Origin: Rhodopseudomonas sp. AAP120
GTDB taxonomy: Bacteria; Pseudomonadota; Alphaproteobacteria; Rhizobiales; Xanthobacteraceae
NCBI RefSeq assembly: GCF_001295845.1
Contig: NZ_LJIC01000170.1
Coordinates: forward strand, 1-64,000
Reading direction: 5' to 3'
Length of the DNA: 64,000 nucleotides
In this document: positions 1 to 64,000 of the stretch, piece after piece
How positions within the stretch are numbered: the stretch's first letter is position 1
Layout of the letters: the number at the start of each line of letters is the position of its first letter
The notes under the pieces: generated by a model
The model's input: the letters and a program-made list of their open reading frames with translations, nothing else
Told to the model about the DNA's origin: nothing
Database searches by the model: none
Made by a program: the position numbers and the translations under genes

Positions 1-47
1 GCCTCCGCAACGCCGAGAGTCACTGCCCGCGTCGCCCCTCACCCCGA

Positions 48-75
48 CCCTCTCCCCGCAAGAGCGGGGCGAGGG
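48..75. repeat. Palindromic intergenic repeat
   Basis: A 12-base stem (48-59 with 64-75, one mismatch) closes a four-base loop in the text CCCTCTCCCCGC AAGA GCGGGGCGAGGG. From general knowledge, this G+C-rich palindrome is common between genes in Bradyrhizobium and Rhodopseudomonas. It lies just downstream of the stop of the minus-strand metallo-beta-lactamase gene, so it may also act as a transcript end, although no T-tract follows on either side. Confidence 0.6.
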
Positions 76-126
76 AGCCCGCTGTGCCTCGCGGATGGGT
101 CGCCTCAACATACGGGAGCCAGCGCA

Positions 127-1098
127 TCAAAACTGCCAGTTCGCCGGCACCCAGGCGTAGCCAGCTTCGGTTTTCAGCATTCGGCCGAGGCCTGGAAACG
201 GGTAGTGAAAGCCCAGCACCAGTAGCTTGTCGGCTGCGGCGCGGTCGAAGATTCGGCGGCGGGACTGCAACGCGGTCTCCTGATCGCGGTCGGGACCCGG
301 TCGCCACGGCCGATCAACGTTGATGATCGGGTGGTAAGCGAGGTCGGCGGTGAGCAGGAGCTCGTCCGATCCGGAGTGCACCAGGAACGCCGCCATGCCG
401 GGCGTATGGCCGACCGCCGGCAGCGTCGCGAGGCCCGGCACGATCTCGGCGCCGGCGCGGTACAGCACGACATCGGACGCGACCGGCTCGACGCTGCGCT
501 TGACCGCCGCGGCGAAGCGGCGGCGAAATTCGTCGCTGACGGGCAAATACGATAGGTCGGGCTCGCCGCGGACGAAGAACTCCCAGTCGGCTTCCGGCAC
601 ATAGACGGTCGCGCGCGGAAAGGCCTTGCCGCCCTCGGCGTTGCACAGATTGCCGACATGATCGGGATGAGTGTGCGAGATCACCACGGTGTCGATGTCG
701 TCGGGTTGCAGCCCGATCGCCGCAAGGTTCGCAAATAACCGGCCGCCGTTCGGGCCCATCGTCTGCGCAGCGCCGGCTTCGATCAGGATGCGACGGCCGC
801 CGGTCTCGATCAGCAGGGTGTTGAGGTTGAGCGTCATCGTATCGGTCGGCAGGAACGCCTGTCGCAGCACGTCGCGTAGTTCGGCCTCGGGTGCGTCGTT
901 GGCATAGACGCTGGGCGGACCGCTGAGCAGGCCGTCGCTCAGCACGGTCGCCTGGATGTCACCGACATGGAAGCGATAGGCGGCGGCGTTGCGGACCATC
1001 GGCGGCGCCTTGGCGCAGGTGGCGCCGCTGATCTGCAGCGCCGGGCCGGCCGCAGCCGCCAGCATCAGGCGCCGTCGGCTGATCGCGAATTTGGTCAT
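127..1098 (-). CDS. Exported metallo-beta-lactamase-fold hydrolase
   Basis: A 323-residue protein of the metallo-beta-lactamase superfamily. The metal-binding motif HTHPDH is at residues 142-147 with a further His in VGHTPGM near 230, so a dinuclear Zn-type active site is likely. The N-terminus carries a twin-arginine-like signal (SRRRLM followed by an Ala-rich hydrophobic stretch), indicating export to the periplasm. The substrate is unknown; relatives include quorum-quenching lactonases, sulfatases and general hydrolases. It is divergent from a LysR-type regulator 133 bases away, which probably controls it. The ATG at 1096-1098 is the natural start because it places the Tat motif at the N-terminus. 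Confidence 0.85.
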   Translation of the reverse strand: MTKFAISRRRLMLAAAAGPALQISGATCAKAPPMVRNAAAYRFHVGDIQATVLSDGLLSGPPSVYANDAPEAELRDVLRQAFLPTDTMTLNLNTLLIETGGRRILIEAGAAQTMGPNGGRLFANLAAIGLQPDDIDTVVISHTHPDHVGNLCNAEGGKAFPRATVYVPEADWEFFVRGEPDLSYLPVSDEFRRRFAAAVKRSVEPVASDVVLYRAGAEIVPGLATLPAVGHTPGMAAFLVHSGSDELLLTADLAYHPIINVDRPWRPGPDRDQETALQSRRRIFDRAAADKLLVLGFHYPFPGLGRMLKTEAGYAWVPANWQF

Positions 1099-1231
1099 GC
1101 GGGTCCTTTTCTTTCTTCGCCCGGCATCGGCAATGCAGCCGGCTGGATGTAAGCCGGCACCCGTCTTGCAGAAGGCGGAGCTTGCGAATAATCGTTTTCC
1201 TTCTGGCGAATAACGCGAGCGGGGACCGAGC

Positions 1232-2167
1232 TTGCCGTCCGACGAGAACCTCTACGGCGTCGATCTCAATCTGCTGGTGGTGCTGCGGACCCTTCTGGAG
1301 ACGCGCAGCGTCACTAAGACCGCGCAGCAGAGCGGGATGAGTCAGCCCGCGGTGAGCCGGGCGCTCGCCAGGCTGCGCGAACTGTTCGGCGACGCCTTGC
1401 TGGTCAAAGCCGGCACCGTGATGCGGCCGACGGCGCGCGGCAGCCAGTTGCTCGAGCCGGTGCAGAAGGCGCTCGCCGGTGTCGCCGACGTGCTGGCGGC
1501 GCGGCCTGCGTTTGATCCGGCGCGCTCCGAGCGGGTGTTCAGGATCGCCACCACCGACTACGGCGCAACCGTGATCTTGCCGCGGCTCGCCGGCCTGATC
1601 GGGGCCGAGGCGCCAAAGGCGAGTGTCGAGATCGTTCCGGTCGGCGGCCAGACCTTCAAGGATCTCGGCGAGACCAATGTCGACTTGGCACTGTACAGCG
1701 ATAATCCCGTGCCGCCGCATCTGCACACCCGCGATCTGTTTCGCGAGACGTTCGCTTGCCTGCTGCGCGCCGGCCATCCGGCGCTGGGCGGTGCGGAGCG
1801 GGGCCGCCTCACGCTGGCGGACTACGTCGCGGCCTCGCACATCCTGGTGTCGATCGTTGGTGGCGGCCCGGGCACGGTGGACAATGCCCTCGCGCTGATC
1901 GGCCGGTCGCGACACATCGCCGTGCGGATCCCGTATTTCGCGACGGCGGCGCTGGTAGCGGCGAGTTCGGATCTGGTGCTGACGATTCCGCGCCGCGCCG
2001 CTGAGAATTTTTCCGATGACAGCAGGCTGCGCGTGGTCGAGCCGCCGCTCGAGTTGCCGAACTTCGGCTATCGCATGGTTTGGCACGAGCGGGTTCACGC
2101 CGAGCCCGATCACGCCTGGCTGCGGCGGCAGATCCTGAGGGCCGTCCGGTTGGAGGAGACGACCTAA
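1232..2167 (+). CDS. LysR-family transcriptional regulator
   Basis: 311 residues with a TTG start. The N-terminal winged helix-turn-helix is clear (LNLLVVLRTLLETRSVTKTAQ, then GMSQPAVSRALARLRELFGDALLVK), followed by a periplasmic-binding-protein-like effector domain. Length and architecture are normal for LysR regulators. It is divergent from the metallo-beta-lactamase gene, the usual arrangement for a LysR activator and its target, so the 133-base intergenic space is the likely operator. The effector cannot be told from sequence. A GTG or ATG start is not available near the conserved N-terminus, so TTG at 1232 is accepted. Confidence 0.9.
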   Translation: MPSDENLYGVDLNLLVVLRTLLETRSVTKTAQQSGMSQPAVSRALARLRELFGDALLVKAGTVMRPTARGSQLLEPVQKALAGVADVLAARPAFDPARSERVFRIATTDYGATVILPRLAGLIGAEAPKASVEIVPVGGQTFKDLGETNVDLALYSDNPVPPHLHTRDLFRETFACLLRAGHPALGGAERGRLTLADYVAASHILVSIVGGGPGTVDNALALIGRSRHIAVRIPYFATAALVAASSDLVLTIPRRAAENFSDDSRLRVVEPPLELPNFGYRMVWHERVHAEPDHAWLRRQILRAVRLEETT

Positions 2168-2265
2168 ACCGGCCGCACGACTTGCGTTCGCGGCGGTTCT
2201 GGCTTCTCTGATGATTGAGACAGCCCGATCGGCGAGCCATGCCGATCCCAATGCCTACGGTGAAC

Positions 2266-3234
2266 ATGTCCGGTGAAGACGATCTGATCGCCCGTTACTT
2301 CAAGCCGCTGGCGACCGATCCGGGGGCGCGGGGGCTGGTGGATGATGCGGCGGTGCTGGCGGCATCCGGCAGCGATCTGGTGCTGACCACCGACGCGATT
2401 GTCGAGGGCGTGCATTATCTGCCCGATGATCCGCCGGCGGCGATCGCCCGCAAGGCGCTGCGGGTCAATCTGTCCGATCTCGCCGCCAAGGGGGCGACGC
2501 CGGCCGGCTTCCTGCTGACGCTGGCGCTGCGCAACGCCGACGAGTCGTTCCTTGCCCCCTTTGCCGAGGCGCTCGGTCAGGACGCCGCTGCCTATGGCTG
2601 TCCGTTGCTCGGCGGCGACACCGTCTCGACCCCGGGGCCGATGATGATCTCGGTCACTGCACTCGGCCGCGTGCCGGCCGGCGCGATGGTCCGGCGCGAT
2701 GCGCTGCGGCCGGGCGACACCATCGTGGTCACGGGCACGATCGGCGATGCCGCGCTGGGGCTCGATCTGCTGCTCGGGCGAACGACGGCGACCACCGCGC
2801 GGGATCGCGACTTCTTGATCGGGCGCTACCGCGAGCCGCAGCCCCGCTCGGCACTCGCCGAGACGGTGCGTCGGCACGCTCGGGCCGCGATGGATATCTC
2901 CGACGGCCTCGCCGGCGACCTTGCCAAGATGTGCGCCGCGTCCGGCGTCACCGCCACGCTCGAGGCCGCTGCCGTCCCGCTGTCATCCGCGGCGCGTACA
3001 ATGATCGGCAACGGTGCTGCTGCACTGCAACGCATTCTCAGCGGTGGCGATGATTACGAACTACTTTGCGGCATCGCGGCGGATCAGCTCGACGCATTTC
3101 TTGCTGCGGCGCAGCGATCAGCAGTTCCGGCTGCGGTGATCGGCACTGCAGCAGACGGAACTGCTGCACCGCGATGGCTCGATGCGAATGGTTGTGAAGT
3201 CTCGCTGACAGCTTTGTCTTACAGTCATTTCTGA
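2266..3234 (+). CDS. thiL: Thiamine-monophosphate kinase
   Basis: 322 residues when started at the ATG at 2266 (MSGEDDLIARYF), which matches the usual ThiL N-terminus; in-frame ATGs at 2239 and 2251 and a TTG at 2215 would add up to 17 residues. ThiL phosphorylates thiamine monophosphate to the diphosphate cofactor. Supporting motifs are VDDAAVL near residue 25 (metal/ATP site), the GGDT segment, the MDISDGLAGDL segment and the late SGGDDYELL motif. The usual nusB neighbour is not visible here; the preceding gene is a LysR regulator. Next downstream is hppA after a 229-base leader. Confidence 0.9.
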   Translation: MSGEDDLIARYFKPLATDPGARGLVDDAAVLAASGSDLVLTTDAIVEGVHYLPDDPPAAIARKALRVNLSDLAAKGATPAGFLLTLALRNADESFLAPFAEALGQDAAAYGCPLLGGDTVSTPGPMMISVTALGRVPAGAMVRRDALRPGDTIVVTGTIGDAALGLDLLLGRTTATTARDRDFLIGRYREPQPRSALAETVRRHARAAMDISDGLAGDLAKMCAASGVTATLEAAAVPLSSAARTMIGNGAAALQRILSGGDDYELLCGIAADQLDAFLAAAQRSAVPAAVIGTAADGTAAPRWLDANGCEVSLTALSYSHF

Positions 3235-3463
3235 TGCTTAGTGACAGGTAATCGCCGGCCTCAGGATCATCTGGAATTGGTCCGAGGCTGCGGGAAAAGC
3301 CCACGTTAGTCCCTTCGCAGCGATTGCGGAGCACCCGTGATTGCGGCAAGGTTCGCCCCGATTTGAGGCTGCCCCGGGAAGAGGGCAGGCCATCTTGTTG
3401 CGCGCCCGCATCGCTCCCGCGATGCAGGCACGGGGGTGAAACTCGGGACTGAGGCATCAGGGA

Positions 3464-5584
<2,121 letters not shown>

Positions 5585-5612
5585 CGCGGCGGAGAAGCTG
5601 GTCTGAATGAAG

Positions 5613-5639
5613 CCCCGCGGTGCGAGCCGCGGGGTTTTT
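5613..5639 (+). terminator. Rho-independent terminator after hppA
   Basis: An 8-bp perfect G+C stem CCCCGCGG (5613-5620) pairs with CCGCGGGG (5627-5634) across a six-base loop and runs into TTTTT (5635-5639). It begins 28 bases after the hppA stop. Confidence 0.9.
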
Positions 5640-5745
5640 GTTTGGTCTGCGGTGCCCACCCGCGATAGACTAAGTTATTGCCGATAAGTCCGGCCCATAT
5701 TTCAGTGGGCAGATCGACCAAGTTTTTTCGATGTAGGAGCATTCT

Positions 5746-6492
5746 ATGAATGTATTCGGCGCATTCACCTTCGGCGCGCTTATCAAGACATTTCTCCCTG
5801 GGTTTGTTTGGCTGGCTGCCATTGTTCTCGGGGAAACACAACTCGCGCCTTGGTTCGGTTGGCCATCATGGGGCAACTACGTCATCGCCGCCAACAACCA
5901 GACGCTCGCGACCGTGTTAGCGGTGCCACTCTCAATCCTGCTCGGGCTCGGGTCGAATATCTTGGTCTTCATGGGAATTAACGATCGTCTGGTGCGCAAA
6001 CCCATGCGCATGACCAAAGAGCCGTTGTTCGAACTCTACGATGAGTTATCTGCCTTGCTGCGGGCCAGATGCTGGTCTGCAATCAATTGCATCGATGCTT
6101 CACATGCTGGCGCTTTCAGGGACAGTATCGACCCGGAGCAACTGCTGCTGCACAGGGTCGGCGTCAACACGATCGGGTATGTTCGCGAGCAATATTGGTT
6201 TCATTTGGAATTTCAGATGAACCTTTGGTTGTCGATAACGATCTTTTCCGCGGCATTTTGCGGCTATTTGATCGGGTCACATGCACCGACTCGTGCCATT
6301 GTGATCGTCGGCTTCTACGCTGGCGCGAGCTGGGTTCTCATTTCAGCCGCACGCAAGAACTACTGTCGTCACACCGAAAAGATGGCTAGCATGATGGCAG
6401 CCGTACTGGCCGGAACCGACAAGGATCCGACACCCGCACCGCGGGGCTGGTTCACGCCGGAGGTCGTATCTAAGTTCAACAAGCACGCCTAG
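5746..6492 (+). CDS. Membrane protein of unknown function
   Basis: 248 residues, not recognised. A good ribosome-binding site (AGGAG, 9 bases upstream) supports the ATG at 5746. Hydrophobic segments near residues 10-30, 52-76, 155-175 and 183-203 suggest four membrane spans, with a soluble loop of about 75 residues between spans 2 and 3 and a polar C-terminal tail. Codon choice is noticeably less G+C-biased than in thiL or hppA (for example TTT, ATT and TTG codons), which could mean recent acquisition. It is followed after 9 bases by a HAD phosphatase, so the two may be co-transcribed. Confidence 0.7.
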   Translation: MNVFGAFTFGALIKTFLPGFVWLAAIVLGETQLAPWFGWPSWGNYVIAANNQTLATVLAVPLSILLGLGSNILVFMGINDRLVRKPMRMTKEPLFELYDELSALLRARCWSAINCIDASHAGAFRDSIDPEQLLLHRVGVNTIGYVREQYWFHLEFQMNLWLSITIFSAAFCGYLIGSHAPTRAIVIVGFYAGASWVLISAARKNYCRHTEKMASMMAAVLAGTDKDPTPAPRGWFTPEVVSKFNKHA

Positions 6493-6501
6493 GCCAATGC
6501 A

Positions 6502-7185
6502 ATGAAAGCATTTTTCTTCGACCTCGACGGCACGCTGACGAACTCGCGGGAGGGGTTGCACGACTCATTTCGCGCTGCGCTCACGGCGATCGGCGTCGCG
6601 CCGCTCGCTGAGGCAGAACTTGATCTCTTCCTCGGCACGCCGCTCCCCGAGATGTTCCGTACCTTGAAGCCGGAGATCAGATCGAACGAGATCGCCGCCG
6701 GCATCGATGCTTTCCGCGACTACTACGAAGCGCACGGTATCCGTCAGAACGAGGCTTATCCTGGAGTGCGGGAGATGCTGCAGGCGCTCAGTAGCAAGGT
6801 CATTCCGGTCTGGGTCGTCACCTCTAAGCCGCAGTCCTATGCCGAGCGCGTGGTCCGCGATCTCGGCTTCGCCGATCTCGTGACCGACGTTGTCGGCGCG
6901 GGACTCGAAGAGTTGGACACCAAGACCGACCTGGTGAGGCGCGCGCTGGACGAGGCAGGCGTTTCGCCAGAAGATGCTGTGATGGTCGGAGACCGACGTT
7001 ACGATATCGAAGGCGCCAAAGCCAACGGTGTCATCGCTGTCGGCGTGGCCTGGGGCTACGGGACTCGGGAAGAACTGAGGTCCGCTGGCTGCGATTATCT
7101 GGTCGATTCGGTCAAGGAATTCTGTCACCTCTTCATTGATCAGTCCGTGGTGCTCAGCACCAGGACCGCCGCTGCGGCCTGCTGA
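6502..7185 (+). CDS. HAD-superfamily phosphatase, phosphoglycolate phosphatase-like
   Basis: 227 residues of the haloacid-dehalogenase family. Motif I is FFDLDGTLTNS at residues 4-14 with the nucleophile Asp6 and general acid Asp8; motif II is VVTSK near 107; motif IV is MVGDRRYDIEGAKANG near 160. A helical cap lies between residues 15 and 90. This is the Gph/PgmB-like branch, whose members act on phosphoglycolate, hexose phosphates or nucleotides; the substrate is not decidable. It starts 9 bases after the upstream membrane protein gene. Confidence 0.85.
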   Translation: MKAFFFDLDGTLTNSREGLHDSFRAALTAIGVAPLAEAELDLFLGTPLPEMFRTLKPEIRSNEIAAGIDAFRDYYEAHGIRQNEAYPGVREMLQALSSKVIPVWVVTSKPQSYAERVVRDLGFADLVTDVVGAGLEELDTKTDLVRRALDEAGVSPEDAVMVGDRRYDIEGAKANGVIAVGVAWGYGTREELRSAGCDYLVDSVKEFCHLFIDQSVVLSTRTAAAAC

Positions 7186-7306
7186 GTCGGATCGCGCGTC
7201 CGAAGCAACCGCCTCCACCACGTGGTGAATGGCACGTGGGCGGCCGCAATTGAACCTCTCGGAACCCGGCGCGTTAGCGGTGGCCAACTTTCGAGAGGAT
7301 GATCAG

Positions 7307-7549
7307 ATGAGCGGCGTGAGCGGAATCAAAGAGCACATGGAAGTCATCGGCGCCGACGGCGTACATGTCGGCACCGTCGACAAGGTCGAGGGCGACCGCA
7401 TCAAGCTGACCAAGAAGGACAGCGGCGAGGGTAGCCACAAGGGCCATCATCACTTCATCGACGGCGGCCTGGTGGCCGAGGTTGAAGGTGACAAGGTGCG
7501 GCTGTCGGCCAATGCCAATGTGGCGGTGTCGATGGAGCAGGAGAAGTAG
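7307..7549 (+). CDS. DUF2171-type small protein
   Basis: 80 residues starting at the ATG at 7307 behind AGAGGATGA; a longer frame from 7229 has no better support. The sequence MEVIGADGVHVGTVD...DRIKLTKKDS with a His-rich turn (KGHHHF) is typical of the DUF2171/PRC-barrel-like small proteins of alphaproteobacteria, which are often stress-induced. Function unknown. A terminator follows at 7593. Confidence 0.8.
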   Translation: MSGVSGIKEHMEVIGADGVHVGTVDKVEGDRIKLTKKDSGEGSHKGHHHFIDGGLVAEVEGDKVRLSANANVAVSMEQEK

Positions 7550-7592
7550 GCGGCGGTTGTTTGTGGCCGGCAAGGCCGATACGCCATCAAAG

Positions 7593-7617
7593 CCCCGCGG
7601 CCAAAGCCGCGGGGTTT
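7593..7617 (+). terminator. Hairpin terminator after the DUF2171 gene
   Basis: CCCCGCGG (7593-7600) pairs with CCGCGGGG (7607-7614) across the loop CCAAAG, followed by TTTGT. The stem is identical to the one after hppA, although the T-run is shorter. Confidence 0.75.
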
Positions 7618-7685
7618 GTCATTTCGAAGCCGGGCCACGGGACGCGGCACGCCCTTGCGCGGCGGCACGAACCGTGGATGTGTGG

Positions 7686-7746
7686 CTCGTCCTTCGAGGC
7701 GTCCGGTCTCGCTCGGCAAGCGAAGCCGGACGCCTCGGGATGAGGC
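7686..7746. repeat. Rhizobiales REP-like palindrome
   Basis: Arms CGAGGCGTCCGG (7695-7706) and CCGGACGCCTCG (7726-7737) are perfect inverted copies around a 19-base loop, within the flanks CGTCCTT and GGATGAGG. The flank-plus-palindrome design matches a repeat family abundant in Bradyrhizobium and Rhodopseudomonas intergenic regions. It lies between two short genes. Confidence 0.75.
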
Positions 7747-7800
7747 CGTGCTTGAGGCATGGCCAGCCAACCGGCGCGAAACGTCTGTAAGGAGCCTCCA

Positions 7801-7956
7801 ATGTCGCTGTCATCCGCCAAGAACTACGCGCTGCGCGCCGCCAAAGCGCAGGATCAGAAGGAGGCGATCGAGCTGTTGTCGAAGGCGATTTTGGAGCTGG
7901 CGAGTTCGATCGAGACCACAGACGCCAAGATCAAGAAGATGAACAAAACGGGCTGA
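7801..7956 (+). CDS. Small conserved-type hypothetical protein
   Basis: 51 residues from ATG at 7801, with a strong AAGGAG ribosome-binding site 7 bases upstream. The in-frame start at 7759 lacks such a site and falls close to the REP element. The sequence is helical and charged (SSAKNYALRAAKAQDQKEAIELLSKAILELASSIE), reminiscent of a single TPR-like helical hairpin, and ends in a Lys-rich tail. Function unknown. The alpha/beta hydrolase gene begins 3 bases after its stop, so they form one transcript. Confidence 0.7.
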   Translation: MSLSSAKNYALRAAKAQDQKEAIELLSKAILELASSIETTDAKIKKMNKTG

Positions 7957-7959
7957 GCG

Positions 7960-8829
7960 ATGACGGCCGCGATCCGCACCACGACGCTTGCCGCCAACGG
8001 CCTCAGCTTCGCCATCGATGAAGCCGGCGAGGGCGACACCATGGCGCTGCTGTTGCACGGCTTTCCTGAAGCGCGGCAGTCGTGGGCGCGGCAGCTGCCG
8101 TTTCTGGCCGGGCTCGGTTGGCATGCGGTGGCGCCGGATCTGCGCGGCTATGGCGGCTCGTCGCGGCCGACCGGGAAAGCGGCTTATCACCTCGATCATC
8201 TCACCGACGACGTCGCCGCATTGTTCGCGGCGCTCGGCGGCCGGCGCAGGATCCTGATCGGGCATGATTGGGGCGGGGTGATCGCGTGGCAGACGGCCCT
8301 GCGCGGCAAGGTCGCGCTCGACGGGCTGGTCATCCTCAACGCGCCGCATCCCGACGTGTTCGCCCGGGTGCTGGCGGACGGCTGGGCGCAGAAGCGCAAG
8401 TCCTGGTACGTGGCGTTCTTCCAGTTGCCGTGGCTGCCGGAATGGCTGATGACGCGCGAACTCGGCAAGCCGCTCGCGCAGATGTTTCGCCAGCACAGCG
8501 ACAAGATCACCGACGCGCAGATCGAGATTTATCGCCGCAACGCGATCGCGCCAGGCGCGGCGACCGCGATGATCAATTACTACCGGGCCAACTTCCCGGT
8601 GCTAGAGCGCGGCGCCGGCACGCATGCGAAGTTGGCGGTGCCGACCTTGATGATCTGGGGCGAGGACGATCTCGCGCTCGGCATCGCGCTGACCCGCGGC
8701 AATGAACAGTACGTCGCCGACTTCACCCTGCGCACGCTGCCCGGCGTCTCGCATTGGGTGCAGCAGGACGCGCCGGACCGGGTGAACGAGCTGATTGCGG
8801 AATGGGCGCGGGCGAAACGGCTGGCGTGA
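7960..8829 (+). CDS. Alpha/beta hydrolase, epoxide-hydrolase/haloalkane-dehalogenase type
   Basis: 289 residues. The oxyanion motif HGFPE is at 33-37, the nucleophile elbow GHDWGG at 101-106 with Asp103 as nucleophile, an acidic residue in WGEDD near 235, and the catalytic His in GVSHWVQQ near 264. The Asp nucleophile and HGFP motif indicate an epoxide hydrolase or dehalogenase-like enzyme instead of a serine esterase. A cap domain lies around 130-215. No signal peptide, so cytoplasmic. It follows a small gene by 3 bases. Confidence 0.85.
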   Translation: MTAAIRTTTLAANGLSFAIDEAGEGDTMALLLHGFPEARQSWARQLPFLAGLGWHAVAPDLRGYGGSSRPTGKAAYHLDHLTDDVAALFAALGGRRRILIGHDWGGVIAWQTALRGKVALDGLVILNAPHPDVFARVLADGWAQKRKSWYVAFFQLPWLPEWLMTRELGKPLAQMFRQHSDKITDAQIEIYRRNAIAPGAATAMINYYRANFPVLERGAGTHAKLAVPTLMIWGEDDLALGIALTRGNEQYVADFTLRTLPGVSHWVQQDAPDRVNELIAEWARAKRLA

Positions 8830-8868
8830 AGCCGAGGCTGTTGCACGCTCAGATTCGCGAGTTGGACC

Positions 8869-8988
8869 CCGTCATTGTGAGCGTAGCGAAGCAATCCAGA
8901 GGCTTCGTGCACTGAGCTGGATTGCTTCGTCGCGGAGCCTGTGCTCGGAGGCGCGAAGCGCCGATCCGGGTGCTCCTCACAATGACGG
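8869..8988. repeat. Nested palindromic intergenic repeat
   Basis: Outer arms CCGTCATTGTGA (8869-8880) and TCACAATGACGG (8977-8988) enclose inner arms CGAAGCAATCCAG (8887-8899) and CTGGATTGCTTCG (8917-8929). Both pairs are perfect. This CGTCATT...GAAGCAATCC design is a well-known family of intergenic repeats in Bradyrhizobium and relatives. It separates the convergent hydrolase and TctC-type genes and could form a very stable bidirectional hairpin. Confidence 0.85.
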
Positions 8989-9048
8989 CACGCGGAGCTT
9001 GCCCGTTGCGGGCAACGCCGAGCATCGCGTTCGTCGAACTCACCCCGG

Positions 9049-10044
9049 CTACTTCACCTCCATCTGCAATCCCTCGCGGTCGATGATGCCCTTGAACTTG
9101 GCGGTTTCGGCTTCGACGAACTGCTGGAATTGTTGCGGCGTGCCGTAGTCGGCGCGGGCGCCCATGGCGGCGATGTTCTTTTTGACGTCGTCGCGGGCGA
9201 GCACCAGCCTGATCTGCTGGTTAAGCGCCGTGACGATTTCGGGCGAGGCTCCCTTCGGCAGGAAGACGCCGAACCAGGACGACACGTCGAACTTGTCGAG
9301 CTCCGGCGCGCTTTCGCGCACGGTCGGGAGCTGCGGGGCCTGATCACTGCGCTCGGCCGCGGTGACGGCGAGGCCGGTCAGCTTGCCGTCCTGCACCTGG
9401 GGCAGGCTGGGATAGAGATTGTCGAACAGCACCTGGATGTCGCCGGCGAGCGCGGCCTGCAGCGCGGGGCCGGCGCCGCGGAACGGCACGTGCGTCATCT
9501 TCAGCCCGGTAAGCTGCAAGAACCAGGCGCCGGTGAGATGCGGGCTCTGGCCGACGCCCGACGATCCGTAGGTGAGCTTGTCGGGGTTGGCCTTGAGGAA
9601 GGCGATCAGTTCGGGAATCGACTTCAGGCCGGTCGTCGGATGCGCCGCCACGATGTTGGGGATCCGGATCATGTTGGACACCGGCAGCAACTGATCGGGC
9701 TTGTAGCTGAGGTTCTTGAAAATGCTGTAGGCGATCGCGTTCGGCCCGGGATTGCCGACCAGGATGGTGTGGCCGTCACCTTTCTGCCGCGCCGCCTCCG
9801 CCGTGCCGATCGTGCCGCCGCCGCCGGAGCGATTCTCCACCACGATCGATTGGCCCCACGACGCCTGCAATTGCTGGCCGAGCAGCCGGCCCATGACGTC
9901 GGTCGAGCCGCCGGCCGAGGCGGGCACGATGATCCGGATGGTTTCGGTAGGGCGCCAGTCGCCGAGCGCGCGGCGGGGCAGGATGGCGGCGGCGGACAGC
10001 GCGGCGGCTCCGCCGAGTAGACGGCGGCGCGAGAGGTGGGTCAC
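9049..10044 (-). CDS. Tripartite tricarboxylate (TctC/Bug) family binding protein
   Basis: 331 residues. It has a Tat-type signal (LSRRRLLGG then Ala-rich), then the hallmark start of the mature domain (IRIIVPASAGGSTDVMGRLLGQQL) and VVENRSGGGGTIGT, characteristic of the Bug family. Such proteins bind carboxylates in the periplasm for TTT transporters. No TctA or TctB membrane genes are nearby, so this is an orphan receptor, as is common for Bug proteins. The ligand is unknown. Confidence 0.9.
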   Translation of the reverse strand: MTHLSRRRLLGGAAALSAAAILPRRALGDWRPTETIRIIVPASAGGSTDVMGRLLGQQLQASWGQSIVVENRSGGGGTIGTAEAARQKGDGHTILVGNPGPNAIAYSIFKNLSYKPDQLLPVSNMIRIPNIVAAHPTTGLKSIPELIAFLKANPDKLTYGSSGVGQSPHLTGAWFLQLTGLKMTHVPFRGAGPALQAALAGDIQVLFDNLYPSLPQVQDGKLTGLAVTAAERSDQAPQLPTVRESAPELDKFDVSSWFGVFLPKGASPEIVTALNQQIRLVLARDDVKKNIAAMGARADYGTPQQFQQFVEAETAKFKGIIDREGLQMEVK

Positions 10045-10156
10045 GGCGTTGGCTCCCTGAGTTTGTATTTTCAGGAAGCGTAGAGGCGGAAGCGTGCACC
10101 GGCAAGCGCCGCCCGGTCGCGGCGCTCGCGCATGGTCCGTCGGGCAACCGGCGCCG

Positions 10157-10633
10157 TCAGCGGAAGCTGATCAGCCTGAACAGCGGCGCCAGATAGCTCA
10201 TCTCCTGGCCGGAGGTCGGCGTGGTGCGGCTGATGAAGTCGAAGATCTTGCCGTCCTGCAGGCCGTAATTGGCGATGCGGCGGACCTGGCGGTTCTGGTC
10301 GAAATAGATCGCGATGACGCGCTGATCGACCACCTTCTGCGGCATGAACGCGACCGGTCGCTCGGAGCGCTGCGAAATGTAGTAGAACACTTCACCGTTC
10401 AGCGTGGCGACGGTGGAGGGGGTGCCCATCACGATCAGCACCTGGTCCTGGCTGGCGCCGATGGGAATCTGCTCGAGCGCGCCGGCCGGCAGGATGTAGC
10501 CCTTCTGGAATTGCTCCGAGGTGCAGGCCGACAGGCCGGCGCCGAGCAGTCCCAGCGCCAGCGCCGGACCGAGGCCACGACGGACCGCCGCGCGCAGGCC
10601 GCCGCGACGGCTTCGTTCGATCGAATGTCTCAT
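10157..10633 (-). CDS. bamE: Outer membrane protein assembly factor BamE
   Basis: 158 residues from the ATG at 10631-10633; an upstream in-frame ATG at 10732 would overlap the divergent gene and spoil the signal peptide. The N-terminus has a basic stretch, a hydrophobic core and a lipobox ending in LSAC, so it is an outer-membrane lipoprotein. The SmpA/OmlA domain follows: GYILPAGALEQIPIGASQDQVLIVMGTPS and VFYYISQ. BamE stabilises the BAM complex that inserts beta-barrel proteins. It is divergent from a respiratory chaperone gene. Confidence 0.9.
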   Translation of the reverse strand: MRHSIERSRRGGLRAAVRRGLGPALALGLLGAGLSACTSEQFQKGYILPAGALEQIPIGASQDQVLIVMGTPSTVATLNGEVFYYISQRSERPVAFMPQKVVDQRVIAIYFDQNRQVRRIANYGLQDGKIFDFISRTTPTSGQEMSYLAPLFRLISFR

Positions 10634-10731
10634 CCGAAAGCAGGCTCCATCCCCTTGCATCGCGCAAGGCGTTGACGTACCGGGCAGGCATTCGGATTGC
10701 AATCCCGAAGGGCCCGCGTCAGGAACCCGCA

Positions 10732-11271
10732 ATGATCTGGCCGTTCAACCACTTCCGTCCGCCCCGGACGCCGTCGCGCGGCACCATCGAGGCGATCTAT
10801 GGCATGATCGTGGCGCAGGCGCGAGAACCGGCGTTTTACCAGCATTACGGCGTCGCCGACACGGTCAACGGTCGATTCGAGATGATCGTTGTCCATCTCT
10901 GGCTGGTGCTGCGACGGATTCGCGCGATTCAGGACGCCTCGACCTTCGCCCAGGCGCTGTTCGACTATTTCTGCAGCGATCTCGACGCCAATCTGCGCGA
11001 GCTCGGGGTCGGCGACCTGTCGGTCCCGAAGCGGATGCAGGCGTTCGGCGAAGCGTTTTACGGCCGCTCGGCGGCCTACGACCTGGCGATGACCGAAGGC
11101 GACGAGGCGCTGGCGATCGCGCTCAACCGGAACGTTCTCGACGGCGCCGATATTGAAAATGCGCGCCGGCTGGCCTCCTATGTCCGGCAGACGATCGACA
11201 CGCTGGATGGCATCGAGCCCTCCAGATTGCGTGGCGGCGAGTTGCGGTTTGCCGCGCCGGCCGCCGCCTGA
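10732..11271 (+). CDS. Ubiquinol-cytochrome c chaperone family protein
   Basis: 179 residues from ATG at 10732 (MIWPFNHF). The helical core with EAIYGMIVAQAREPAFY, DTVNGRFEMIVVHLWLVLRR and GDLSVPKRMQAFGEAFYGR is typical of the CBP3/UQCC1 family, which helps cytochrome b synthesis or assembly of the bc1 complex. In alphaproteobacteria this gene is commonly next to yceD, as here: yceD begins 16 bases downstream. A longer frame from 10672 would overlap the bamE promoter region. Confidence 0.88.
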   Translation: MIWPFNHFRPPRTPSRGTIEAIYGMIVAQAREPAFYQHYGVADTVNGRFEMIVVHLWLVLRRIRAIQDASTFAQALFDYFCSDLDANLRELGVGDLSVPKRMQAFGEAFYGRSAAYDLAMTEGDEALAIALNRNVLDGADIENARRLASYVRQTIDTLDGIEPSRLRGGELRFAAPAAA

Positions 11272-11287
11272 GACGAAGGACAGCGAT

Positions 11288-11845
11288 ATGAGCGGCGACA
11301 ATCCCTGGCGCGAGCCGGTGGTGGTGATGCAGATTCCCGACACCGGTCTGCATCGGCAGATCGAGGCGGACGAGCCGGTGCGCGCCGCGCTGGCAACGCT
11401 CGGCGAACTGCGCGACGTCAGCTCGGCGAAAGCCAGCTTCGACCTGGTCCCGCTCAGCGGCGGGCGCGTGCATGTCACCGGGCGGGTGCAGGCGACGGTC
11501 GGGCAGGTCTGCGTGGTGACGCTCGATCCGATCGACAGTACGATCGACGAGGCGATCGATCTGATGTTCGTACCGCCGGAGCAGATTCGCGAATTGAGCG
11601 AGACCGTCGACGACGACGGCGAGCCCGATCCCGGCGATCCGCCAGAGGCCATCGACCGTGGCTCGATCGATCTCGGCAGGGTCGCGGCCGATGCGCTGTT
11701 TCTCGCCATCGACCCGTATCCCCGCAAGCCCGACGCGGTGTTCGAGCCGATCGTCGAGACCGGCGATCCGCAGGAGCACCCGTTCGCTGCGCTCGGCGCG
11801 CTGAAGGCGACCGGCAAGCCGGCGCGCAAACCGAAAGGCGATTAG
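11288..11845 (+). CDS. yceD: YceD/DUF177 family protein
   Basis: 185 residues from ATG at 11288 behind GACGAAGGACAGCGAT. The DUF177 pattern of a single Cys in QVCVVTLDPIDSTIDEAIDLMFVP and a later acidic stretch before DLGRVAADALFLAIDPYPRKP is clear. YceD proteins are linked to 23S rRNA accumulation and are generally encoded next to rpmF and plsX. Here plsX follows after 238 bases but rpmF is absent. The Lys-rich C-terminus is typical. Confidence 0.85.
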   Translation: MSGDNPWREPVVVMQIPDTGLHRQIEADEPVRAALATLGELRDVSSAKASFDLVPLSGGRVHVTGRVQATVGQVCVVTLDPIDSTIDEAIDLMFVPPEQIRELSETVDDDGEPDPGDPPEAIDRGSIDLGRVAADALFLAIDPYPRKPDAVFEPIVETGDPQEHPFAALGALKATGKPARKPKGD

Positions 11846-12083
11846 CGCACGGTCGTGGGACTGGGGCCGCCGGATTGTGTCCGCGGCGGTGTTCTCCGCG
11901 TGCCGGAATGCGACTTAAATCTGCCCGGTCAAGATGTTGTATCGGAGCCGGGAACGGCTATTGTCCGGCCCGATCAGGCGTGCGGCGCTGCACGCCCAAC
12001 TGCCTGGGCATCTCGTGCCTGAGGGCATTTCCAAAGCGCGGCCAAGCGCTTCAGGCCGCAAGCGAACGGGTTTCCGGAACGGC

Positions 12084-13145
12084 ATGCCCCAGAAGGTTCG
12101 AATCGCACTGGACGCCATGGGTGGTGATTTCGGTCCATCGGTCGTGGTGCCAGGAGCCGCGATCGCGCTCGGTCGACATCCCGATGCGGAATTCCTGCTG
12201 TTCGGTGACAGCGCCGCGATCGAGAAAGAGCTGGCCGCACATCCCGCGCTCCGAAAGGCTGCGCGCGTCATCCACACCGACGTCGCGGTGGCGATGCACG
12301 ACAAGCCGAGCGTGGCGCTGCGGCGCGGGCGCTACAAATCGTCGATGTGGCAGGCGATCGAGGCAGTGAAGAAGGGCGAGGCCGACGTCGCGGTGTCGGC
12401 CGGCAACACCGGCGCGCTGATGGCGATGGCGCGATTCTGTCTGCGCACGCTGCCGGGAATCGACCGCCCGGCGATCGCCGCGACCTGGCCGACGATGCGT
12501 GGCGATTCGGTGGTGCTCGATCTCGGCGCCACGATCGGTGGCGACGCTCACCACCTCAAGGCGCTGGCCGTGATGGGTGCCGCGATGGCCAGCGTGCTGT
12601 TCGATCTCGAGCGCCCGACCGTCGGCCTGCTCAACATCGGCGTCGAAGAGATCAAGGGCGGCGAGGAAATCCGCGAGGCCGCCGAGCTGCTACGCGCGAT
12701 GGATTCGCGGCGGTTCGAATTCATCGGCTTCGTCGAGGGCGACGGCATCGGCAAGGGAGCCGCCGACGTCATCGTGTCGGAGGGATTCTCCGGCAACATC
12801 GCGCTCAAGGCCGCGGAAGGAACCGCTCGCCAGCTCAGCGAATATTTGCGCGCGGCGATGTCCCGGACCTGGCGGTCGAAGATCGGCTATCTGTTCGCCC
12901 GCGACGCCTTCAAGGCGCTCAAGGAGAAGATGGACCCCAACAAGTCCAACGGCGGCGTCTTCCTGGGTCTTAACGGAATCGTGGTCAAAAGCCACGGCGG
13001 AACCAGCGCGGACGGCTTTGCCTATGCGGTCGATGTTGGTTATGACATGGTCCGCTACGATCTCCTGACCAAGATCAATCAAACGCTCAATCGTGAAGCT
13101 GGCGCGCTGGTCTCGACGCCGCCCGCGCAGGAGGCTGTCTCGTGA
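12084..13145 (+). CDS. plsX: Phosphate acyltransferase PlsX
   Basis: 353 residues from ATG at 12084 ([19 protein letters not shown]), the canonical PlsX start; a longer frame from 11934 is not conserved-like. PlsX makes acyl-phosphate from acyl-ACP for phospholipid synthesis. Motifs are [42 protein letters not shown] and [13 protein letters not shown]. The stop overlaps the fabH start by 4 bases (GTGA), so the two are translationally coupled. Confidence 0.96.
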
Positions 13146-14119
13146 CTGTGGTACGTTCGGTTGTGCTGGGCTGCGGGGCCTATCTTCCGGAGCGGGTCCT
13201 CACCAACGCCGAACTGGCCGCGAAGGTCGACACCTCCGACGAGTGGATCGTGCAGCGCACCGGCATCCGGGAGCGCCACATCGCCGCCGAGGGCGAATAC
13301 ACCTCGCATCTGGCCACCAAGGCGGCGCAGGCGGCGCTCGCCAATGCCGGCATCGACGCGCAGTCGATCGACCTGATCGTGCTGGCGACGTCGACGCCCG
13401 ACCACACCTTTCCGGCGACGGCCACCCAAGTGCAGGCCGCGCTCGGCATTCACCACGGCGCCGCGTTCGACATCCAGGCGGTGTGCTCGGGCTTCGTGTT
13501 TGCCGTGGCGACGGCTGATAACTTCCTGCGCGCCGGCTCTGCCAAGCGCGCGCTGGTGATCGGCGCCGAGACCTTCTCCCGCATCCTCGACTGGAATGAC
13601 CGCGGAACCTGCGTGCTGTTCGGCGACGGCGCGGGCGCGATCGTGCTCGAAGCGCAAACCGGGTGGGGCACCTCTGCGGACCGCGGCGTGCTGACCACGC
13701 ATCTGCGCTCCGATGGTGCGCACAAGCACAAGCTCTACGTCGATGGCGGACCATCGACGACGCAAACGACCGGCCATCTGCGGATGGAGGGGCGCGAGGT
13801 CTTCAAGCACGCCGTCGGCATGATCACCGGGGTGATCGTCGATGCGTTCAATGCCAGCGGCACCAGCGCCGACAATGTCGACTGGTTCGTGCCGCACCAG
13901 GCTAACAAGCGCATCATCGATGCATCAGCGCAGAAACTTCATATTGCACCGCAGAAGGTGGTGATGACCGTGGACCGCCATGGCAACACTTCGGCGGCTT
14001 CGATTCCGCTGGCGCTGGCCACGGCGGTGGCCGACGGACGCATCCAGAAGGGCCATCTGGTGCTGCTCGAAGCGATGGGCGGCGGCTTCACCTGGGGCGC
14101 CGCGCTGCTGCGCTGGTAG
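13142..14119 (+). CDS. fabH: Beta-ketoacyl-ACP synthase III
   Basis: 325 residues with a GTG start overlapping plsX. FabH starts fatty acid synthesis by condensing acetyl-CoA with malonyl-ACP. The catalytic triad is visible as Cys115 in [10 protein letters not shown], His in [11 protein letters not shown] near 253 and Asn in [10 protein letters not shown] near 283. Length and order are standard for the plsX-fabH-ihfA-merR block of alphaproteobacteria. Confidence 0.96.
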
Positions 14120-14251
14120 TTGCGCGTACAAATTTAACAGCATTTCCATCGCGTTCCGTGTTATTCTGAATGTTGGCGGAGGTTGACCGCCGATTGTTAA
14201 ACCCTTAGTTTCAGCACGGATTTTTCATTTCGCCGTGAGGCGGGGCGGGCG

Positions 14252-14632
14252 ATGACCGGGACCGGAAGAACAGTTACACGTGTCGATCTATGTGAGGCCG
14301 TCTACCAGAAGGTGGGATTGTCGCGCACGGAATCGTCGGCATTTGTCGAACTGGTGTTGAAGGAGATCACCGACTGCCTGGAGAAGGGCGAGACGGTGAA
14401 GCTGTCGTCGTTCGGCTCGTTTCTGGTACGGCAGAAGGGACAGCGGATCGGGCGCAATCCCAAGACCGGCACCGAGGTGCCGATCTCGCCGCGCCGAGTG
14501 ATGGTGTTCAAACCGTCGGCGATCCTCAAGCAGCGTATCAACGCCAATGGCGCCGCAGGCACGTCGACGTCGTCGGCGAGCACCGCGACTGAGGACAAGA
14601 CCGAGTCCGCCGGGTCGGCCTCGGGCACCTGA
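14252..14632 (+). CDS. ihfA: Integration host factor subunit alpha
   Basis: 126 residues. The HU/IHF fold is clear: [44 protein letters not shown], with the DNA-intercalating Pro in [11 protein letters not shown]. The Ser/Thr-rich tail beyond residue 100 is an extension compared with the about 100-residue enteric protein and is common in this group. IHF bends DNA at promoters and replication origins. A leader of about 130 bases separates it from fabH, and merR follows after 14 bases. Confidence 0.93.
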
Positions 14633-14646
14633 CGAGGAGACTGCAT

Positions 14647-15387
14647 TTGGACAAAGCGCCGGATGCATTCCGAACTATCAGCGAAGTCGCCGACGAGCTC
14701 GACATTCCGCAGCACGTGCTGCGGTTCTGGGAGACGCGCTTCACGCAAATCAAGCCGATGAAGCGATCGGGCGGCCGGCGTTACTACCGGCCGGACGACG
14801 TCGATCTGCTGAAGGGTATCCGCCGTCTGCTGTACGGCGAAGGCTACACCATCCGCGGTGTTCAGCGCATCCTCAAGGAGCACGGCATCAAGTCGGTGCA
14901 GCGGCTCGCCGACAGCGAGGCGAGCGCGACCTTCGGTGCCGTCGAGGAAGCGATTGGACGCACCGTTGCCGAAGAGGACTACGAGCCGGCGCTCGGCCGC
15001 GGCATCGATCTCGATGATGATGACTACGAGGGCGAGGACGAGGGCCTCGACCTGCACGCCGCGATGGCCGAGCCGGATCTGCGTCCTGCGCCGGCGCCCG
15101 CCGCACGTCCTGCGCGCCAGGACACTCGTCCGGAGACGCGGGCGGAGCCGGCGTTCGACGAGCACGATTTCGAGGTGCCGGCTTTCGATTCCGGCGACGA
15201 CGAGGATGACGATCCTCATCCGGCCCCGACGGCGGCGCCATCTCGGCTCAAGCTGCCACCGCTGGACCTGCCGCAGGCGCGTCCGGCTCCCGCGCGGCCG
15301 GCGGTCGACCTCGCGCCGCTGCGAGCCGTGCTGCAGGATCTGATCGCCTGCCGCGAGGCGCTTGATGCTGTGATGAAGGACGGCTGA
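14647..15387 (+). CDS. MerR-family transcriptional regulator
   Basis: 246 residues, TTG start behind GAGGAGACTGCA. The MerR DNA-binding domain occupies residues 9-80 ([25 protein letters not shown], then [28 protein letters not shown]). The rest is an acidic and Pro/Ala-rich linker with a short helical C-terminus ([16 protein letters not shown]). No metal-binding Cys set is evident, so it is unlike MerR or CueR. The position after ihfA is conserved in Rhizobiales. Confidence 0.88.
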
Positions 15388-15481
15388 CGGGGCGGTTTCG
15401 GTGGCCCGGCGGGCCGAATTGACGCCACCCGCCTTGCGCGTCGGGCCAATCGAAGCTACAGCATCAGGGCCGAAACGGCAT

Positions 15482-15559
15482 CGGAGCGTGGCGCAGCCCG
15501 GTTAGCGCACTAGTCTGGGAGACTAGGGGTCGAAGGTTCAAATCCTTTCGCTCCGACCA
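15482..15559 (+). tRNA. tRNA-Pro(GGG)
   Basis: A full cloverleaf is readable. The acceptor arms CGGAGCG (15482-15488) and CGCTCCG (15549-15555) pair, with discriminator A and an encoded CCA (15557-15559). The anticodon stem CTAGT/ACTAG closes the loop CTGGGAG, giving anticodon GGG (Pro, codon CCC). The T loop is TTCAAAT. It reads in the same direction as merR and starts 95 bases after its stop. Confidence 0.95.
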
Positions 15560-15931
15560 TTTTCTACTCGAAGAATCAACAATAAGCGGACGCAGCACGC
15601 TCACCATCTTCGCGTCGAGCAACTGTCGCGCCGTCAGCGGCGGCATCCGCACCATCGCGGGGGGCGATATCGACGCCGGCGAGGCTGGCATCCGCGTCCC
15701 CAGCAACATCAGCCTCGCGGCTCATTCAGGCGATCGAACGCGTCAATCGTGCAACCGCAATGCAAGCGGCATCGGTCGTCTGCTGTCGTGCATGGATGCG
15801 CGTGATCGTGCTGTTGTGGAATCCCCGGATGTCGGCGGCGAAGAGACCGCTGAGGACCAGGCGGAGGCCGGCAGCCGAGGCGCTGCGTTCATCAGGATCG
15901 CCGTGCCGGCATCCTCACGCACGCCGGCGCC
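15560..15931. other. Intergenic stretch after tRNA-Pro with no supported gene
   Basis: No frame here has a convincing start, ribosome-binding site or recognisable domain. One plus-strand frame stays open for over 100 codons but has no early start codon and no recognisable motif. Because tRNA 3' ends are common integration sites this could be decayed inserted DNA, but no direct repeat of the tRNA end was found by eye. Confidence 0.4.
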
Positions 15932-16597
15932 TCACAGCTCCTGAAGCCGGTTCGTGTCGAGCAGCCGGCTAGTGTAGGTCTTGATCGTGTGGAAGGCCGC
16001 GACGGGATTGTGGCTCAGCACGCGATCCTTCACCACCAGCGTCGTCACCGGCGCTTCGGCGTGGCGGATGAACAACGAGTCATGGCCGACGCAGAGTCCC
16101 ATGATGATGTTGAGCTGGGTCTTCTCGCGATTGAGTAGCCGCGCCTGCAGCACCGGATTGCAGCAGGCCTCGTGGCCGCATTTGATCTTGAGCTCTTCGG
16201 GAATGCCGACTTCGGTCTTGTCGATCGAGCCGACCTTGCACAGCGCGGTGCGCGTCTCGAAGCCGGCGAGGCGAAGGATGTCGACCAGGATCTTGGTCTC
16301 GTCGATCAGGCCGATGCAGGTGGCGATGCCGATCCGCTGCGCGCCGATGCGCCGGGCGAACGCCACGGTCTCTTCGATCCGGTTCAGCTTGCAATAGTAC
16401 AAGCCCTCGACCTCGGCGGCAGCCCGGGCCAGCGTGCCGTCGAGACCATCGCCAGCATAGAGATCGACCAGCTCGGCGCGTTCTTCGCCAGCGAGATCGG
16501 TGGTGGCGCAGATGCCGGGATAGCGCTTGTCGTGGCGATAGCAATTGTATTGCCCGCACTCCGAGCATGTAACGACGTCGGGCTTCGGCTTGGCCAT
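15932..16597 (-). CDS. DUF1847 Cys-rich metal-binding protein
   Basis: 221 residues. N-terminal cysteines CSECGQYNC and, 20 residues later, ICATT suggest a metal site. Further Cys occur in ATCIGL, LCKVG, KCGHEACCNP and MGLCVGHDS. This layout matches the DUF1847 family of predicted metal-binding proteins, seen in anaerobes and phototrophs. The GLCVGHDSLFIRHAEAPVTTLVVKDR segment is the most conserved part. The biochemical role is unknown; a redox or metal-cluster role is only inferred. It stands alone, on the opposite strand to its neighbours. Confidence 0.82.
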   Translation of the reverse strand: MAKPKPDVVTCSECGQYNCYRHDKRYPGICATTDLAGEERAELVDLYAGDGLDGTLARAAAEVEGLYYCKLNRIEETVAFARRIGAQRIGIATCIGLIDETKILVDILRLAGFETRTALCKVGSIDKTEVGIPEELKIKCGHEACCNPVLQARLLNREKTQLNIIMGLCVGHDSLFIRHAEAPVTTLVVKDRVLSHNPVAAFHTIKTYTSRLLDTNRLQEL

Positions 16598-16997
16598 CGC
16601 TAAGATCCTGATGTTGGCATGTTCGATCGCGAACTAGCCGAGAGCAGCAGCGTGCGCAATTCGACGCTCGATCGATGAGGACCACGCGGGTGCAAGCAGG
16701 CGTGGCGCGGGAGTGAGTTGACCTCCTGCGATGCGTCGCGATGGAATGATATTCGCGCTCCGGACGTCTTCACTCATCAAGCGCTGGCGGGCGGCGGTGA
16801 TCTTCTCTGTTCGGCGAGACATTTGAAATCGCGTTTCATTGACCGATTAGTCGCGACCGCACGATCATGTGCGTACGGACTTTAACGGAAGCGGTCGCGC
16901 CCGCGAGCGCCCGTCGTCCCGAGCGGCAATGCTGGTGGTCACGGCGCCGGCTCGGGACGACGCGTGTGCTTCCGCATCATGATGTGAAGGGGACTCC
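16598..16997. other. Divergent intergenic region upstream of the 17-22 kb transporter operon
   Basis: 400 bases between the divergent DUF1847 and binding-protein genes. Nothing that looks like a gene was found. A good ribosome-binding site (AAGGGGA) lies 8 bases before the ATG at 16998. The region probably holds both promoters, but no operator could be identified with confidence. Confidence 0.5.
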
Positions 16998-18074
16998 ATG
17001 AGCAACCACACTGGTCATCGGCTGAGCCGGCGCTCGCTTCTGCTCGGCGCCGGAGCCGGCGCGCTGATTGCGCCGCTCGGCGTGCAGGCCTTTCCCGGCC
17101 GCCCGGCACCGTTCGATTTCGAGAATGCCCCGATCTGCCGAACGGCGGGCGAGGCGACGCCGCTGACCGGCGCGCCGCGCAAGCTCAAGCTGTCGTGGAA
17201 CGCCAACGCGGTGTGCTCGGTGCAGGTCCCGGTCGCGGTCGACTACGACTTCTTCAAGAAACAGAACCTCGACGTCGAACTGGTGAACTTCTCCGGCTCG
17301 ACTGATCAGTTGCTCGAAGCCATCGCCACCGGCAAGAGCGACGCCGGTGTCGGCATGGCGCTGCGCTGGCTGAAGCCGCTGGAGCAGGGTTTCGACGTCA
17401 AGATCGTCGCCGGCACGCATGGCGGCTGCCTGCGCGCGATCGCGCCGACCAAGTCGGACATCACGAAAGTCACCGACCTGAAAGGCAAGGTGGTGGCGAT
17501 CGACGACCAGGCCGGGCCGAGCAAGAACTTCTTCGCGATCCAGCTCGCCAAGGCCGGCGTCGACCCGAACAAGGATGTCGACTGGCGGCAGTATCCGGGC
17601 AATCTGGTGCGGCTGGCGGTCGAGAAGGGCGAGGCGCAGGCGGCGCTGTCGTCGGATCCGCTTGCCTACGCCTTCCTCAAGGACGGTGAATTCCGCGAGA
17701 TCGGCTCCAATCTCGACGGCATTTATCGCAATGTCAGCTGCTGCATCGTCGGCCTGCGCGGTTCGCTGCTGCGCGACGATCCGCAGGTCGCGCGGGCGTT
17801 GACTCAGGCGCTGCTCGACGCGGCTGAGTTCTCGTCGAGGAATCCGGAAAAGGCGGCGAAGTCGTTCCTGCCTTACGCGCCGAAGCTCGTCACCGAAGAC
17901 GATCTGCGCGAGCTGATCAAGTATCACACCCACGATCATCATCCGACCGGCGCCCATCTGAAGCAGGAGCTGAAGCTCTACGCCGATGATCTCAAGGTGG
18001 TATCGGTGATCAAGCCCTCGACCGATACGACGAAGTTCGCCGACAAGATTTACGCCGACGTATTCAAGGTGTGA
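16998..18074 (+). CDS. ABC transporter substrate-binding protein, SsuA/NrtA-like
   Basis: 358 residues, with a Tat-type signal (LSRRSLLLGAGAGA). The mature part shows the NMT1/SsuA fold: KLKLSWNANAVCSVQVPVAVDYDFFKKQNLDVELVNFSGS, then a DLKGKVVAIDDQAG lid motif. Odd features are several Cys (NAVCSV, GGCLRA, NVSCCIV) and a His-rich turn near 310 (HTHDHHPTGAH), which could bind metal. First gene of an operon with a permease, an ATPase, a cysteine-dioxygenase-like protein and a rhodanese, so a sulfur-containing ligand is likely but not shown. Confidence 0.85.
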   Translation: MSNHTGHRLSRRSLLLGAGAGALIAPLGVQAFPGRPAPFDFENAPICRTAGEATPLTGAPRKLKLSWNANAVCSVQVPVAVDYDFFKKQNLDVELVNFSGSTDQLLEAIATGKSDAGVGMALRWLKPLEQGFDVKIVAGTHGGCLRAIAPTKSDITKVTDLKGKVVAIDDQAGPSKNFFAIQLAKAGVDPNKDVDWRQYPGNLVRLAVEKGEAQAALSSDPLAYAFLKDGEFREIGSNLDGIYRNVSCCIVGLRGSLLRDDPQVARALTQALLDAAEFSSRNPEKAAKSFLPYAPKLVTEDDLRELIKYHTHDHHPTGAHLKQELKLYADDLKVVSVIKPSTDTTKFADKIYADVFKV

Positions 18075-18081
18075 GGGACCG

Positions 18082-19092
18082 ATGTCCGAAGCGCTCGATC
18101 TTCCTGTAGGCGCCTCGTCGGCCGGCAGCCTGTCATTGCTCCGCGCCGTACGCGGTCATTTTGCCGGGTTCGCCGCGAGCCTCGCCTGGCTCGCTTTCGG
18201 CCTGTCCTGCCTGTGGCGGGAGGATGTCGGCGACTGGTCGCGCACCCAAGAGGTGGCGATCGCCGCGCTGGTGATCGCGGGCGCTGTGGCGCTGGCCGCC
18301 GTGGCGGCATTCTGGTCGCGGCGCGTCGCCGACACGGTGCAGAGGCGGGCGCCATGGCTGGTGCTGCTCGGCGTCTGGTTTGCGGTCTGGGAAGTTCTGA
18401 CCGCGAAGCTCGGCCTGCTGCCGTTGCCGTTCTTCCCGCCGCCGCAGGCGATCGTCGAGGTCTATACCGACGATCTGCCAAAACTGTTCGACAGTGTATT
18501 CGCCTCGGTCAAGCTGCAGCTCGGCGGCTATGCGATCGGCGCGTTCGCGGGCTTCGTCACCGGGGTGTTGATCGGCTGGTCGCGGGCGATCGGCTACTGG
18601 GTGCACCCGGTGCTGCGCTTCATCGGGCCACTGCCGGCGACGGCGTGGCTGCCGATTGCGTTTTTCGCGTTTCCGACCAGCTGGAGCGCTTCGACCTTCC
18701 TGATCGCGCTCGCCACCGGCTTTCCGGTGACGGTGCTGACCTGGTCAGGCGTCGCCAGCGTCAGCAACGCGTATTACGACGTGGCGCGCACGCTCGGCGC
18801 CAAGCCGTCGTTCCTGGTGTTCAAGGTGGCGATTCCGGCCGCGCTGCCGCACGTCTTCGTCGGCCTGTTCATGGGCCTCGGCGCGTCGTTCGCTGTGCTG
18901 GTGGTTGCCGAGATGATGGGCGTCAAGTCGGGGCTCGGCTGGTACCTGCAATGGGCGCAGGGCTGGGCGGCCTACGCCAACATGTATGCGGCGCTGCTGG
19001 TGATGTCGCTGCTGTGCTCCGGCGCGATCACGGCGCTGTTCAAACTGCGCGATCGTCTGCTCAGCTGGCAAAAGGGTGTGGTGAAATGGTGA
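18082..19092 (+). CDS. ABC transporter permease, SsuC/TauC-like
   Basis: 336 residues with several membrane segments. The conserved BPD permease loop appears as VSNAYYDVARTLGAKPSFLVFKVAIPAALPHVFVGL, near residues 225-260, which contacts the ATPase. The N-terminal 90 residues carry two extra hydrophobic stretches compared with SsuC, making it longer than the usual 260. It starts 7 bases after the binding-protein gene and overlaps the ATPase start by 7 bases. Confidence 0.88.
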   Translation: MSEALDLPVGASSAGSLSLLRAVRGHFAGFAASLAWLAFGLSCLWREDVGDWSRTQEVAIAALVIAGAVALAAVAAFWSRRVADTVQRRAPWLVLLGVWFAVWEVLTAKLGLLPLPFFPPPQAIVEVYTDDLPKLFDSVFASVKLQLGGYAIGAFAGFVTGVLIGWSRAIGYWVHPVLRFIGPLPATAWLPIAFFAFPTSWSASTFLIALATGFPVTVLTWSGVASVSNAYYDVARTLGAKPSFLVFKVAIPAALPHVFVGLFMGLGASFAVLVVAEMMGVKSGLGWYLQWAQGWAAYANMYAALLVMSLLCSGAITALFKLRDRLLSWQKGVVKW

Positions 19093-19880
19093 GTTCGCTG
19101 GCGGTGAAATACGAGGCGCCGGTCGCCGGCGCCTCCCTCGAGGTCGACGACGTCAGCCACCACTTCGACATCGACGGCAAGCCGCTGCCTGTGCTCGATC
19201 GCGTCTCGCTCAACGCACGGCCCGGCGAATTCGTGGCGTTGCTCGGCCCGTCCGGCTGCGGCAAGTCCACGCTGCTGCGGTTGGTGGCGGGACTTGAGCC
19301 GCCGCGCTCCGGCAGGCTGCTTGAAGATGGCCGCCCCATCACCGGTCCGAATCCGTCACGCGTCGTGGTGTTTCAGGACCCGACGCTGTTTCCGTGGCGC
19401 ACGGTGTGGAAGAACGTCGCGCTCGGGCTCGAGGCGCAAGGCATCATCAAGTCCGAGCGGCACCGCGTCGATGCGGCGCTGCAACTGGTCGGCCTGTCGG
19501 GCTTCGCCAACGCCTATCCGCATCAGCTTTCAGGCGGTATGGCGCAGCGCGTGTCGCTGGCGCGCGCGCTGGTCAACGATCCGGATATCCTCATCCTCGA
19601 CGAGCCGCTCGGCAAGCTCGATTCCCTAACGCGGCTCAGCATGCAGACCGAGATCGTGTCGCTGTGGCAGCGCAACGGCTTCACCACGCTGCTGGTGACG
19701 CATGATGTCGAGGAGGCGCTGTTTCTGGCGCAGCGCGTGGTCGTGTTCAGTGAGCGGCCCGCCAGGCTGAAGGCGGACATCGCGGTCGATCTGCCATATC
19801 CGCGCCACCGCGGCGATCCCGTGCTCGCCGATTTGCGCCGGCAGATTCTCGGCCTGCTCGGGCTCGACGCCACTTGGTGA
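19086..19880 (+). CDS. ABC transporter ATPase, SsuB/TauB-like
   Basis: 264 residues from ATG at 19086. Walker A is GPSGCGKST near 52-60, the Q-loop VVFQDPTLFPW, the signature LSGGMAQRVSLARAL, Walker B ILILDEPLGKLD and switch His in VTHDVEEA. The LFPWRTVWKNV text places it in the nitrate/sulfonate/taurine importer family. A longer frame reading through the permease from 18213 is a shadow. The stop overlaps the start of the next gene. Confidence 0.93.
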   Translation: MVSSLAVKYEAPVAGASLEVDDVSHHFDIDGKPLPVLDRVSLNARPGEFVALLGPSGCGKSTLLRLVAGLEPPRSGRLLEDGRPITGPNPSRVVVFQDPTLFPWRTVWKNVALGLEAQGIIKSERHRVDAALQLVGLSGFANAYPHQLSGGMAQRVSLARALVNDPDILILDEPLGKLDSLTRLSMQTEIVSLWQRNGFTTLLVTHDVEEALFLAQRVVVFSERPARLKADIAVDLPYPRHRGDPVLADLRRQILGLLGLDATW

Positions 19881-20467
19881 GCCCCCAGCCGCACAAGCTA
19901 CGCGATTTCGTCGTCGCGTTCACCCGCTTGATCGACCGCGCGCCGCAGGAAGTGGAGGCGCTCGGCGAGGGGCGGCTTCTGCTCGCCGATCTGGTGAGCA
20001 AGGACGACTGGCTGCCGGATGCTTACGCGCAGCCGCATCCGCAATACTATCAGCAGTATCTGCTGCACGCCGATCCGCTGGAGCGGCTGTCGATCGTCAG
20101 CTTCGTCTGGGGTCCGGGGCAGCGCACGCCGGTGCACGACCATACGGTGTGGGGACTGGTCGGCGTGCTGCGCGGCGCCGAACTGTCGGAGAGCTACACG
20201 CCGCGTGCGGAAGGGGGCTTCGAGATCGGGCCGACGGAGCGTATCGAGGCCGGCGAGGTGGTTGCGGTGTCGCCGCGCATCGGCGACATTCACGCCATCG
20301 CCAACGCCTATGACGATCGCCCCTCGATCTCGATCCACGTCTATGGCGGCAATATCGGCGCGGTCCGTCGCTCGGTGTTCGATCCGGTGACCGGCGAGCG
20401 CAAGCCTTTCGTGTCCGGATATGCCAATGCCGCGGTCCCTAATCTGTGGGACCGCTCCAAGGAGTAG
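19877..20467 (+). CDS. Cysteine dioxygenase-family thiol oxygenase
   Basis: 196 residues from GTG at 19877, overlapping the ATPase stop by 4 bases (a TTG at 19874 is the alternative). The cupin metal motif is PVHDHTVWGLVGVLRG near 88-103 with the two His ligands, and a third His is in GDIHAIAN near 142; SIHVYGGNIG follows. These match the bacterial cysteine dioxygenase and 3-mercaptopropionate dioxygenase family, which oxidise a thiol to a sulfinate with a mononuclear iron. Location in a transporter-rhodanese operon supports a thiol substrate. Which thiol is unknown. Confidence 0.85.
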   Translation: MSPQPHKLRDFVVAFTRLIDRAPQEVEALGEGRLLLADLVSKDDWLPDAYAQPHPQYYQQYLLHADPLERLSIVSFVWGPGQRTPVHDHTVWGLVGVLRGAELSESYTPRAEGGFEIGPTERIEAGEVVAVSPRIGDIHAIANAYDDRPSISIHVYGGNIGAVRRSVFDPVTGERKPFVSGYANAAVPNLWDRSKE

Positions 20468-20511
20468 ACCGACGTGATGCCGATGTCTGATTTGTCCGCA
20501 GGGATCCGCCA

Positions 20512-22089
20512 GTGACACGTCGCGTGTCCTTCGCCGAGGTTCGCGCGGCGCTGATCGAAGGCCGCGAGATCGCGCTGCTTGATGTCCGCGAGGAGGGGCC
20601 GTTCTCGCGCGGTCATCCGCTGTTCGGGGTGCCGCTGCCGCTCGGCCGTATCGAACTCGACGTACTCGACCTGGTGCCACGGCGCGATGCACCAATCGTG
20701 CTGTATGACGACGGCGAGGGGCTGGTCGCGCGCGCTGCGGCGAAGCTCGCCGAACTGGGTTACAGCAACGTCGCCGAGCTCGAGGGCGGTCTTGACGGCT
20801 GGCGGCGCGCCGGCGGCGAGTTGTTCATCGATGTCAACGTGCCGAGCAAGGCGTTCGGCGAACTGGTCGAGTCGACGCGGCACACGCCGTCGCTGCCGGC
20901 CGCCGAGGTCGAGCGGCTGATCGCCCGCAATGCCGATGTCGTCGTGCTGGATTCCCGGCGCTTCGAAGAATATCGCACGATGTCGATCCCGACCGGCACC
21001 AGCGTGCCCGGTGGCGAGCTGGTGCTGCGTGTCCAGGATCTCGCGCCGCGTCCCGAGACGACCGTGATCGTCAACTGCGCCGGCCGGACGCGCTCGATCA
21101 TTGGTACGCAGTCGCTGATCAATGCGGGCATTCCCAACAAGGTGTTCGCGCTGCGCAACGGCACCATCGGCTGGACGCTCGCAGGCCTGCAACTCGACCA
21201 CGGCGCCGAACGACGCTTCCCCGACCTGTCCGACGAAGCGCAGCGGCTGGCCCGCCAGCGCGCGCAGGTGTTGGCGCAGCGCGTCGGGCTGCAGACGATC
21301 GACCGCGTCACGCTCGATCGCTGGCGCGATCGTCGCGACGTCACGGTGTATCTGCTCGACGTCCGCACGCCGGAGGAATTCGCTGCCGGCCACCTGCCTG
21401 GCTTTCGCTCGGCGCCTGGCGGGCAATTGGTCCAGGCGACCGACGAATGGGTCGGCGTCCGACACGCGCATCTGGTTCTGTTCGACGACGATGGCGTTCG
21501 TGCCACACTGGCGGCATCGTGGCTGATCCAGATGGGCTGGCGCAACGTCTACGTGTTGCCGGGGCCTTTCGAGGGTGAACTCGAAACCGGGGCGCGTCTG
21601 CCACGACGGCCGCCGCTGCCGAACCACGGGCTTCCGACGCTGACGCCTCAGGCGCTCGCGGCCGAGCTCGCGCAATGGACGGTGATCGACCTCGCACCGA
21701 GCCCGCGCCACGCGGCCGGGCATATTCCCGGCGCGTGGTTCGCGGCGCGGGCGCGGCTGGCCGAGGCGTTGTCAGTGCTGCCTGGCGAGGGGCAACTGGC
21801 GCTGACGTCGTGGGACGGCGTGCTGGCGCAATTCACAGCCGGCGAGCTGCGGGCACTGACCGATCGACCGATCGCTTTGCTCGGTGGCGGCACGCAGGCG
21901 TGGGAGGCGGCCGGCCCGCCGCTGGAGCGCGGCATCACGCATGCGGCGCATACGGTCGACGATGTCTACAAGCGGCCCTATGAGGGCACCGACAACGCCG
22001 CTGCGGCGATGCAGGCGTATCTCGATTGGGAATTCGGTCTGGTCGACCAACTCGCTCGCGACGGCACCCACGGTTTCCGGGTGCTGTAA
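20512..22089 (+). CDS. Four-domain rhodanese-like sulfurtransferase
   Basis: 525 residues, GTG start 44 bases after the dioxygenase gene. Four rhodanese modules are visible (about 1-105, 118-232, 258-375 and 380-500). Only the second has a catalytic Cys (VNCAGRTRS); the equivalents are Asp in modules 1 (LYDDGEG) and 3 (LFDDDGV) and Trp-Asp in module 4 (TSWDGVL). Thus one active sulfur-carrying site sits among three inactive modules that may be structural or substrate-binding. It probably moves sulfane sulfur released from the imported compound. Confidence 0.88.
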   Translation: MTRRVSFAEVRAALIEGREIALLDVREEGPFSRGHPLFGVPLPLGRIELDVLDLVPRRDAPIVLYDDGEGLVARAAAKLAELGYSNVAELEGGLDGWRRAGGELFIDVNVPSKAFGELVESTRHTPSLPAAEVERLIARNADVVVLDSRRFEEYRTMSIPTGTSVPGGELVLRVQDLAPRPETTVIVNCAGRTRSIIGTQSLINAGIPNKVFALRNGTIGWTLAGLQLDHGAERRFPDLSDEAQRLARQRAQVLAQRVGLQTIDRVTLDRWRDRRDVTVYLLDVRTPEEFAAGHLPGFRSAPGGQLVQATDEWVGVRHAHLVLFDDDGVRATLAASWLIQMGWRNVYVLPGPFEGELETGARLPRRPPLPNHGLPTLTPQALAAELAQWTVIDLAPSPRHAAGHIPGAWFAARARLAEALSVLPGEGQLALTSWDGVLAQFTAGELRALTDRPIALLGGGTQAWEAAGPPLERGITHAAHTVDDVYKRPYEGTDNAAAAMQAYLDWEFGLVDQLARDGTHGFRVL

Positions 22090-22253
22090 CGCAACGTCGT
22101 CCGGATAGTAGTTCTGCTGAAGCCCGCCGAGACGACGGCTCACACGATGAAACGCCTTGCAGCCGAGTCGTTAGTTGATCTGCGCCGTCTCGGCCGAGCT
22201 TGTGCCAGCCATCTCCGTCTGTTCTCGACCCTCCCACAGCGAAGATCGTGGAT

Positions 22254-22272
22254 GCCCGGCACAAGGCCGGGC
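22254..22272. repeat. Short G+C palindrome of a common intergenic repeat
   Basis: GCCCGGC (22254-22260) and GCCGGGC (22266-22272) form a 7-bp hairpin with a five-base loop, embedded in GATCGTGGATGCCCGGC, a very common Rhizobiales intergenic repeat. Its minus-strand reading generates a familiar spurious peptide (LPGLVPGIHDL). It lies between the convergent rhodanese and binding-protein genes. Confidence 0.65.
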
Positions 22273-22344
22273 AACACGCGGAGAGGCAGGGTTCGATTTC
22301 GTAAGGTCAGTCGGCGCGGCCTCACTGGCGGATCGTCGGCGTTC

Positions 22345-23313
22345 TCAGGATCCGCGCGGCACCCAGATCTTCACCGCGTCGGTCTTCACCTTTGTCGGGA
22401 TCAGCCCCTCGGTCAAGAAAGCGTCGGCGATCTTCTGCTGCTCGGCAAGGCCATCCGGCGTGACGCGACCGACCGCGTAGGAACGGTGGCTGTTAGCCTC
22501 CTCGACGATCGGCGCCTCGATGCTCCACAGGCCGGCCAGCAGCGTTGCTGCCTCTTTCGGGTTGGCTTTGACCCAACGTCCGGTCTGCGCAAGCTGGTCG
22601 TAGATGACGTTCAACACGTCGCTGCGTTTCTCCGCATAGGAGGCCGACGCGAGATAATAGCGCTTGTAGCTGGCGAGGCCATCCGACCCGTCGGCCAGGA
22701 TCCGGGCGCCGGTCTGGTGCCGGGCGCTGGTGTAGAACGGGTCCCACGCCACCCAGGCGTCGACATTGTTGCTGACGAAGGCGGCACGGCCGTCGGCAGG
22801 GGCCAGATACGCCGGCGTGATGTCCTTGAAGGTGAGGCCGGCCTTGGCGAGCGCAGCCAGCAGCAGATAGTGGCTGCCGGCACCCTTGGTCACCGCGACG
22901 CGCTTGCCCTTGAGATCGGGCAGCGTCTTGATCGACGACGACTGCGCGACCAGGATGGCTTGTGCGGCCGGCGAGGCTGCTTCCTCGGCCACATAGGCGA
23001 GCTGCGCGCCGGCGGCCTGCGCGAAGATCGGCACGGTGTCGGCAACGTCTGCGCCGAAATCGATGCTGCCGACATTGATCGCTTCCAGCAATGGCAGACC
23101 GCTGGTGAACTCATGCCAGGTGATTTTCACGCCGAGCGGAGCGAGGGCCTTCTCCAGTTCGCCGTTCGATTTCAGCACCGCGACCAGCGTCGAGGAGCGC
23201 TGATAGCCGATCCGGACCGTATCGGTTGGCGACTGCGCCCGGCCGGGCAGCGTGGAGAGTGCGATTGCGGAGGCGGCGATCGTCGACACCAGAAATGAAC
23301 GTCGGGAAGTCAT
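22345..23313 (-). CDS. Aliphatic-sulfonate-type binding protein (paralogue 1)
   Basis: 322 residues from the ATG at 23311-23313 (MTSRRSFLVS), which gives a clean signal peptide ending near GRAQS; the longer frame to 23604 is a shadow. SsuA-family motifs: VRIGYQRSSTLVAVLKSNGELEKAL, then TWHEFTSGLPLLEAINVGSIDFG and LKGKRVAVTKGAGSHYLLLAAL. It shares the same plan with the paralogues at 24325 and 28888. No permease adjoins it, so it probably feeds the SsuBC pair at 26-27.7 kb. Confidence 0.88.
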   Translation of the reverse strand: MTSRRSFLVSTIAASAIALSTLPGRAQSPTDTVRIGYQRSSTLVAVLKSNGELEKALAPLGVKITWHEFTSGLPLLEAINVGSIDFGADVADTVPIFAQAAGAQLAYVAEEAASPAAQAILVAQSSSIKTLPDLKGKRVAVTKGAGSHYLLLAALAKAGLTFKDITPAYLAPADGRAAFVSNNVDAWVAWDPFYTSARHQTGARILADGSDGLASYKRYYLASASYAEKRSDVLNVIYDQLAQTGRWVKANPKEAATLLAGLWSIEAPIVEEANSHRSYAVGRVTPDGLAEQQKIADAFLTEGLIPTKVKTDAVKIWVPRGS

Positions 23314-23518
23314 CACGGATCCTTGCCAGGAGAAGCGGCATCGGGCGGCCGAACCGCATGGGGGAGTTACAGAATGTCCGAGGAATGAGTGCTGTTGGCA
23401 ATTCTGCACTTCTGCGAAATGCAGATCGCTTGTACTTCGCGCCCACCTGCTTTGAGAAACTCGTTCTTCACGGCCGAATAACGAGCGTAGGTCGGCAGTT
23501 CGCCTGCGCGACGCGCGC

Positions 23519-24043
23519 TCAGGCGGAAACGCCTGCGGGAGAGCGGGCGTGCTCGGCCGAAGCGATCGGCAGCGCAGTGACCGACTTGATCTTCTCCATG
23601 GCAAAGCGCGATGTGACGTTCTTCAACGCGGCGGCGCCGATCAGCGTTCGGTAGAACTGATCGAAGCTCTTCATGTCCGGAACGACGACGCGAAGCACAT
23701 AGTCGAAATCGCAGGCGAGCCGATACATGTCGACGATCTGCGGCATCGCCTTCAATGTGGCGGCGAACGAGGTCTGCCATTCCTTGGAATGATCGCCGCT
23801 TTCGATGAACACGAACACCGACAGGCCCAGTCCGATCTTGTCCTGATCGACCAGCGCAACGCGCCCGGTGATCACACCTTCCATCTGCAGACGCTGGATA
23901 CGTTTCCAGCAGGGCGTCGACGACAGGCCGACCTGGTTGGCAACGTCCGCGACCGACAGCGTGGCGTCCTCCTGCAGCAGCCGCAGGATCTTGAAGTCGA
24001 CTCGGTCGAGCGCGCGGGATGTTTCAGGGGGAGCTGAGTTCAT
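23519..24043 (-). CDS. Lrp/AsnC-family transcriptional regulator
   Basis: 174 residues. The helix-turn-helix spans LDRVDFKILRLLQEDATLSVADVANQVGLSSTPCWKRIQRLQMEGVI, and the RAM effector domain follows (VFVFIESGDHSKEW, YRLACDFDYVLRVVVPDMKSFDQFYR). Lrp-type proteins sense amino acids. Position between two sulfonate-type binding-protein genes on the same strand suggests it controls them, perhaps in response to a sulfur amino acid; that link is inference. Confidence 0.92.
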   Translation of the reverse strand: MNSAPPETSRALDRVDFKILRLLQEDATLSVADVANQVGLSSTPCWKRIQRLQMEGVITGRVALVDQDKIGLGLSVFVFIESGDHSKEWQTSFAATLKAMPQIVDMYRLACDFDYVLRVVVPDMKSFDQFYRTLIGAAALKNVTSRFAMEKIKSVTALPIASAEHARSPAGVSA

Positions 24044-24280
24044 CGGGATGGATCACGAACCTGATTGGGAAATGCGCCGGCGCAGCCGCGTGTCTGCCGA
24101 TCTAACGGCGGTTCGTGAGATATGACAATCGGGCCGGACAAAATCGAAAGAAGCTTCCACGTGACGTAGTGTCCGAAGAACGGCAGACTAATCAGATCGT
24201 CACCGACGATACAAACTCTCCTTTGCGTGGAAGCGAGAGGTGCGGTGCGGTTTCAACGGCAGCCGACCACGCGGGGAACA

Positions 24281-24311
24281 CGGATCGGCGCCACTGCACG
24301 GCGCCGATCCG
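24281..24311 (-). terminator. Strong hairpin downstream of binding-protein gene 2
   Basis: CGGATCGGCGCC (24281-24292) pairs perfectly with GGCGCCGATCCG (24300-24311) around a seven-base loop. It lies 14 bases beyond the stop of the minus-strand binding-protein gene. There is no clear T-tract, so it may be a transcript-stabilising hairpin or a Rho-assisted end. Confidence 0.6.
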
Positions 24312-24324
24312 CGAGTGATCGAGA

Positions 24325-25278
24325 TCAGGACGCCGGCGACCACTTCCAGACGATGTCGCGGACATTGATCGGCTTCGGGATCAGCCCGAGCTTGTGGAAG
24401 CGATCGGCGGTCTGCTGCTGCTCGGCAAGAACCTTGTCGGTCACCGGCGTCACCTCGAACACCGAGCGGGCCACGAAAGTCGTCACGACGGCAGGATCGA
24501 CGCCGGTCGCCGTCGCTAGCGACCTGGTGATCTCGTCGTGATGAGCGTTGGCCCACTGCGCCTCCTTGGCGAAGGTCTGGTTCAGCAACGCGACGACGTC
24601 GCCATGTGCGTTGGTGAACTCACGATTGGCGAGGAAGAAGCCAATCGACTCGTGGGCGTCGCCGGCAAAGCTCAGCACGCGGGCGCCGCTCTTCTCGGCG
24701 AGCGCGAGATAAGGGTCCCAGATCGCCCACGCATCGACCGTGCCGCCGGCAAAAGCCGCAGTGCCGTCGGCCGGCGGCAGATACACTGCGGTGACGTCGG
24801 TGAATTGCAGACCGGCTTTTTCCAGGATCGCGACCGCGGTGTTGTGCGCGCTCGATCCCTTCGGAATGGCGAGGCGCTTGCCTTTGAGGTCGGCGACCGA
24901 CTTGATCGGCGAGTTGGCCGGCACCACGATGCCCTCGTTCTTGCCGGAGCCGGGCAGGGCGGCGACATAGAGCAGGTTGGCCGTCGCCGCCTGCGCGAAG
25001 ATCGGCGGTGTATCGCCGGTGTAGCCGAAATCGATGTTGCCGGTGTTGAGCGCCTCGAGCAGCGGCGGGCCGAAGGCGAACTCGACCCACTTCACGGTGA
25101 GGCCCTTGTCTTTCAGCGCGGCCTCGAGCGAGCCACGCTCCTTCACGGCCGGCTGGATGCCGGCTTTTTGGAAGCCGATACGCACTTCCTTCAATTCGGC
25201 CGCCGAGGCGGCGCCGAGAGAGGATGCCGCCAGGGCGGCGAAAGCAAGGGCGAACAGTGATCTGCGCGAAGTCTTCAT
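24325..25278 (-). CDS. ssuA: Aliphatic-sulfonate-type binding protein (paralogue 2)
   Basis: 317 residues with a Sec-type signal (SLFALAFAALAASSLGAASAAE). The SsuA fold is clear: VRIGFQKAGIQPAVKERGSLEAAL, VEFAFGPPLLEALNTGNIDFGYTGDTPP, then LKGKRLAIPKGSSAHN and VDAWAIWDPYL. The TGDTPP and IWDPYL motifs are those of true SsuA. It lies downstream of the flavin reductase gene across a 164-base gap, on the same strand as ssuDCB. Confidence 0.9.
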   Translation of the reverse strand: MKTSRRSLFALAFAALAASSLGAASAAELKEVRIGFQKAGIQPAVKERGSLEAALKDKGLTVKWVEFAFGPPLLEALNTGNIDFGYTGDTPPIFAQAATANLLYVAALPGSGKNEGIVVPANSPIKSVADLKGKRLAIPKGSSAHNTAVAILEKAGLQFTDVTAVYLPPADGTAAFAGGTVDAWAIWDPYLALAEKSGARVLSFAGDAHESIGFFLANREFTNAHGDVVALLNQTFAKEAQWANAHHDEITRSLATATGVDPAVVTTFVARSVFEVTPVTDKVLAEQQQTADRFHKLGLIPKPINVRDIVWKWSPAS

Positions 25279-25442
25279 GGCCTGCTCCAGTGATCATTGC
25301 GGGGCGATCATTAGAGGTGGGAACGCGGCCGAGTTGAATTCCAAAGATCGATGCGACGCGTTAGGACCATGCTTCGCGGCACCAGCCGCATGGCAGGGAA
25401 TAGGCGTCAATCATGTTAGTGGTCCGCCATCGGCGCAGCGGA

Positions 25443-26012
25443 CTAACCGTGCTTGGCGCTGGGCACGCTGACTTCGGCGAGGCGCACGAGATCCTCGTCG
25501 CGATCGATTGCGACGTAGCTGCCCTGCCAATAGGCCAGCGACGCCTTGCGCGGCAGCGTCGCGGTGTGAACGACGCGGCCGATCAGGATCGCATGGGTGT
25601 GGCGCTCGATCAGTTCATCGAGTTCGCATTCGATGCTGGCGAGCGCGCCGGACAGCACCGGCGCGCCGGAGATCCCGGTACTCCACGCGCCGACGCCGAA
25701 CCGAGCCGCGCCCTTGAAGCCGCCTTTGCCGGCGAAGCGTTCGCCGATCTCGATCTGATCCGCCGCCAGGATGTTGACTGCGAATGTCCGGCTTTCCGCA
25801 ATTTGCGGGCCGGCCGAGGAACTGCGGTTCAGACACACGATCAGTGCCGGCGGCGATGCCGACAGCGACGTGACGGCCGTGGCGGTCATGCCGACGCGGC
25901 CGCTGCCGGTGCCGGCGGTGATGATGCTGACCCCGCTGGCGAGTTGCCGCATCGCATGGGCGAAATCCGCCGGCGAGGCCGAGCGTAGACAGTCGTCGAT
26001 GGCAACATTCAT
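25443..26012 (-). CDS. Flavin reductase (FMN-binding split barrel)
   Basis: 189 residues from the ATG at 26010-26012; a TTG at 26033 would overlap ssuB. Domain features: FAHAMRQLASGVSIITAG, GMTATAVTSLSASPPALIVCLNRSSS, FAVNILAADQ and RHTHAILIGRV. These belong to the HpaC/SsuE-like split-barrel reductases that supply FMNH2 to two-component monooxygenases. Encoded 10 bases after ssuB, so its natural partner is SsuD in this operon; it is not related by fold to E. coli SsuE. Confidence 0.9.
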   Translation of the reverse strand: MNVAIDDCLRSASPADFAHAMRQLASGVSIITAGTGSGRVGMTATAVTSLSASPPALIVCLNRSSSAGPQIAESRTFAVNILAADQIEIGERFAGKGGFKGAARFGVGAWSTGISGAPVLSGALASIECELDELIERHTHAILIGRVVHTATLPRKASLAYWQGSYVAIDRDEDLVRLAEVSVPSAKHG

Positions 26013-26022
26013 GGCGGCAGCC

Positions 26023-26865
26023 TCACAGCTCAAACGCGCCCTCCGAGCCCTTCAGAAGGTCGCGCAGGATCTCGCCTTCCAGCGCGGCGAGTTCGGCCGA
26101 GCCGCGCTGGCGCGGGCGTGGCAGGTCGATCAAGAGATCCTTGGCGATGCGGCCGTCCTCGATCACCAGCACGCGATCGGCGAGCGCTACCGCTTCGGCA
26201 ACGTCGTGCGTCACCAGGATGGCGGTGAAGCCCTGGTCCTGCCAGACCTGTTCGAGCAGACGCTGCATGGCGATGCGCGTCAGCGCGTCGAGCGCGCCCA
26301 GCGGCTCGTCGAAGGCGAGCACGCGCGGCCGGCTCACCAGCGCCCGGGCCAGCGCAACGCGCTGCTTTTGGCCGCCCGACAGCACCGCCGGCCATTGTCC
26401 CCGCTTGTCGTCGAGTCCGACTTCGATCAGCGCCGCATCGGCGCGTGCGCGGGCATCCGGCGAATTGCGTTCGGCGCCGAGTCCGACTTCGACATTGGCG
26501 AGCACGCGCGCCCACGGCAGCAGCCGCGGCTCCTGAAACATGACGCGGACATCGCCCGGCAGCTTGTCCTCGCCAAAGCTGATATGACCGGCGGTCGGCG
26601 TCTCCAACCCGGCGATCAGGCGTAGCAGCGTGCTCTTGCCGCACCCGCTGCGCCCGACGATGGTGACGAACTGACCGGCCGGGATCTGCAGATCGATGCC
26701 GCGTAGCACGTCGTTGTCGCCGAACGATTTACGCAGGCCACGGATGTCGAGCGGCAGCGCCGGCGTCGCGGCACGGGCCGGCGCTGCTTCTTTGACTCGG
26801 GGAGGGTCGGCTTCGCCGAGGCGTTGCCGCTGGCTGGCGGCGAGAAACTGCAGCGCTTCCATCAT
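26023..26865 (-). CDS. ssuB: Sulfonate ABC transporter ATPase SsuB
   Basis: 280 residues. Walker [10 protein letters not shown] near 72, Q-loop [11 protein letters not shown], signature [15 protein letters not shown], Walker [13 protein letters not shown] and VTHDVAEA. The N-terminal 40 residues are a Pro/Ala-rich extension typical of rhizobial SsuB. Starts 7 bases after ssuC and runs into the flavin reductase gene. Confidence 0.94.
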
Positions 26866-26872
26866 CGGCCCC

Positions 26873-27679
26873 TCACGACTTCTGGAACGCCGGGTGCCAC
26901 GACAACGTCAGCCGTTCGAGCAGCCGGGACGCGCTGTCGGCGAGCTTGCCGAGCAGGGCGTAGATCAGAATGGAGAGCACGACGACATCGATCAGCATGA
27001 ACTCGCGCGCCTGCATCGCCATGTAGCCGAGGCCCGATGAGGCCGCGATGGTCTCGGCCACGATCAGCGTCAACCACATGATGCCGAGTGCGAAGCGGAC
27101 GCCGACGAACACCGAGGGCAGCGCTCCGGGGAAGATCACGCGGCGGAACAGCTCGAGGTTGCTCATCCCGTAGATCCGGCCCATTTCGATCAGCTGTGGA
27201 TCGACGGTGCGGATGCCGTGCAGTGTATTGAGATAGATCGGGAAGAACACGCCGAGGGCGACCAGGAACAGCTTGGCCTGCTCGTCGATGCCGAACCACA
27301 GGATCACCAACGGGATCAGCGCCAGATGCGGTACGTTACGCACCATCTGCAGCGTGGTGTCGGAGAGTTTCGAGCTCAGGCTGGACAGGCCGTTGGCGAG
27401 CCCGAAGGCGAAGCCGATGGTGCCGCCGATCGCAAAGCCCACCGAAGCGCGCCAGAAGCTGACCCAGATGTTGCGCACAAGTTCGCCGGATTGCAGCAGC
27501 CTCCAGCCGGCGACGACGACGTCGCTCGGCGCCGGCAGCACGCGCGCCGACACCAGGCCGAAGCTGCAGGCCGCCTGCCAGACGACGATAATCAGCAGCG
27601 GCACGATCCATTGGATCAGACCGTCGGCGCGCGGCAAACGCCAGCTGTGCGGACGGGCGAGGGTCTCGACGAGGCTCAT
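26873..27679 (-). CDS. ssuC: Sulfonate ABC transporter permease SsuC
   Basis: 268 residues with about six membrane segments. The ATPase-contact loop reads [40 protein letters not shown]. The text [23 protein letters not shown] is characteristic of SsuC/TauC. It overlaps ssuD by 4 bases (ATGA) and is followed by ssuB. Confidence 0.94.
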
Positions 27680-28845
27680 GGCTTGGCCACCTGCTTGGCA
27701 TTGGGCAGATGTTCGTTGGCGATGGTTTCGCCGAATGGTCCAGAGTTGACGCGGAGCGGCGTGACGTTGCCGGCATGCTGCGGCTTGACCAGCGGGAAAA
27801 CCAGTTCGGCGAACCGATAAGCCTCTTCGAGATGCGGGTAGCCGGACAGGATGAACGTGTCGATGCCGACGTCCTGATACTCCTTGATCCGCGCTGCGAC
27901 GGTCTGCGGATCGCCAACCAGCGCCGTGCCGGCACCGCCGCGCACCAGGCCGACGCCGGCCCAGAGGTTTGGGCTGATTTCGAGCTTGTCGCGCCGGCCG
28001 CCGTGCAACTGCCCCATGCGCTGCTGGCCGACCGAATCCATCCGCGCGAACACCTTTTGCGCGGCGGCTATCGTGTCATCCGTGACGTAGCGGATCAGAT
28101 CGTCGGCGGCGGCCCAGGCCGCTTCATTGGTTTCGCGCACGATGACGTGCAGCCGGATGCCGAACGACAGCTTGCGGCCCCGCGGTTCGGCGACGGCCCG
28201 GACCCGGCTGACCTTTTCGGCGACAGCTTCCGGCGGCTCGCCCCAGGTGAGATATTTGTCGACGGTGTCGGCGGCGACGTCGATGCCGGCGTCCGACGAT
28301 CCGCCGAAATACAGCGGCGGACGCGGGCTCTGCAACGGCGGGAACAGCAGCCGGCCGTCCTCGATGGTGATGTGCTTGCCGCTGACGTTCACCGTCTTGC
28401 CGGCGAGCAGATCCGAATAGACGTTGAGGAATTCGCGGGTCACCTCGTAGCGCTCGTCGTGCGACAGGAAGATGCCGTCGCCTTTGTTTTCGACCGGATC
28501 GCCGCCGGTGACGACGTTGATCAGTAGCCGGCCGCCGGTGACGCGGTCGAGCGTCGCGGTCATCCGGGCGGCGACGCTCGGCGACTGCAGGCCGGGGCGA
28601 ACGGCGACCAGATAGCGCAGCCGCTCGGTCCACGGCGCGACCGCCGAGGCGACGACCCAGGAATCCTCGCAGCTCCGCCCCGTCGGCAGCAGCACGCCGA
28701 AATAGCCGAGCTGGTCGGCCGCCTGGGCGATCTGGCGCAGATACGCGAAGTTGACGTCACGCCCTCCGGTCGACGTGCCGAGATAATGGCCGTCACCATG
28801 GGTGGGCAGGAACCAGAGGAAATTTGACGCGTGAGCTGAGCTCAT
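27676..28845 (-). CDS. ssuD: FMNH2-dependent alkanesulfonate monooxygenase
   Basis: 389 residues. The enzyme releases sulfite from alkanesulfonates using FMNH2 and O2. Family features: [15 protein letters not shown], a conserved Cys in GRSCEDSW near 59 (equivalent of SsuD Cys54), [29 protein letters not shown] and [22 protein letters not shown]. It needs oxygen, so it serves aerobic sulfur scavenging, in contrast with the presumably oxygen-sensitive nitrogenase-like operon next door. It starts 42 bases after the preceding binding-protein gene. Confidence 0.96.
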
Positions 28846-28887
28846 CGGGGATTGCTCCGTGTTGTCGCTATTGATGCCGTCGTTGCG

Positions 28888-29835
28888 TTACGCCTGCGGC
28901 GGCTTCCACACCGCGTCGCGAACCACGATCGGCCGCGGGATCAGCCCCAACTGGTGGAACCGGTCGGCGACGCCCTGCTGGGTGGCGATGATGTCGTCGG
29001 TCACAGGTCCGACCGCGAAGGACGAGCGGTTGGCCGCAGCCGTCTGGATGTCGAGAGGGATGCCGGTGACGGCGGCGAGCGATTGCGCGACCTCATTGCG
29101 ATGCGTTTCCGCCCATTGCGCCGTCGCGCTGGTGACGGTCACGATCTGCTTGAGGATCGCGCCGTTGCGCTGCGCGAAGTCACGATTGGCGATGTAGAAC
29201 GAATTTGTGCGGCCGACGTCTGACGCGTTGACCAGGATGCGGCCGTTCTGTTTCAGCTCGCCGATCGCGAAGTACGGGTCCCAGATCGACCATGCATCGA
29301 TGCTGCCTTGCGCGAACGCCGGGCCCGCGTCAGGCGGCGTCAAATACACCGGGACAATGTCGTCGTAGCTCAGTCCCGCCTTCTGCAGCACCAGCAGAAC
29401 GACGTTGTGGGCGCTCGATCCCTTGGTGAAGCCGATGCGTTTTCCCCTGAGATCGGCGAGGCTGCGGATCGACGAATCCTTCGGGACCAGGATGCCCTGG
29501 CCGTTGGTGATGGGCTGGCCAGCTGCATAGACGACCGCCGCGCCGGCGGCTTGGGCGAAGATCGGCGGTGAGTCGCCGACGGCGCCGTAGTGGATGCTGC
29601 CGACGTTCATCGCTTCCAGCATCGGCGGGCCGGATGAGAATTCGAGCCATTTGATGCCGATGTTTTGCGATGCAAAATGATCTTCAAGGGTTCGGCGCTG
29701 GCGTGCGATCACCAGCACGCCGTTCTTCTGATAGCCGATGCGGATCTCTGTTAGCGGCTCGGCGGCTGCGCGCTCTGATAGCAGCGGAGCCAGCGACGCG
29801 GCCGCCGATAGCTTGAGAAAGTCGCGCCGCTGCAT
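28888..29835 (-). CDS. Aliphatic-sulfonate-type binding protein (paralogue 3)
   Basis: 315 residues with a signal (MQRRDFLKLSAAASLAPLLS, partly Tat-like). SsuA-like: IRIGYQKNGVLVIARQRRTLEDHF, LEFSSGPPMLEAMNVGSIHYGAVGDSPP, then LRGKRIGFTKGSSAHN and IDAWSIWDPYFAI. First gene of the ssuD-ssuC-ssuB-flavin reductase operon. Three receptors sharing one permease pair would widen the range of sulfonates that can be imported. Confidence 0.9.
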   Translation of the reverse strand: MQRRDFLKLSAAASLAPLLSERAAAEPLTEIRIGYQKNGVLVIARQRRTLEDHFASQNIGIKWLEFSSGPPMLEAMNVGSIHYGAVGDSPPIFAQAAGAAVVYAAGQPITNGQGILVPKDSSIRSLADLRGKRIGFTKGSSAHNVVLLVLQKAGLSYDDIVPVYLTPPDAGPAFAQGSIDAWSIWDPYFAIGELKQNGRILVNASDVGRTNSFYIANRDFAQRNGAILKQIVTVTSATAQWAETHRNEVAQSLAAVTGIPLDIQTAAANRSSFAVGPVTDDIIATQQGVADRFHQLGLIPRPIVVRDAVWKPPQA

Positions 29836-30281
29836 TCCGCTTCATCCTTCGGTCGATCATCGTTGCTGAGAATGATGGGCAGACGCCGCCGGGCTGTCGA
29901 GACGTCTGGGAAAATAGCAATGCTAGTGCTGCAGTCCGCATGAGGAGAGCGGTAAAATCCTTTACGGAGCACCAGTTTCGGGATGGATGTTCTCGCGGAC
30001 GAGGAACTCGATGCCGGCGTGCGCGCCCGCGAACGTCGCGTGATGGTGCGACCCGCAGTTGTGGGGCGATGCCGCGCTTGCTCGGCTGAGGCCACCGCAG
30101 CGATGCTGCAGTCGATTACCAGAGCAGGCGGACTGTGCTGTCGGAGCAGTTATCAAGCTGCAAAACGATCTCTCAACACGGTGATCTTCAGAATTGTCGA
30201 TGGGAAATCGCTCGGTGATGATGAGCCAAACACGCGTTTGGCGGCGTGACGGCGGTTTACGGACAGGCGGATCGGACACTC
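29836..30281. promoter_or_regulatory. Divergent intergenic region between sulfonate and nitrogenase-like operons
   Basis: About 446 bases from which the ssu operon (leftward) and the radical SAM/nitrogenase-like operon (rightward) diverge. A perfect palindrome TAGCA-A-TGCTA (29915-29925) and AGACGTCT at 29900-29907 are operator candidates near the ssu side. No sigma-54 site was convincing by eye. Short open frames exist on both strands but have no supporting start or domain. Confidence 0.5.
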
Positions 30282-31499
30282 ATGGCGACGGTGAGCGAAT
30301 TGAAGGACGGGCTCTGGCGAGAGCTGGCGCTGAAGGCGGAACTCGGCATCAACGGGGTTGCGATCAGCGGCGAAGCGCTTGACGTCGTGCAGCCCGGGGT
30401 GCGGGCGCAGGAACAGGTCCACTGCTTGTTCGAGATGGATTTCGAGACTCACACGGTCGAGCTGCCGTCGCATTTCTATCTGCCTCTCGGGCTCAGCGTA
30501 CCGTTCCGTTGGAATCCGAAATCGACCTATCGGGTCGATCTGATCGGCGATCGCACGGTGCTGATCGACGGTGCCGAGGTGATTGCAGAGGTCAAGTTCC
30601 GCGAGCGGCCTGCGTTCTACGGCGCCAAGACGTCCGACGGCATCGAGATGAGTCAGATCGGGGCGCATTACGCCGACCGGCATTTGTTCATCGTCTACAG
30701 CAACGAGTGTTCGTACAAGGAAAAGGGCGAAGACTGTCTGTTCTGCAATATCAACTACACCAAGGACGTGTATGGTGAGAAAGGCGGCGTGTTCTGGAAG
30801 AACGCACGGCAGATCGGCGAGACCGCGGCGCGCGCATACTCGGATGGCGCGATCGACCATCTCACCGTGAGCGGCGGCGTCATCCCGGAGCGGCGCGAAC
30901 TCGAATACTATCTCGATGTCGCCGAGGCGATCCAACAGCATACCGGGCGCGAGGACTTCAACGGCACCGCCACGATTGCCGCGCCGCTCGACCTGCGCAA
31001 TCTCGATCGCTTCAAGGAAGCCGGTTATCGGACCACGGCGATGAACATCGAGATCTGGGATAAAGGCATCTACGAGGCGATCTGTCCCGGCAAGGCGCGT
31101 GGCGGTGGCGGCTGGGAGCACTGGGTCAAGGCGCTCGAATACGCCGTGACGGTGTTCGGCCATGGCCGGGTGCGCTCCAATATCGTCGCGGGCATCGAGC
31201 CGAAACGCAGCACGCTGGCGGGGCTGGAATATCTCGCGTCGAAGGGCGTGGTCGGCACGTTCGCGGTGTGGTGCCCGAACCCTGGATCCGAGCTCGAAGG
31301 CCACCGCCCGCCGGTGCCAGGCTGGTATCTCGACCTCGCACACAGACTGGTGGCGATCTGGCGCAAGAACGGCATTACCTATCAGCACGTGTTCGACAGC
31401 AATGCATCGTCGGATACGCTGCAGCACGATATCTACCGGATCGAGGACGAAACGCTGCCGATCTTCGCAACGGCCAAGCAACTCGAGCCCGCCGAATAG
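30282..31499 (+). CDS. Radical SAM protein of a nitrogenase-like operon
   Basis: 405 residues from ATG at 30282; a GTG at 30246 would add 12. An N-terminal region of about 130 residues without recognised motifs precedes a radical SAM core. The cluster cysteines appear to be Cys143, Cys152 and Cys155 (NECSYKEKGEDCLFCN), a CX8CX2C spacing instead of the usual CX3CX2C. LTVSGGVIPERRE near 194-206 is the likely SAM-contacting glycine motif, and NGTATIAAPLDL and MNIEIWDKGIYEAICPGKARGGG follow as in the barrel. It does not resemble NifB, which has CX3CX2C and further cluster Cys. It probably matures or modifies a partner encoded by the next three genes, or acts on their substrate. Confidence 0.75.
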   Translation: MATVSELKDGLWRELALKAELGINGVAISGEALDVVQPGVRAQEQVHCLFEMDFETHTVELPSHFYLPLGLSVPFRWNPKSTYRVDLIGDRTVLIDGAEVIAEVKFRERPAFYGAKTSDGIEMSQIGAHYADRHLFIVYSNECSYKEKGEDCLFCNINYTKDVYGEKGGVFWKNARQIGETAARAYSDGAIDHLTVSGGVIPERRELEYYLDVAEAIQQHTGREDFNGTATIAAPLDLRNLDRFKEAGYRTTAMNIEIWDKGIYEAICPGKARGGGGWEHWVKALEYAVTVFGHGRVRSNIVAGIEPKRSTLAGLEYLASKGVVGTFAVWCPNPGSELEGHRPPVPGWYLDLAHRLVAIWRKNGITYQHVFDSNASSDTLQHDIYRIEDETLPIFATAKQLEPAE

Positions 31500-31536
31500 T
31501 TCATCCGATCGCTCATCTTGATTCCACGGAGGCCGC

Positions 31537-32404
31537 GTGAGCAACGCAAAGCCCAGGCACATCGCCATCTACGGCAAGGGTGGCATCGGCAAGTCGACCA
31601 CGACATCGAACATCTCGGCGGCGCTCGCCGAAGCGGGGCATCGCGTCGTCCAGATCGGCTGCGATCCGAAAAGCGACTCGACCACGATCCTGCGCGGCGG
31701 CGCGGATCTGCCGACCGTGCTCGACAGCCTGCGCGACAGTGGCCGGCCGACCATCGCTGACGTTTCGGCGACCGGCTTCGGCGGTGTGCTGTGCATCGAG
31801 GCCGGCGGTCCTGTACCGGGTGTCGGCTGCGCGGGACGCGGCATCAACGCGGCGGTCGATCTGCTGCACGAACTCCGGCTGTTCGAGGAGTTCAAGCCGG
31901 ACTACGTCCTCTACGATGTGCTCGGCGACGTGGTGTGCGGCGGCTTCGCGGTGCCGATCCGCAACGGCATCGCCGAGTCGGCCTTCGTGGTGACCTCGTC
32001 GGACTTCATGGCGATCTTTGCGGCCAACAATCTGTTCAAGGCGATCGGCAAATACGCGCCGTCCGGCGGGGCCCGGCTGGGCGGCGTGATCGCCAACAGC
32101 ATCCAGACGCCTTATGCGACGGCGTTGATCGACGATTTCGCCGCACGCACTGGGACGGGCGTGGTCGGCTATGTGCCGCGGTCGCACGGTCGCGCAGAGT
32201 GAACTCTACGGTCAGACGGTGATCGAGGCTGCGCCGGCGTCGGAGCAGGCCGAGATCTATCGCAAGCTGGCGCGGCACATCGCCGGCGAGCATCCGGCGT
32301 CGATTCCCAGGCCGCTGAACGGACCGGCCCTGAAGGACTGGGCGAGACAATGGGGCGACAGGGTGTTCGGCACAGCCGAGCGGTCGCTCGCCGAGGTGGT
32401 GTGA
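31537..32404 (+). pseudogene. NifH-like iron protein, frameshifted near the 3' end
   Basis: GTG start at 31537 behind GGAGG. The first frame gives a clean nitrogenase-reductase-like ATPase: P-loop GKGGIGKST at 13-21, IGCDPKSDST at 40-49, and 4Fe-4S ligands Cys98 (GVGCAGRG) and Cys134 (VVCGGFAVP). Arg101 sits where nitrogenase reductase can be ADP-ribosylated. After GYVPRS at residue 216 the frame runs into TGA at 32200. The +1 frame continues the family sequence (TVAQSELYGQTVIEA) from 32186 to a stop at 32402-32404. Joined, it would be about 288 residues, the normal NifH length. The cause may be a real mutation, a sequencing error or recoding; no classical slippery site is obvious. Electron donor to the component-1-like pair downstream is the expected role. 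Confidence 0.85.
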
Positions 32405-32405
32405 G

Positions 32406-33764
32406 ATGAACAAGCCGCTGCAACCGCCGACTCGCGAGCGGCGGCTGAATGGTATCAGCGCCTATCTCGGCGACATTGCCGCGCTGATCGCCGAACTCGA
32501 ATCCGGTCCGTCGGTCCAACGCATCCGCACGTTCTCCCAGGTGGCTGCCGACGACGTCTCCGCGGCGCTCGGCGTACTCGCCGAGATCGATGGCCTCGGG
32601 GTGGTGGTGCATGGCGCGCGCGGTTGCGCCGGTGCGCTTGCGCATGGCGGGGCCGGGCGGCCGTGGGCGGTCACCAATCTCGACCAGCGCGACACCATTC
32701 TGGGCGCCGACGGCGTGCTGGCGCGCACGCTTCGCCGGCTATACGAGCAGCACCGGCCTTGGGCGATCGTCGTGGTGGCCACCCCCGTGGTGGCGATCAA
32801 CAACGACGATATCCAGGCGGTCGCCGCCGAGCTTGGCGACGAACTCGGCGTGCCGGTGATCGAGCTGCGTACCGATGGTTTCCGCTCGCGGATCGCGGCG
32901 ACCGGCTACGATATCGCCGGTGCAGCGCTGGCCGCGCTGGTGCAACCGCAGCACGGCCGCCGCCACGATGTGATCAACCTGCTTGCCTTTGAGCAGGGAC
33001 CGGGCTTGAGGGCGATCACGCAGCAACTCGCTGCGCTCGGGCTCGAGGTCAACGTGCTGCCGGCTGGCGCTGGTTCCGACGCATTTGCGAGAGCCGCGCA
33101 GGCCGTGCTCAGCGTCGCGGTGTTTCAGGACGAGGCCGACGTCTTGCGGCGCGAGCTCGACCGGCTGCAACGCGTGCCGTTCCTGCATCTGCCGCCACCG
33201 ATCGGAGTCGCTGGCGCCCGCCAATTCGTCGAAGCCGTCGCCGAAGCCACCGAGCGGCCTCCGCCGGCGAAGGATGAGAGGGCGTGCGGCAGCGAATTGC
33301 TCGGCGATCGACGCGTCGTTGTCGCGCTGCCGCCCTCCCAGGCATTCGCGGTCGCGGGCCTGATCGAGCAGTTCGGCGGTCGTCTCGCCGGTCTCAGCGT
33401 CGATTGGATCGACAGCCTCCACCTCGATGGACTCAAGGCGCTGAGCGCCACGGCGACACTGGCGTTGCGTATCGGCGCAGGGCAACCGTTCGAACTGATC
33501 AACTGGCTCGACAAGCTGAAGCCCGATCTGCTGATCGGTACACCGGCCGCAGCAGCGACCGCGACCCGTGCGGCAATCGCTGCGGTCGCAATCCAGGGTG
33601 ACGAACTGCTGGGCGCCGCCGGCGAAGCGCGATTGGTGGCACGCATTGCTCGGGCACTCGACGCGCAACGGCGTGGCTTCGGCGGCTTTGCCGCTGGGAC
33701 CGACTACAATCCCGGTTGGATGAAGCGCAGCCCGGACTGGTACATCAAGCGCGAGGTGAGATGA
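32406..33764 (+). CDS. Nitrogenase component-1-like subunit (first; NifN/NifK-like)
   Basis: 452 residues starting 1 base after the iron-protein gene. Homology to component 1 is visible in VVVHGARGCAG (Cys74), the TNLDQRDTILGADGVLARTL segment, and VVVATPVVAINNDDIQ, where nitrogenase has CPxGLIGDDI; here Thr126 replaces that Cys. The earlier P-cluster Cys is also absent, leaving Cys74 as the only interface cysteine, as in NifN. The middle segment PFLHLPPPIGVAGARQF resembles the PLGVxATDxFL text of NifN/NifK. The only other Cys, 294, is in a linker. No FeMo-cofactor ligand is seen. Predicted to share one Fe-S cluster with the next protein. Confidence 0.8.
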   Translation: MNKPLQPPTRERRLNGISAYLGDIAALIAELESGPSVQRIRTFSQVAADDVSAALGVLAEIDGLGVVVHGARGCAGALAHGGAGRPWAVTNLDQRDTILGADGVLARTLRRLYEQHRPWAIVVVATPVVAINNDDIQAVAAELGDELGVPVIELRTDGFRSRIAATGYDIAGAALAALVQPQHGRRHDVINLLAFEQGPGLRAITQQLAALGLEVNVLPAGAGSDAFARAAQAVLSVAVFQDEADVLRRELDRLQRVPFLHLPPPIGVAGARQFVEAVAEATERPPPAKDERACGSELLGDRRVVVALPPSQAFAVAGLIEQFGGRLAGLSVDWIDSLHLDGLKALSATATLALRIGAGQPFELINWLDKLKPDLLIGTPAAAATATRAAIAAVAIQGDELLGAAGEARLVARIARALDAQRRGFGGFAAGTDYNPGWMKRSPDWYIKREVR

Positions 33765-35107
33765 TGGCGGCGCATCTGACGCGTCCCCGTGTGGGCTGTG
33801 CGCTGCATGGAGCGCTATACGCGGCGTCGGCGATCGACGGCGTGACGCCGCTGGTGCATGCGACGCCGGGCTGCGGCGTTCAGGCCGCGTTGTGGCGCGG
33901 CGTCGGCTGCGGGCTCGGCAGCGGGTGGCCGACCTCGAACCTGTCCGAGAAGCACGTCGTGTTCGGCGGCGCCTCTCGGCTGCGCGAGCAGATCAAGAAC
34001 ACCCGCAGCGTGGTCGCCGGCGAACTGACGGTGGTGCTCACCGGCTGTCCGGCCGAGATGATCGGGGACGATGTCGACGCGATGGCTCAGGAAGCGCGCG
34101 ACGCCGGGGGCGACGTTGTTGATCTCGCGACCGCGGGGTTTCGCGGCTCCGCCTATCGCGGCTTCGCGGCCTTCCTCCAAGCCGTGCTGGAGAAATCGGT
34201 CCCCGCCGCGCCGCGACGTGCTGGACTGGTGAACATTTTCGGGCCGTTGCCGCATCAGGATGGGTCGTGGCTCGCCGAGATCGAGGAACTGTCCCGCCTG
34301 ATCGCTGGCATCGGCCTGACTCCCAATCCGATCTTTGGCCCGTTCGGCGGCCTCGGCAGTCTGCGGGCAGCGGCGCAGGCCGAACTGAGCGTGACGGTCT
34401 CGCCGTGGACCGCCGCCGCGGTTCGCACGCTCGACGATCGCTTTGGCATCCCGTGGATCGAAAGTGCAGGGTTGCCGGTCGGTGCCGCGGCGACGGCCGC
34501 CTGGCTGGAGACGATCGTCGCGGCCGCAGTCGATATCGACGAGCCGGTTGCCACCGCTTTCATTGATCACGAGCGGCGCCGCGAAGCCTATTATCTCGAC
34601 CGCGTGCTCGAGCCTCTGTATCGGCAAGGCGGCCCGCGCGCCTTTGCGCTGGCGCTACCAAGTCTGCACGCGGCTGGCCTCGCGCGATTTCTGGTTCAGA
34701 CGCTGGGCTGGTCACCGGCGGCGATCGTCATCACCGACAATCCCGACAACGACAGCCGGGTGGCGTTACAGAACGGCCTCACCGCCGTGCATTACACTGA
34801 GGACGACGACGAGATCGCCGGCCTGATCGGCGCCAGCGGCGCGGACATCGTGTTCGGCAGTGCACTTGAACAGATAGCCGCGAACCGGCTTGAAGCGCCG
34901 CTCATCGAATGCGCGGCTCCGACGAGCCGCCTCGGCCTGACAACCGGCTTCGGCGGCTTCCGTGGCGGCCTGGCAATGCTCGAGGCGATCCTCAGCGCGG
35001 CCGACACCAATGCTGCCTCCGTTGCCGATCTGGGCAAGCCTGCCGCGGGCACGTCTGTCCAGCCGCGGTGGCCGCAACGCATCAGATTGTCCGAAACCGC
35101 ATCGTAA
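33761..35107 (+). CDS. Nitrogenase component-1-like subunit (second; NifE/BchN-like)
   Basis: 448 residues from ATG at 33761, overlapping the previous gene by 4 bases. Three interface cysteines are present: Cys13 (VGCALHGA), Cys38 (ATPGCGVQ) and Cys96 (LTGCPAEMIGDD). Their spacing (25 and 58) is close to the three-Cys set of NifE and of BchN. WPTSNLSEKHVVFGGASRLREQI and RFGIPWIES are also component-1 hallmarks. The cofactor Cys of NifD (in the NLVxCYRS segment) aligns with SVTVSPWT, which has none, and the C-terminal His motif is replaced by APTSRLGLTTGFGGFRG. So a [4Fe-4S] cluster with three Cys here and one from the partner is likely. Overlaps the convergent sensor kinase gene by 26 bases. 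Confidence 0.82.
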   Translation: MMAAHLTRPRVGCALHGALYAASAIDGVTPLVHATPGCGVQAALWRGVGCGLGSGWPTSNLSEKHVVFGGASRLREQIKNTRSVVAGELTVVLTGCPAEMIGDDVDAMAQEARDAGGDVVDLATAGFRGSAYRGFAAFLQAVLEKSVPAAPRRAGLVNIFGPLPHQDGSWLAEIEELSRLIAGIGLTPNPIFGPFGGLGSLRAAAQAELSVTVSPWTAAAVRTLDDRFGIPWIESAGLPVGAAATAAWLETIVAAAVDIDEPVATAFIDHERRREAYYLDRVLEPLYRQGGPRAFALALPSLHAAGLARFLVQTLGWSPAAIVITDNPDNDSRVALQNGLTAVHYTEDDDEIAGLIGASGADIVFGSALEQIAANRLEAPLIECAAPTSRLGLTTGFGGFRGGLAMLEAILSAADTNAASVADLGKPAAGTSVQPRWPQRIRLSETAS

Positions 35108-36425
35108 AGAGGGCGCCCGTACGCGGTGCATCGGTAATCTCGATGCTGCCGCCGTGCTCCTCCATCACCGTTTTAACGATCGATAATCCCAGGCCGGCAC
35201 CGTCACTCCGGGTCCGGTCGCCGCGCCAGAAGCGCTGGAAGATTGCCGCCCGGTCGACCGGCGGAATGCCGGGACCATAGTCGCGCACGCTGACCGAGCC
35301 GTCGCGCCCGACGTCGATGATCACCGTGGAAGCTACGGCGGTGTGGCGGATCGCATTCTCCACCAAGTTTCGGAGTGCTCGCCGCACCATCTCCGCATGG
35401 CCTCGAATGTGCGCCGGCCGATCTCCGCCCCGTAGCTCGATATCCTTCCCGGCCGCGAGCGCCAGCGGCGCCATCTGCTCGATGATCTCGACGGCGATCT
35501 GCGATAGATCGACGGTCTCGGCAGGATCGATCCGCATCGCGTTGAGTTCGGCGACGTCGAGCAGCTGTGCCACGATGCGGCTCATGGTCTGGATATTGCG
35601 ATGCAAATCCTGGTTGGCGCCGACCGGATCGAGTGTTTCGATCCGCGCGTTGAGTATCGCCAGCGGTGTTCTCAGCTCGTGCGCGGCATCCGCGGTGAAG
35701 CGGCGCTGCTCGCGAAAGCCCTGTTCGAGACGGTCGAACGCCAGGTTGACGGCCTGAACCAGCGGCCGCACTTCGCTCGGAATACCGGACGTCGGGAGGC
35801 GGATGTCTGTGCGCGCGGGGCCGATGGCGGCGGCGCGTTCGGATGCTTCGACCAGCGGCCGCATCGCGCGACGGAAGATCACGACATCGAACGCCAGCAG
35901 CAGCAACAGGATCGGCAGCGTAATCCAGCCGACCGTGTGGAAGAAATCGGCGACGATATCGTCGGTGATCACGTCACGATGCGACAGATCTTCCGCGACC
36001 TGAATTCGCAGCTCGTGGCCGCTGATGTTGCGCGTGATGCTGCCGCCCGCCATGACATCGCGACCGCCATGGATCCCGGGCGCCGGCTCCTCGTCGTTGA
36101 GCGGCAACAGCGGGGTGGTGGCGTCGCTCGAGCTGAACAGCACTCTGCCGGCCGCGTCCACCACCGCATAGGCGTAGCGTCCATAGGCTGCGGAATACAG
36201 ATCGCGCAGGTCCTGCGGCAGGGTGAGGGTCAGGCGTCCGTCCGGATCGGTCGTAAGGTGCTGGGCGATGACATCGGCCTGGCGCCGCATCGTCTCCGCG
36301 TGCAGCCGGTCGATCTCGCGCCCAAGCATCCAGAACAGGATCAGCGGCAGTACCACTGCGGTGATCGTCAGCGCAGCGACGTGCAGCAGCAGGATGCGAA
36401 CAGCAAGCGAATCCCGACGCAACAC
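35082..36425 (-). CDS. Two-component sensor histidine kinase
   Basis: 447 residues, GTG start directly after the response-regulator stop. Two membrane segments (about 10-33 and 163-184) flank a periplasmic domain of about 130 residues. A HAMP-like linker follows, then the H-box FTADAAHELRTPL with His249 as phosphoacceptor, N-box NLVENAIRH, and G-boxes DYGPGIPP and GAGLGLSIVK. It resembles QseC/TctE-type kinases that work with OmpR-like regulators. The paired efflux system upstream suggests sensing of a metal or toxic compound in the periplasm. Confidence 0.92.
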   Translation of the reverse strand: MLRRDSLAVRILLLHVAALTITAVVLPLILFWMLGREIDRLHAETMRRQADVIAQHLTTDPDGRLTLTLPQDLRDLYSAAYGRYAYAVVDAAGRVLFSSSDATTPLLPLNDEEPAPGIHGGRDVMAGGSITRNISGHELRIQVAEDLSHRDVITDDIVADFFHTVGWITLPILLLLLAFDVVIFRRAMRPLVEASERAAAIGPARTDIRLPTSGIPSEVRPLVQAVNLAFDRLEQGFREQRRFTADAAHELRTPLAILNARIETLDPVGANQDLHRNIQTMSRIVAQLLDVAELNAMRIDPAETVDLSQIAVEIIEQMAPLALAAGKDIELRGGDRPAHIRGHAEMVRRALRNLVENAIRHTAVASTVIIDVGRDGSVSVRDYGPGIPPVDRAAIFQRFWRGDRTRSDGAGLGLSIVKTVMEEHGGSIEITDAPRTGALFTMRFRTI

Positions 36426-37100
36426 CTACCGGATCTCCGACAACAGATACCCGACGCCGCGAATGTTGCGAACTTCGACCGTCGCTGCAAATGTCTCGAG
36501 CTGCTTGCGTAGCCGGGACACATAGACCTCGACCGCGTTCGAGGCGATCTCGCCGGTGAGGCCGAACATATGATCCTCGATGGCCTTCTTCGACACCACG
36601 CGACCCTGCCGTCGCAGCAGGATTTCGAGCACGCTGAGTTCGCGCGCCGATAATAGCCGGGGCTGTCCGCCGACGAATACCTCACGGCTTTCGGTATCGT
36701 AAGTCAGGTTCGCCAAGCTCAGCGAACGACCGAGCAACTGCCCGGGGCGGCGCAGCAGCGCCTGAATCCGCGCGGCGAGTTCTTCCATCGCGAATGGCTT
36801 CACCAGATAGTCGTCCGCGCCGTTCTTCAATCCGGCGACCCGATCTTCGACGGCACTTCGTGCGGTCAGGATCAGAACGGGCAGCGGCGCGTGTTTCGCG
36901 CGCAACTCGCGCAGCAGTATCATGCCGTCACCATCGGGGAGGCCGAGGTCGAGGATCATCGCCGGATAGCCCGCGCCCGACAACGCGATCCGCGCGTCCT
37001 CGACGCCCTCGACGACGTCGAGCTGATAGCCTGATGCCGCGAGACCTCGCGCAATCAGGCCAGCCAGTTCGGTATTATCCTCGACGAGCAGAAGACGCAT
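36426..37100 (-). CDS. OmpR-family response regulator
   Basis: 224 residues from the ATG at 37098-37100 (MRLLLVEDN); a longer frame to 37166 is not family-like. Phosphoacceptor Asp51 (LDLGLPDGDG), Thr in LILTARS, Lys in DDYLVKPFA. The C-terminal winged helix has LSARELSVLEILLRRQGRVVSKKAIEDHMFG and NAVEVYVSRLRKQL. It is divergent from the adaptor gene of the efflux system, with 187 bases between them where its operator probably lies. Confidence 0.94.
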   Translation of the reverse strand: MRLLLVEDNTELAGLIARGLAASGYQLDVVEGVEDARIALSGAGYPAMILDLGLPDGDGMILLRELRAKHAPLPVLILTARSAVEDRVAGLKNGADDYLVKPFAMEELAARIQALLRRPGQLLGRSLSLANLTYDTESREVFVGGQPRLLSARELSVLEILLRRQGRVVSKKAIEDHMFGLTGEIASNAVEVYVSRLRKQLETFAATVEVRNIRGVGYLLSEIR

Positions 37101-37287
37101 CGGATGTACGGGGCCCTGTGGCACTTGACGTCGTATCCTATCAGGCGCCCGTCCGTAAACTAACACAAGTCGCGCGATGTCGGAGAGGGGGCGCAGCTGT
37201 AAGGTCCATGTAAGGTCAGCTTGCTAGTGCAGCTCACGCCCTCCTCGCCGATTGTCGGCCCGGACCGGCTGGGGAGCGGAGCGGCAG

Positions 37288-38505
37288 ATGGCGAGAAGCA
37301 GGACACGCCTGATCCTGGCCGCCTGCGGCGCGCTGGTGGCGGCTGCGGCGCTCTACGCGGTGATCGATCTACGCGGCAGTCCGATTGTTCGGGACTCAGC
37401 TGCGCAGCAGGCGGGTGACCCGGCGCCGGAGCAGCGCGGGGTCGATCTCGACCGTCAAACCGTGACCTTGTCCGGTACGCAAGTTGACGCGCTGACGATC
37501 GAGCCGATCGAGCAGCGCTCGTTTCGCGTGACGAAGGATGCGGTGGGAGCGATCGCCTACAACGAGAACTTGCTGGTGCAAGTGTTCACACCCTACGCAG
37601 GGCGCATCATCGAGACGTCGGTGAACATCGGAGACCAGGTCACGGCCGGGACGCCGCTGTTCACAATCGACAGCCCCGATCTGCTCCAGCAGGAATCCAA
37701 CCTGCTCGCCACCGCCGGGGTGCTGGATCTGCAGAACCGTGCGCTCAGCCGGGTGCGTCAACTGCTGAAGGCTGGCGGGGGCCCGCAGCGTGACGTCGAC
37801 CAAGCGACCTCCGACCAGCAGACCGCGGAAGGCAACTACAAGGCGGCGCGCGACGCCGTTCGGATCTTTGGCAAGACCGACGCCGAGATCGATCGGGTCA
37901 TCGCCGAGCGAAGGGTGGACTCGACCCTGGTGATCAGGAGCCCTGTCGACGGCCAGGTCACGGCGCGCAACGCCGCTCCGGGCCTTTACGTTCAACCCGG
38001 CAATGCGCCGGCGCCGTTGACGCTCGCAAACCTGTCGCTGAAATGGATGGTCGCCAACGTGACCGAGATCGACGCACCGCTGTTTCAGCGCGGCCAGCCG
38101 GTCGAGGTACGGGTCGCCGCCTTTCCGGAGGAGACGTTCCGGGGACGGATCACGACGCTGGGCGCGAGCATCGATTCGAATTCACATCGTCGCATGGTGC
38201 GGAGCGAGATCGAGGATCCGGAACATCTGCTGTTGCCAGGGATGCTGGCGACGTTTTCGATCGACGTCCGTCCTCCGGTGACCTCCGCGGCGATGAAGCT
38301 GGATGGCGTGGTCCGTGAGGGCGACGGCACGATGTCGGTCTGGGTGACGCGGGATCGTCACGTCTTCGAGCGCCGCACCGTCAAAACCGGCCTTGTCGAG
38401 GCTGGCCGGCGGCAGATTCTCGAAGGTGTCGCGGCCGGTGAGCTCGCGGTCACGAGCGGCGCGATCTTCCTCAGCAACAAGCTCGCCAACGCGGCGAGCA
38501 GTTAG
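37288..38505 (+). CDS. Periplasmic adaptor (membrane fusion) protein of metal-type RND efflux
   Basis: 405 residues from ATG at 37288; a frame from 37252 would add 12. A signal-anchor (TRLILAACGALVAAAALYAV) is followed by a CusB/CzcB-like adaptor: VQVFTPYAGRIIETSVNIGDQVTAGTPLFTIDSPDLLQQESNL lipoyl half, a helical hairpin to about 230, SPVDGQVTARNAAPGLYVQPG, and the beta-barrel domain. It bridges the inner-membrane pump and the outer-membrane channel encoded next. Confidence 0.9.
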   Translation: MARSRTRLILAACGALVAAAALYAVIDLRGSPIVRDSAAQQAGDPAPEQRGVDLDRQTVTLSGTQVDALTIEPIEQRSFRVTKDAVGAIAYNENLLVQVFTPYAGRIIETSVNIGDQVTAGTPLFTIDSPDLLQQESNLLATAGVLDLQNRALSRVRQLLKAGGGPQRDVDQATSDQQTAEGNYKAARDAVRIFGKTDAEIDRVIAERRVDSTLVIRSPVDGQVTARNAAPGLYVQPGNAPAPLTLANLSLKWMVANVTEIDAPLFQRGQPVEVRVAAFPEETFRGRITTLGASIDSNSHRRMVRSEIEDPEHLLLPGMLATFSIDVRPPVTSAAMKLDGVVREGDGTMSVWVTRDRHVFERRTVKTGLVEAGRRQILEGVAAGELAVTSGAIFLSNKLANAASS

Positions 38506-38535
38506 AGCGTCCTCGAACCCCTCACGGCGGTCCTT

Positions 38536-41500
38536 GTGCTCAAGAGTCTCCTCGAATTCTGCCTGACCCGGAAGGCGATCATCGTGCTGGCGCTGGTCGT
38601 GTTCACGGGCGCCGGCATCGCCGCCTTTCTGCGGCTCAACGTCGAGGCCTATCCCAATCCCGCGCCGGTGATCCTGGAGATCACCGCGCAGGCGGCAGGA
38701 CTGTCGGCCGAAGAAATGGAGAAGTATTACACAATTCCGATGGAGGTCGGATTGTATCCAACGCCGGGCGTGGAGAACATCCGCTCCACCTCGTTCTACG
38801 GCCTGTCGTTTGTCCGCATCACCTTCCGCTACGGCATCGATTACTACTTCGCGTTGACCCAAACGGCCAACTCGATCACCCAGAACATCACGCTGCCGAA
38901 CAATCTTGTGCCCACCATCCAACAGTCCAGTCTGGTCGGCGAGATCTATCGTTATCAGCTGGTCGGACCACCGAATTACGGCCTGACCAATCTGCGCACG
39001 GTGCAGGACTATGTGGTGGCGCGGCGGCTGATGACGGTGCCGGGCGTGGTCCAGATCAACGCGTGGGGCGGCACCACCAAACAGTTCAACGTCGATGCCG
39101 ATCTGCAGAAGCTCGAATCCTATAACATCACCGTGCCGCAGCTGGTCTCCGCGCTCGGCAACGCCAACATCAATGTCGGCGCGCGCGAGATCGCCATCGG
39201 CCAGCAATCGGTCAACATCCGCGGCATTGGGCTGATCGACACCGGCGGGGACGAGACGATCGCCGGCGGCTACAAGGTTCGCGACATCGAGAACGTCGTG
39301 CTGACGCAAAGCAACGGGCTTCCGATCCAGGTCAAGGACGTGGCCAAGGTGTCGGTCGGCTTCGTACCACGCCTCGGAATCGCGGGCCGCGACAAGAGTG
39401 ACGACGTCGCCGCCGCCATCGTGGTGATGGGGCGGACTCAGCACACCAACGACATCGTGCCGCGGGTCAAAGCCGAGGTAGAGAAGCTCAATAGCGACGG
39501 CAGCCTGCCGCCCGGCGTCAGGATCGTGCCGTACTACGATCGCAGCGCGCTGGTTGCGGTGACGACGCATACGGTGCTGCACAACCTGGTGTTCGGCTGC
39601 CTACTGGTGTTCTTCATCCAGTGGGTCTTTCTCGGCGATCTGCGCAGCGCGCTGATCGTCAGCGCGAATATTCCGTTCGCATTGTTTTTCTCGATCATCA
39701 TCCTGGTGCTGCGGGGAGAGGACGCCAACCTGCTGTCACTCGGAGCCGTTGATTTCGGCATCATCGTCGACTCGGCGGTGATCATGATGGAGAACATCTT
39801 CCGCAATCTGCAATCGCCGCTGGTGCAGCAACAGCGCATGCTGGCGGCGCTGGGTGATCGCGGCAACAGGGCGGGCGGTGACGAGTCCGCCCCGGTGTGG
39901 ACTGAACGGCCGCGGATGATCTTCGCCAGCGCCCTGCAGGTCGACAAGGCGGTGCTGTTCACGGCCGCGATCACCGTCACCGCCTTCGTGCCGCTGTTCA
40001 CCATGCAGGGTGTCGAGGGGCAGATCTTCGGCCCGATGGCGCGGACGTATGGCTATGCGCTTGCCGGCGCGTTGATCGCGACATTCACGGTGACGCCGGT
40101 GCTGGCCTCGTTGCTGCTGCCGGCGAGAATCGAAGAGCACGAGACGATAATCGTCCGCAGTCTGCGCCGGCTTTATGAACCGGTGCTGCGCTGGTCGCTC
40201 GGTCGCGTGAAGCTCGCGGTGATCGCTGGCCTGGTGTTTCTCGCACTCGCCGGCCTGGCCGCGACGCGCCTCGGCAGCGAATTTCTGCCAGCGCTGGAGG
40301 AGGGCAATTTCTGGATTCGGGCCGCGATGCCGCCGACGATGTCGCTCGACGCGGGCACGATCTATGTCCGCAAGATGCGCGAGATCCTGCTGCGGCATCC
40401 GGAGGTGATAACCGTGGTGTCGCAGCACGGGCGACCGGACAACGGCAGCGACGCATCAGCGTTCTCGAATGTGGAGCTGTTCGCGCCGGTCAAGCCGTTC
40501 GCGGATTGGCCGCCGGGGCTGACCAAGGAGATGCTGGCTGATCAGTTGCAAAAGGAATTCGAGGCCGAACTGCCCGGCGTCACTTTCAATTTCTCCCAAT
40601 ACATCCAGGACAACATCGAGGAGGCGCTGTCCGGGGTGAAGGGCGCCAACTCGGTCAAGATCGTTGGTCCCAATCTGGACGTGCTGGAGCGGCTCGCCAC
40701 CAAGGTGATGCAGGAGATGGCCAAGGTCCGCGGCGTCGCCGACCTCGGCGTGTTTCATCTGCTCGGCCAGCCCAATCTCAATATCAGGGTGGATCGCGAA
40801 CGAGCGGCGCGCTATGGCCTCAACACCGGCGACGTCAATTCGGTGATCCAGGCGGCAGTCGGCGGCAGTACGGCCACGACCGTGCTGGAGGCCGATCGAC
40901 AGTTCGGCGTAGTGGTCCGGCTGGATCCCAAGTTTCGGCAGAGCGTCGATGCCATCCGCGAGCTCAAGGTCGCCTATGCGACGCCGAGCGGCGTGAACGC
41001 CTACATCCCGCTCAGCGAATTGGCTGAGATCTCGCTCGATACCGGCGCGTCCTTCATCTATCGCGAGCGAAGCCAGCGCTACATTCCGATCAAGTTCAGC
41101 GTGCGCGACCGTGATCTCGGTAGCACGGTGGAGGAGGCCCAGCGTCGTGTCGCCGCGGCGGTTCAACTGCCGGAGGGCTATCGGCTGGTGTGGTCCGGCG
41201 AATTCGACAATCTGCAGGATGCCAAGGCGCGGTTGCTGATTGTAGTTCCGATCACGCTGCTGCTGGTGTTCGTGCTGCTTTACGCGCTGTTCAACACCAT
41301 CCGCGAGAGCCTGCTGGCGCTGGTCGGCATCCCTTTCGCAGCCGGCGGCGGCCTCATCGCGCTGTATCTGACCGGATTGAATTTCAGCGTGTCGGCCGCG
41401 ATCGGCTTTATCTCGCTTCTCGGCGTCGCAGTGATGGACGGCATTCTCAACATCACCTACGTGCGCGAACTGCGTGCGACGGGCGTCTCGACCGCCGATG

Positions 41501-41763
41501 CGGTGCTGCAGGCTTCCGAGCAGCGGATGCGTCCAATGCTGATGACGGCGCTGTCGGCCGGTGTCGGCTTGTTCCCGGCGGCGCTATCGCACGATATCGG
41601 CAGCCAGGTGCAACGCCCGCTGGCCACCGTCGTGGTCGGAGGCATGTTCATCGGTCCGCTGTTGCTGCTGGTGGTAGCGCCGGCGCTGCGCCAGTTGTTT
41701 CTTCGCGATGCGGTCGGCGCACCTCGGACCGATGTCGAGACGGCCCCGGAGCAACAGTCATGA
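38536..41763 (+). CDS. RND efflux pump, heavy-metal (CusA/CzcA) type
   Basis: 1075 residues, GTG start 30 bases after the adaptor gene. The N-terminus (LLEFCLTRKAIIVLALVVFTGAGIAAFLRLNVEAYPNPAP) and the membrane segment LLSLGAVDFGIIVDSAVIMMENIFRNL, with Asp residues in transmembrane helix 4, mark the heavy-metal branch of RND transporters, not the AcrB drug branch. Two large periplasmic loops are present (about 40-340 and 560-880). The stop overlaps the outer-membrane gene by 4 bases. The metal cannot be decided from the sequence. Confidence 0.9.
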   Translation: MLKSLLEFCLTRKAIIVLALVVFTGAGIAAFLRLNVEAYPNPAPVILEITAQAAGLSAEEMEKYYTIPMEVGLYPTPGVENIRSTSFYGLSFVRITFRYGIDYYFALTQTANSITQNITLPNNLVPTIQQSSLVGEIYRYQLVGPPNYGLTNLRTVQDYVVARRLMTVPGVVQINAWGGTTKQFNVDADLQKLESYNITVPQLVSALGNANINVGAREIAIGQQSVNIRGIGLIDTGGDETIAGGYKVRDIENVVLTQSNGLPIQVKDVAKVSVGFVPRLGIAGRDKSDDVAAAIVVMGRTQHTNDIVPRVKAEVEKLNSDGSLPPGVRIVPYYDRSALVAVTTHTVLHNLVFGCLLVFFIQWVFLGDLRSALIVSANIPFALFFSIIILVLRGEDANLLSLGAVDFGIIVDSAVIMMENIFRNLQSPLVQQQRMLAALGDRGNRAGGDESAPVWTERPRMIFASALQVDKAVLFTAAITVTAFVPLFTMQGVEGQIFGPMARTYGYALAGALIATFTVTPVLASLLLPARIEEHETIIVRSLRRLYEPVLRWSLGRVKLAVIAGLVFLALAGLAATRLGSEFLPALEEGNFWIRAAMPPTMSLDAGTIYVRKMREILLRHPEVITVVSQHGRPDNGSDASAFSNVELFAPVKPFADWPPGLTKEMLADQLQKEFEAELPGVTFNFSQYIQDNIEEALSGVKGANSVKIVGPNLDVLERLATKVMQEMAKVRGVADLGVFHLLGQPNLNIRVDRERAARYGLNTGDVNSVIQAAVGGSTATTVLEADRQFGVVVRLDPKFRQSVDAIRELKVAYATPSGVNAYIPLSELAEISLDTGASFIYRERSQRYIPIKFSVRDRDLGSTVEEAQRRVAAAVQLPEGYRLVWSGEFDNLQDAKARLLIVVPITLLLVFVLLYALFNTIRESLLALVGIPFAAGGGLIALYLTGLNFSVSAAIGFISLLGVAVMDGILNITYVRELRATGVSTADAVLQASEQRMRPMLMTALSAGVGLFPAALSHDIGSQVQRPLATVVVGGMFIGPLLLLVVAPALRQLFLRDAVGAPRTDVETAPEQQS

Positions 41764-43247
41764 GAATGGGCGGTCAGGGCTGCGTCGGCCTGGCGGTAAT
41801 GGTGGTCTGCGTGTTGCTCGGCGGTTGCGCGGTTGGACCCGACTTTGTCCAGCCGGCGCCGCCAAAGGTGGATCGCTACACCGCGGCGGCCCTGCCGGCC
41901 GCGATTGGCGGTAAGGACGCAGGGACATCATTCGTAGTGGCCGAGGATATCCCGACGCGATGGTGGTCGGCCTTTCGGTCGGATCCGCTCGATCGTTTGA
42001 TCCGGGCGGCCGTCACCAACAATCCGTCGCTGCAGGCCGCCGATGCCGCGTTGAAGCTCGCACAGTACAACGCTCTGGCGCAGCGGGGGCTGTACTTGCC
42101 GCAGCTGGCGGCGAGCTACGGCCCGTCGACGCAGCTCACGTCGAACTTCGAGACGTCCGACGTTCCGCAGCAGCGCTACTCGCTGCACACCGCCCAGCTG
42201 ACGATTGCCTATACGCTGGACGTCTGGGGTGCCAATGCGCGCGCGGTGGAGAGTCTCGACGCCGTGACCGAACAGCAGCACTTCCAGCTGGAGGCGGCGC
42301 ATCTGTCGCTCACCGCCAACATCGTCACCGCGGCGGTGGGCGAAGCGTCGCTGCGCGGCCAGATCGCGGCGACGCAGCGGATCGTCACCATCGAACGCGA
42401 CATCCTGCGCATCCTGAAATCGCAGTTCGAAGCCGGGCAGGCCGCGCAGGTCGATGTGCTCAGCCAGCAGGCCGCGCTGGCCCAGGTCGAACAAACCCTG
42501 CCGCCGCTGGAGAAACAGCTCGCGATCCAGCGCGACCTGTTGACCGCGCTTGCCGGCGAGCCGTCGGCCGCAGGAATTCCGCAGCGCTTCGAGCTGGCGC
42601 AACTCGCTCTGCCGCGCGACATCCCCGTCCTGCTGCCGGCGACGCTGGTTCGCCATCGCCCGGATGTGCGAGCAGCCGAAGCCAATCTGCACGCGGTCAG
42701 CGCTCAGGTCGGCGTCGCCGTCGCGGCGCGGCTACCGAACATCGCGATCGGCGGCAGTACCGCCGGCGCCAGCGCTTACAAATTCGCGCAGCTGTTCGCG
42801 CCGGGGACCGGCTTCTATGTTCTCGCCGCCAACGCTACCCAGCCGATTTTCGACGGCATGACGCTGCTCAACAAGCAGCACGCCGCCGAGGCTGGGCTAC
42901 GACAGGCCGATGCGCAGTATCGGCAGGCCGTGATCTCGGCGTTGCAAAACGTGGCGGATGCGTTGCAGAGCCTGGCCATCGACGCCCGGCTCGTACGCTC
43001 CGCGATCAAAGCCGAGACCGCGGCGCACGCCAGCCTCGACATCGTGAGGCAGCAGCTCACGCTGGGACAGGTCAATCAGGTCGCGGTCCTGAACGCGCAG
43101 CAGACCTATCTCAACGCTGCGATCACGCGAGTACAGGCCGAAGCAACGCGGCTCTCGGATGCCGTCGCGCTGTTCATGGCGATCGGTGGCGGTTGGCCGC
43201 GTGATTGCAAAGCGGCGGATTGGCGTAGTTGTGTGCTGGATGGCTGA
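41760..43247 (+). CDS. Outer-membrane efflux lipoprotein, OprM/NodT family
   Basis: 495 residues from ATG at 41760, coupled to the pump gene. A lipobox LLGGC near residue 23 marks lipidation. The repeat plan of TolC-family channels shows as WWSAFRSDPLDRLIRAAVTNNPSLQAADAALK and, in the second half, LPATLVRHRPDVRAAEANLHAVSAQVGVAVAARLPNIAIGG. Completes the tripartite efflux system. A longer frame from 41190 is a shadow within the pump gene. Confidence 0.92.
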   Translation: MRMGGQGCVGLAVMVVCVLLGGCAVGPDFVQPAPPKVDRYTAAALPAAIGGKDAGTSFVVAEDIPTRWWSAFRSDPLDRLIRAAVTNNPSLQAADAALKLAQYNALAQRGLYLPQLAASYGPSTQLTSNFETSDVPQQRYSLHTAQLTIAYTLDVWGANARAVESLDAVTEQQHFQLEAAHLSLTANIVTAAVGEASLRGQIAATQRIVTIERDILRILKSQFEAGQAAQVDVLSQQAALAQVEQTLPPLEKQLAIQRDLLTALAGEPSAAGIPQRFELAQLALPRDIPVLLPATLVRHRPDVRAAEANLHAVSAQVGVAVAARLPNIAIGGSTAGASAYKFAQLFAPGTGFYVLAANATQPIFDGMTLLNKQHAAEAGLRQADAQYRQAVISALQNVADALQSLAIDARLVRSAIKAETAAHASLDIVRQQLTLGQVNQVAVLNAQQTYLNAAITRVQAEATRLSDAVALFMAIGGGWPRDCKAADWRSCVLDG

Positions 43248-43301
43248 CGTCGTCGCGGCCAGCGGACCGCCGCTTCATGAGGGATAGACGCTTGCAGATG
43301 A

Positions 43302-43318
43302 CATTTTAATGTAAAATG
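43302..43318. promoter_or_regulatory. A+T-rich palindrome, possible operator
   Basis: CATTTTA (43302-43308) and TAAAATG (43312-43318) are perfect inverted 7-mers around ATG. In such a G+C-rich genome a 17-base A+T-rich palindrome is notable. It lies 54 bases after the efflux channel stop and 63 bases before a small frame with a signal peptide. It could be an operator or half of a weak terminator. Confidence 0.4.
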
Positions 43319-43381
43319 CCGTCGCTATGGTGATCGTTCTCGCGTGGAAAAGCATCGCTTCAGCAACGTCAGATTATCGCC

Positions 43382-43492
43382 GTGTCGCTTGTCCTGAGAT
43401 TCCAGATCTTGATGGTTCTCTGGGGCGCCATCGCGTTTGCTGCCCCGAGTGTTCTGACCGAGGAAGAAAAGACGAACCTCGAGCGGCCATGA
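43382..43492 (+). pseudogene. Possible truncated small secreted protein
   Basis: A GTG-started frame of 36 codons reads SLVLRFQILMVLWGAIAFAA then PSVLTEEEKTNLERP and stops. The hydrophobic stretch ending AFA looks like a signal peptide with cleavage before APS. The frame stops 15 residues later, so it is either a very small secreted peptide or the broken start of a longer gene. No strong ribosome-binding site. Confidence 0.3.
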
Positions 43493-43594
43493 TCTATACC
43501 GCGATCGAGCGATCGGGGGCGGCAGCATCGTCGTGCCTGATCCGTGCTCGCCCCGGTCGCACAATGGCGCTTGGCCGTCGCTGAACGAGGACGG

Positions 43595-43777
43595 CTAGTC
43601 GATCGAGGCGAAATCGCTGCCGCGGAGACGAAAGCGTTCCGTCAAGTGCTGAGCCTGTTCCCTTCGGCCCTGCGCCCGGAAGTCGCGCTCGCGGCGTTCG
43701 AACGTGTCCAATTCCTGCCGGATGGCCGACAGGTATGCCTCTTGCTTCGATGCTGGCTCGCGAAGTTCGTCCGCCAT
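43595..43777 (-). CDS. Possible small charged hypothetical protein
   Basis: 60 residues from the ATG at 43775-43777, preceded by GAGG at suitable distance. The sequence is highly charged and helical (SKQEAYLSAIRQELDTFERRERDFRAQGRREQAQHL). No family recognised. Weak candidate; might be noncoding. Confidence 0.35.
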   Translation of the reverse strand: MADELREPASKQEAYLSAIRQELDTFERRERDFRAQGRREQAQHLTERFRLRGSDFASID

Positions 43778-44036
43778 ACAGGCCTCGTCAGAGTTATGAT
43801 GATGTGTCCGTGAACATATTGCGACACGGGAGCGTCGACAAGTTTCCTGACGGAATTTGTCATGGGGCCAGTCCGACATCCGACGCTGATCCGGGCAAGT
43901 GACCCTTCGAGCACACGTCGGCTAAACCGCCGCTACTACGCGATCAGACGGGCCTTGCTGACGTTGACAGCCGCGAAGGCTATTGCCAGTAGCTTGCGGG
44001 AATGTCCGCCGGCCGCTGCAGGAAAGAATCCGCACC

Positions 44037-44783
44037 ATGATGGGACGTCGTCTGTTTCTGATCATGGGTTTCTGCGCGGTTGCCTCGCTGCCTGCCGTTG
44101 GGCAATCGTCGTTTCCAAGCAACTTTGCAGAATGGGGCGTGGAGCGGCAGCAGCCGCAGCGGCTGACGCGAACGGCCGAGCCGAGCACCTTCCGCCGTGA
44201 GAAGACCGGCACGGCTTTTTTCGTCGATGGGGCGGGGCACATGCTGACCGCCCGCCATGCGGTCGAAGATTGCGCACGCGTCATCGTTGCCAAGGAAGGT
44301 CGGTCTGTCGCGGCACGTGTGGTGGCGTTGTCGCCGCGCGCGGATCTCGCGCTGATCAAGGTGCCGAAGACGCTCGGACTGGCTGCAGTGTTTCCACGGC
44401 AGTCGTCGGTTTCGGCCAGCGATCTGATGTTCGCGGCGTCCTACGACAATCTGCCATCCCTGATCGCGCGGGGCGGCACGCTCGCGAATGCGGCGGTGGC
44501 AAGCAGCGGAGGCGCGGGAGCAACGCTGGAATTGGAATCCAGCGCGAGTTTCGGGACCAGCGGAGCTCCGGTGCTGGATAGTCGTGGTCTGGTCGAAGGC
44601 GTGGTCAGCCGCCGAAGTTCGATGAATCGGGTGCAGGCGGTTGGAGTGGCCGAAGCCAAGACGTTCCTCGGCAGCCATGGCATGAGGCTGAACGAAGACG
44701 ATCGGCCTCAGCTTGCCGGCGGAGGCTCGCGCGCGCACCGCGCGGCGTCGATTTCGGCGCGGGTCACATGCTTGCAAGATTGA
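44037..44783 (+). CDS. Secreted trypsin-like serine protease
   Basis: 248 residues from ATG at 44037 (a second ATG follows at 44040) with AGGAAAG upstream. A signal peptide (RRLFLIMGFCAVASLPAVGQ) is followed by a trypsin-like fold of the HtrA kind: His in TARHAVED near 74, Asp in RADLALIKV near 104 and the Ser in SFGTSGAPV near 176. No PDZ domain follows. It ends in a short Cys-containing tail. The next gene, a TonB-C-like protein, begins 50 bases on. Confidence 0.82.
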   Translation: MMGRRLFLIMGFCAVASLPAVGQSSFPSNFAEWGVERQQPQRLTRTAEPSTFRREKTGTAFFVDGAGHMLTARHAVEDCARVIVAKEGRSVAARVVALSPRADLALIKVPKTLGLAAVFPRQSSVSASDLMFAASYDNLPSLIARGGTLANAAVASSGGAGATLELESSASFGTSGAPVLDSRGLVEGVVSRRSSMNRVQAVGVAEAKTFLGSHGMRLNEDDRPQLAGGGSRAHRAASISARVTCLQD

Positions 44784-44833
44784 ACGTAGATGGTGTGCGG
44801 CTGCCGGATCGAGGCGATCTTGGAGAGGGAGTG

Positions 44834-45292
44834 ATGATGCGCGTCATGGGCCTATTGCTGCCTCGGATCTGCCTGTTGGCATCCTGCATATTCGCGGTCT
44901 GGCAGGGCGCCGATGTGGCGCCGCCGGCGAGGGCGCAGTCGATCGATTATCGCAATCCCGCCGCTGCTCCGCCGTCTTGGACGCAGTTCGCCAAGTTGGT
45001 TCAGTACCGGTTCGAGTCCTGGATCGGCGCCGATGAGCAGGTCGCGAATCGATTTCGTACCTATGTGATCGAACGTGCGGGCAAGCCGGACGGGCCACCG
45101 TCGGTGTTGGTGGTGCGGGCCTGGCTCAACCCGGACGGCACCGTCGAGCGGGTCGCGTTTCCTGCCCTGAAGGACGCAAGCGCCGAAGCCGATCTGCGCA
45201 CTATCCTGACCCGCGGCAATATCGGTGAGCCGCCACCGCCGGAGATGCTGCAGCCGTTAAATTTGCAGTTCTCGCTCAACCTGAAGAAGTAG
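44834..45292 (+). CDS. Exported TonB-C-like domain protein
   Basis: 152 residues from ATG at 44834, with GGAGAGGGA upstream; a longer frame from 44768 overlaps the protease gene. A signal peptide of about 35 residues (LLLPRICLLASCIFAVWQG) leads to a C-terminal half, VLVVRAWLNPDGTVERVAF then MLQPLNLQFSLNLKK, that resembles the TonB C-terminal beta-sheet domain. It lacks the Pro-rich spacer of a real TonB, so an energy-transducing role is doubtful. Function unknown. Confidence 0.65.
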   Translation: MMRVMGLLLPRICLLASCIFAVWQGADVAPPARAQSIDYRNPAAAPPSWTQFAKLVQYRFESWIGADEQVANRFRTYVIERAGKPDGPPSVLVVRAWLNPDGTVERVAFPALKDASAEADLRTILTRGNIGEPPPPEMLQPLNLQFSLNLKK

Positions 45293-45368
45293 CAACAGCG
45301 CGCGCTCGGCCTGCGCGTCGTTCGACAGCGATCAGCGTGCCGAACGGTCTTGCTTCACGACGCTTGCT

Positions 45369-47246
45369 TCACGACCCTTGCGGCTCGTCGAGCGCCGCGC
45401 TGGCTTCGAGCCATTGCTCTTCGGCCTTGTGCAGCGCCGCCTGGGCATTGGCGCGGGCGGTGGCGAGCTGGGCAGCTTGTTTGGGGTCGCGGGTGAACAG
45501 GTCCGGAATCGCAAGCGCAGCATCGATCTTCTCGATGATGCCGGTGATGCGCTCGATCTCGGATTCGGCGTCGGCGATGCGCTGCTTCAGTGGCACCGCT
45601 TTCTTGGCCCGCGGCTGCGCCGGCTTGGCTGCAGCGCCGCCGTCGCCGCGCTCCTTCGGATCGCGCGCGGGACGGCCGCCGCGCGACGACAGCACGGCGC
45701 GGCGATAATCGTCGAGATCGCCGTCATAGGGTTTGACCTTGTGATCGGCCACTACCCAGAGCTGATCGGCGCAGGCGTCGATCAGATAGCGGTCGTGCGA
45801 CACCATGATCACGGCGCCAGGAAAGTCGTTGATCGCCTCGGCGAGCGCCGCGCGGCTGTCGATGTCGAGATGGTTGGTCGGCTCGTCGAGGATGATCATG
45901 TTGGGGCCGAAGAAGGTCGCGAGCCCCAGCAACAAGCGCGCCTTCTCGCCGCCCGACAGACTCTTCACCAGCGTATCGGCGGCCTTGCCGGAAAAGCCCA
46001 TGGTGCCGGCCCGCGTCCGCACCTTGCTCTCCGGCGCATCCGGCATCAGCCGGCGGATGTGGTCGTAGGGCGAGCCGTCCGGGTTGAGTTCGTCGAGCTG
46101 GTGCTGCGCGAAGTACGCGACCGATAGTTTGTCGGCGCGGGTCACCGAGCCTGAGAACGGCGCCAGTCGATTGGCCAACAGCTTCACTAGCGTCGACTTG
46201 CCGTTGCCGTTGGCGCCGAGCAGTGCGATGCGATCGTCTGTGTCGACGCGCAGTGTGACGTTGCGCAGCACCGGATGCGCCGGATCGTAACCGACCGTGA
46301 CGTTGTCGGCCGCGAGGATCGGCGGCGACAGCGTCTTCTCCGGCGGGGTGAAGACGATGTCCGGCACGTCGTCGCTGACGAGGCGTGCGACCGGCTTCAT
46401 CTTCTCCAGCATCTTGACGCGCGACTGCGCCTGGCGCGCCTTCGAGGCCTTGGCCTTGAAGCGGTCGACGAACGCCTGCAGGTGCTTGCGCCGGGCTTCC
46501 TCGCGCTTGGCGTTCTTGGCGTCGAGCGCTTCCTTGTTGGCGCGGAATTCCGCGTAGGCCGAATAGGTGCCGCGAAAGTGCACCAGCCGGCCCCGGTCGA
46601 GATGCAGGATCTCATTCACCGAAGTATCGAGCAGGTCGCGGTCGTGGCTGATGACGATCACGGTGCGCGGATAGTTGGCGAGGTGATCCTCCAGCCACAG
46701 CGTGCCTTCGAGATCGAGGTAGTTGGTCGGCTCGTCGAGTAGCAGCAGGTCGGGCGCCGCGAACAGCGTCGCCGCCAGCGCCACCCGCATCCGCCAACCG
46801 CCGGAGAATTCCGAGCAGGAGCGTGCCTGGTCCGCCGCCGAGAAGCCGAGGCCGCTGAGGATCGCGGCGGCCCGCGCCGGGGCCGAATGCGCGTCGATAT
46901 CGACCAGCCGGGTCTGGATCTCCGCAATGCGGTGCGGATCGTGCGCGGTCGCGGCCTCCGCCAGCAGCGCGTGACGTTCGAGGTCGGCTTTCAGCACCAC
47001 TTCGATCAGCGTTTCGGGCCCGTTCGGTGCCTCCTGGGCAAGGCTGCCGACGGTCCAGCGCGGCGGCATGGTGATGCGGCCGGTCTCGGTCGCGAGCTCG
47101 CCGCGGATGGCGTGAAACAGCGTCGACTTGCCGGCGCCATTGCGGCCGATAAAGCCGACCCGGGCGCCGGGCGCGATCTGCACCGTGCTTTGGTCGATCA
47201 GCAGCCGTCCGGCGATCCGGACCGAAATGTCGGAGAGGGTGAGCAT
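45369..47246 (-). CDS. ABC-F family ATPase
   Basis: 625 residues with two ATPase domains and no membrane segments. Domain 1: GRNGAGKST near 36-44, SGGWRMRVALAATL, LLLLDEPTNYLD. Domain 2: GANGNGKST near 350, LSGGEKARLLLGLATF, MIILDEPTNHLD. A linker of the ABC-F type lies between and a coiled-coil C-terminus (about 545-620) follows. Closest to YheS/Uup. Such proteins act on the ribosome. Divergent from ndk with 163 bases between. Confidence 0.93.
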   Translation of the reverse strand: MLTLSDISVRIAGRLLIDQSTVQIAPGARVGFIGRNGAGKSTLFHAIRGELATETGRITMPPRWTVGSLAQEAPNGPETLIEVVLKADLERHALLAEAATAHDPHRIAEIQTRLVDIDAHSAPARAAAILSGLGFSAADQARSCSEFSGGWRMRVALAATLFAAPDLLLLDEPTNYLDLEGTLWLEDHLANYPRTVIVISHDRDLLDTSVNEILHLDRGRLVHFRGTYSAYAEFRANKEALDAKNAKREEARRKHLQAFVDRFKAKASKARQAQSRVKMLEKMKPVARLVSDDVPDIVFTPPEKTLSPPILAADNVTVGYDPAHPVLRNVTLRVDTDDRIALLGANGNGKSTLVKLLANRLAPFSGSVTRADKLSVAYFAQHQLDELNPDGSPYDHIRRLMPDAPESKVRTRAGTMGFSGKAADTLVKSLSGGEKARLLLGLATFFGPNMIILDEPTNHLDIDSRAALAEAINDFPGAVIMVSHDRYLIDACADQLWVVADHKVKPYDGDLDDYRRAVLSSRGGRPARDPKERGDGGAAAKPAQPRAKKAVPLKQRIADAESEIERITGIIEKIDAALAIPDLFTRDPKQAAQLATARANAQAALHKAEEQWLEASAALDEPQGS

Positions 47247-47409
47247 TGGCGGGTTTTGACCGGGACGGCGGCCAAAGGCAACCGGGGAGGCGGCGAATGT
47301 GAAGTCGGGCGCGATTCTGCCGGCTGCCGCAGGCTCCTGCTTGCCGGACCGCGGCCGCGCCGATATAAGCCGCGCAACTCACTCCAGCCCTAGCTTTCAA
47401 GGACCTTCC

Positions 47410-47832
47410 ATGGCGATTCAGCGCACTTTCTCGATCCTCAAGCCCGACGCGACCGAGCGCAACATCACCGGCGCGATCAACGCGCTGATCGAAAAGGCCG
47501 GCCTGCGCATCGTCGCGCAGAAGCGCATCCATATGACCCGCGGCCAGGCTGAGACCTTCTACGCCGTCCACAAGGAACGCCCGTTCTTCGGCGAGCTGGT
47601 GGATTTCATGACCTCCGGCCCGGTGGTGGTGCAGGTGCTCGAAGGCGAGGGGGCGATTGCCAAGTACCGCGACGTGATGGGCGCCACCGACCCGTCGAAG
47701 GCGGCCGACGGCACCATCCGCAAGCTGCACGCCAAGTCGATCGGCGAAAACTCGGTGCACGGCTCGGACGCTCCGGAAACCGCCGCGATCGAGATCGCGC
47801 AATTCTTCGCCGGCAACGAAATCGTCGGCTGA
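47410..47832 (+). CDS. ndk: Nucleoside diphosphate kinase
   Basis: 140 residues from ATG at 47410. Exchanges gamma-phosphates between nucleoside di- and triphosphates. The active-site His is in ENSVHGSDA near 117, and [12 protein letters not shown] and [14 protein letters not shown] are the family motifs. Full length for the family. Confidence 0.97.
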
Positions 47833-47847
47833 AGGTTATAATGACCA

Positions 47848-47885
47848 TGGTCGCGGCCCGCTGAAGAGCGGCCGCGGCCATTCTT
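47848..47885 (+). terminator. Probable terminator after ndk
   Basis: TGGTCGCGGCC (47848-47858) pairs with GGCCGCGGCCA (47870-47880), one G-T pair, followed by TTCTTC. It begins 16 bases after the ndk stop and precedes the next gene on the same strand. Confidence 0.6.
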
Positions 47886-47903
47886 CAAGCGCGGTGAGGG
47901 GCT

Positions 47904-48734
47904 GTGGATTGGGTTCTAAGCATCTTTGATCCCGCCGCCCTGTCAGGTCTGGTCGCCGAGTTCAAAAGCGACATCCATCAGCCTGCGTTCTGGCTCTCCG
48001 TCGGCAAAATCATCTGGATCAATGTTCTACTCTCCGGCGACAACGCGCTGGTGATCGCGCTCGCGTGCCGCGGCCTCAATGCCCAGCACCGGCTGTGGGG
48101 CATGATCCTCGGCGCGGGCGCCGCGGTTTTACTCCGCATCATCTTCACCGGCATCGTCGCCACCCTGATGGAGTGGCCTTATCTCAAGTTGATCGGCGGT
48201 CTTGCGCTGTTGGTGATCGCCGCCAAGCTGCTGGTGCCGGACGACGAAGACGAAGACAGCGTCAAGTCCGGCAAGCATCTATGGCACGCGGTGCAGATCG
48301 TCGTCGCCGCCGATATCATCATGAGCCTCGACAACGTGATCGCAGTGGCGGCCGCCGCCAATGGCAGTGTGCCGCTGCTGATCCTCGGCCTCGCAATCAG
48401 CGTGCCGCTGATCGTCGCCGGCGCGGCGCTCATCATGCTGGTTTTGGAGAAGCTACCGCTTTTGGTGTGGCTGGGCGCGGCGTTGCTCGGCTGGATCGCC
48501 GGCGAGGTGATCGCGACCGATCCGGCGATTCATCCACTGATGGTGGTGTTCGACGGCCCGGGCGCGCAGATCGACCGGCTGTTCCGGACGGTCGGGCTCA
48601 CCACCGATTTCGCAGTGCCGGGCAACGTCGGGGAATATCTGTTCGCGCTGCTCGGCGCGGTGCTGGTCCTGGTCGCCGGCGCCATCTGGCGGCGGGTCTC
48701 GCTCGGCGGCGCTGAGGCGGCCAAGCCGACCTGA
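47904..48734 (+). CDS. TerC/YjbE-family integral membrane protein
   Basis: 276 residues, GTG start. Hydrophobic throughout, with about seven membrane segments. The TerC-family acidic motifs are visible: INVLLSGDNALVIALACRGL near 38-57 and AADIIMSLDNVIAVAAAANG near 136-155. YjbE-like members are linked to metal ion (often Mn2+) export. The acidic loop DDEDEDSVK near 110 is cytoplasmic or periplasmic. Convergent with the Crp/Fnr gene. Confidence 0.85.
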   Translation: MDWVLSIFDPAALSGLVAEFKSDIHQPAFWLSVGKIIWINVLLSGDNALVIALACRGLNAQHRLWGMILGAGAAVLLRIIFTGIVATLMEWPYLKLIGGLALLVIAAKLLVPDDEDEDSVKSGKHLWHAVQIVVAADIIMSLDNVIAVAAAANGSVPLLILGLAISVPLIVAGAALIMLVLEKLPLLVWLGAALLGWIAGEVIATDPAIHPLMVVFDGPGAQIDRLFRTVGLTTDFAVPGNVGEYLFALLGAVLVLVAGAIWRRVSLGGAEAAKPT

Positions 48735-48807
48735 TCGTCCCCAGCGCGCGCATGGCGGTCCCCGGGAGGCAGAGACCCGCGCCGGCCTGGCGGCGCGGGG
48801 CAAGCGG

Positions 48808-49596
48808 TCACGCGGTTCCAGCGATGATGTCGTCCTGCCCGCCATGGCCATGGCTGCAACCGGCATGGGAGTGCCCGTCGTGGGTGTCCTGCGTCCATGC
48901 ATAAGCGTCGCGCACCACGCTGTAGCAATCACAGGCACGGTTTTCGAGGCCGGGACGGTCGATGACACGGACCGCACCGCGAGTCTTCTGCACGATACCC
49001 TCGGCTTCGAATTGCAGCAGGGCATTGGTGATGCTGGCGCGGCGCACGCCGAGGCTGGCGGCAAGCAGTTCGTGGGTGATGTGAAGAATATCGCTCTGAA
49101 TGCGGTCGTTGGCGAGCAGCAGCCAACGCGCCAGGCGCTGGTTGATCTCGTGGCGAGCCGCACACAGCACACTCTGGGTGTTCTGCGCGATCAAGGCCTG
49201 CACGTAGCGCAGTAGGTGCTCGCGGATATGTGGCCGGTCTGCCAGGACAGCGGTGAGGTCCGCTGCGGAAATGCGGAGAGCGGTTCCCGGCATCGAAGCG
49301 ATCGAACGCTGCGAAGCGATCGGGCTGCCGAGCACCACAGGAACGCCGACGTAGCCGAACACACCGACCATCGCGGTCTCGACATAGTCGGTGCGGGTTC
49401 CGGCGACCTGCGAGACGAGACCTTGCTCTATGAAGTGCACGTATTCGACGCGGCGGTTGGCTTCCTGCAGCACGGCCCGGCCCCTGAAATCGACGGGACG
49501 GAGCATCGGCTGGAGCGCCAGCAGATCATCCGGCGGCAACTGCGCCAGAATGCGGTTCTTAACCGTGATGGGGGAACTTTGAATGTCGCTGGACAC
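48808..49596 (-). CDS. Crp/Fnr-family regulator with His/Cys-rich tail
   Basis: 262 residues from GTG at 49594-49596, which has AAGGAG 13 bases upstream; the frame is open to an ATG at 49698. Cyclic-nucleotide-like domain (FIEQGLVSQVAG, then PVVLGSPIASQRSIA), then a winged helix (HITHELLAASLGVRRASITNALLQFEAEGIVQ). It lacks the FNR cysteine cluster, so it is not an oxygen sensor of that type. The last 30 residues are unusual, with CDCYSVVRDAYAW and HDGHSHAGCSHGHGG, a likely metal-binding tail. It converges on a TerC-family metal gene. Confidence 0.88.
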   Translation of the reverse strand: MSSDIQSSPITVKNRILAQLPPDDLLALQPMLRPVDFRGRAVLQEANRRVEYVHFIEQGLVSQVAGTRTDYVETAMVGVFGYVGVPVVLGSPIASQRSIASMPGTALRISAADLTAVLADRPHIREHLLRYVQALIAQNTQSVLCAARHEINQRLARWLLLANDRIQSDILHITHELLAASLGVRRASITNALLQFEAEGIVQKTRGAVRVIDRPGLENRACDCYSVVRDAYAWTQDTHDGHSHAGCSHGHGGQDDIIAGTA

Positions 49597-50102
49597 GATC
49601 AGGACGGTCTCCTTGCGCGCGGGTGAGTGGAGGGCGAAGGGAACCGGCGCAGCCGATTCATGGACGGGACAGTAGTCAACTGTACGGTGCATGAACATCG
49701 CGGCAGCTGTTCAAAATTGTCGCATGTTATGGAACCCGCACCGATCTTCCGCGCACGGCCCTCTCGCACGCCTGCACGATTGCCGCCTGTTTTTCGATCA
49801 TTTCGACCGGAAATCGGACGGTGTCGCGCATTCTGCGCGTCATGCCGCGGAGCAGCATGGCGATGCGCCGACGGAGTAATCAGTTCAACTATCCGGCGCA
49901 ACCAATCGGCGCTTATTTCTGCAGCACGCGCAAGACTTGCTAAGCCTACAAAATCGTGTTGCAATTGATGCGCATTCGGAGTTGGGCCGTTCGGCTTTGA
50001 TGTTTCGTGACTTGGAAATTCAGCAGGCCTTGGGTCGCCGTGTGTGGCGTGGCACGCAGTTAGCGCGCCGCGTCTTTTTTATGTCCAGACAGGAGACAGG
50101 CG
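49597..50102. other. Divergent upstream region of the Crp/Fnr and cold-shock genes
   Basis: 506 bases without a supported gene; short frames lack ribosome-binding sites. The right end probably includes a long leader for the cold-shock gene, since cold-shock transcripts usually have 5' leaders of over 100 bases. An AGGAGA ribosome-binding site ends 6 bases before the ATG at 50103. Confidence 0.45.
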
Positions 50103-50306
50103 ATGCACAAGGGCACCGTCAAATGGTTCAACCCGACCAAGGGTTACGGCTTCATTCGTCCGACCACCGGTGACAAGGACGTATTCGTCCACATTTCCGC
50201 TGTCGAGCGCGCCGGGTTAAGTACGCTGAACGAAAACCAGAGCATCGAGTACGATCTGGTCGAGAACCGCGGCAAGACGTCGGCGGAGAACTTGAAGGTC
50301 TCCTGA
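50103..50306 (+). CDS. Cold-shock protein, CspA family
   Basis: 67 residues. A single cold-shock domain: GTVKWFNPTKGYGFIRP carries RNP1 (KGYGFI), and DVFVHISAVERAG carries RNP2 (VFVHI). It binds single-stranded RNA and DNA as an RNA chaperone. The ATG at 50103 has an AGGAGA site. Several paralogues are usual in these genomes. Confidence 0.96.
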   Translation: MHKGTVKWFNPTKGYGFIRPTTGDKDVFVHISAVERAGLSTLNENQSIEYDLVENRGKTSAENLKVS

Positions 50307-50362
50307 TAGGTGCTCTTCCCGGCGCGTGCGGACGTGTGGCGATCCGCACTTCGCGCTGGCCT

Positions 50363-51013
50363 TCACTCTGGGACGATCAGCGCCTGATCATTGACGGCAT
50401 TCGAGGTCGATTTGCAAAGGTCGCCTTCGAACCGCGTGCGGCCGGAGGCCACCAGCTGTAGCGCCTTGGGATAGATGCGGTGCTCGACCGCGAGGACGCG
50501 AGCCGCCAACGCATCTGCCGTGTCGTCGTCGTGCACCGGCACTGCACCTTGCATCACGATCGGACCAGCGTCCGTTTCGGCGATGACGAAATGCACCGTC
50601 GCGCCGGAGATCTTGACGCCGGCGCGCAGCGCCTGGCCGTGCGGATCGAGCCCGGGAAACGACGGCAGCAGCGACGGATGAATGTTCAGCATCCGGCCAT
50701 TCCAATGGTTCACGAAATCTGCCGTGAACAGCCGCATGAAGCCACCGAGGCAGATCAGCTCGATGTTGCGCTCGTCGAGCGCGGCCTGCAGTACGGCTTC
50801 GAAACCGGCGCGGTCCTTACCGAACGGCTTGCTCTCGATCACCAGCGTGTCGATCCCGCTGCGCTGTGCGATCGCTAGACCGCCGGCGCTGGCCGTGTTC
50901 GAAATCACCACGGCGATCTCGGCCGGAAATCCATCCTCGGCGGCGGCTTCGATCAACGCGGCCATATTGGACCCGCGCCCGGAAATCAGGATGGCGACAC
51001 GACGCTTGCTCAC
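50363..51013 (-). CDS. purN: Phosphoribosylglycinamide formyltransferase
   Basis: 216 residues from GTG at 51011-51013, 4 bases after purM; an ATG at 51046 would overlap purM. PurN transfers a formyl group from 10-formyl-tetrahydrofolate to GAR in purine synthesis. Family motifs are RVAILISGRGSNMAALIEA, the catalytic MLNIHPSLLPSFPGLDPHGQAL (Asn and His), and VHFVIAETDAGPIVMQGAV with the essential Asp. Confidence 0.96.
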   Translation of the reverse strand: MSKRRVAILISGRGSNMAALIEAAAEDGFPAEIAVVISNTASAGGLAIAQRSGIDTLVIESKPFGKDRAGFEAVLQAALDERNIELICLGGFMRLFTADFVNHWNGRMLNIHPSLLPSFPGLDPHGQALRAGVKISGATVHFVIAETDAGPIVMQGAVPVHDDDTADALAARVLAVEHRIYPKALQLVASGRTRFEGDLCKSTSNAVNDQALIVPE

Positions 51014-51017
51014 GGCA

Positions 51018-52091
51018 TCACCACGACAGATCGAGGTGACCATCATAGACGACGCGATGTTCGCCCTTGGCGGCGATCACTTGTCCGAGCAGATGCACGC
51101 TTTCGCCGGTGCTGGTCAGGGCTTCGGTCACGGAGTCGACCGCGTCGGCTTTAACGATCGCGATCATGCCGATGCCGCAGTTGAAGGTGCGCAGCAGTTC
51201 GAGCTCAGCGATCTCGCCTTGCTCGGCCAGCCATTTGAACACCGGCAGCACAGGCAGTCGCGGCAGGTCGATGCCGACGCCGAGATGCTTCGGCAGGACG
51301 CGCGGGATGTTGTCGGTGAAGCCGCCGCCGGTGATATGCGCCAGCCCCTTGATCGCGCCGGTGGTGCGGATGGCGTGCAGGCAGGATTTCACGTAGAGCC
51401 GCGTCGGCGCCAGCAGCGCTCCGCCGAGCGTCATGACCGGCGAGAAAGGCGCCTGCGCGTCATAGGGCAGACCGGACTTCTCGACGATCTTGCGCACCAG
51501 CGAGAAGCCGTTGGAGTGCACGCCGGAGGAGGCGAGGCCGATCACCGCGTCGCCTTCGGCGATGTCGGGGGATGGCAGCAGCGTGCCGCGCTCGGCAGCG
51601 CCGACCGCGAAGCCGGCGAGGTCATAGTCGCCGTCCTTGTAGAGGCCCGGCATTTCGGCGGTCTCGCCGCCGATCAGCGCGCAGCCGGATTCCCGGCAGC
51701 CTTCGGCGACGCCGGCGATGATCTCGGCGGTCGCCTCGGGATCGAGCTTGCCGCAGGCGAAGTAGTCGAGAAAGAACAGCGGCTCGGCGCCCTGGACGAC
51801 GAGGTCGTTGACCGACATCGCCACCAGATCGACGCCGATGCCAGCGTGCAGCTTGGCTTCGATCGCGACCTTGATCTTGGTGCCGACCCCGTCGGTCGCC
51901 GCCACCAAAACCGGATCCTTGAAGCCGGCGGCCTTGAGGTCGAACAGGCCGCCGAAGCCGCCGATCTCGGAATCGGCGCCGGCCCGCGCGGTCGCCCGCA
52001 CCATCGGCTTGATCAGGTCGACGAGACGATTGCCGGCGTCGATGTCGACGCCTGAATCGGCGTAGGTGAGGCCGTGCTTGCGCTCGGTCAT
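51018..52091 (-). CDS. purM: Phosphoribosylformylglycinamidine cyclo-ligase
   Basis: 357 residues from the ATG at 52089-52091 ([20 protein letters not shown]); the longer frame to 52145 is not family-like. PurM makes AIR from FGAM with ATP. Motifs: [49 protein letters not shown]. Located before purN as in most proteobacteria and divergent from pgsA-type gene. Confidence 0.97.
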
Positions 52092-52270
52092 GGCCGGCTC
52101 CTGCAGAAAAAGGCGCTGCGCGGCAGGCGTGCCGCCCGGCATCAAGCCGCCGCCATTGGTGACCGCCGGTCGCGCTAGACCTAAGTCCCGCTTGTTCGCG
52201 CCCGAACGATGGTTTTGGGGTGGTTACGTCGGATTTCGCCGGCGCGCAATGGCTCGCAAGCTGACCCAGC

Positions 52271-52900
52271 ATGGTCTATGTAGACAACCGGCCCCGGCTG
52301 CCGTGGAAACTTCGTGAGTTTGGCCGGATCTGGGGTGCAAGCCGGGACCGTCGCGTGAGCATTCCGAATATTATTACGCTTGTTCGTATTCTGCTGGTGC
52401 CGGTCATTGTCTGGGCGATCGCGTCGAATGAAATGGCGGTGGCGTTCGCGATCTTCGTCATCGCTGGCGTGAGCGATGCCGTCGACGGCTTCCTTGCCAA
52501 GCGGTTCAACATGGCAAGCGAACTCGGCGCGCTGCTCGACCCGCTGGCTGACAAGGCGCTGCTTGTCTCGATCTACGTCTCGCTCGGGATCTGGGGCGCG
52601 ATTCCGCGCTGGCTCGTGATCCTGGTTGTGTCGCGCGACATCATGATCGTCGGCGCCGTGATCGTGTCGTGGCTGTTCGGCAAGCCGGTGCCGATGAAAC
52701 CGCTGATGGTCTCGAAACTGAACACCGTGGCGCAGGTCGGGTTCGCCGCACTCGTGCTCGGCACGCTCGGCTTCGGGATCGAGCCGGCGCCCTACGACGT
52801 TATTCTCATGGTCCTGGTGACGGTCTTGACCTTGCTTTCGGTCTCCCTCTATCTCGTGGAGTGGACGCGGCACATGAGCACGATCGAGCCTGGTCGCTGA
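52271..52900 (+). CDS. pgsA: CDP-alcohol phosphatidyltransferase, PgsA-like
   Basis: 209 residues from ATG at 52271, or 181 from GTG at 52355 (SIPNIITLVRILLVPVI), where family similarity begins; the start is uncertain. The CDP-alcohol transferase signature DAVDGFLAKRFNMASELGALLDPLADK is complete. About five membrane segments follow the type of PgsA, which makes phosphatidylglycerol-phosphate. Next to hdaA. Confidence 0.88.
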   Translation: MVYVDNRPRLPWKLREFGRIWGASRDRRVSIPNIITLVRILLVPVIVWAIASNEMAVAFAIFVIAGVSDAVDGFLAKRFNMASELGALLDPLADKALLVSIYVSLGIWGAIPRWLVILVVSRDIMIVGAVIVSWLFGKPVPMKPLMVSKLNTVAQVGFAALVLGTLGFGIEPAPYDVILMVLVTVLTLLSVSLYLVEWTRHMSTIEPGR

Positions 52901-52947
52901 CACGCGTCGGCCGGTCGCGACACGCGGGCCGGCATGGAGCGACCCCC

Positions 52948-53625
52948 GTGGCAGTCAGCGTACAACCCCGACAACTGGCCCTGGACCTGCCGCACGGCGA
53001 AAGCCTGTCGCGCGAGGATTTCCTCGAGGGGACGGCGAATACCGCGGCGCTCAAACTGATCGAGAGCTGGCCGGACTGGCCGAACCGGATCATGCTGCTG
53101 GTCGGTCCAGAAGGCAGCGGCAAGAGCCATCTGGCCTCGATCTGGGCCGAACTGGCCGGCGCCAGGTCGACCTCGGCACATGCGCTGACGCCAGCGAATG
53201 TGCCTGGAGAACTCGCTACCGGCGCGCTGGTGGTCGAGGACTTGGTCCCGGGAAGCTTCGATGAGCGGGCCCTGTTCCATCTCATCAACCTGGCACGCGA
53301 GGATGAGGCCTTCGTCCTGATCACCGCGCGCTTGGCGCCATCGGCATTTCCGCCGGAACTGCGCGACCTGCGCTCGCGGCTGCGTGCCGTGCCGGTCGTC
53401 AGCCTGCTGGCGCCCGACGACGCGCTGTTTCGGGCTTTGATCGTCAAGTTCTGTGCCGACCGACAGATGAGTATCGATGCCAACCTGGTCGGCTATCTGG
53501 CCAAGCGGATCGACCGCTCCTTCGCGGCAGCGCGCCGGACGGTGGAACTGCTCGATACTGAAGCGTTGCGCCTCGGGCGGCCCGTGACGCGCGCGCTCGC
53601 CGCAGAGGTTCTGCGCGAGGGCTGA
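52948..53625 (+). CDS. hdaA: DnaA-regulatory AAA+ protein HdaA
   Basis: 225 residues from GTG at 52948. The N-terminus has a clamp-binding motif, RQLALDLP (residues 8-15), the feature by which Hda/HdaA attaches to the DNA polymerase beta clamp. A short AAA+ domain follows with Walker [11 protein letters not shown] near 47-56 and Walker B-like LVVEDL. With clamp and DNA it promotes ATP hydrolysis by DnaA and stops over-initiation. It lacks the DnaA DNA-binding domain. Longer frames from 52669 overlap pgsA and are shadows. Confidence 0.88.
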
Positions 53626-53762
53626 ACGCCGGGGTGCGCCGGCGCCGCTTGACGACATGTTCTGCGCGCCGCTCAATGTCATGGAAACGTCTTACGTTTG
53701 CAGCATTGTCGCGCCGCCGCGCTGCGGTATCCCGCTCGTTAGGACAGTGGACCCGATTTCTC

Positions 53763-55964
53763 ATGGAATCCGACCAAATCATTACAATAGAAGAGAAAAA
53801 AGGCGAGGCCGAGCCGGCTTCGGTGGTGGCGGCCGGACCGGAGCGGTTCATCAATCGCGAGCTGTCCTGGCTGCATTTCAATCGCCGGGTGCTCGAAGAA
53901 TCGGTGAATCCGCACCACCCGGTGCTTGAGCGCGTCCGCTTTCTGTCGATTTCCGCCAACAATCTCGATGAATTCTTCATGGTCCGCGTCGCCGGCATCA
54001 AGGCGCAGGTCCGCGAAGGCATCACCGAACGCAGCCCCGACGGGCTGACCCCTGCCGAGCAATTGGTGCTGATCAACGAGGCGGTGTCTCGTCTGGCCGC
54101 GGACCAGCAGGCGATCTGGCGGGACCTTCGCGGCGTCCTTGCGGAAAGCGGGATCCTTCTGCTGGATGGCCGCGATTGCAACAAAGCGGAACGGACCTGG
54201 ATCGAGGATCATTTCCTCCACAACATTTTCCCGCTGCTGACCCCGCTGGCGATCGATCCGGCGCATCCGTTCCCGTTCATCCCCAGCCTCGGCTTCACCA
54301 TCGGGCTGCAGCTCTCCCGGATCACCGACGGCAGGGCGATGAATGCGCTGATCCGTATGCCCGGCAAGATCGACCGCTTCATCCGCCTGCCGCCGAACGG
54401 CAAGGACCAGAACGTCAGGCTGATCACGCTCGAGCAGGCGACCTCCTTGTTCATCGGACGGCTTTTCCCGGGCTATCTGGTCAAGGGGCAGGGGTCGTTC
54501 CGAGTGATCCGCGACAGCGAGCTCGAAATCGAGGAAGAGGCAGAGGACCTCGTCCGACTGTTCGAGACCGCGCTGAAGCGCCGCCGCCGCGGATCGGTGA
54601 TCCGGTTGGAAGTCGACGCTACGATGCCGGAAGAACTGCGCGCATTCGTGCAGCGCGCGCTGACCACGTCCGATGACGAGGTACTGCTGGTCGACGGCGT
54701 GCTGGCGATGAACGAGCTCTCCCAACTGACCCGCGTCGATCGCCCCGATCTCGAATTCCCGCCTTACGTGCCGCGGCATCCGGAGCGGGTGCGCGAACAT
54801 GGCGGCGATATCTTTGCGGCGATCCGGCAGAAGGACCTGATCGTCCATCACCCCTACGAGTCGTTCGACGTGGTTGTACAGTTCCTGCAGCATGCAACGC
54901 GCGATCCGGACGTGGTGGCGATCAAGCAGACGCTGTACCGCACCTCCAACAACTCGCCGATCGTCCGCGCGCTCGCCGAAGCCGCGGAGGCCGGCAAGTC
55001 GGTCACCGCGCTGGTCGAACTGAAGGCGCGGTTCGACGAGGAAGCAAACATCCGCTGGGCGCGCGATCTCGAACGCGCAGGCGTGCAGGTGGTGTACGGA
55101 TTCCTGCAACTCAAGACTCACGCCAAGCTGTCGCTGGTCGTGCGCCGCGAGGGCGGCAGCCTGACGACGTATGTGCACACCGGTACGGGTAATTATCACC
55201 CGGTCACGGCGCGTATTTATACGGACCTGTCATACTTCACGTCCGATCCGATCATCGGCCGCGACGCTGCCCGGGTGTTCAACTACATCACCGGCTACGC
55301 CGAGCCGAGCGACATCGAAAAGATGGCGGTGTCACCGTTGACGCTGCGCAAACGGATGCTCGAGCACATCCACGGCGAGACGATGTTCGCCCGCCATGGC
55401 AAACCCGCCGCGATCTGGCTCAAAATGAACGCACTGGTCGATCCGGACATCATCGACGCGTTGTATGAAGCCTCGCGGGCCGGCGTCTCGGTCGATCTGA
55501 TCGTACGCGGCATCTGCTGCCTGCGCCCCGGCGTGCCCGGGCTGTCTGAGAACATCCGTGTCAAATCGATCATCGGGCGCTTTCTGGAGCACGGCCGGGT
55601 GTATTGCTTCGGCAACGGTCACGGCCTGCCGAGCGCCAAGGCTTCGGTCTACATCTCGTCTGCCGACATGATGCCCCGTAACCTCGACCGCCGGGTCGAG
55701 ATCCTGTGCCCGTTGCAGAACCCGACGGTTCACCAGCAGGTGCTGGAACAGATTATGGTGGCGAACCTGAAGGATACCGAGCAGAGCTGGCAATTGTTGC
55801 CGGACGGATCGTCCACGCGTATGAAGGCGGCGAAGGGCGAGGAGCCTTTCAATGTGCACAACTACTTCATGACCAATCCGAGTCTGTCAGGCCGTGGAAA
55901 GTCGCTCAAGGAATCCTCGCCGCGGCGCCTTACGCGCCGTTCGGAGCGCAACACCTCCACTTGA
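53763..55964 (+). CDS. ppk: Polyphosphate kinase 1
   Basis: 733 residues from ATG at 53763; a longer frame from 53634 is not family-like. Ppk1 makes polyphosphate from ATP. Motifs: [19 protein letters not shown] near 23, [32 protein letters not shown], and [25 protein letters not shown] with the phosphohistidine region. The ppx gene starts 12 bases later. Confidence 0.97.
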
Positions 55965-55976
55965 GGAACAGCGACG

Positions 55977-57482
55977 TTGACGAAGCGGGCGCTGAGGCGC
56001 GAAACCAGCGTCGCCGTGATCGATATCGGCTCGAACTCCGTCCGCCTCGTGGTTTACGAGGCGCTGGCGCGCAGCCTGATCACGGTTTTCAACGAAAAGG
56101 CGCTGTGCGGCCTCGGCCGTGAAGTGCAGAGCACCGGGCTGCTCGCGACCGACGCCGTCGACAAGGCGCTGACGGCGCTGCGCCGATTCCGCGCGCTGGT
56201 CCGCGTCATGAAGGTCGGGCGGGTCTATGCGATCGCCACCGCGGCCTGCCGGGACGCCAGCAACGGGCCGGATTTCATCGCTGCTGCGGAGCGGATCTGC
56301 GGCGTGTCGATCGAGATCCTGTCGGGGCCTCGCGAGGCCAAGCTGTCGGCGCTCGGCGTGATCTCGGGCGTGCACAAGCCCAACGGCATCGTCGGCGATC
56401 TCGGCGGCGGCTCGCTTGAACTGATCGACGTCCGTGGTAATGCGGTTCGCAAGGGTGTGACGCTGCCGCTCGGCAGTCTGGCGCTTCAGGACGCTTCGCA
56501 GAAGTCGCTGAAGCGCGCCGAGAAGATCGCCAAGGAAGCGCTGACCGGGGCGCTGCCGTTGAAGGCCGCGCGGGGCCGGGCGTTCTACGCGGTCGGCGGT
56601 ACCTGGCGTGCGCTGGCGCGGATTCACATCGCGCAGAGCGGCTATCAGCTCAAGGTGATGCACGGGTATGCGATCCCGGCGGCCGAGGCGCTCCGCTTCG
56701 TGCGACGGCTGCGCACACTGGTCGCGACCAATCAGCTGGCCGATCTCGAACTCGTCTCCGATGCACGCCGGCCGCTGCTCGTCTATGCGGCGCTCGTGCT
56801 CGAATACGTCATCGAGGCGGCGAAGCCGAAGACCATCGTGTTCTCGACTTACGGTGTTCGCGAAGGCCTGCTGTACGAACAGCTTCCCGCTGCCGAGCGC
56901 GCCAAGGACGGACTGATCTGCGCCGCGCAGGATCTCAACAAGCTGCTGTCGCGCTCCGCCCGCCATGCCGAGGAGCTGATCGACTGGACCGACCGGCTGT
57001 TCCGGATCGCCAAAGTGCGCGAGATCGAAGGCGAACGCCGGCTGCGTCACGCCGCTTGCCTGATGTCCGACATCGGCTGGCGCGTGCATCCCGATCACCG
57101 TGGCGAGCAGACGCTGTCGCTGATCACCAACGGCAATTTCGGCGACGTCACCCACCAGGAGCGTGCCTTCATGGCGTTGTCGGTGTTCTATCGCTACGCC
57201 GGCTTCAGCGAGCAGAACGAACCGCCGCCGGCAGTCCGAGCGCTGGTCACGCATGCGATGGACGAGCGGGCGAGGTTGCTCGGCGCGGCCTTCCGTGTGG
57301 CGCATTTGATCAGCGCGGCGCGGCCCGGCGTGCTGCCGGCGACGCACTTCCGCACCAGCGAGCGCAAGCTGATGCTGGTGTTCGAACACAGGCTGGTCGA
57401 TCTCGTCGCTGACCGTGTCGGCAGCCGCTTCAAGCAACTGGCCCGCATGGTTGGACGGACCGGAAGCATCGTACGGCGCTGA
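55977..57482 (+). CDS. ppx: Exopolyphosphatase (Ppx/GppA)
   Basis: 501 residues, TTG start with GAGGAA upstream. Removes phosphate from polyphosphate ends or acts on pppGpp. The ASKHA-fold phosphate loops are AVIDIGSNSVRLVVYE near 12-27 and VGDLGGGSLELIDV near 138-151. Catalytic Glu lies in the segment ATAACRDASNG and GPREAK. The C-terminal half is an HD-like helical domain (ELIDWTDRLFRIAKV). Paired with ppk. Confidence 0.94.
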   Translation: MTKRALRRETSVAVIDIGSNSVRLVVYEALARSLITVFNEKALCGLGREVQSTGLLATDAVDKALTALRRFRALVRVMKVGRVYAIATAACRDASNGPDFIAAAERICGVSIEILSGPREAKLSALGVISGVHKPNGIVGDLGGGSLELIDVRGNAVRKGVTLPLGSLALQDASQKSLKRAEKIAKEALTGALPLKAARGRAFYAVGGTWRALARIHIAQSGYQLKVMHGYAIPAAEALRFVRRLRTLVATNQLADLELVSDARRPLLVYAALVLEYVIEAAKPKTIVFSTYGVREGLLYEQLPAAERAKDGLICAAQDLNKLLSRSARHAEELIDWTDRLFRIAKVREIEGERRLRHAACLMSDIGWRVHPDHRGEQTLSLITNGNFGDVTHQERAFMALSVFYRYAGFSEQNEPPPAVRALVTHAMDERARLLGAAFRVAHLISAARPGVLPATHFRTSERKLMLVFEHRLVDLVADRVGSRFKQLARMVGRTGSIVRR

Positions 57483-57497
57483 CGCCGCGCTCGATGA

Positions 57498-58421
57498 TCA
57501 GACCAGGATGTAGTCGACCGGCGTAGGCAGCGGCGGCAGTTCGGTTTCGCCGAGCGCCTCGCGCAGATTGATTTCGATCGTATCCGCCAGCGCAGCGATC
57601 GGAAGATCGTTGGGCAATTGCCCGAACGGCTCCTCGAGTTCGGAGCCCAACGCGTCGAGCCCGAAAAACGTGTAGGCCGCCAGCGCGGTGGCGAATGGCG
57701 TCAGCCAACCGAGCGTATTGGCGAAGCCGAACGGCAGCAGAAAGCAGAACACGTAGGCCGTGCGGTGCAGCAGCAGCGTGTAGCCGAACGGGACGGGTGT
57801 CGAGCGAATGCGTTCGCACGCCGCCTGCACCATCGCCATTTGTCCGATGGTGCGGTCGAGCATCTGAAACGGAATGTCGCCCAGCTTGCCGTTGCGATGA
57901 AGCGCAACGAGCTCGGACTGCATCGCTGCGAGCAGTACTTCGGGAGCGTTGCGGCTCGCCTGATAGCGGGTGAGCAGGTCGGGTGAAAGATGCCGCGTGA
58001 CCTTGCCGACGTCGCTGCCCGGGCGCAGATGCAACACCAGCGCCTGGGTGAAGGCGATCGCCAAAGTGAGCAGAGTGTCTCGGGCGGAGTTGCCCCGATC
58101 GCCGGATGAGGGCAGCAGCAGCGTCTGTCGCGACAGGTTGCGGCTGAGGCAGATCAGTTCGCCCCAGTGCCGCCGGGCTTCCCACCAGCGATCGTAACAG
58201 GCGTTGTTCCGGAAGCCCATGAAGATCGACAGCGCGATCCCAAGCACGGCGAACGGTGCGCTGTTGAAGTCGGATACCAGGCCCGGATAGGCGTGATGCG
58301 CCCATACGACAGCGACCGACAGGCCGGCGACGAACAGTGCCTGCGGATAGATCCGCTGCACTACCGAGCCGCGAACCAGAAAGAACAGCTGCAGCAGGCT
58401 CGGCTGCGGTCGAACGATCAT
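57498..58421 (-). CDS. Bestrophin-like (YneE family) membrane protein
   Basis: 307 residues with membrane segments near 20-60 and 200-235. The family text [29 protein letters not shown] (bestrophin-like RNNxCYDRW motif) is clear and the [19 protein letters not shown] text follows near 250-268. Members are putative anion channels. Start overlaps the rnd gene stop by 4 bases, so they are co-transcribed. Convergent with ppx (15 bases). Confidence 0.88.
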
Positions 58422-59593
58422 CGATCGGCGCTTGAGCCGGCGGCGCCGTTGCGGTCGACCTGGGTGACGCGGCCGCGTTCGATCGCCAGCGCGAGCCGAC
58501 CGTGTTTCAACGCCAGCGCGGCTTCTCCGAACAGCTCGCGCCTCCAGCCGCGCAGCGCGCCGACGTCGGCCTTGTCGTCAGCCGCGATCTGCTCGAGATC
58601 GTCGACCGTAGCGATCACCTTGGCGGCGACGGCATGGCGCTCGGAGGTCATCCGCAACAGGACCTTGAGCAACTCGACAGTCGCGGCGCCGTTGGAGTTG
58701 TTACGTGGTTTGTCGATCTTCGGCAGGCTGGAGGGATCGCGTGCCAGCCCGCGTTGAACGGCCGCGATAATGTCCGCCCCCCATTTCGAGCGCTCAAAAC
58801 CTTTCGGCAGAGAGCGCAGGTTGGCGAGCCGTTCCAGCGACGTCGGCGCGTGGGTCGCGATATCGCCGAGGGCGTCGTCCTTGAGCACGCGCGATCGCGG
58901 GACGTCGCGAGTTTGCGCTTCCAGCTCGCGCCAGGCGGCGACTTCCATCAGCACCGCCAGCTCCTTCGGCTTGCGCACCCGGGTCTTCAGCCGCTCCCAG
59001 GCGCTGCCGGGGTCGAAGTCGTAAGTCTTCGGCGAAGTCAGGACTTCCATTTCCTCGCTGACCCAGTCGCTCCGGCCGCGCTTCTTCAGGTCGGCGTCAA
59101 GGGCGGCGAACACGTCGCGCAGATGGGTGACGTCGGAGACTGCGTAGTGCAGCTGTTCGTCGGTCAGCGGACGGCGTGACCAGTCGGTGAAGCGGTGCGT
59201 CTTGTCTGGACGATGGCCGGTGATCCGCTCGACCAGCTGGTCGTAGGCGATACTGTCACCATAGCCGAGAACCATGGCGGCGACCTGGGTGTCGAAGATC
59301 GGATGCGGCACGATGCCGGCGCGGTGCCAGACGATTTCGATGTCCTGGCGCGCGGCGTGGAAGACCTTCAGCACCTTTTCGTTCGCCATCAGGTCGAAGA
59401 ATGGGGTGAGGTCGATGCCCGGCGCCAGCGTATCGACCACCACGGCTTCGTCGGCGCTCGCCATCTGCACCACGCAGAGCAATGGGTAGTAGGTGGTCTC
59501 CCGCAGGAATTCAGTGTCGACGGTGATGACCGGAAAGGCGGCGAGGCGGGCGCAGGCGCTGGCGAGCTGCTCGGTGGTGGAAATCAGGTCCAT
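58418..59593 (-). CDS. rnd: Ribonuclease D
   Basis: 391 residues from ATG at 59591-59593 (MDLISTTEQ); a longer frame to 59659 is not family-like. The 3'-5' exonuclease motifs are [13 protein letters not shown] (Exo I, DxE), [12 protein letters not shown] (Exo II) and [13 protein letters not shown] (Exo III). An HRDC domain follows near 210-290. RNase D trims tRNA 3' ends. Overlaps the bestrophin-like gene. Confidence 0.95.
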
Positions 59594-59704
59594 TAAACTC
59601 TGTCGCGTTTCGGAAAATGCGGCTCGGGCTCTCGTGGCGGCGCGATGCCGTCTGCCCAAAAAGCCATCGAATCCGAAGCACTAGACACGCTCGGCGGGCG
59701 CTGA

Positions 59705-61183
59705 TCAAGTTCCGCAGAAGGTTTGCAGCACCTCCTCATGGGGCTGCGGCGGGACCGCATAGCCGGCAAATTCCGGCAGTTCCCGGAACGGGTTGGCCGT
59801 CACCGTCAGGAGCTGCTCGAACGGACCGAAATCGTTGCGGTCGACCGCGGCGCGGATCACCGCCTCGATCAGATGGTTGCGCGGGATATAGATCGGATTG
59901 ACCGCCTGCATGGCGGCCTGCCTGGCGGTATCATTCTGCTGCTCGGCAGCGATCCGCCGCCGCCAGCGCGGGGACCACTCGTCGAATGCGGCCGGATCCT
60001 CGAACAAAGCCCGCACCTCGCCGAGATCCGACGGATCGCCCGCTGCGTCGCTCAGCCGGCGGAAGGCGAGGGTGAAGTCAGCCCTCCCACGGGCCATTGC
60101 GGCCATGAAGTCCTGACAGAGCTGCGGATCGTCGTCCTGGACCGTCGATAGCCCCAGCTTGGCGGCGAGGCGGGTCAGATAGGCGGTGTTGAAACGGTCC
60201 GCGAACCCGCTGAGTGCCGTCTGGGCGATCTCGACGCCCTTGTCGTTGTCGTCCGCCAGCAGCGGCACCAGGCATTCGGCGAGCCGGGTCAGGTTCCACA
60301 GCGCGATCGGCGGCTGGTTGCCGTAAGCGTAGCGGCCCATCTGGTCGATCGACGAGTAGACCGTCTTCGGATCGAACGTGTCCATGAAGGCGCAGGGGCC
60401 GTAATCGATGGTCTCGCCGGCAATCGAGCAATTATCCGTGTTCATCACGCCATGGATGAAGCCGATCATCATCCAACGGGCGATCAGGTCGGCCTGCCGG
60501 GCGATCACGCCCTCCAGCAGCGCCAGATAGGGCGCCTCGGCCTGCGCGGCGTCCGGATAATGGCGGGCGATGACGTGGTCGGCGAGCGCCTTCACCGCAT
60601 CTCGGTCGCCGCGGGCGGCGAAGAACTGGAACGTGCCGACCCGAATATGGCTCGAGGCCACGCGGGTCAGCACCGCGCCGGGCTGGATCGGGTCGCGGAT
60701 CACCTGCTCGCCGGTCAGCACCGCAGCGAGCGAGCGGGTGGTCGGCACGCCAAGCGCCGCCATTGCTTCGCTGACGATATATTCGCGCAGCACCGGGCCC
60801 AGCCCGGCGCGCCCATCGCCCATGCGCGAGAATGGCGTGCGGCCGGCGCCCTTGAGCTGGATGTCGCGGCGAACCCCGTCCTTGTCGATCACCTCGCCGA
60901 GCAGGATCGCCCGGCCGTCGCCGAGCTGCGGCACGAACTGGCCGAACTGGTGGCCGGCATAAGCCATCGCGATCGAGGCCGCGCCCTCCGGCACCCGGGC
61001 GCCGGCCAGGACCGCCGTACCCTCGGGGCTGGCGAGCCAGTCGGCGTCCAGGCCTAGCCGGTCGGCCAGAGCACGGTTCAGCTTGACCAGCCGGGGCGCC
61101 GCCACCGGCGTCGGCGCTACCCGGGCAAAGAAGGTCTCGGGCAGCGCGGCGTAGCTGTTGTCGAACGGGAAATGGAAAGTCAT
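59705..61183 (-). CDS. selO: Protein adenylyltransferase SelO (YdiU)
   Basis: 492 residues. This pseudokinase transfers AMP to redox proteins. Family features: FARVAPTPVAAPRLVKLN, AYAGHQFGQFVPQLGDGRAILLGE, IQLKGAGRTPFSRMGDGRAGL, MIGFIHGVMNTDN with the kinase-like Asn-Asp, and DYGPCAFMD. The C-terminus ends FCGT, a Cys in the place where human SelO has selenocysteine. Complete length. Confidence 0.94.
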   Translation of the reverse strand: MTFHFPFDNSYAALPETFFARVAPTPVAAPRLVKLNRALADRLGLDADWLASPEGTAVLAGARVPEGAASIAMAYAGHQFGQFVPQLGDGRAILLGEVIDKDGVRRDIQLKGAGRTPFSRMGDGRAGLGPVLREYIVSEAMAALGVPTTRSLAAVLTGEQVIRDPIQPGAVLTRVASSHIRVGTFQFFAARGDRDAVKALADHVIARHYPDAAQAEAPYLALLEGVIARQADLIARWMMIGFIHGVMNTDNCSIAGETIDYGPCAFMDTFDPKTVYSSIDQMGRYAYGNQPPIALWNLTRLAECLVPLLADDNDKGVEIAQTALSGFADRFNTAYLTRLAAKLGLSTVQDDDPQLCQDFMAAMARGRADFTLAFRRLSDAAGDPSDLGEVRALFEDPAAFDEWSPRWRRRIAAEQQNDTARQAAMQAVNPIYIPRNHLIEAVIRAAVDRNDFGPFEQLLTVTANPFRELPEFAGYAVPPQPHEEVLQTFCGT

Positions 61184-61406
61184 CGGTCACCAGATAGGAA
61201 TGGTTCGCTCCGGGACAATCGGCTCACAGCGGCTGGGTTGCAAGGCGGAGCAGGCGAGGAGGGCAAGCCGAGCCCTGCAGCGGCCGAATGGCCGTAAACC
61301 GGGTTGCATTTGGTTGCCGCGATGGGTCCGCTCGGGTAAACCCTGACGCTCTCCGCAAGCCTGCGGACCCTCGATTCTGCCCAAAGACGGCCTTTCCGGG
61401 ATTTCC

Positions 61407-63179
61407 ATGCACCGTTACCGAACCCATACTTGCGGCGCGCTCCGCGACAGCGATATCGACCAGACCGTCCGCCTGTCCGGCTGGTGCCATCGCATCCGCG
61501 ACCATGGCGGCGTGCTGTTCATCGATTTGCGCGACCATTACGGCCTCACCCAGTGCGTCGCCGACCCGGATTCGCCGGCCTTCAAGGACGCCGAGAAGCT
61601 GCGGTCCGAGTGGGTGGTCCGGATCGACGGCAAGGTCCGCCGCCGGCCCGACGGCACCGACAATCCCGATCTGCCGACCGGCGCGGTCGAAGTGTTCATC
61701 ACCGAGATCGAGGTGCTAGGCCCGGCCGGCGAGCTGCCGCTGCCGGTGTTCGGCGAGCAGGACTATCCGGAAGATGTGCGCCTGCGTTATCGCTTCCTCG
61801 ATCTGCGCCGTGAGAAGCTGCACCAGAACATCATGACCCGCGGTGCCATCGTCGACTCGATGCGCCGGCGGATGAAGGAGCAGGGCTTCTTCGAATTCCA
61901 GACGCCGATCCTGACCGCGTCGTCGCCGGAGGGCGCGCGCGACTTCCTGGTGCCGTCCCGCATCCATCCCGGCAAGTTCTACGCGCTGCCGCAGGCGCCG
62001 CAGCAGTACAAGCAGCTGCTGATGATGTCGGGCTTCGATCGCTACTTCCAGATCGCGCCGTGCTTCCGCGACGAAGACCCGCGCGCCGACCGTCTGCCGG
62101 GCGAGTTTTATCAGCTCGACGTCGAGATGAGCTTCGTCACTCAGGACGATATCTTCGCCGCAATGGAGCCTGTGGTTACCGGCGTGTTCGAGGAGTTTGC
62201 CAAAGGCAAACCTGTGACAAAGTCGTGGCCGCGGATTCCCTATGCCGAGAGCATGCGGAAGTACGGCACCGACAAGCCGGACCTGCGCAATCCGATCGAG
62301 ATGCAGGACGTCTCCGAGCACTTCCGCGGTTCGGGCTTCAAGGTGTTCGCGCGGATGCTCGAGGAAGAGCGCAACCAGGTCTGGGCGATCCCGGGACCGG
62401 GCGGCGGCTCTCGCGCGTTCTGCGACCGCATGAACTCGTGGGCGCAAGGTGAAGGTCAGCCGGGCCTCGGCTACATCATGTGGCGCGAGGGCGGCGAGGG
62501 CGCTGGTCCGCTCGCCAACAATATCGGGCCGGAGCGCACCGAAGCGATCCGCGCGGCACTTGGTCTGAAGGCCGGCGATGCGGCGTTCTTCGTGGCCGGT
62601 GACCCGGCGAAGTTCGTGAAGTTCGCGGGCCTCGCGCGCACGCGCGTCGGCGAAGAGCTCAATCTCGTCGACAAGGATCAGTTCGCGCTGGCCTGGGTCG
62701 TCGACTTCCCGATGTACGAGTACAACGAGGACGACAAGAAGGTCGACTTCTCGCACAACCCGTTCTCGATGCCGCAGGGCGGCATGGACGCGCTGACGTC
62801 GCAGGATCCGCTGACCATCAAGGCGTTCCAGTACGACATCACTTGCAACGGCTACGAGATTGCGTCGGGCGGCATCCGCAACCATCGTCCGGAGGCGATG
62901 GTCAAGGCGTTCGAGATCGCCGGTTATGGTGAACAGGAAGTCATCGATCGGTTCGGCGGCATGTATCGCGCCTTCCAATACGGCGCGCCGCCGCATGGCG
63001 GCATGGCAGCGGGCGTCGATCGCATCGTGATGCTGTTGTGCGGCACCACCAACCTGCGCGAAATCTCGCTGTTCCCGATGAATCAACGCGCCGAAGACCT
63101 GCTGATGGGGGCGCCGTCGCAGGTGACGCCGAAGCAGTTGCGCGAGTTGCACATCCGGCTCAATCTGCAGGAAGAGTGA
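61407..63179 (+). CDS. aspS: Aspartyl-tRNA synthetase
   Basis: 590 residues. Domains: OB-fold anticodon binding (about 1-130, with [27 protein letters not shown]), class II core with motif 1 near 160 and motif 2 near 215 ([15 protein letters not shown]), and the GAD insertion (about 300-430). Motif 3 is near the end ([14 protein letters not shown]). Attaches Asp to tRNA-Asp. Bacterial-type length. A hairpin follows. Confidence 0.97.
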
Positions 63180-63200
63180 GCGCGGTTTAGGCTCGGATTC

Positions 63201-63229
63201 CCGATGCCCGCGCGTGCCGCGGGCATCGG
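63201..63229 (+). terminator. Strong hairpin after aspS
   Basis: CCGATGCCCGCG (63201-63212) and CGCGGGCATCGG (63218-63229) form a perfect 12-bp stem with a five-base loop, 22 bases after the aspS stop. No T-tract follows, so intrinsic termination is likely weak or Rho-assisted. Confidence 0.65.
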
Positions 63230-63392
63230 CGTATCGCGGGTTGTGTTGCTGCGACCTTGTGACGTTGCGTAGGCGTGATGACCGCTATGTCCGTAACGAG
63301 CGGACATGCGGCAGACAAATTGGTATCAACCGCTGCTGATACGACAATGGCAGGATCGGCAACCCCTTGCCGACGAAGCCGCCGGAGACCGC

Positions 63393-64000
63393 ATGGCGTC
63401 CAATTCTGAAGATCTGCAATCCCAGGCGCTCGCCTATCACCGCTCGCCGCGCCCCGGCAAACTCGAGGTCCACGCCTCCAAGCCGCTCGCCAACCAGCGC
63501 GATCTGGCGCTCGCCTACACGCCGGGCGTCGCCGCGGCCTGTAACGCGATCGCGGCCGATCCGGCGCAGGCGGCCGACCTCACGGTGCGTGGCAATCTGG
63601 TGGCGGTCGTCACCAACGGCACGGCGGTGCTCGGACTCGGCAATATCGGGCCGCTGGCGTCGAAGCCGGTGATGGAAGGCAAGGCGGTTCTGTTCAAGAA
63701 GTTCGCCGACATCGACGTGTTCGACATCGAGATCGCCGCCGACACGATCGAGCGTGTGGTCGAGACCGTCGCGGCGCTGGAGCCGACCTTCGGCGGCATC
63801 AATCTCGAAGACATTAAGGGACCGGAGTGCTTCGAGATCGAGGCGCAGCTCAAAGAGCGCATGAAGATCCCGGTGTTCCACGATGATCAGCACGGCACTG
63901 CGATCATCGTCGGCGCCGCGGTCAAGAACGCGCTGCTGCTGAAAGGCAAGGATATCGGCGACGTCAAGATCGTCACCGCCGGCGCCGGCGCGGCCGCGCT
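63393..64000 (+). CDS. maeB: NADP-type malic enzyme, 5' part only
   Basis: 202 codons from ATG at 63393, cut by the window end. The N-terminal malic domain reads [28 protein letters not shown], with YTPGVA as the signature; the [31 protein letters not shown] and [21 protein letters not shown] (metal and substrate site) segments follow. It decarboxylates malate to pyruvate. In this group MaeB usually carries a C-terminal phosphotransacetylase-like domain, which would lie beyond the window. Confidence 0.93.

Follow-up and report, generated by a model that had tools for sequence, protein, structure and literature searches.

We confirmed a set of four genes encoding nitrogenase-like proteins in a window of 64,000 nucleotides (the whole stretch of DNA analysed) from Rhodopseudomonas sp. 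AAP120. The genes encode a radical SAM protein (B), a NifH-like protein (H), and two component-1-like subunits (D and K), separated by gaps of 37 and 1 bases and then joined by a 4-base overlap (Table 1). A full ssu operon is divergent from B-H-D-K. The first-pass annotation had described the set as a complete nitrogenase-type machine of tightly spaced genes, standing apart from nif biosynthesis genes and facing ssu genes with three sulfonate-type binding proteins. The genes, their spacing, the ssu operon, and the SsuA-type proteins between 22345 and 29835 were all confirmed, and none of the 24 window genes scanned by family is a nif biosynthesis gene; nifHDKEN and anfHDK are encoded elsewhere in the same genome. 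An ATPase match found by tblastn near 19134 follows the more distant sulfonate-type ABC genes.

Table 1. Genes of the four-gene set and of its sulfonate-related surroundings, in window positions.
Feature	Position	Strand	Evidence
isrB-type radical SAM enzyme, CX8CX2C motif	30282..31499	+	NF045502 variant_rSAM, 439 bits, cut-off 125; 86-95% to five congeners
isrH (NifH-like), N-terminal piece, early stop	31537..32202	+	PF00142 match to profile position 211 of 271
isrH, C-terminal piece, other frame	32192..32404	+	PF00142 positions 216-265 of 271
isrD, component-1-like, single cluster-type Cys C74	32406..33764	+	PF00148, 145 bits
isrK, component-1-like, Cys 12/37/95 numbered from ATG at 33764	33761..35107	+	PF00148, 249 bits
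ssuA, sulfonate-binding protein	28888..29835	-	TIGR01728, 236 bits, over cut-off; 446 bases from isrB
ssuD, FMNH2-dependent alkanesulfonate monooxygenase	27676..28845	-	TIGR03565, 633 bits, cut-off 518
ssuC permease	26873..27679	-	NF008470, 352 bits, cut-off 347
ssuB-type ABC ATPase	26023..26865	-	Top match NF008420, 333 bits, under cut-off 395
Flavin reductase, probable SsuD partner	25443..26033	-	RutF/HpaC-family matches under cut-offs
Second SsuA-type binding protein	24325..25278	-	TIGR01728, 245 bits
Third SsuA-type binding protein, start probably further in	22345..23604	-	TIGR01728, 200 bits, residues 130-408
Further sulfonate-type ABC genes: weak SsuA-family protein and permease	16998..19092	+	Matches under cut-off

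The claim of completeness did not hold for the H gene. The NifH-like gene from 31537 scores 270 bits against PF00142, but it is not one open frame: a stop at 32202 ends the frame, and the C-terminal codons, about 70 in number, lie in another frame and run up to 32404. The shift lies near 32,185, where the window has two bases fewer than all five congeneric copies, each of which is open in a single frame. The four-gene set is therefore not intact as sequenced, and the broken H is an error in the sequence or, if real, a very recent loss; R. infernalis and strain BR0M22 are examples of congeners with an intact set. The whole set may be decaying and functionless in this strain, a reading that we regard as possible though not favoured. 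In addition to the frameshift, B is found in just six of 16 same-genus genomes, and one congener (G001) has a D that is cut and reads into a histidine kinase, with no K found there. Against such decay, dN/dS is well below 1 for B, D, K, and both pieces of H (about 0.04-0.24 for the window genes), as expected under purifying selection, and a 2-base error is possible in a draft assembly of 228 contigs. A promoter scan was uninformative.

Placement of the component-1-like subunits

D and K each fall in one clade with sequences from Rhodovulum, Chlorobiaceae, Geobacteraceae, Clostridium, and Paenibacillus, outside Mar, Nif, and Anf, the genome's own copies included, with branch support for the separate clade of 100/99 for D and 95/90 for K; the basal part of the H tree is weak. 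These trees took in 28 Isr-type rows for D and K and 29 for H. The cut D of L030 and eight loci (L055, L056, L063, L067, L069, L071, L075, and L076) were left out. A quick D tree placed long BchN and BchY rows inside the group, and these rows were excluded from the careful tree.

In this clade, C74 of D is present in all 28 rows, and the window D has only one further cysteine, at 294, and none before 74; the position of the third cluster cysteine of nitrogenase, 127, is occupied by proline or serine (27 P and 1 S among 28 rows). K keeps three cluster cysteines in 28 of 28 rows, and H keeps C98 and C134 in 29 of 29. At the columns of D that correspond to the [Fe8S9C] ligands, the histidine is missing from every one of the 28 rows, and the cysteine is missing from the window and from 22 of the 28, being present in six. 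Of 60 aligned relatives, 59 have the CX8CX2C motif of B, and the one exception is a fragment. B belongs to a variant radical SAM family and is not NifB-like. The window proteins do not reach the curated NifD/K/H cut-offs (Nif/Vnf/Anf), with the caveat that the score of the truncated H piece is an underestimate, and they also score under the NCBIfam cut-offs for DPOR and COR.

The methylthio-alkane reductase MarBHDK (PMC12552129; PDB 9fmg and 9d9u) resembles the window set in its fold, in joining a nitrogenase-like HDK to a radical SAM gene, and in its C-S chemistry. The predicted fold of D is nearest to the Mar complex (9fmg_A, TM 0.83), and the top PDB sequence match of K is MarK (191 bits). 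For B, a sequence search of the PDB gave no match, and a fold search returned radical SAM enzymes at TM-scores too low to use (top AprD4, 0.30). Despite these likenesses, that the window set is itself a MarBHDK enzyme seems highly improbable, and we rejected it. As described in PMC12552129, Mar has six P-cluster cysteines, a large [Fe8S9C] cofactor, and a MarB that carries NifB motifs, whereas the window set has four P-cluster-type cysteines, only one of the three expected in D, neither large-cluster ligand, and no NifB-like gene. Both the D and K trees place the window outside the Mar clade, and the genome carries a true Mar set of its own elsewhere, outside this operon.

A probable operon of the isethionate reductase type

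The earlier suggestion of a distinct branch is borne out as far as Mar is concerned, but a new kind is not supported: an isethionate reductase set was published in 2024 (PMC11423573), and the window operon is probably a further member of that system. As reported there, all four isrBHDK genes (rcc02237-02234) are needed for anaerobic growth of R. capsulatus on isethionate, and the cysteine pattern comprises one cluster-type cysteine in D (residue 74, with arginine at the first site and proline or serine at the third), three in K, and two in H. The window shares with this system the B-H-D-K order, a variant, non-NifB radical SAM protein, the tested cysteines of H, D, and K, and a nearby ABC sulfonate transporter (PMC11423573). 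It differs in its frameshifted H, in lying opposite ssuD, a gene that R. capsulatus lacks according to the same source, and in its xsc, which is on another contig and not adjacent. We consider it probable that the window set is an isrBHDK operon of the isethionate reductase type, in which a sulfonate is imported and IsrHDK together with IsrB release sulfite without oxygen; this assignment is made from published traits and not from a tree with the type proteins.

In the proposed mechanism, an SsuABC-type ABC transporter would bring the sulfonate in, and IsrH, an ATP-driven Fe protein, would pass electrons to IsrDK. We infer that IsrDK probably holds one [4Fe-4S] cluster, because it has four conserved cluster-type cysteines and neither Mar [Fe8S9C] ligand. 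A similar arrangement is described for DPOR and COR, which probably have just one [4Fe-4S] cluster, coordinated by four residues from two subunits, and no large cofactor (PMC11423573), although by NCBIfam cut-offs these are families separate from the window proteins, and the genome encodes both (BchLNB and BchXYZ) elsewhere. IsrDK would cut the C-S bond jointly with IsrB, the radical SAM enzyme, freeing sulfite for assimilation with no need for oxygen. IsrB itself may bind the sulfonate and spend one SAM in each turnover; the resulting 5'-deoxyadenosyl radical would trigger the loss of sulfite, with low-potential electrons coming from IsrHDK. Its nearest Swiss-Prot relative is named as BciD in the same source (PMC11423573); BciD acts on a bacteriochlorophyll.

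These results support the idea of an organosulfur step that is reductive and needs no oxygen, alongside SsuD, which does need it. The first-pass annotation had proposed to look for ssu genes in all carriers; a general link with ssuD was rejected: SsuD is present at six of 37 loci, every one of them in Rhodopseudomonas. Sulfonate-type ABC permeases are more widespread, occurring at 28 of the 37 loci, and near 17 of 22 long loci from outside the genus versus two of 20 control stretches (Fisher p 1.2e-5). Surveys of the Rhodovulum family (149 and 394 genomes) gave no match except Rhodovulum itself, a D-profile survey across the class found only the window's own genome positive among 385 (at most four candidates per genome were scored, and misses are possible), and a plasmid search yielded no B match and two D matches, both distant.

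The same machinery might serve mainly another sulfonate in this species, such as an alkanesulfonate or taurine. SsuD accepts a range of sulfonates. At the six Rhodopseudomonas loci, a full ssu set lies opposite the operon and two or three genes for SsuA-type proteins are close by, and the transporters adjoining the operon vary among relatives, both of which, with the breadth of SsuD, would fit a different substrate. We nevertheless think this somewhat unlikely: isethionate is what the one member tested uses, and isr mutants of R. capsulatus still grow on taurine (PMC11423573), the use of which requires Xsc, a protein also encoded in the window genome.

IsrB copy number and linked SAM synthetase genes

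The role of B relative to HDK is left open in the 2024 paper (PMC11423573). By analogy with NifB, and with MarB, which is thought to act in this way, IsrB could be a one-time activator or cofactor maturase, with IsrHDK itself cutting the C-S bond reductively. This follows the example of Nif and Mar (PMC12552129) in the simplest way, and the essentiality of all four R. capsulatus genes (PMC11423573) fits either role. IsrB is not NifB-like, however, and the window D has neither of the large-cluster ligands.

The number of B genes also bears on this question. Among 16 genomes hand-picked after B arrays had been noticed, nine carry two to seven strong copies each (over 600 bits) with one or two D, and there are 44 B versus 17 D in all; three have one strong B per D, as a maturase might, and four have IsrD without any B over 600 bits. 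A sample of 198 genomes from one phylum gave B in 11 and strong B in nine, of which four have two or more. Three of these four were already in the chosen set, and among the five new genomes with strong B, one is multi-B. In a quick tree, the B paralogues match up with counterparts across genomes.

SAM synthetase genes show a related pattern. Six genomes hold more than one SAM synthetase. Each of their seven metK copies that is not the best-scoring of its genome has an IsrB-family gene no more than about 7 kb away, versus none of 13 best or only copies (p 1.3e-5). This definition, based on score, was set after the result was known and picks out the same seven copies as labelling by nearness to B. 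For three of the seven, the IsrB-family neighbour is a weaker relative of IsrB. A single clade of linked copies was rejected, as the metK tree needs four changes, of which starred branches force at least three; the tree does not distinguish gain of linkage from its loss. Alternatively, metK adjoining sulfur genes could reflect methionine supply instead of service to IsrB.

Many B per HDK, the retention of paralogues, and metK beside B in several lineages would be unexpected of a maturase with low turnover, and we regard that role as unlikely. Copy numbers and metK linkage across phyla favour a division in which IsrB would be the SAM-consuming, substrate-specific part and HDK the shared reductive partner. 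The argument is drawn from relatives whose D is 34-41% identical to that of the window; the window genome itself carries just one copy each of B and metK, the latter unlinked to the operon. As a tentative proposal, the Isr radical SAM protein may be a substrate-specific C-S-cleaving enzyme that uses SAM at each turnover, with one HDK acting as ATP-driven electron donor for several such enzymes. The IsrB arrays of green sulfur bacteria, Geobacteraceae, and Clostridium might then handle different organosulfur (or other) substrates, with SAM synthetases recruited in several lineages. Among the titles and abstract starts listed in searches of open-licence literature, no HDK shared by several radical SAM enzymes was met. 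If the proposal is true, the nitrogenase-like complex would be a common reductase serving a set of radical SAM enzymes, and the relatives with many B or a linked metK are the organisms and gene sets in which this division of labour could be tested.

Probable assignment of the window operon to isethionate reductase

Family profile searches of the window identified four genes running in one direction (see table) within a 6.16 Mb draft genome of 228 contigs, where the window lies on contig C80. The layout reported in the first-pass annotation was borne out: the genes are indeed spaced by 37 and 1 bases and then overlap by 4, profile search recovered all five genes of the divergent ssu operon, and SsuA together with two more SsuA-type proteins makes up the three sulfonate-type binding proteins. 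The operon is real, but that account was incomplete, a frameshift in the NifH-like gene (H) having been overlooked. The two-component and metal efflux genes 3' of isrK are probably unrelated to isr. Same-genus matches of the window include Rhodopseudomonas sp. BR0M22, R. infernalis, and an R. palustris MAG.

Features of the window operon and its surroundings
Feature	Position in window	Arrangement or basis
isr operon, four genes	30282-35107	one direction; family profile searches
Radical SAM protein (B)	within 30282-35107	NCBIfam NF045502
NifH-like protein (H)	within 30282-35107	reading frame from 31537
Two component-1-like proteins (D, K)	within 30282-35107	PF00148
ssuA, ssuD, ssuC, ssuB, flavin reductase		upstream of isr operon, 446 bases off, divergent
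Two further SsuA-type proteins	reaching to 22345	same upstream side as ssu operon
Sulfonate-type ABC genes	16998-19092	weaker matches
Two-component system and CusA/CzcA-type metal efflux system	35082-41763	3' of isrK

The known counterpart is IsrBHDK, the isethionate reductase of Rhodobacter capsulatus. The paper describing it (PMC11423573) reports that B, H, or DK mutants do not grow anaerobically on isethionate, that islAB restores growth of the isrDK mutant, and that R. sphaeroides gains growth from isrBHDK plus ssuCAB. It also assigns IsrD a single cluster cysteine, Cys74, the two remaining sites being Arg and Pro/Ser; IsrK has three cluster cysteines and IsrH two. In our column comparison, C74 of D is present in 28/28 clade rows, with Pro (27/28) or Ser (1/28) at the third site; C12/C37/C95 of K are found in 28/28 rows and C98/C134 of H in 29/29. 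D of the window has two cysteines in all, none before residue 74. The suggested phylogeny was run on D and K, and careful trees place both with Rhodopseudomonas and Rhodovulum, next with Chlorobiaceae, Geobacteraceae, Clostridium, and Paenibacillus, in clades apart from Mar, Nif, and Anf (support 100/99 for D and 95/90 for K). The H tree agrees inside the group and is weak at its base; all three trees were built without the R. capsulatus proteins, the link to the type system being made through the published traits. The idea of a new and distinct branch does not stand, because the branch is already in print as Isr, and the window operon is a new, possibly broken, member.

Methylthio-alkane reductase (Mar) was rejected as an identity. 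The true Mar set of this genome is elsewhere, on contig C13; against the R. rubrum Mar structure its D reaches 912 bits and its K 740 bits, and window K scores 191 bits against MarK. D of the window has one of three P-cluster-type cysteines and neither of the two [Fe8S9C] ligands of Mar D, a Cys and a His, named in PMC12552129, and window B is not NifB-like. The column of the His holds no His in 28/28 clade rows; that of the Cys holds Phe in window D and Cys in 6/28 rows, which counts against a clean story.

The window genome encodes 16 component-1-type genes on contigs C154, C66, C83, C125, C13, and C80: NifDKEN, AnfDK, BchNB, BchYZ, MarDK, IsrDK, and a Mar-like DK pair that shares 53-57% identity with MarDK and for which a separate NifH-like gene was not found. 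Xsc lies on the same contig as Mar, at 58.7 kb.

AlphaFold models had a mean pLDDT of 83 for D (12 rows) and 79 for B (9 rows). In a fold search, the D model was nearest MarD (TM 0.83), with DPOR second. We give the B model no mechanistic weight because its matches to radical SAM enzymes are weak and confidence is low around the motif itself.

A frameshifted H gene and possible signs of decay

The operon had been described as a complete nitrogenase-type machine, which was not borne out: window H is not open in a single frame. Its frame ends at a stop at 32202, and the rest of the family profile is matched in another frame to 32404. In aligned DNA, H is two bases shorter than the copies of five other Rhodopseudomonas genomes carrying the operon (congeners), all of which are open. 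Because dN/dS against four congeners is still about 0.04-0.24 for B, D, K, and each of the two pieces of H, the loss is either a recent event or a draft-assembly error. In the R. palustris MAG, isrD is cut and reads into a histidine kinase domain (L030:11859-13709), and isrK was not found in the stretch examined. B is present in 6/16 same-genus genomes searched.

Sulfonate-type transporters as companions of isr

We compared 37 loci, comprising the window, five congeneric stretches, and 31 further loci from a homologue survey, omitting three surveyed Rhodopseudomonas loci that overlap the congeneric stretches. Co-occurrence of ssu genes in all carriers did not hold for SsuD, found in 6/37 loci, every one Rhodopseudomonas. 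SsuB-type ATPases were found in 32/37 loci, SsuC-type permeases in 28/37, and SsuA-type binding proteins in 18 or 19/37, depending on the query set. The general companion of isr is a predicted sulfonate-type transporter (a substrate class assigned by tblastn similarity), and ssuD is local, because SsuD is confined to that one genus and permeases occur in 17/22 non-Rhodopseudomonas loci of at least 17 kb versus 2/20 control stretches (p = 1.2e-5), the controls having been taken from a subset of these genomes. The organosulfur role proposed in the first-pass annotation was a good suggestion.

Other neighbors were also observed. A short-chain dehydrogenase gene, often immediately before H, occurs in 11/37 loci versus 2/20 controls. 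In some Chlorobiaceae (loci L064, L066, and L052, at about 15-21 kb), the Isr array is followed by BadFG and HGD-D genes, of the ATP-driven activator and reductase type. In three of five congeners (L030, L031, and L032), Mar D and K adjoin the ssu operon, ~6 kb from isr.

Multiple IsrB copies and linked SAM synthetases

Copy number was counted (B >600 bits, D >500 bits) in 16 genomes picked from the surveyed loci after arrays had been seen, a sample that leans towards arrays. Nine genomes had B:D ratios of 7:1, 7:1, 6:1, 6:2, 4:1, 4:1, 3:1, 2:1, and 2:1; a further three were at 1:1, and the other four, in which weaker B relatives are present, at 0:1. A stop, which may be terminal, is listed inside 9/44 B matches. 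At least three IsrB genes surround one HDK in 7/37 loci. In a Chlorobiaceae phylum sample, judged among the best nine or fewer candidates per genome, B (E 1e-60 or better) was found in 11/198 genomes, and at least two B in 4/9 genomes with B >600 bits, or in 1/5 after removal of four already-chosen genomes. The motif CX8CX2C is present in 59/60 aligned B-family proteins, the exception being a fragment. In a quick tree, the several B proteins of a single genome each group with a counterpart from elsewhere, which suggests that distinct functions have been kept. Two Paenibacillus genomes (G450 and G455) each encode four additional nitrogenase-like D proteins, at 218-291 bits to the Isr model.

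The SAM synthetase gene metK was matched in 14/16 genomes, with more than one copy in six and 21 copies in total. Seven copies are not the best-scoring one of their genome, and each of them has an IsrB-family gene no more than about 7 kb away: the distance is ≤0.6 kb for four, 3.8 kb for two, which have HDK in the interval, and 7.0 kb for one. The neighbor is a weaker IsrB relative in 3/7 cases; B, H, D, and K were absent from 13/13 other metK regions read, of 10.8-20 kb each (p = 1.3e-5). By genome, metK is near B in 6/6 with several metK versus 0/8 with one (p = 3.3e-4), or 1/8 (p = 4.7e-3) counting G451, whose sole metK is 11 kb from four B genes. A single clade of the seven linked copies was rejected by the tree: the linked copy of Clostridium has the second metK of the same genome as its sister, one from Paenibacillus falls inside the main copies of that genus, and the Geobacteraceae copies form their own clade.

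PNP_UDP_1 nucleosidases, a type able to clear 5'-deoxyadenosine, follow K or B in 4/37 loci versus 0/20 controls; a purine permease accompanies three of the four, and these may serve salvage. The linked metK could alternatively supply methionine within a sulfur-assimilation operon. Our own reading of metK and nucleosidase genes near B is that IsrB would be a steady consumer of SAM. The window operon has no linked metK or nucleosidase, and its genome has one metK; what merits following is the broader pattern, in which a single HDK occurs with many B and a linked SAM synthetase.
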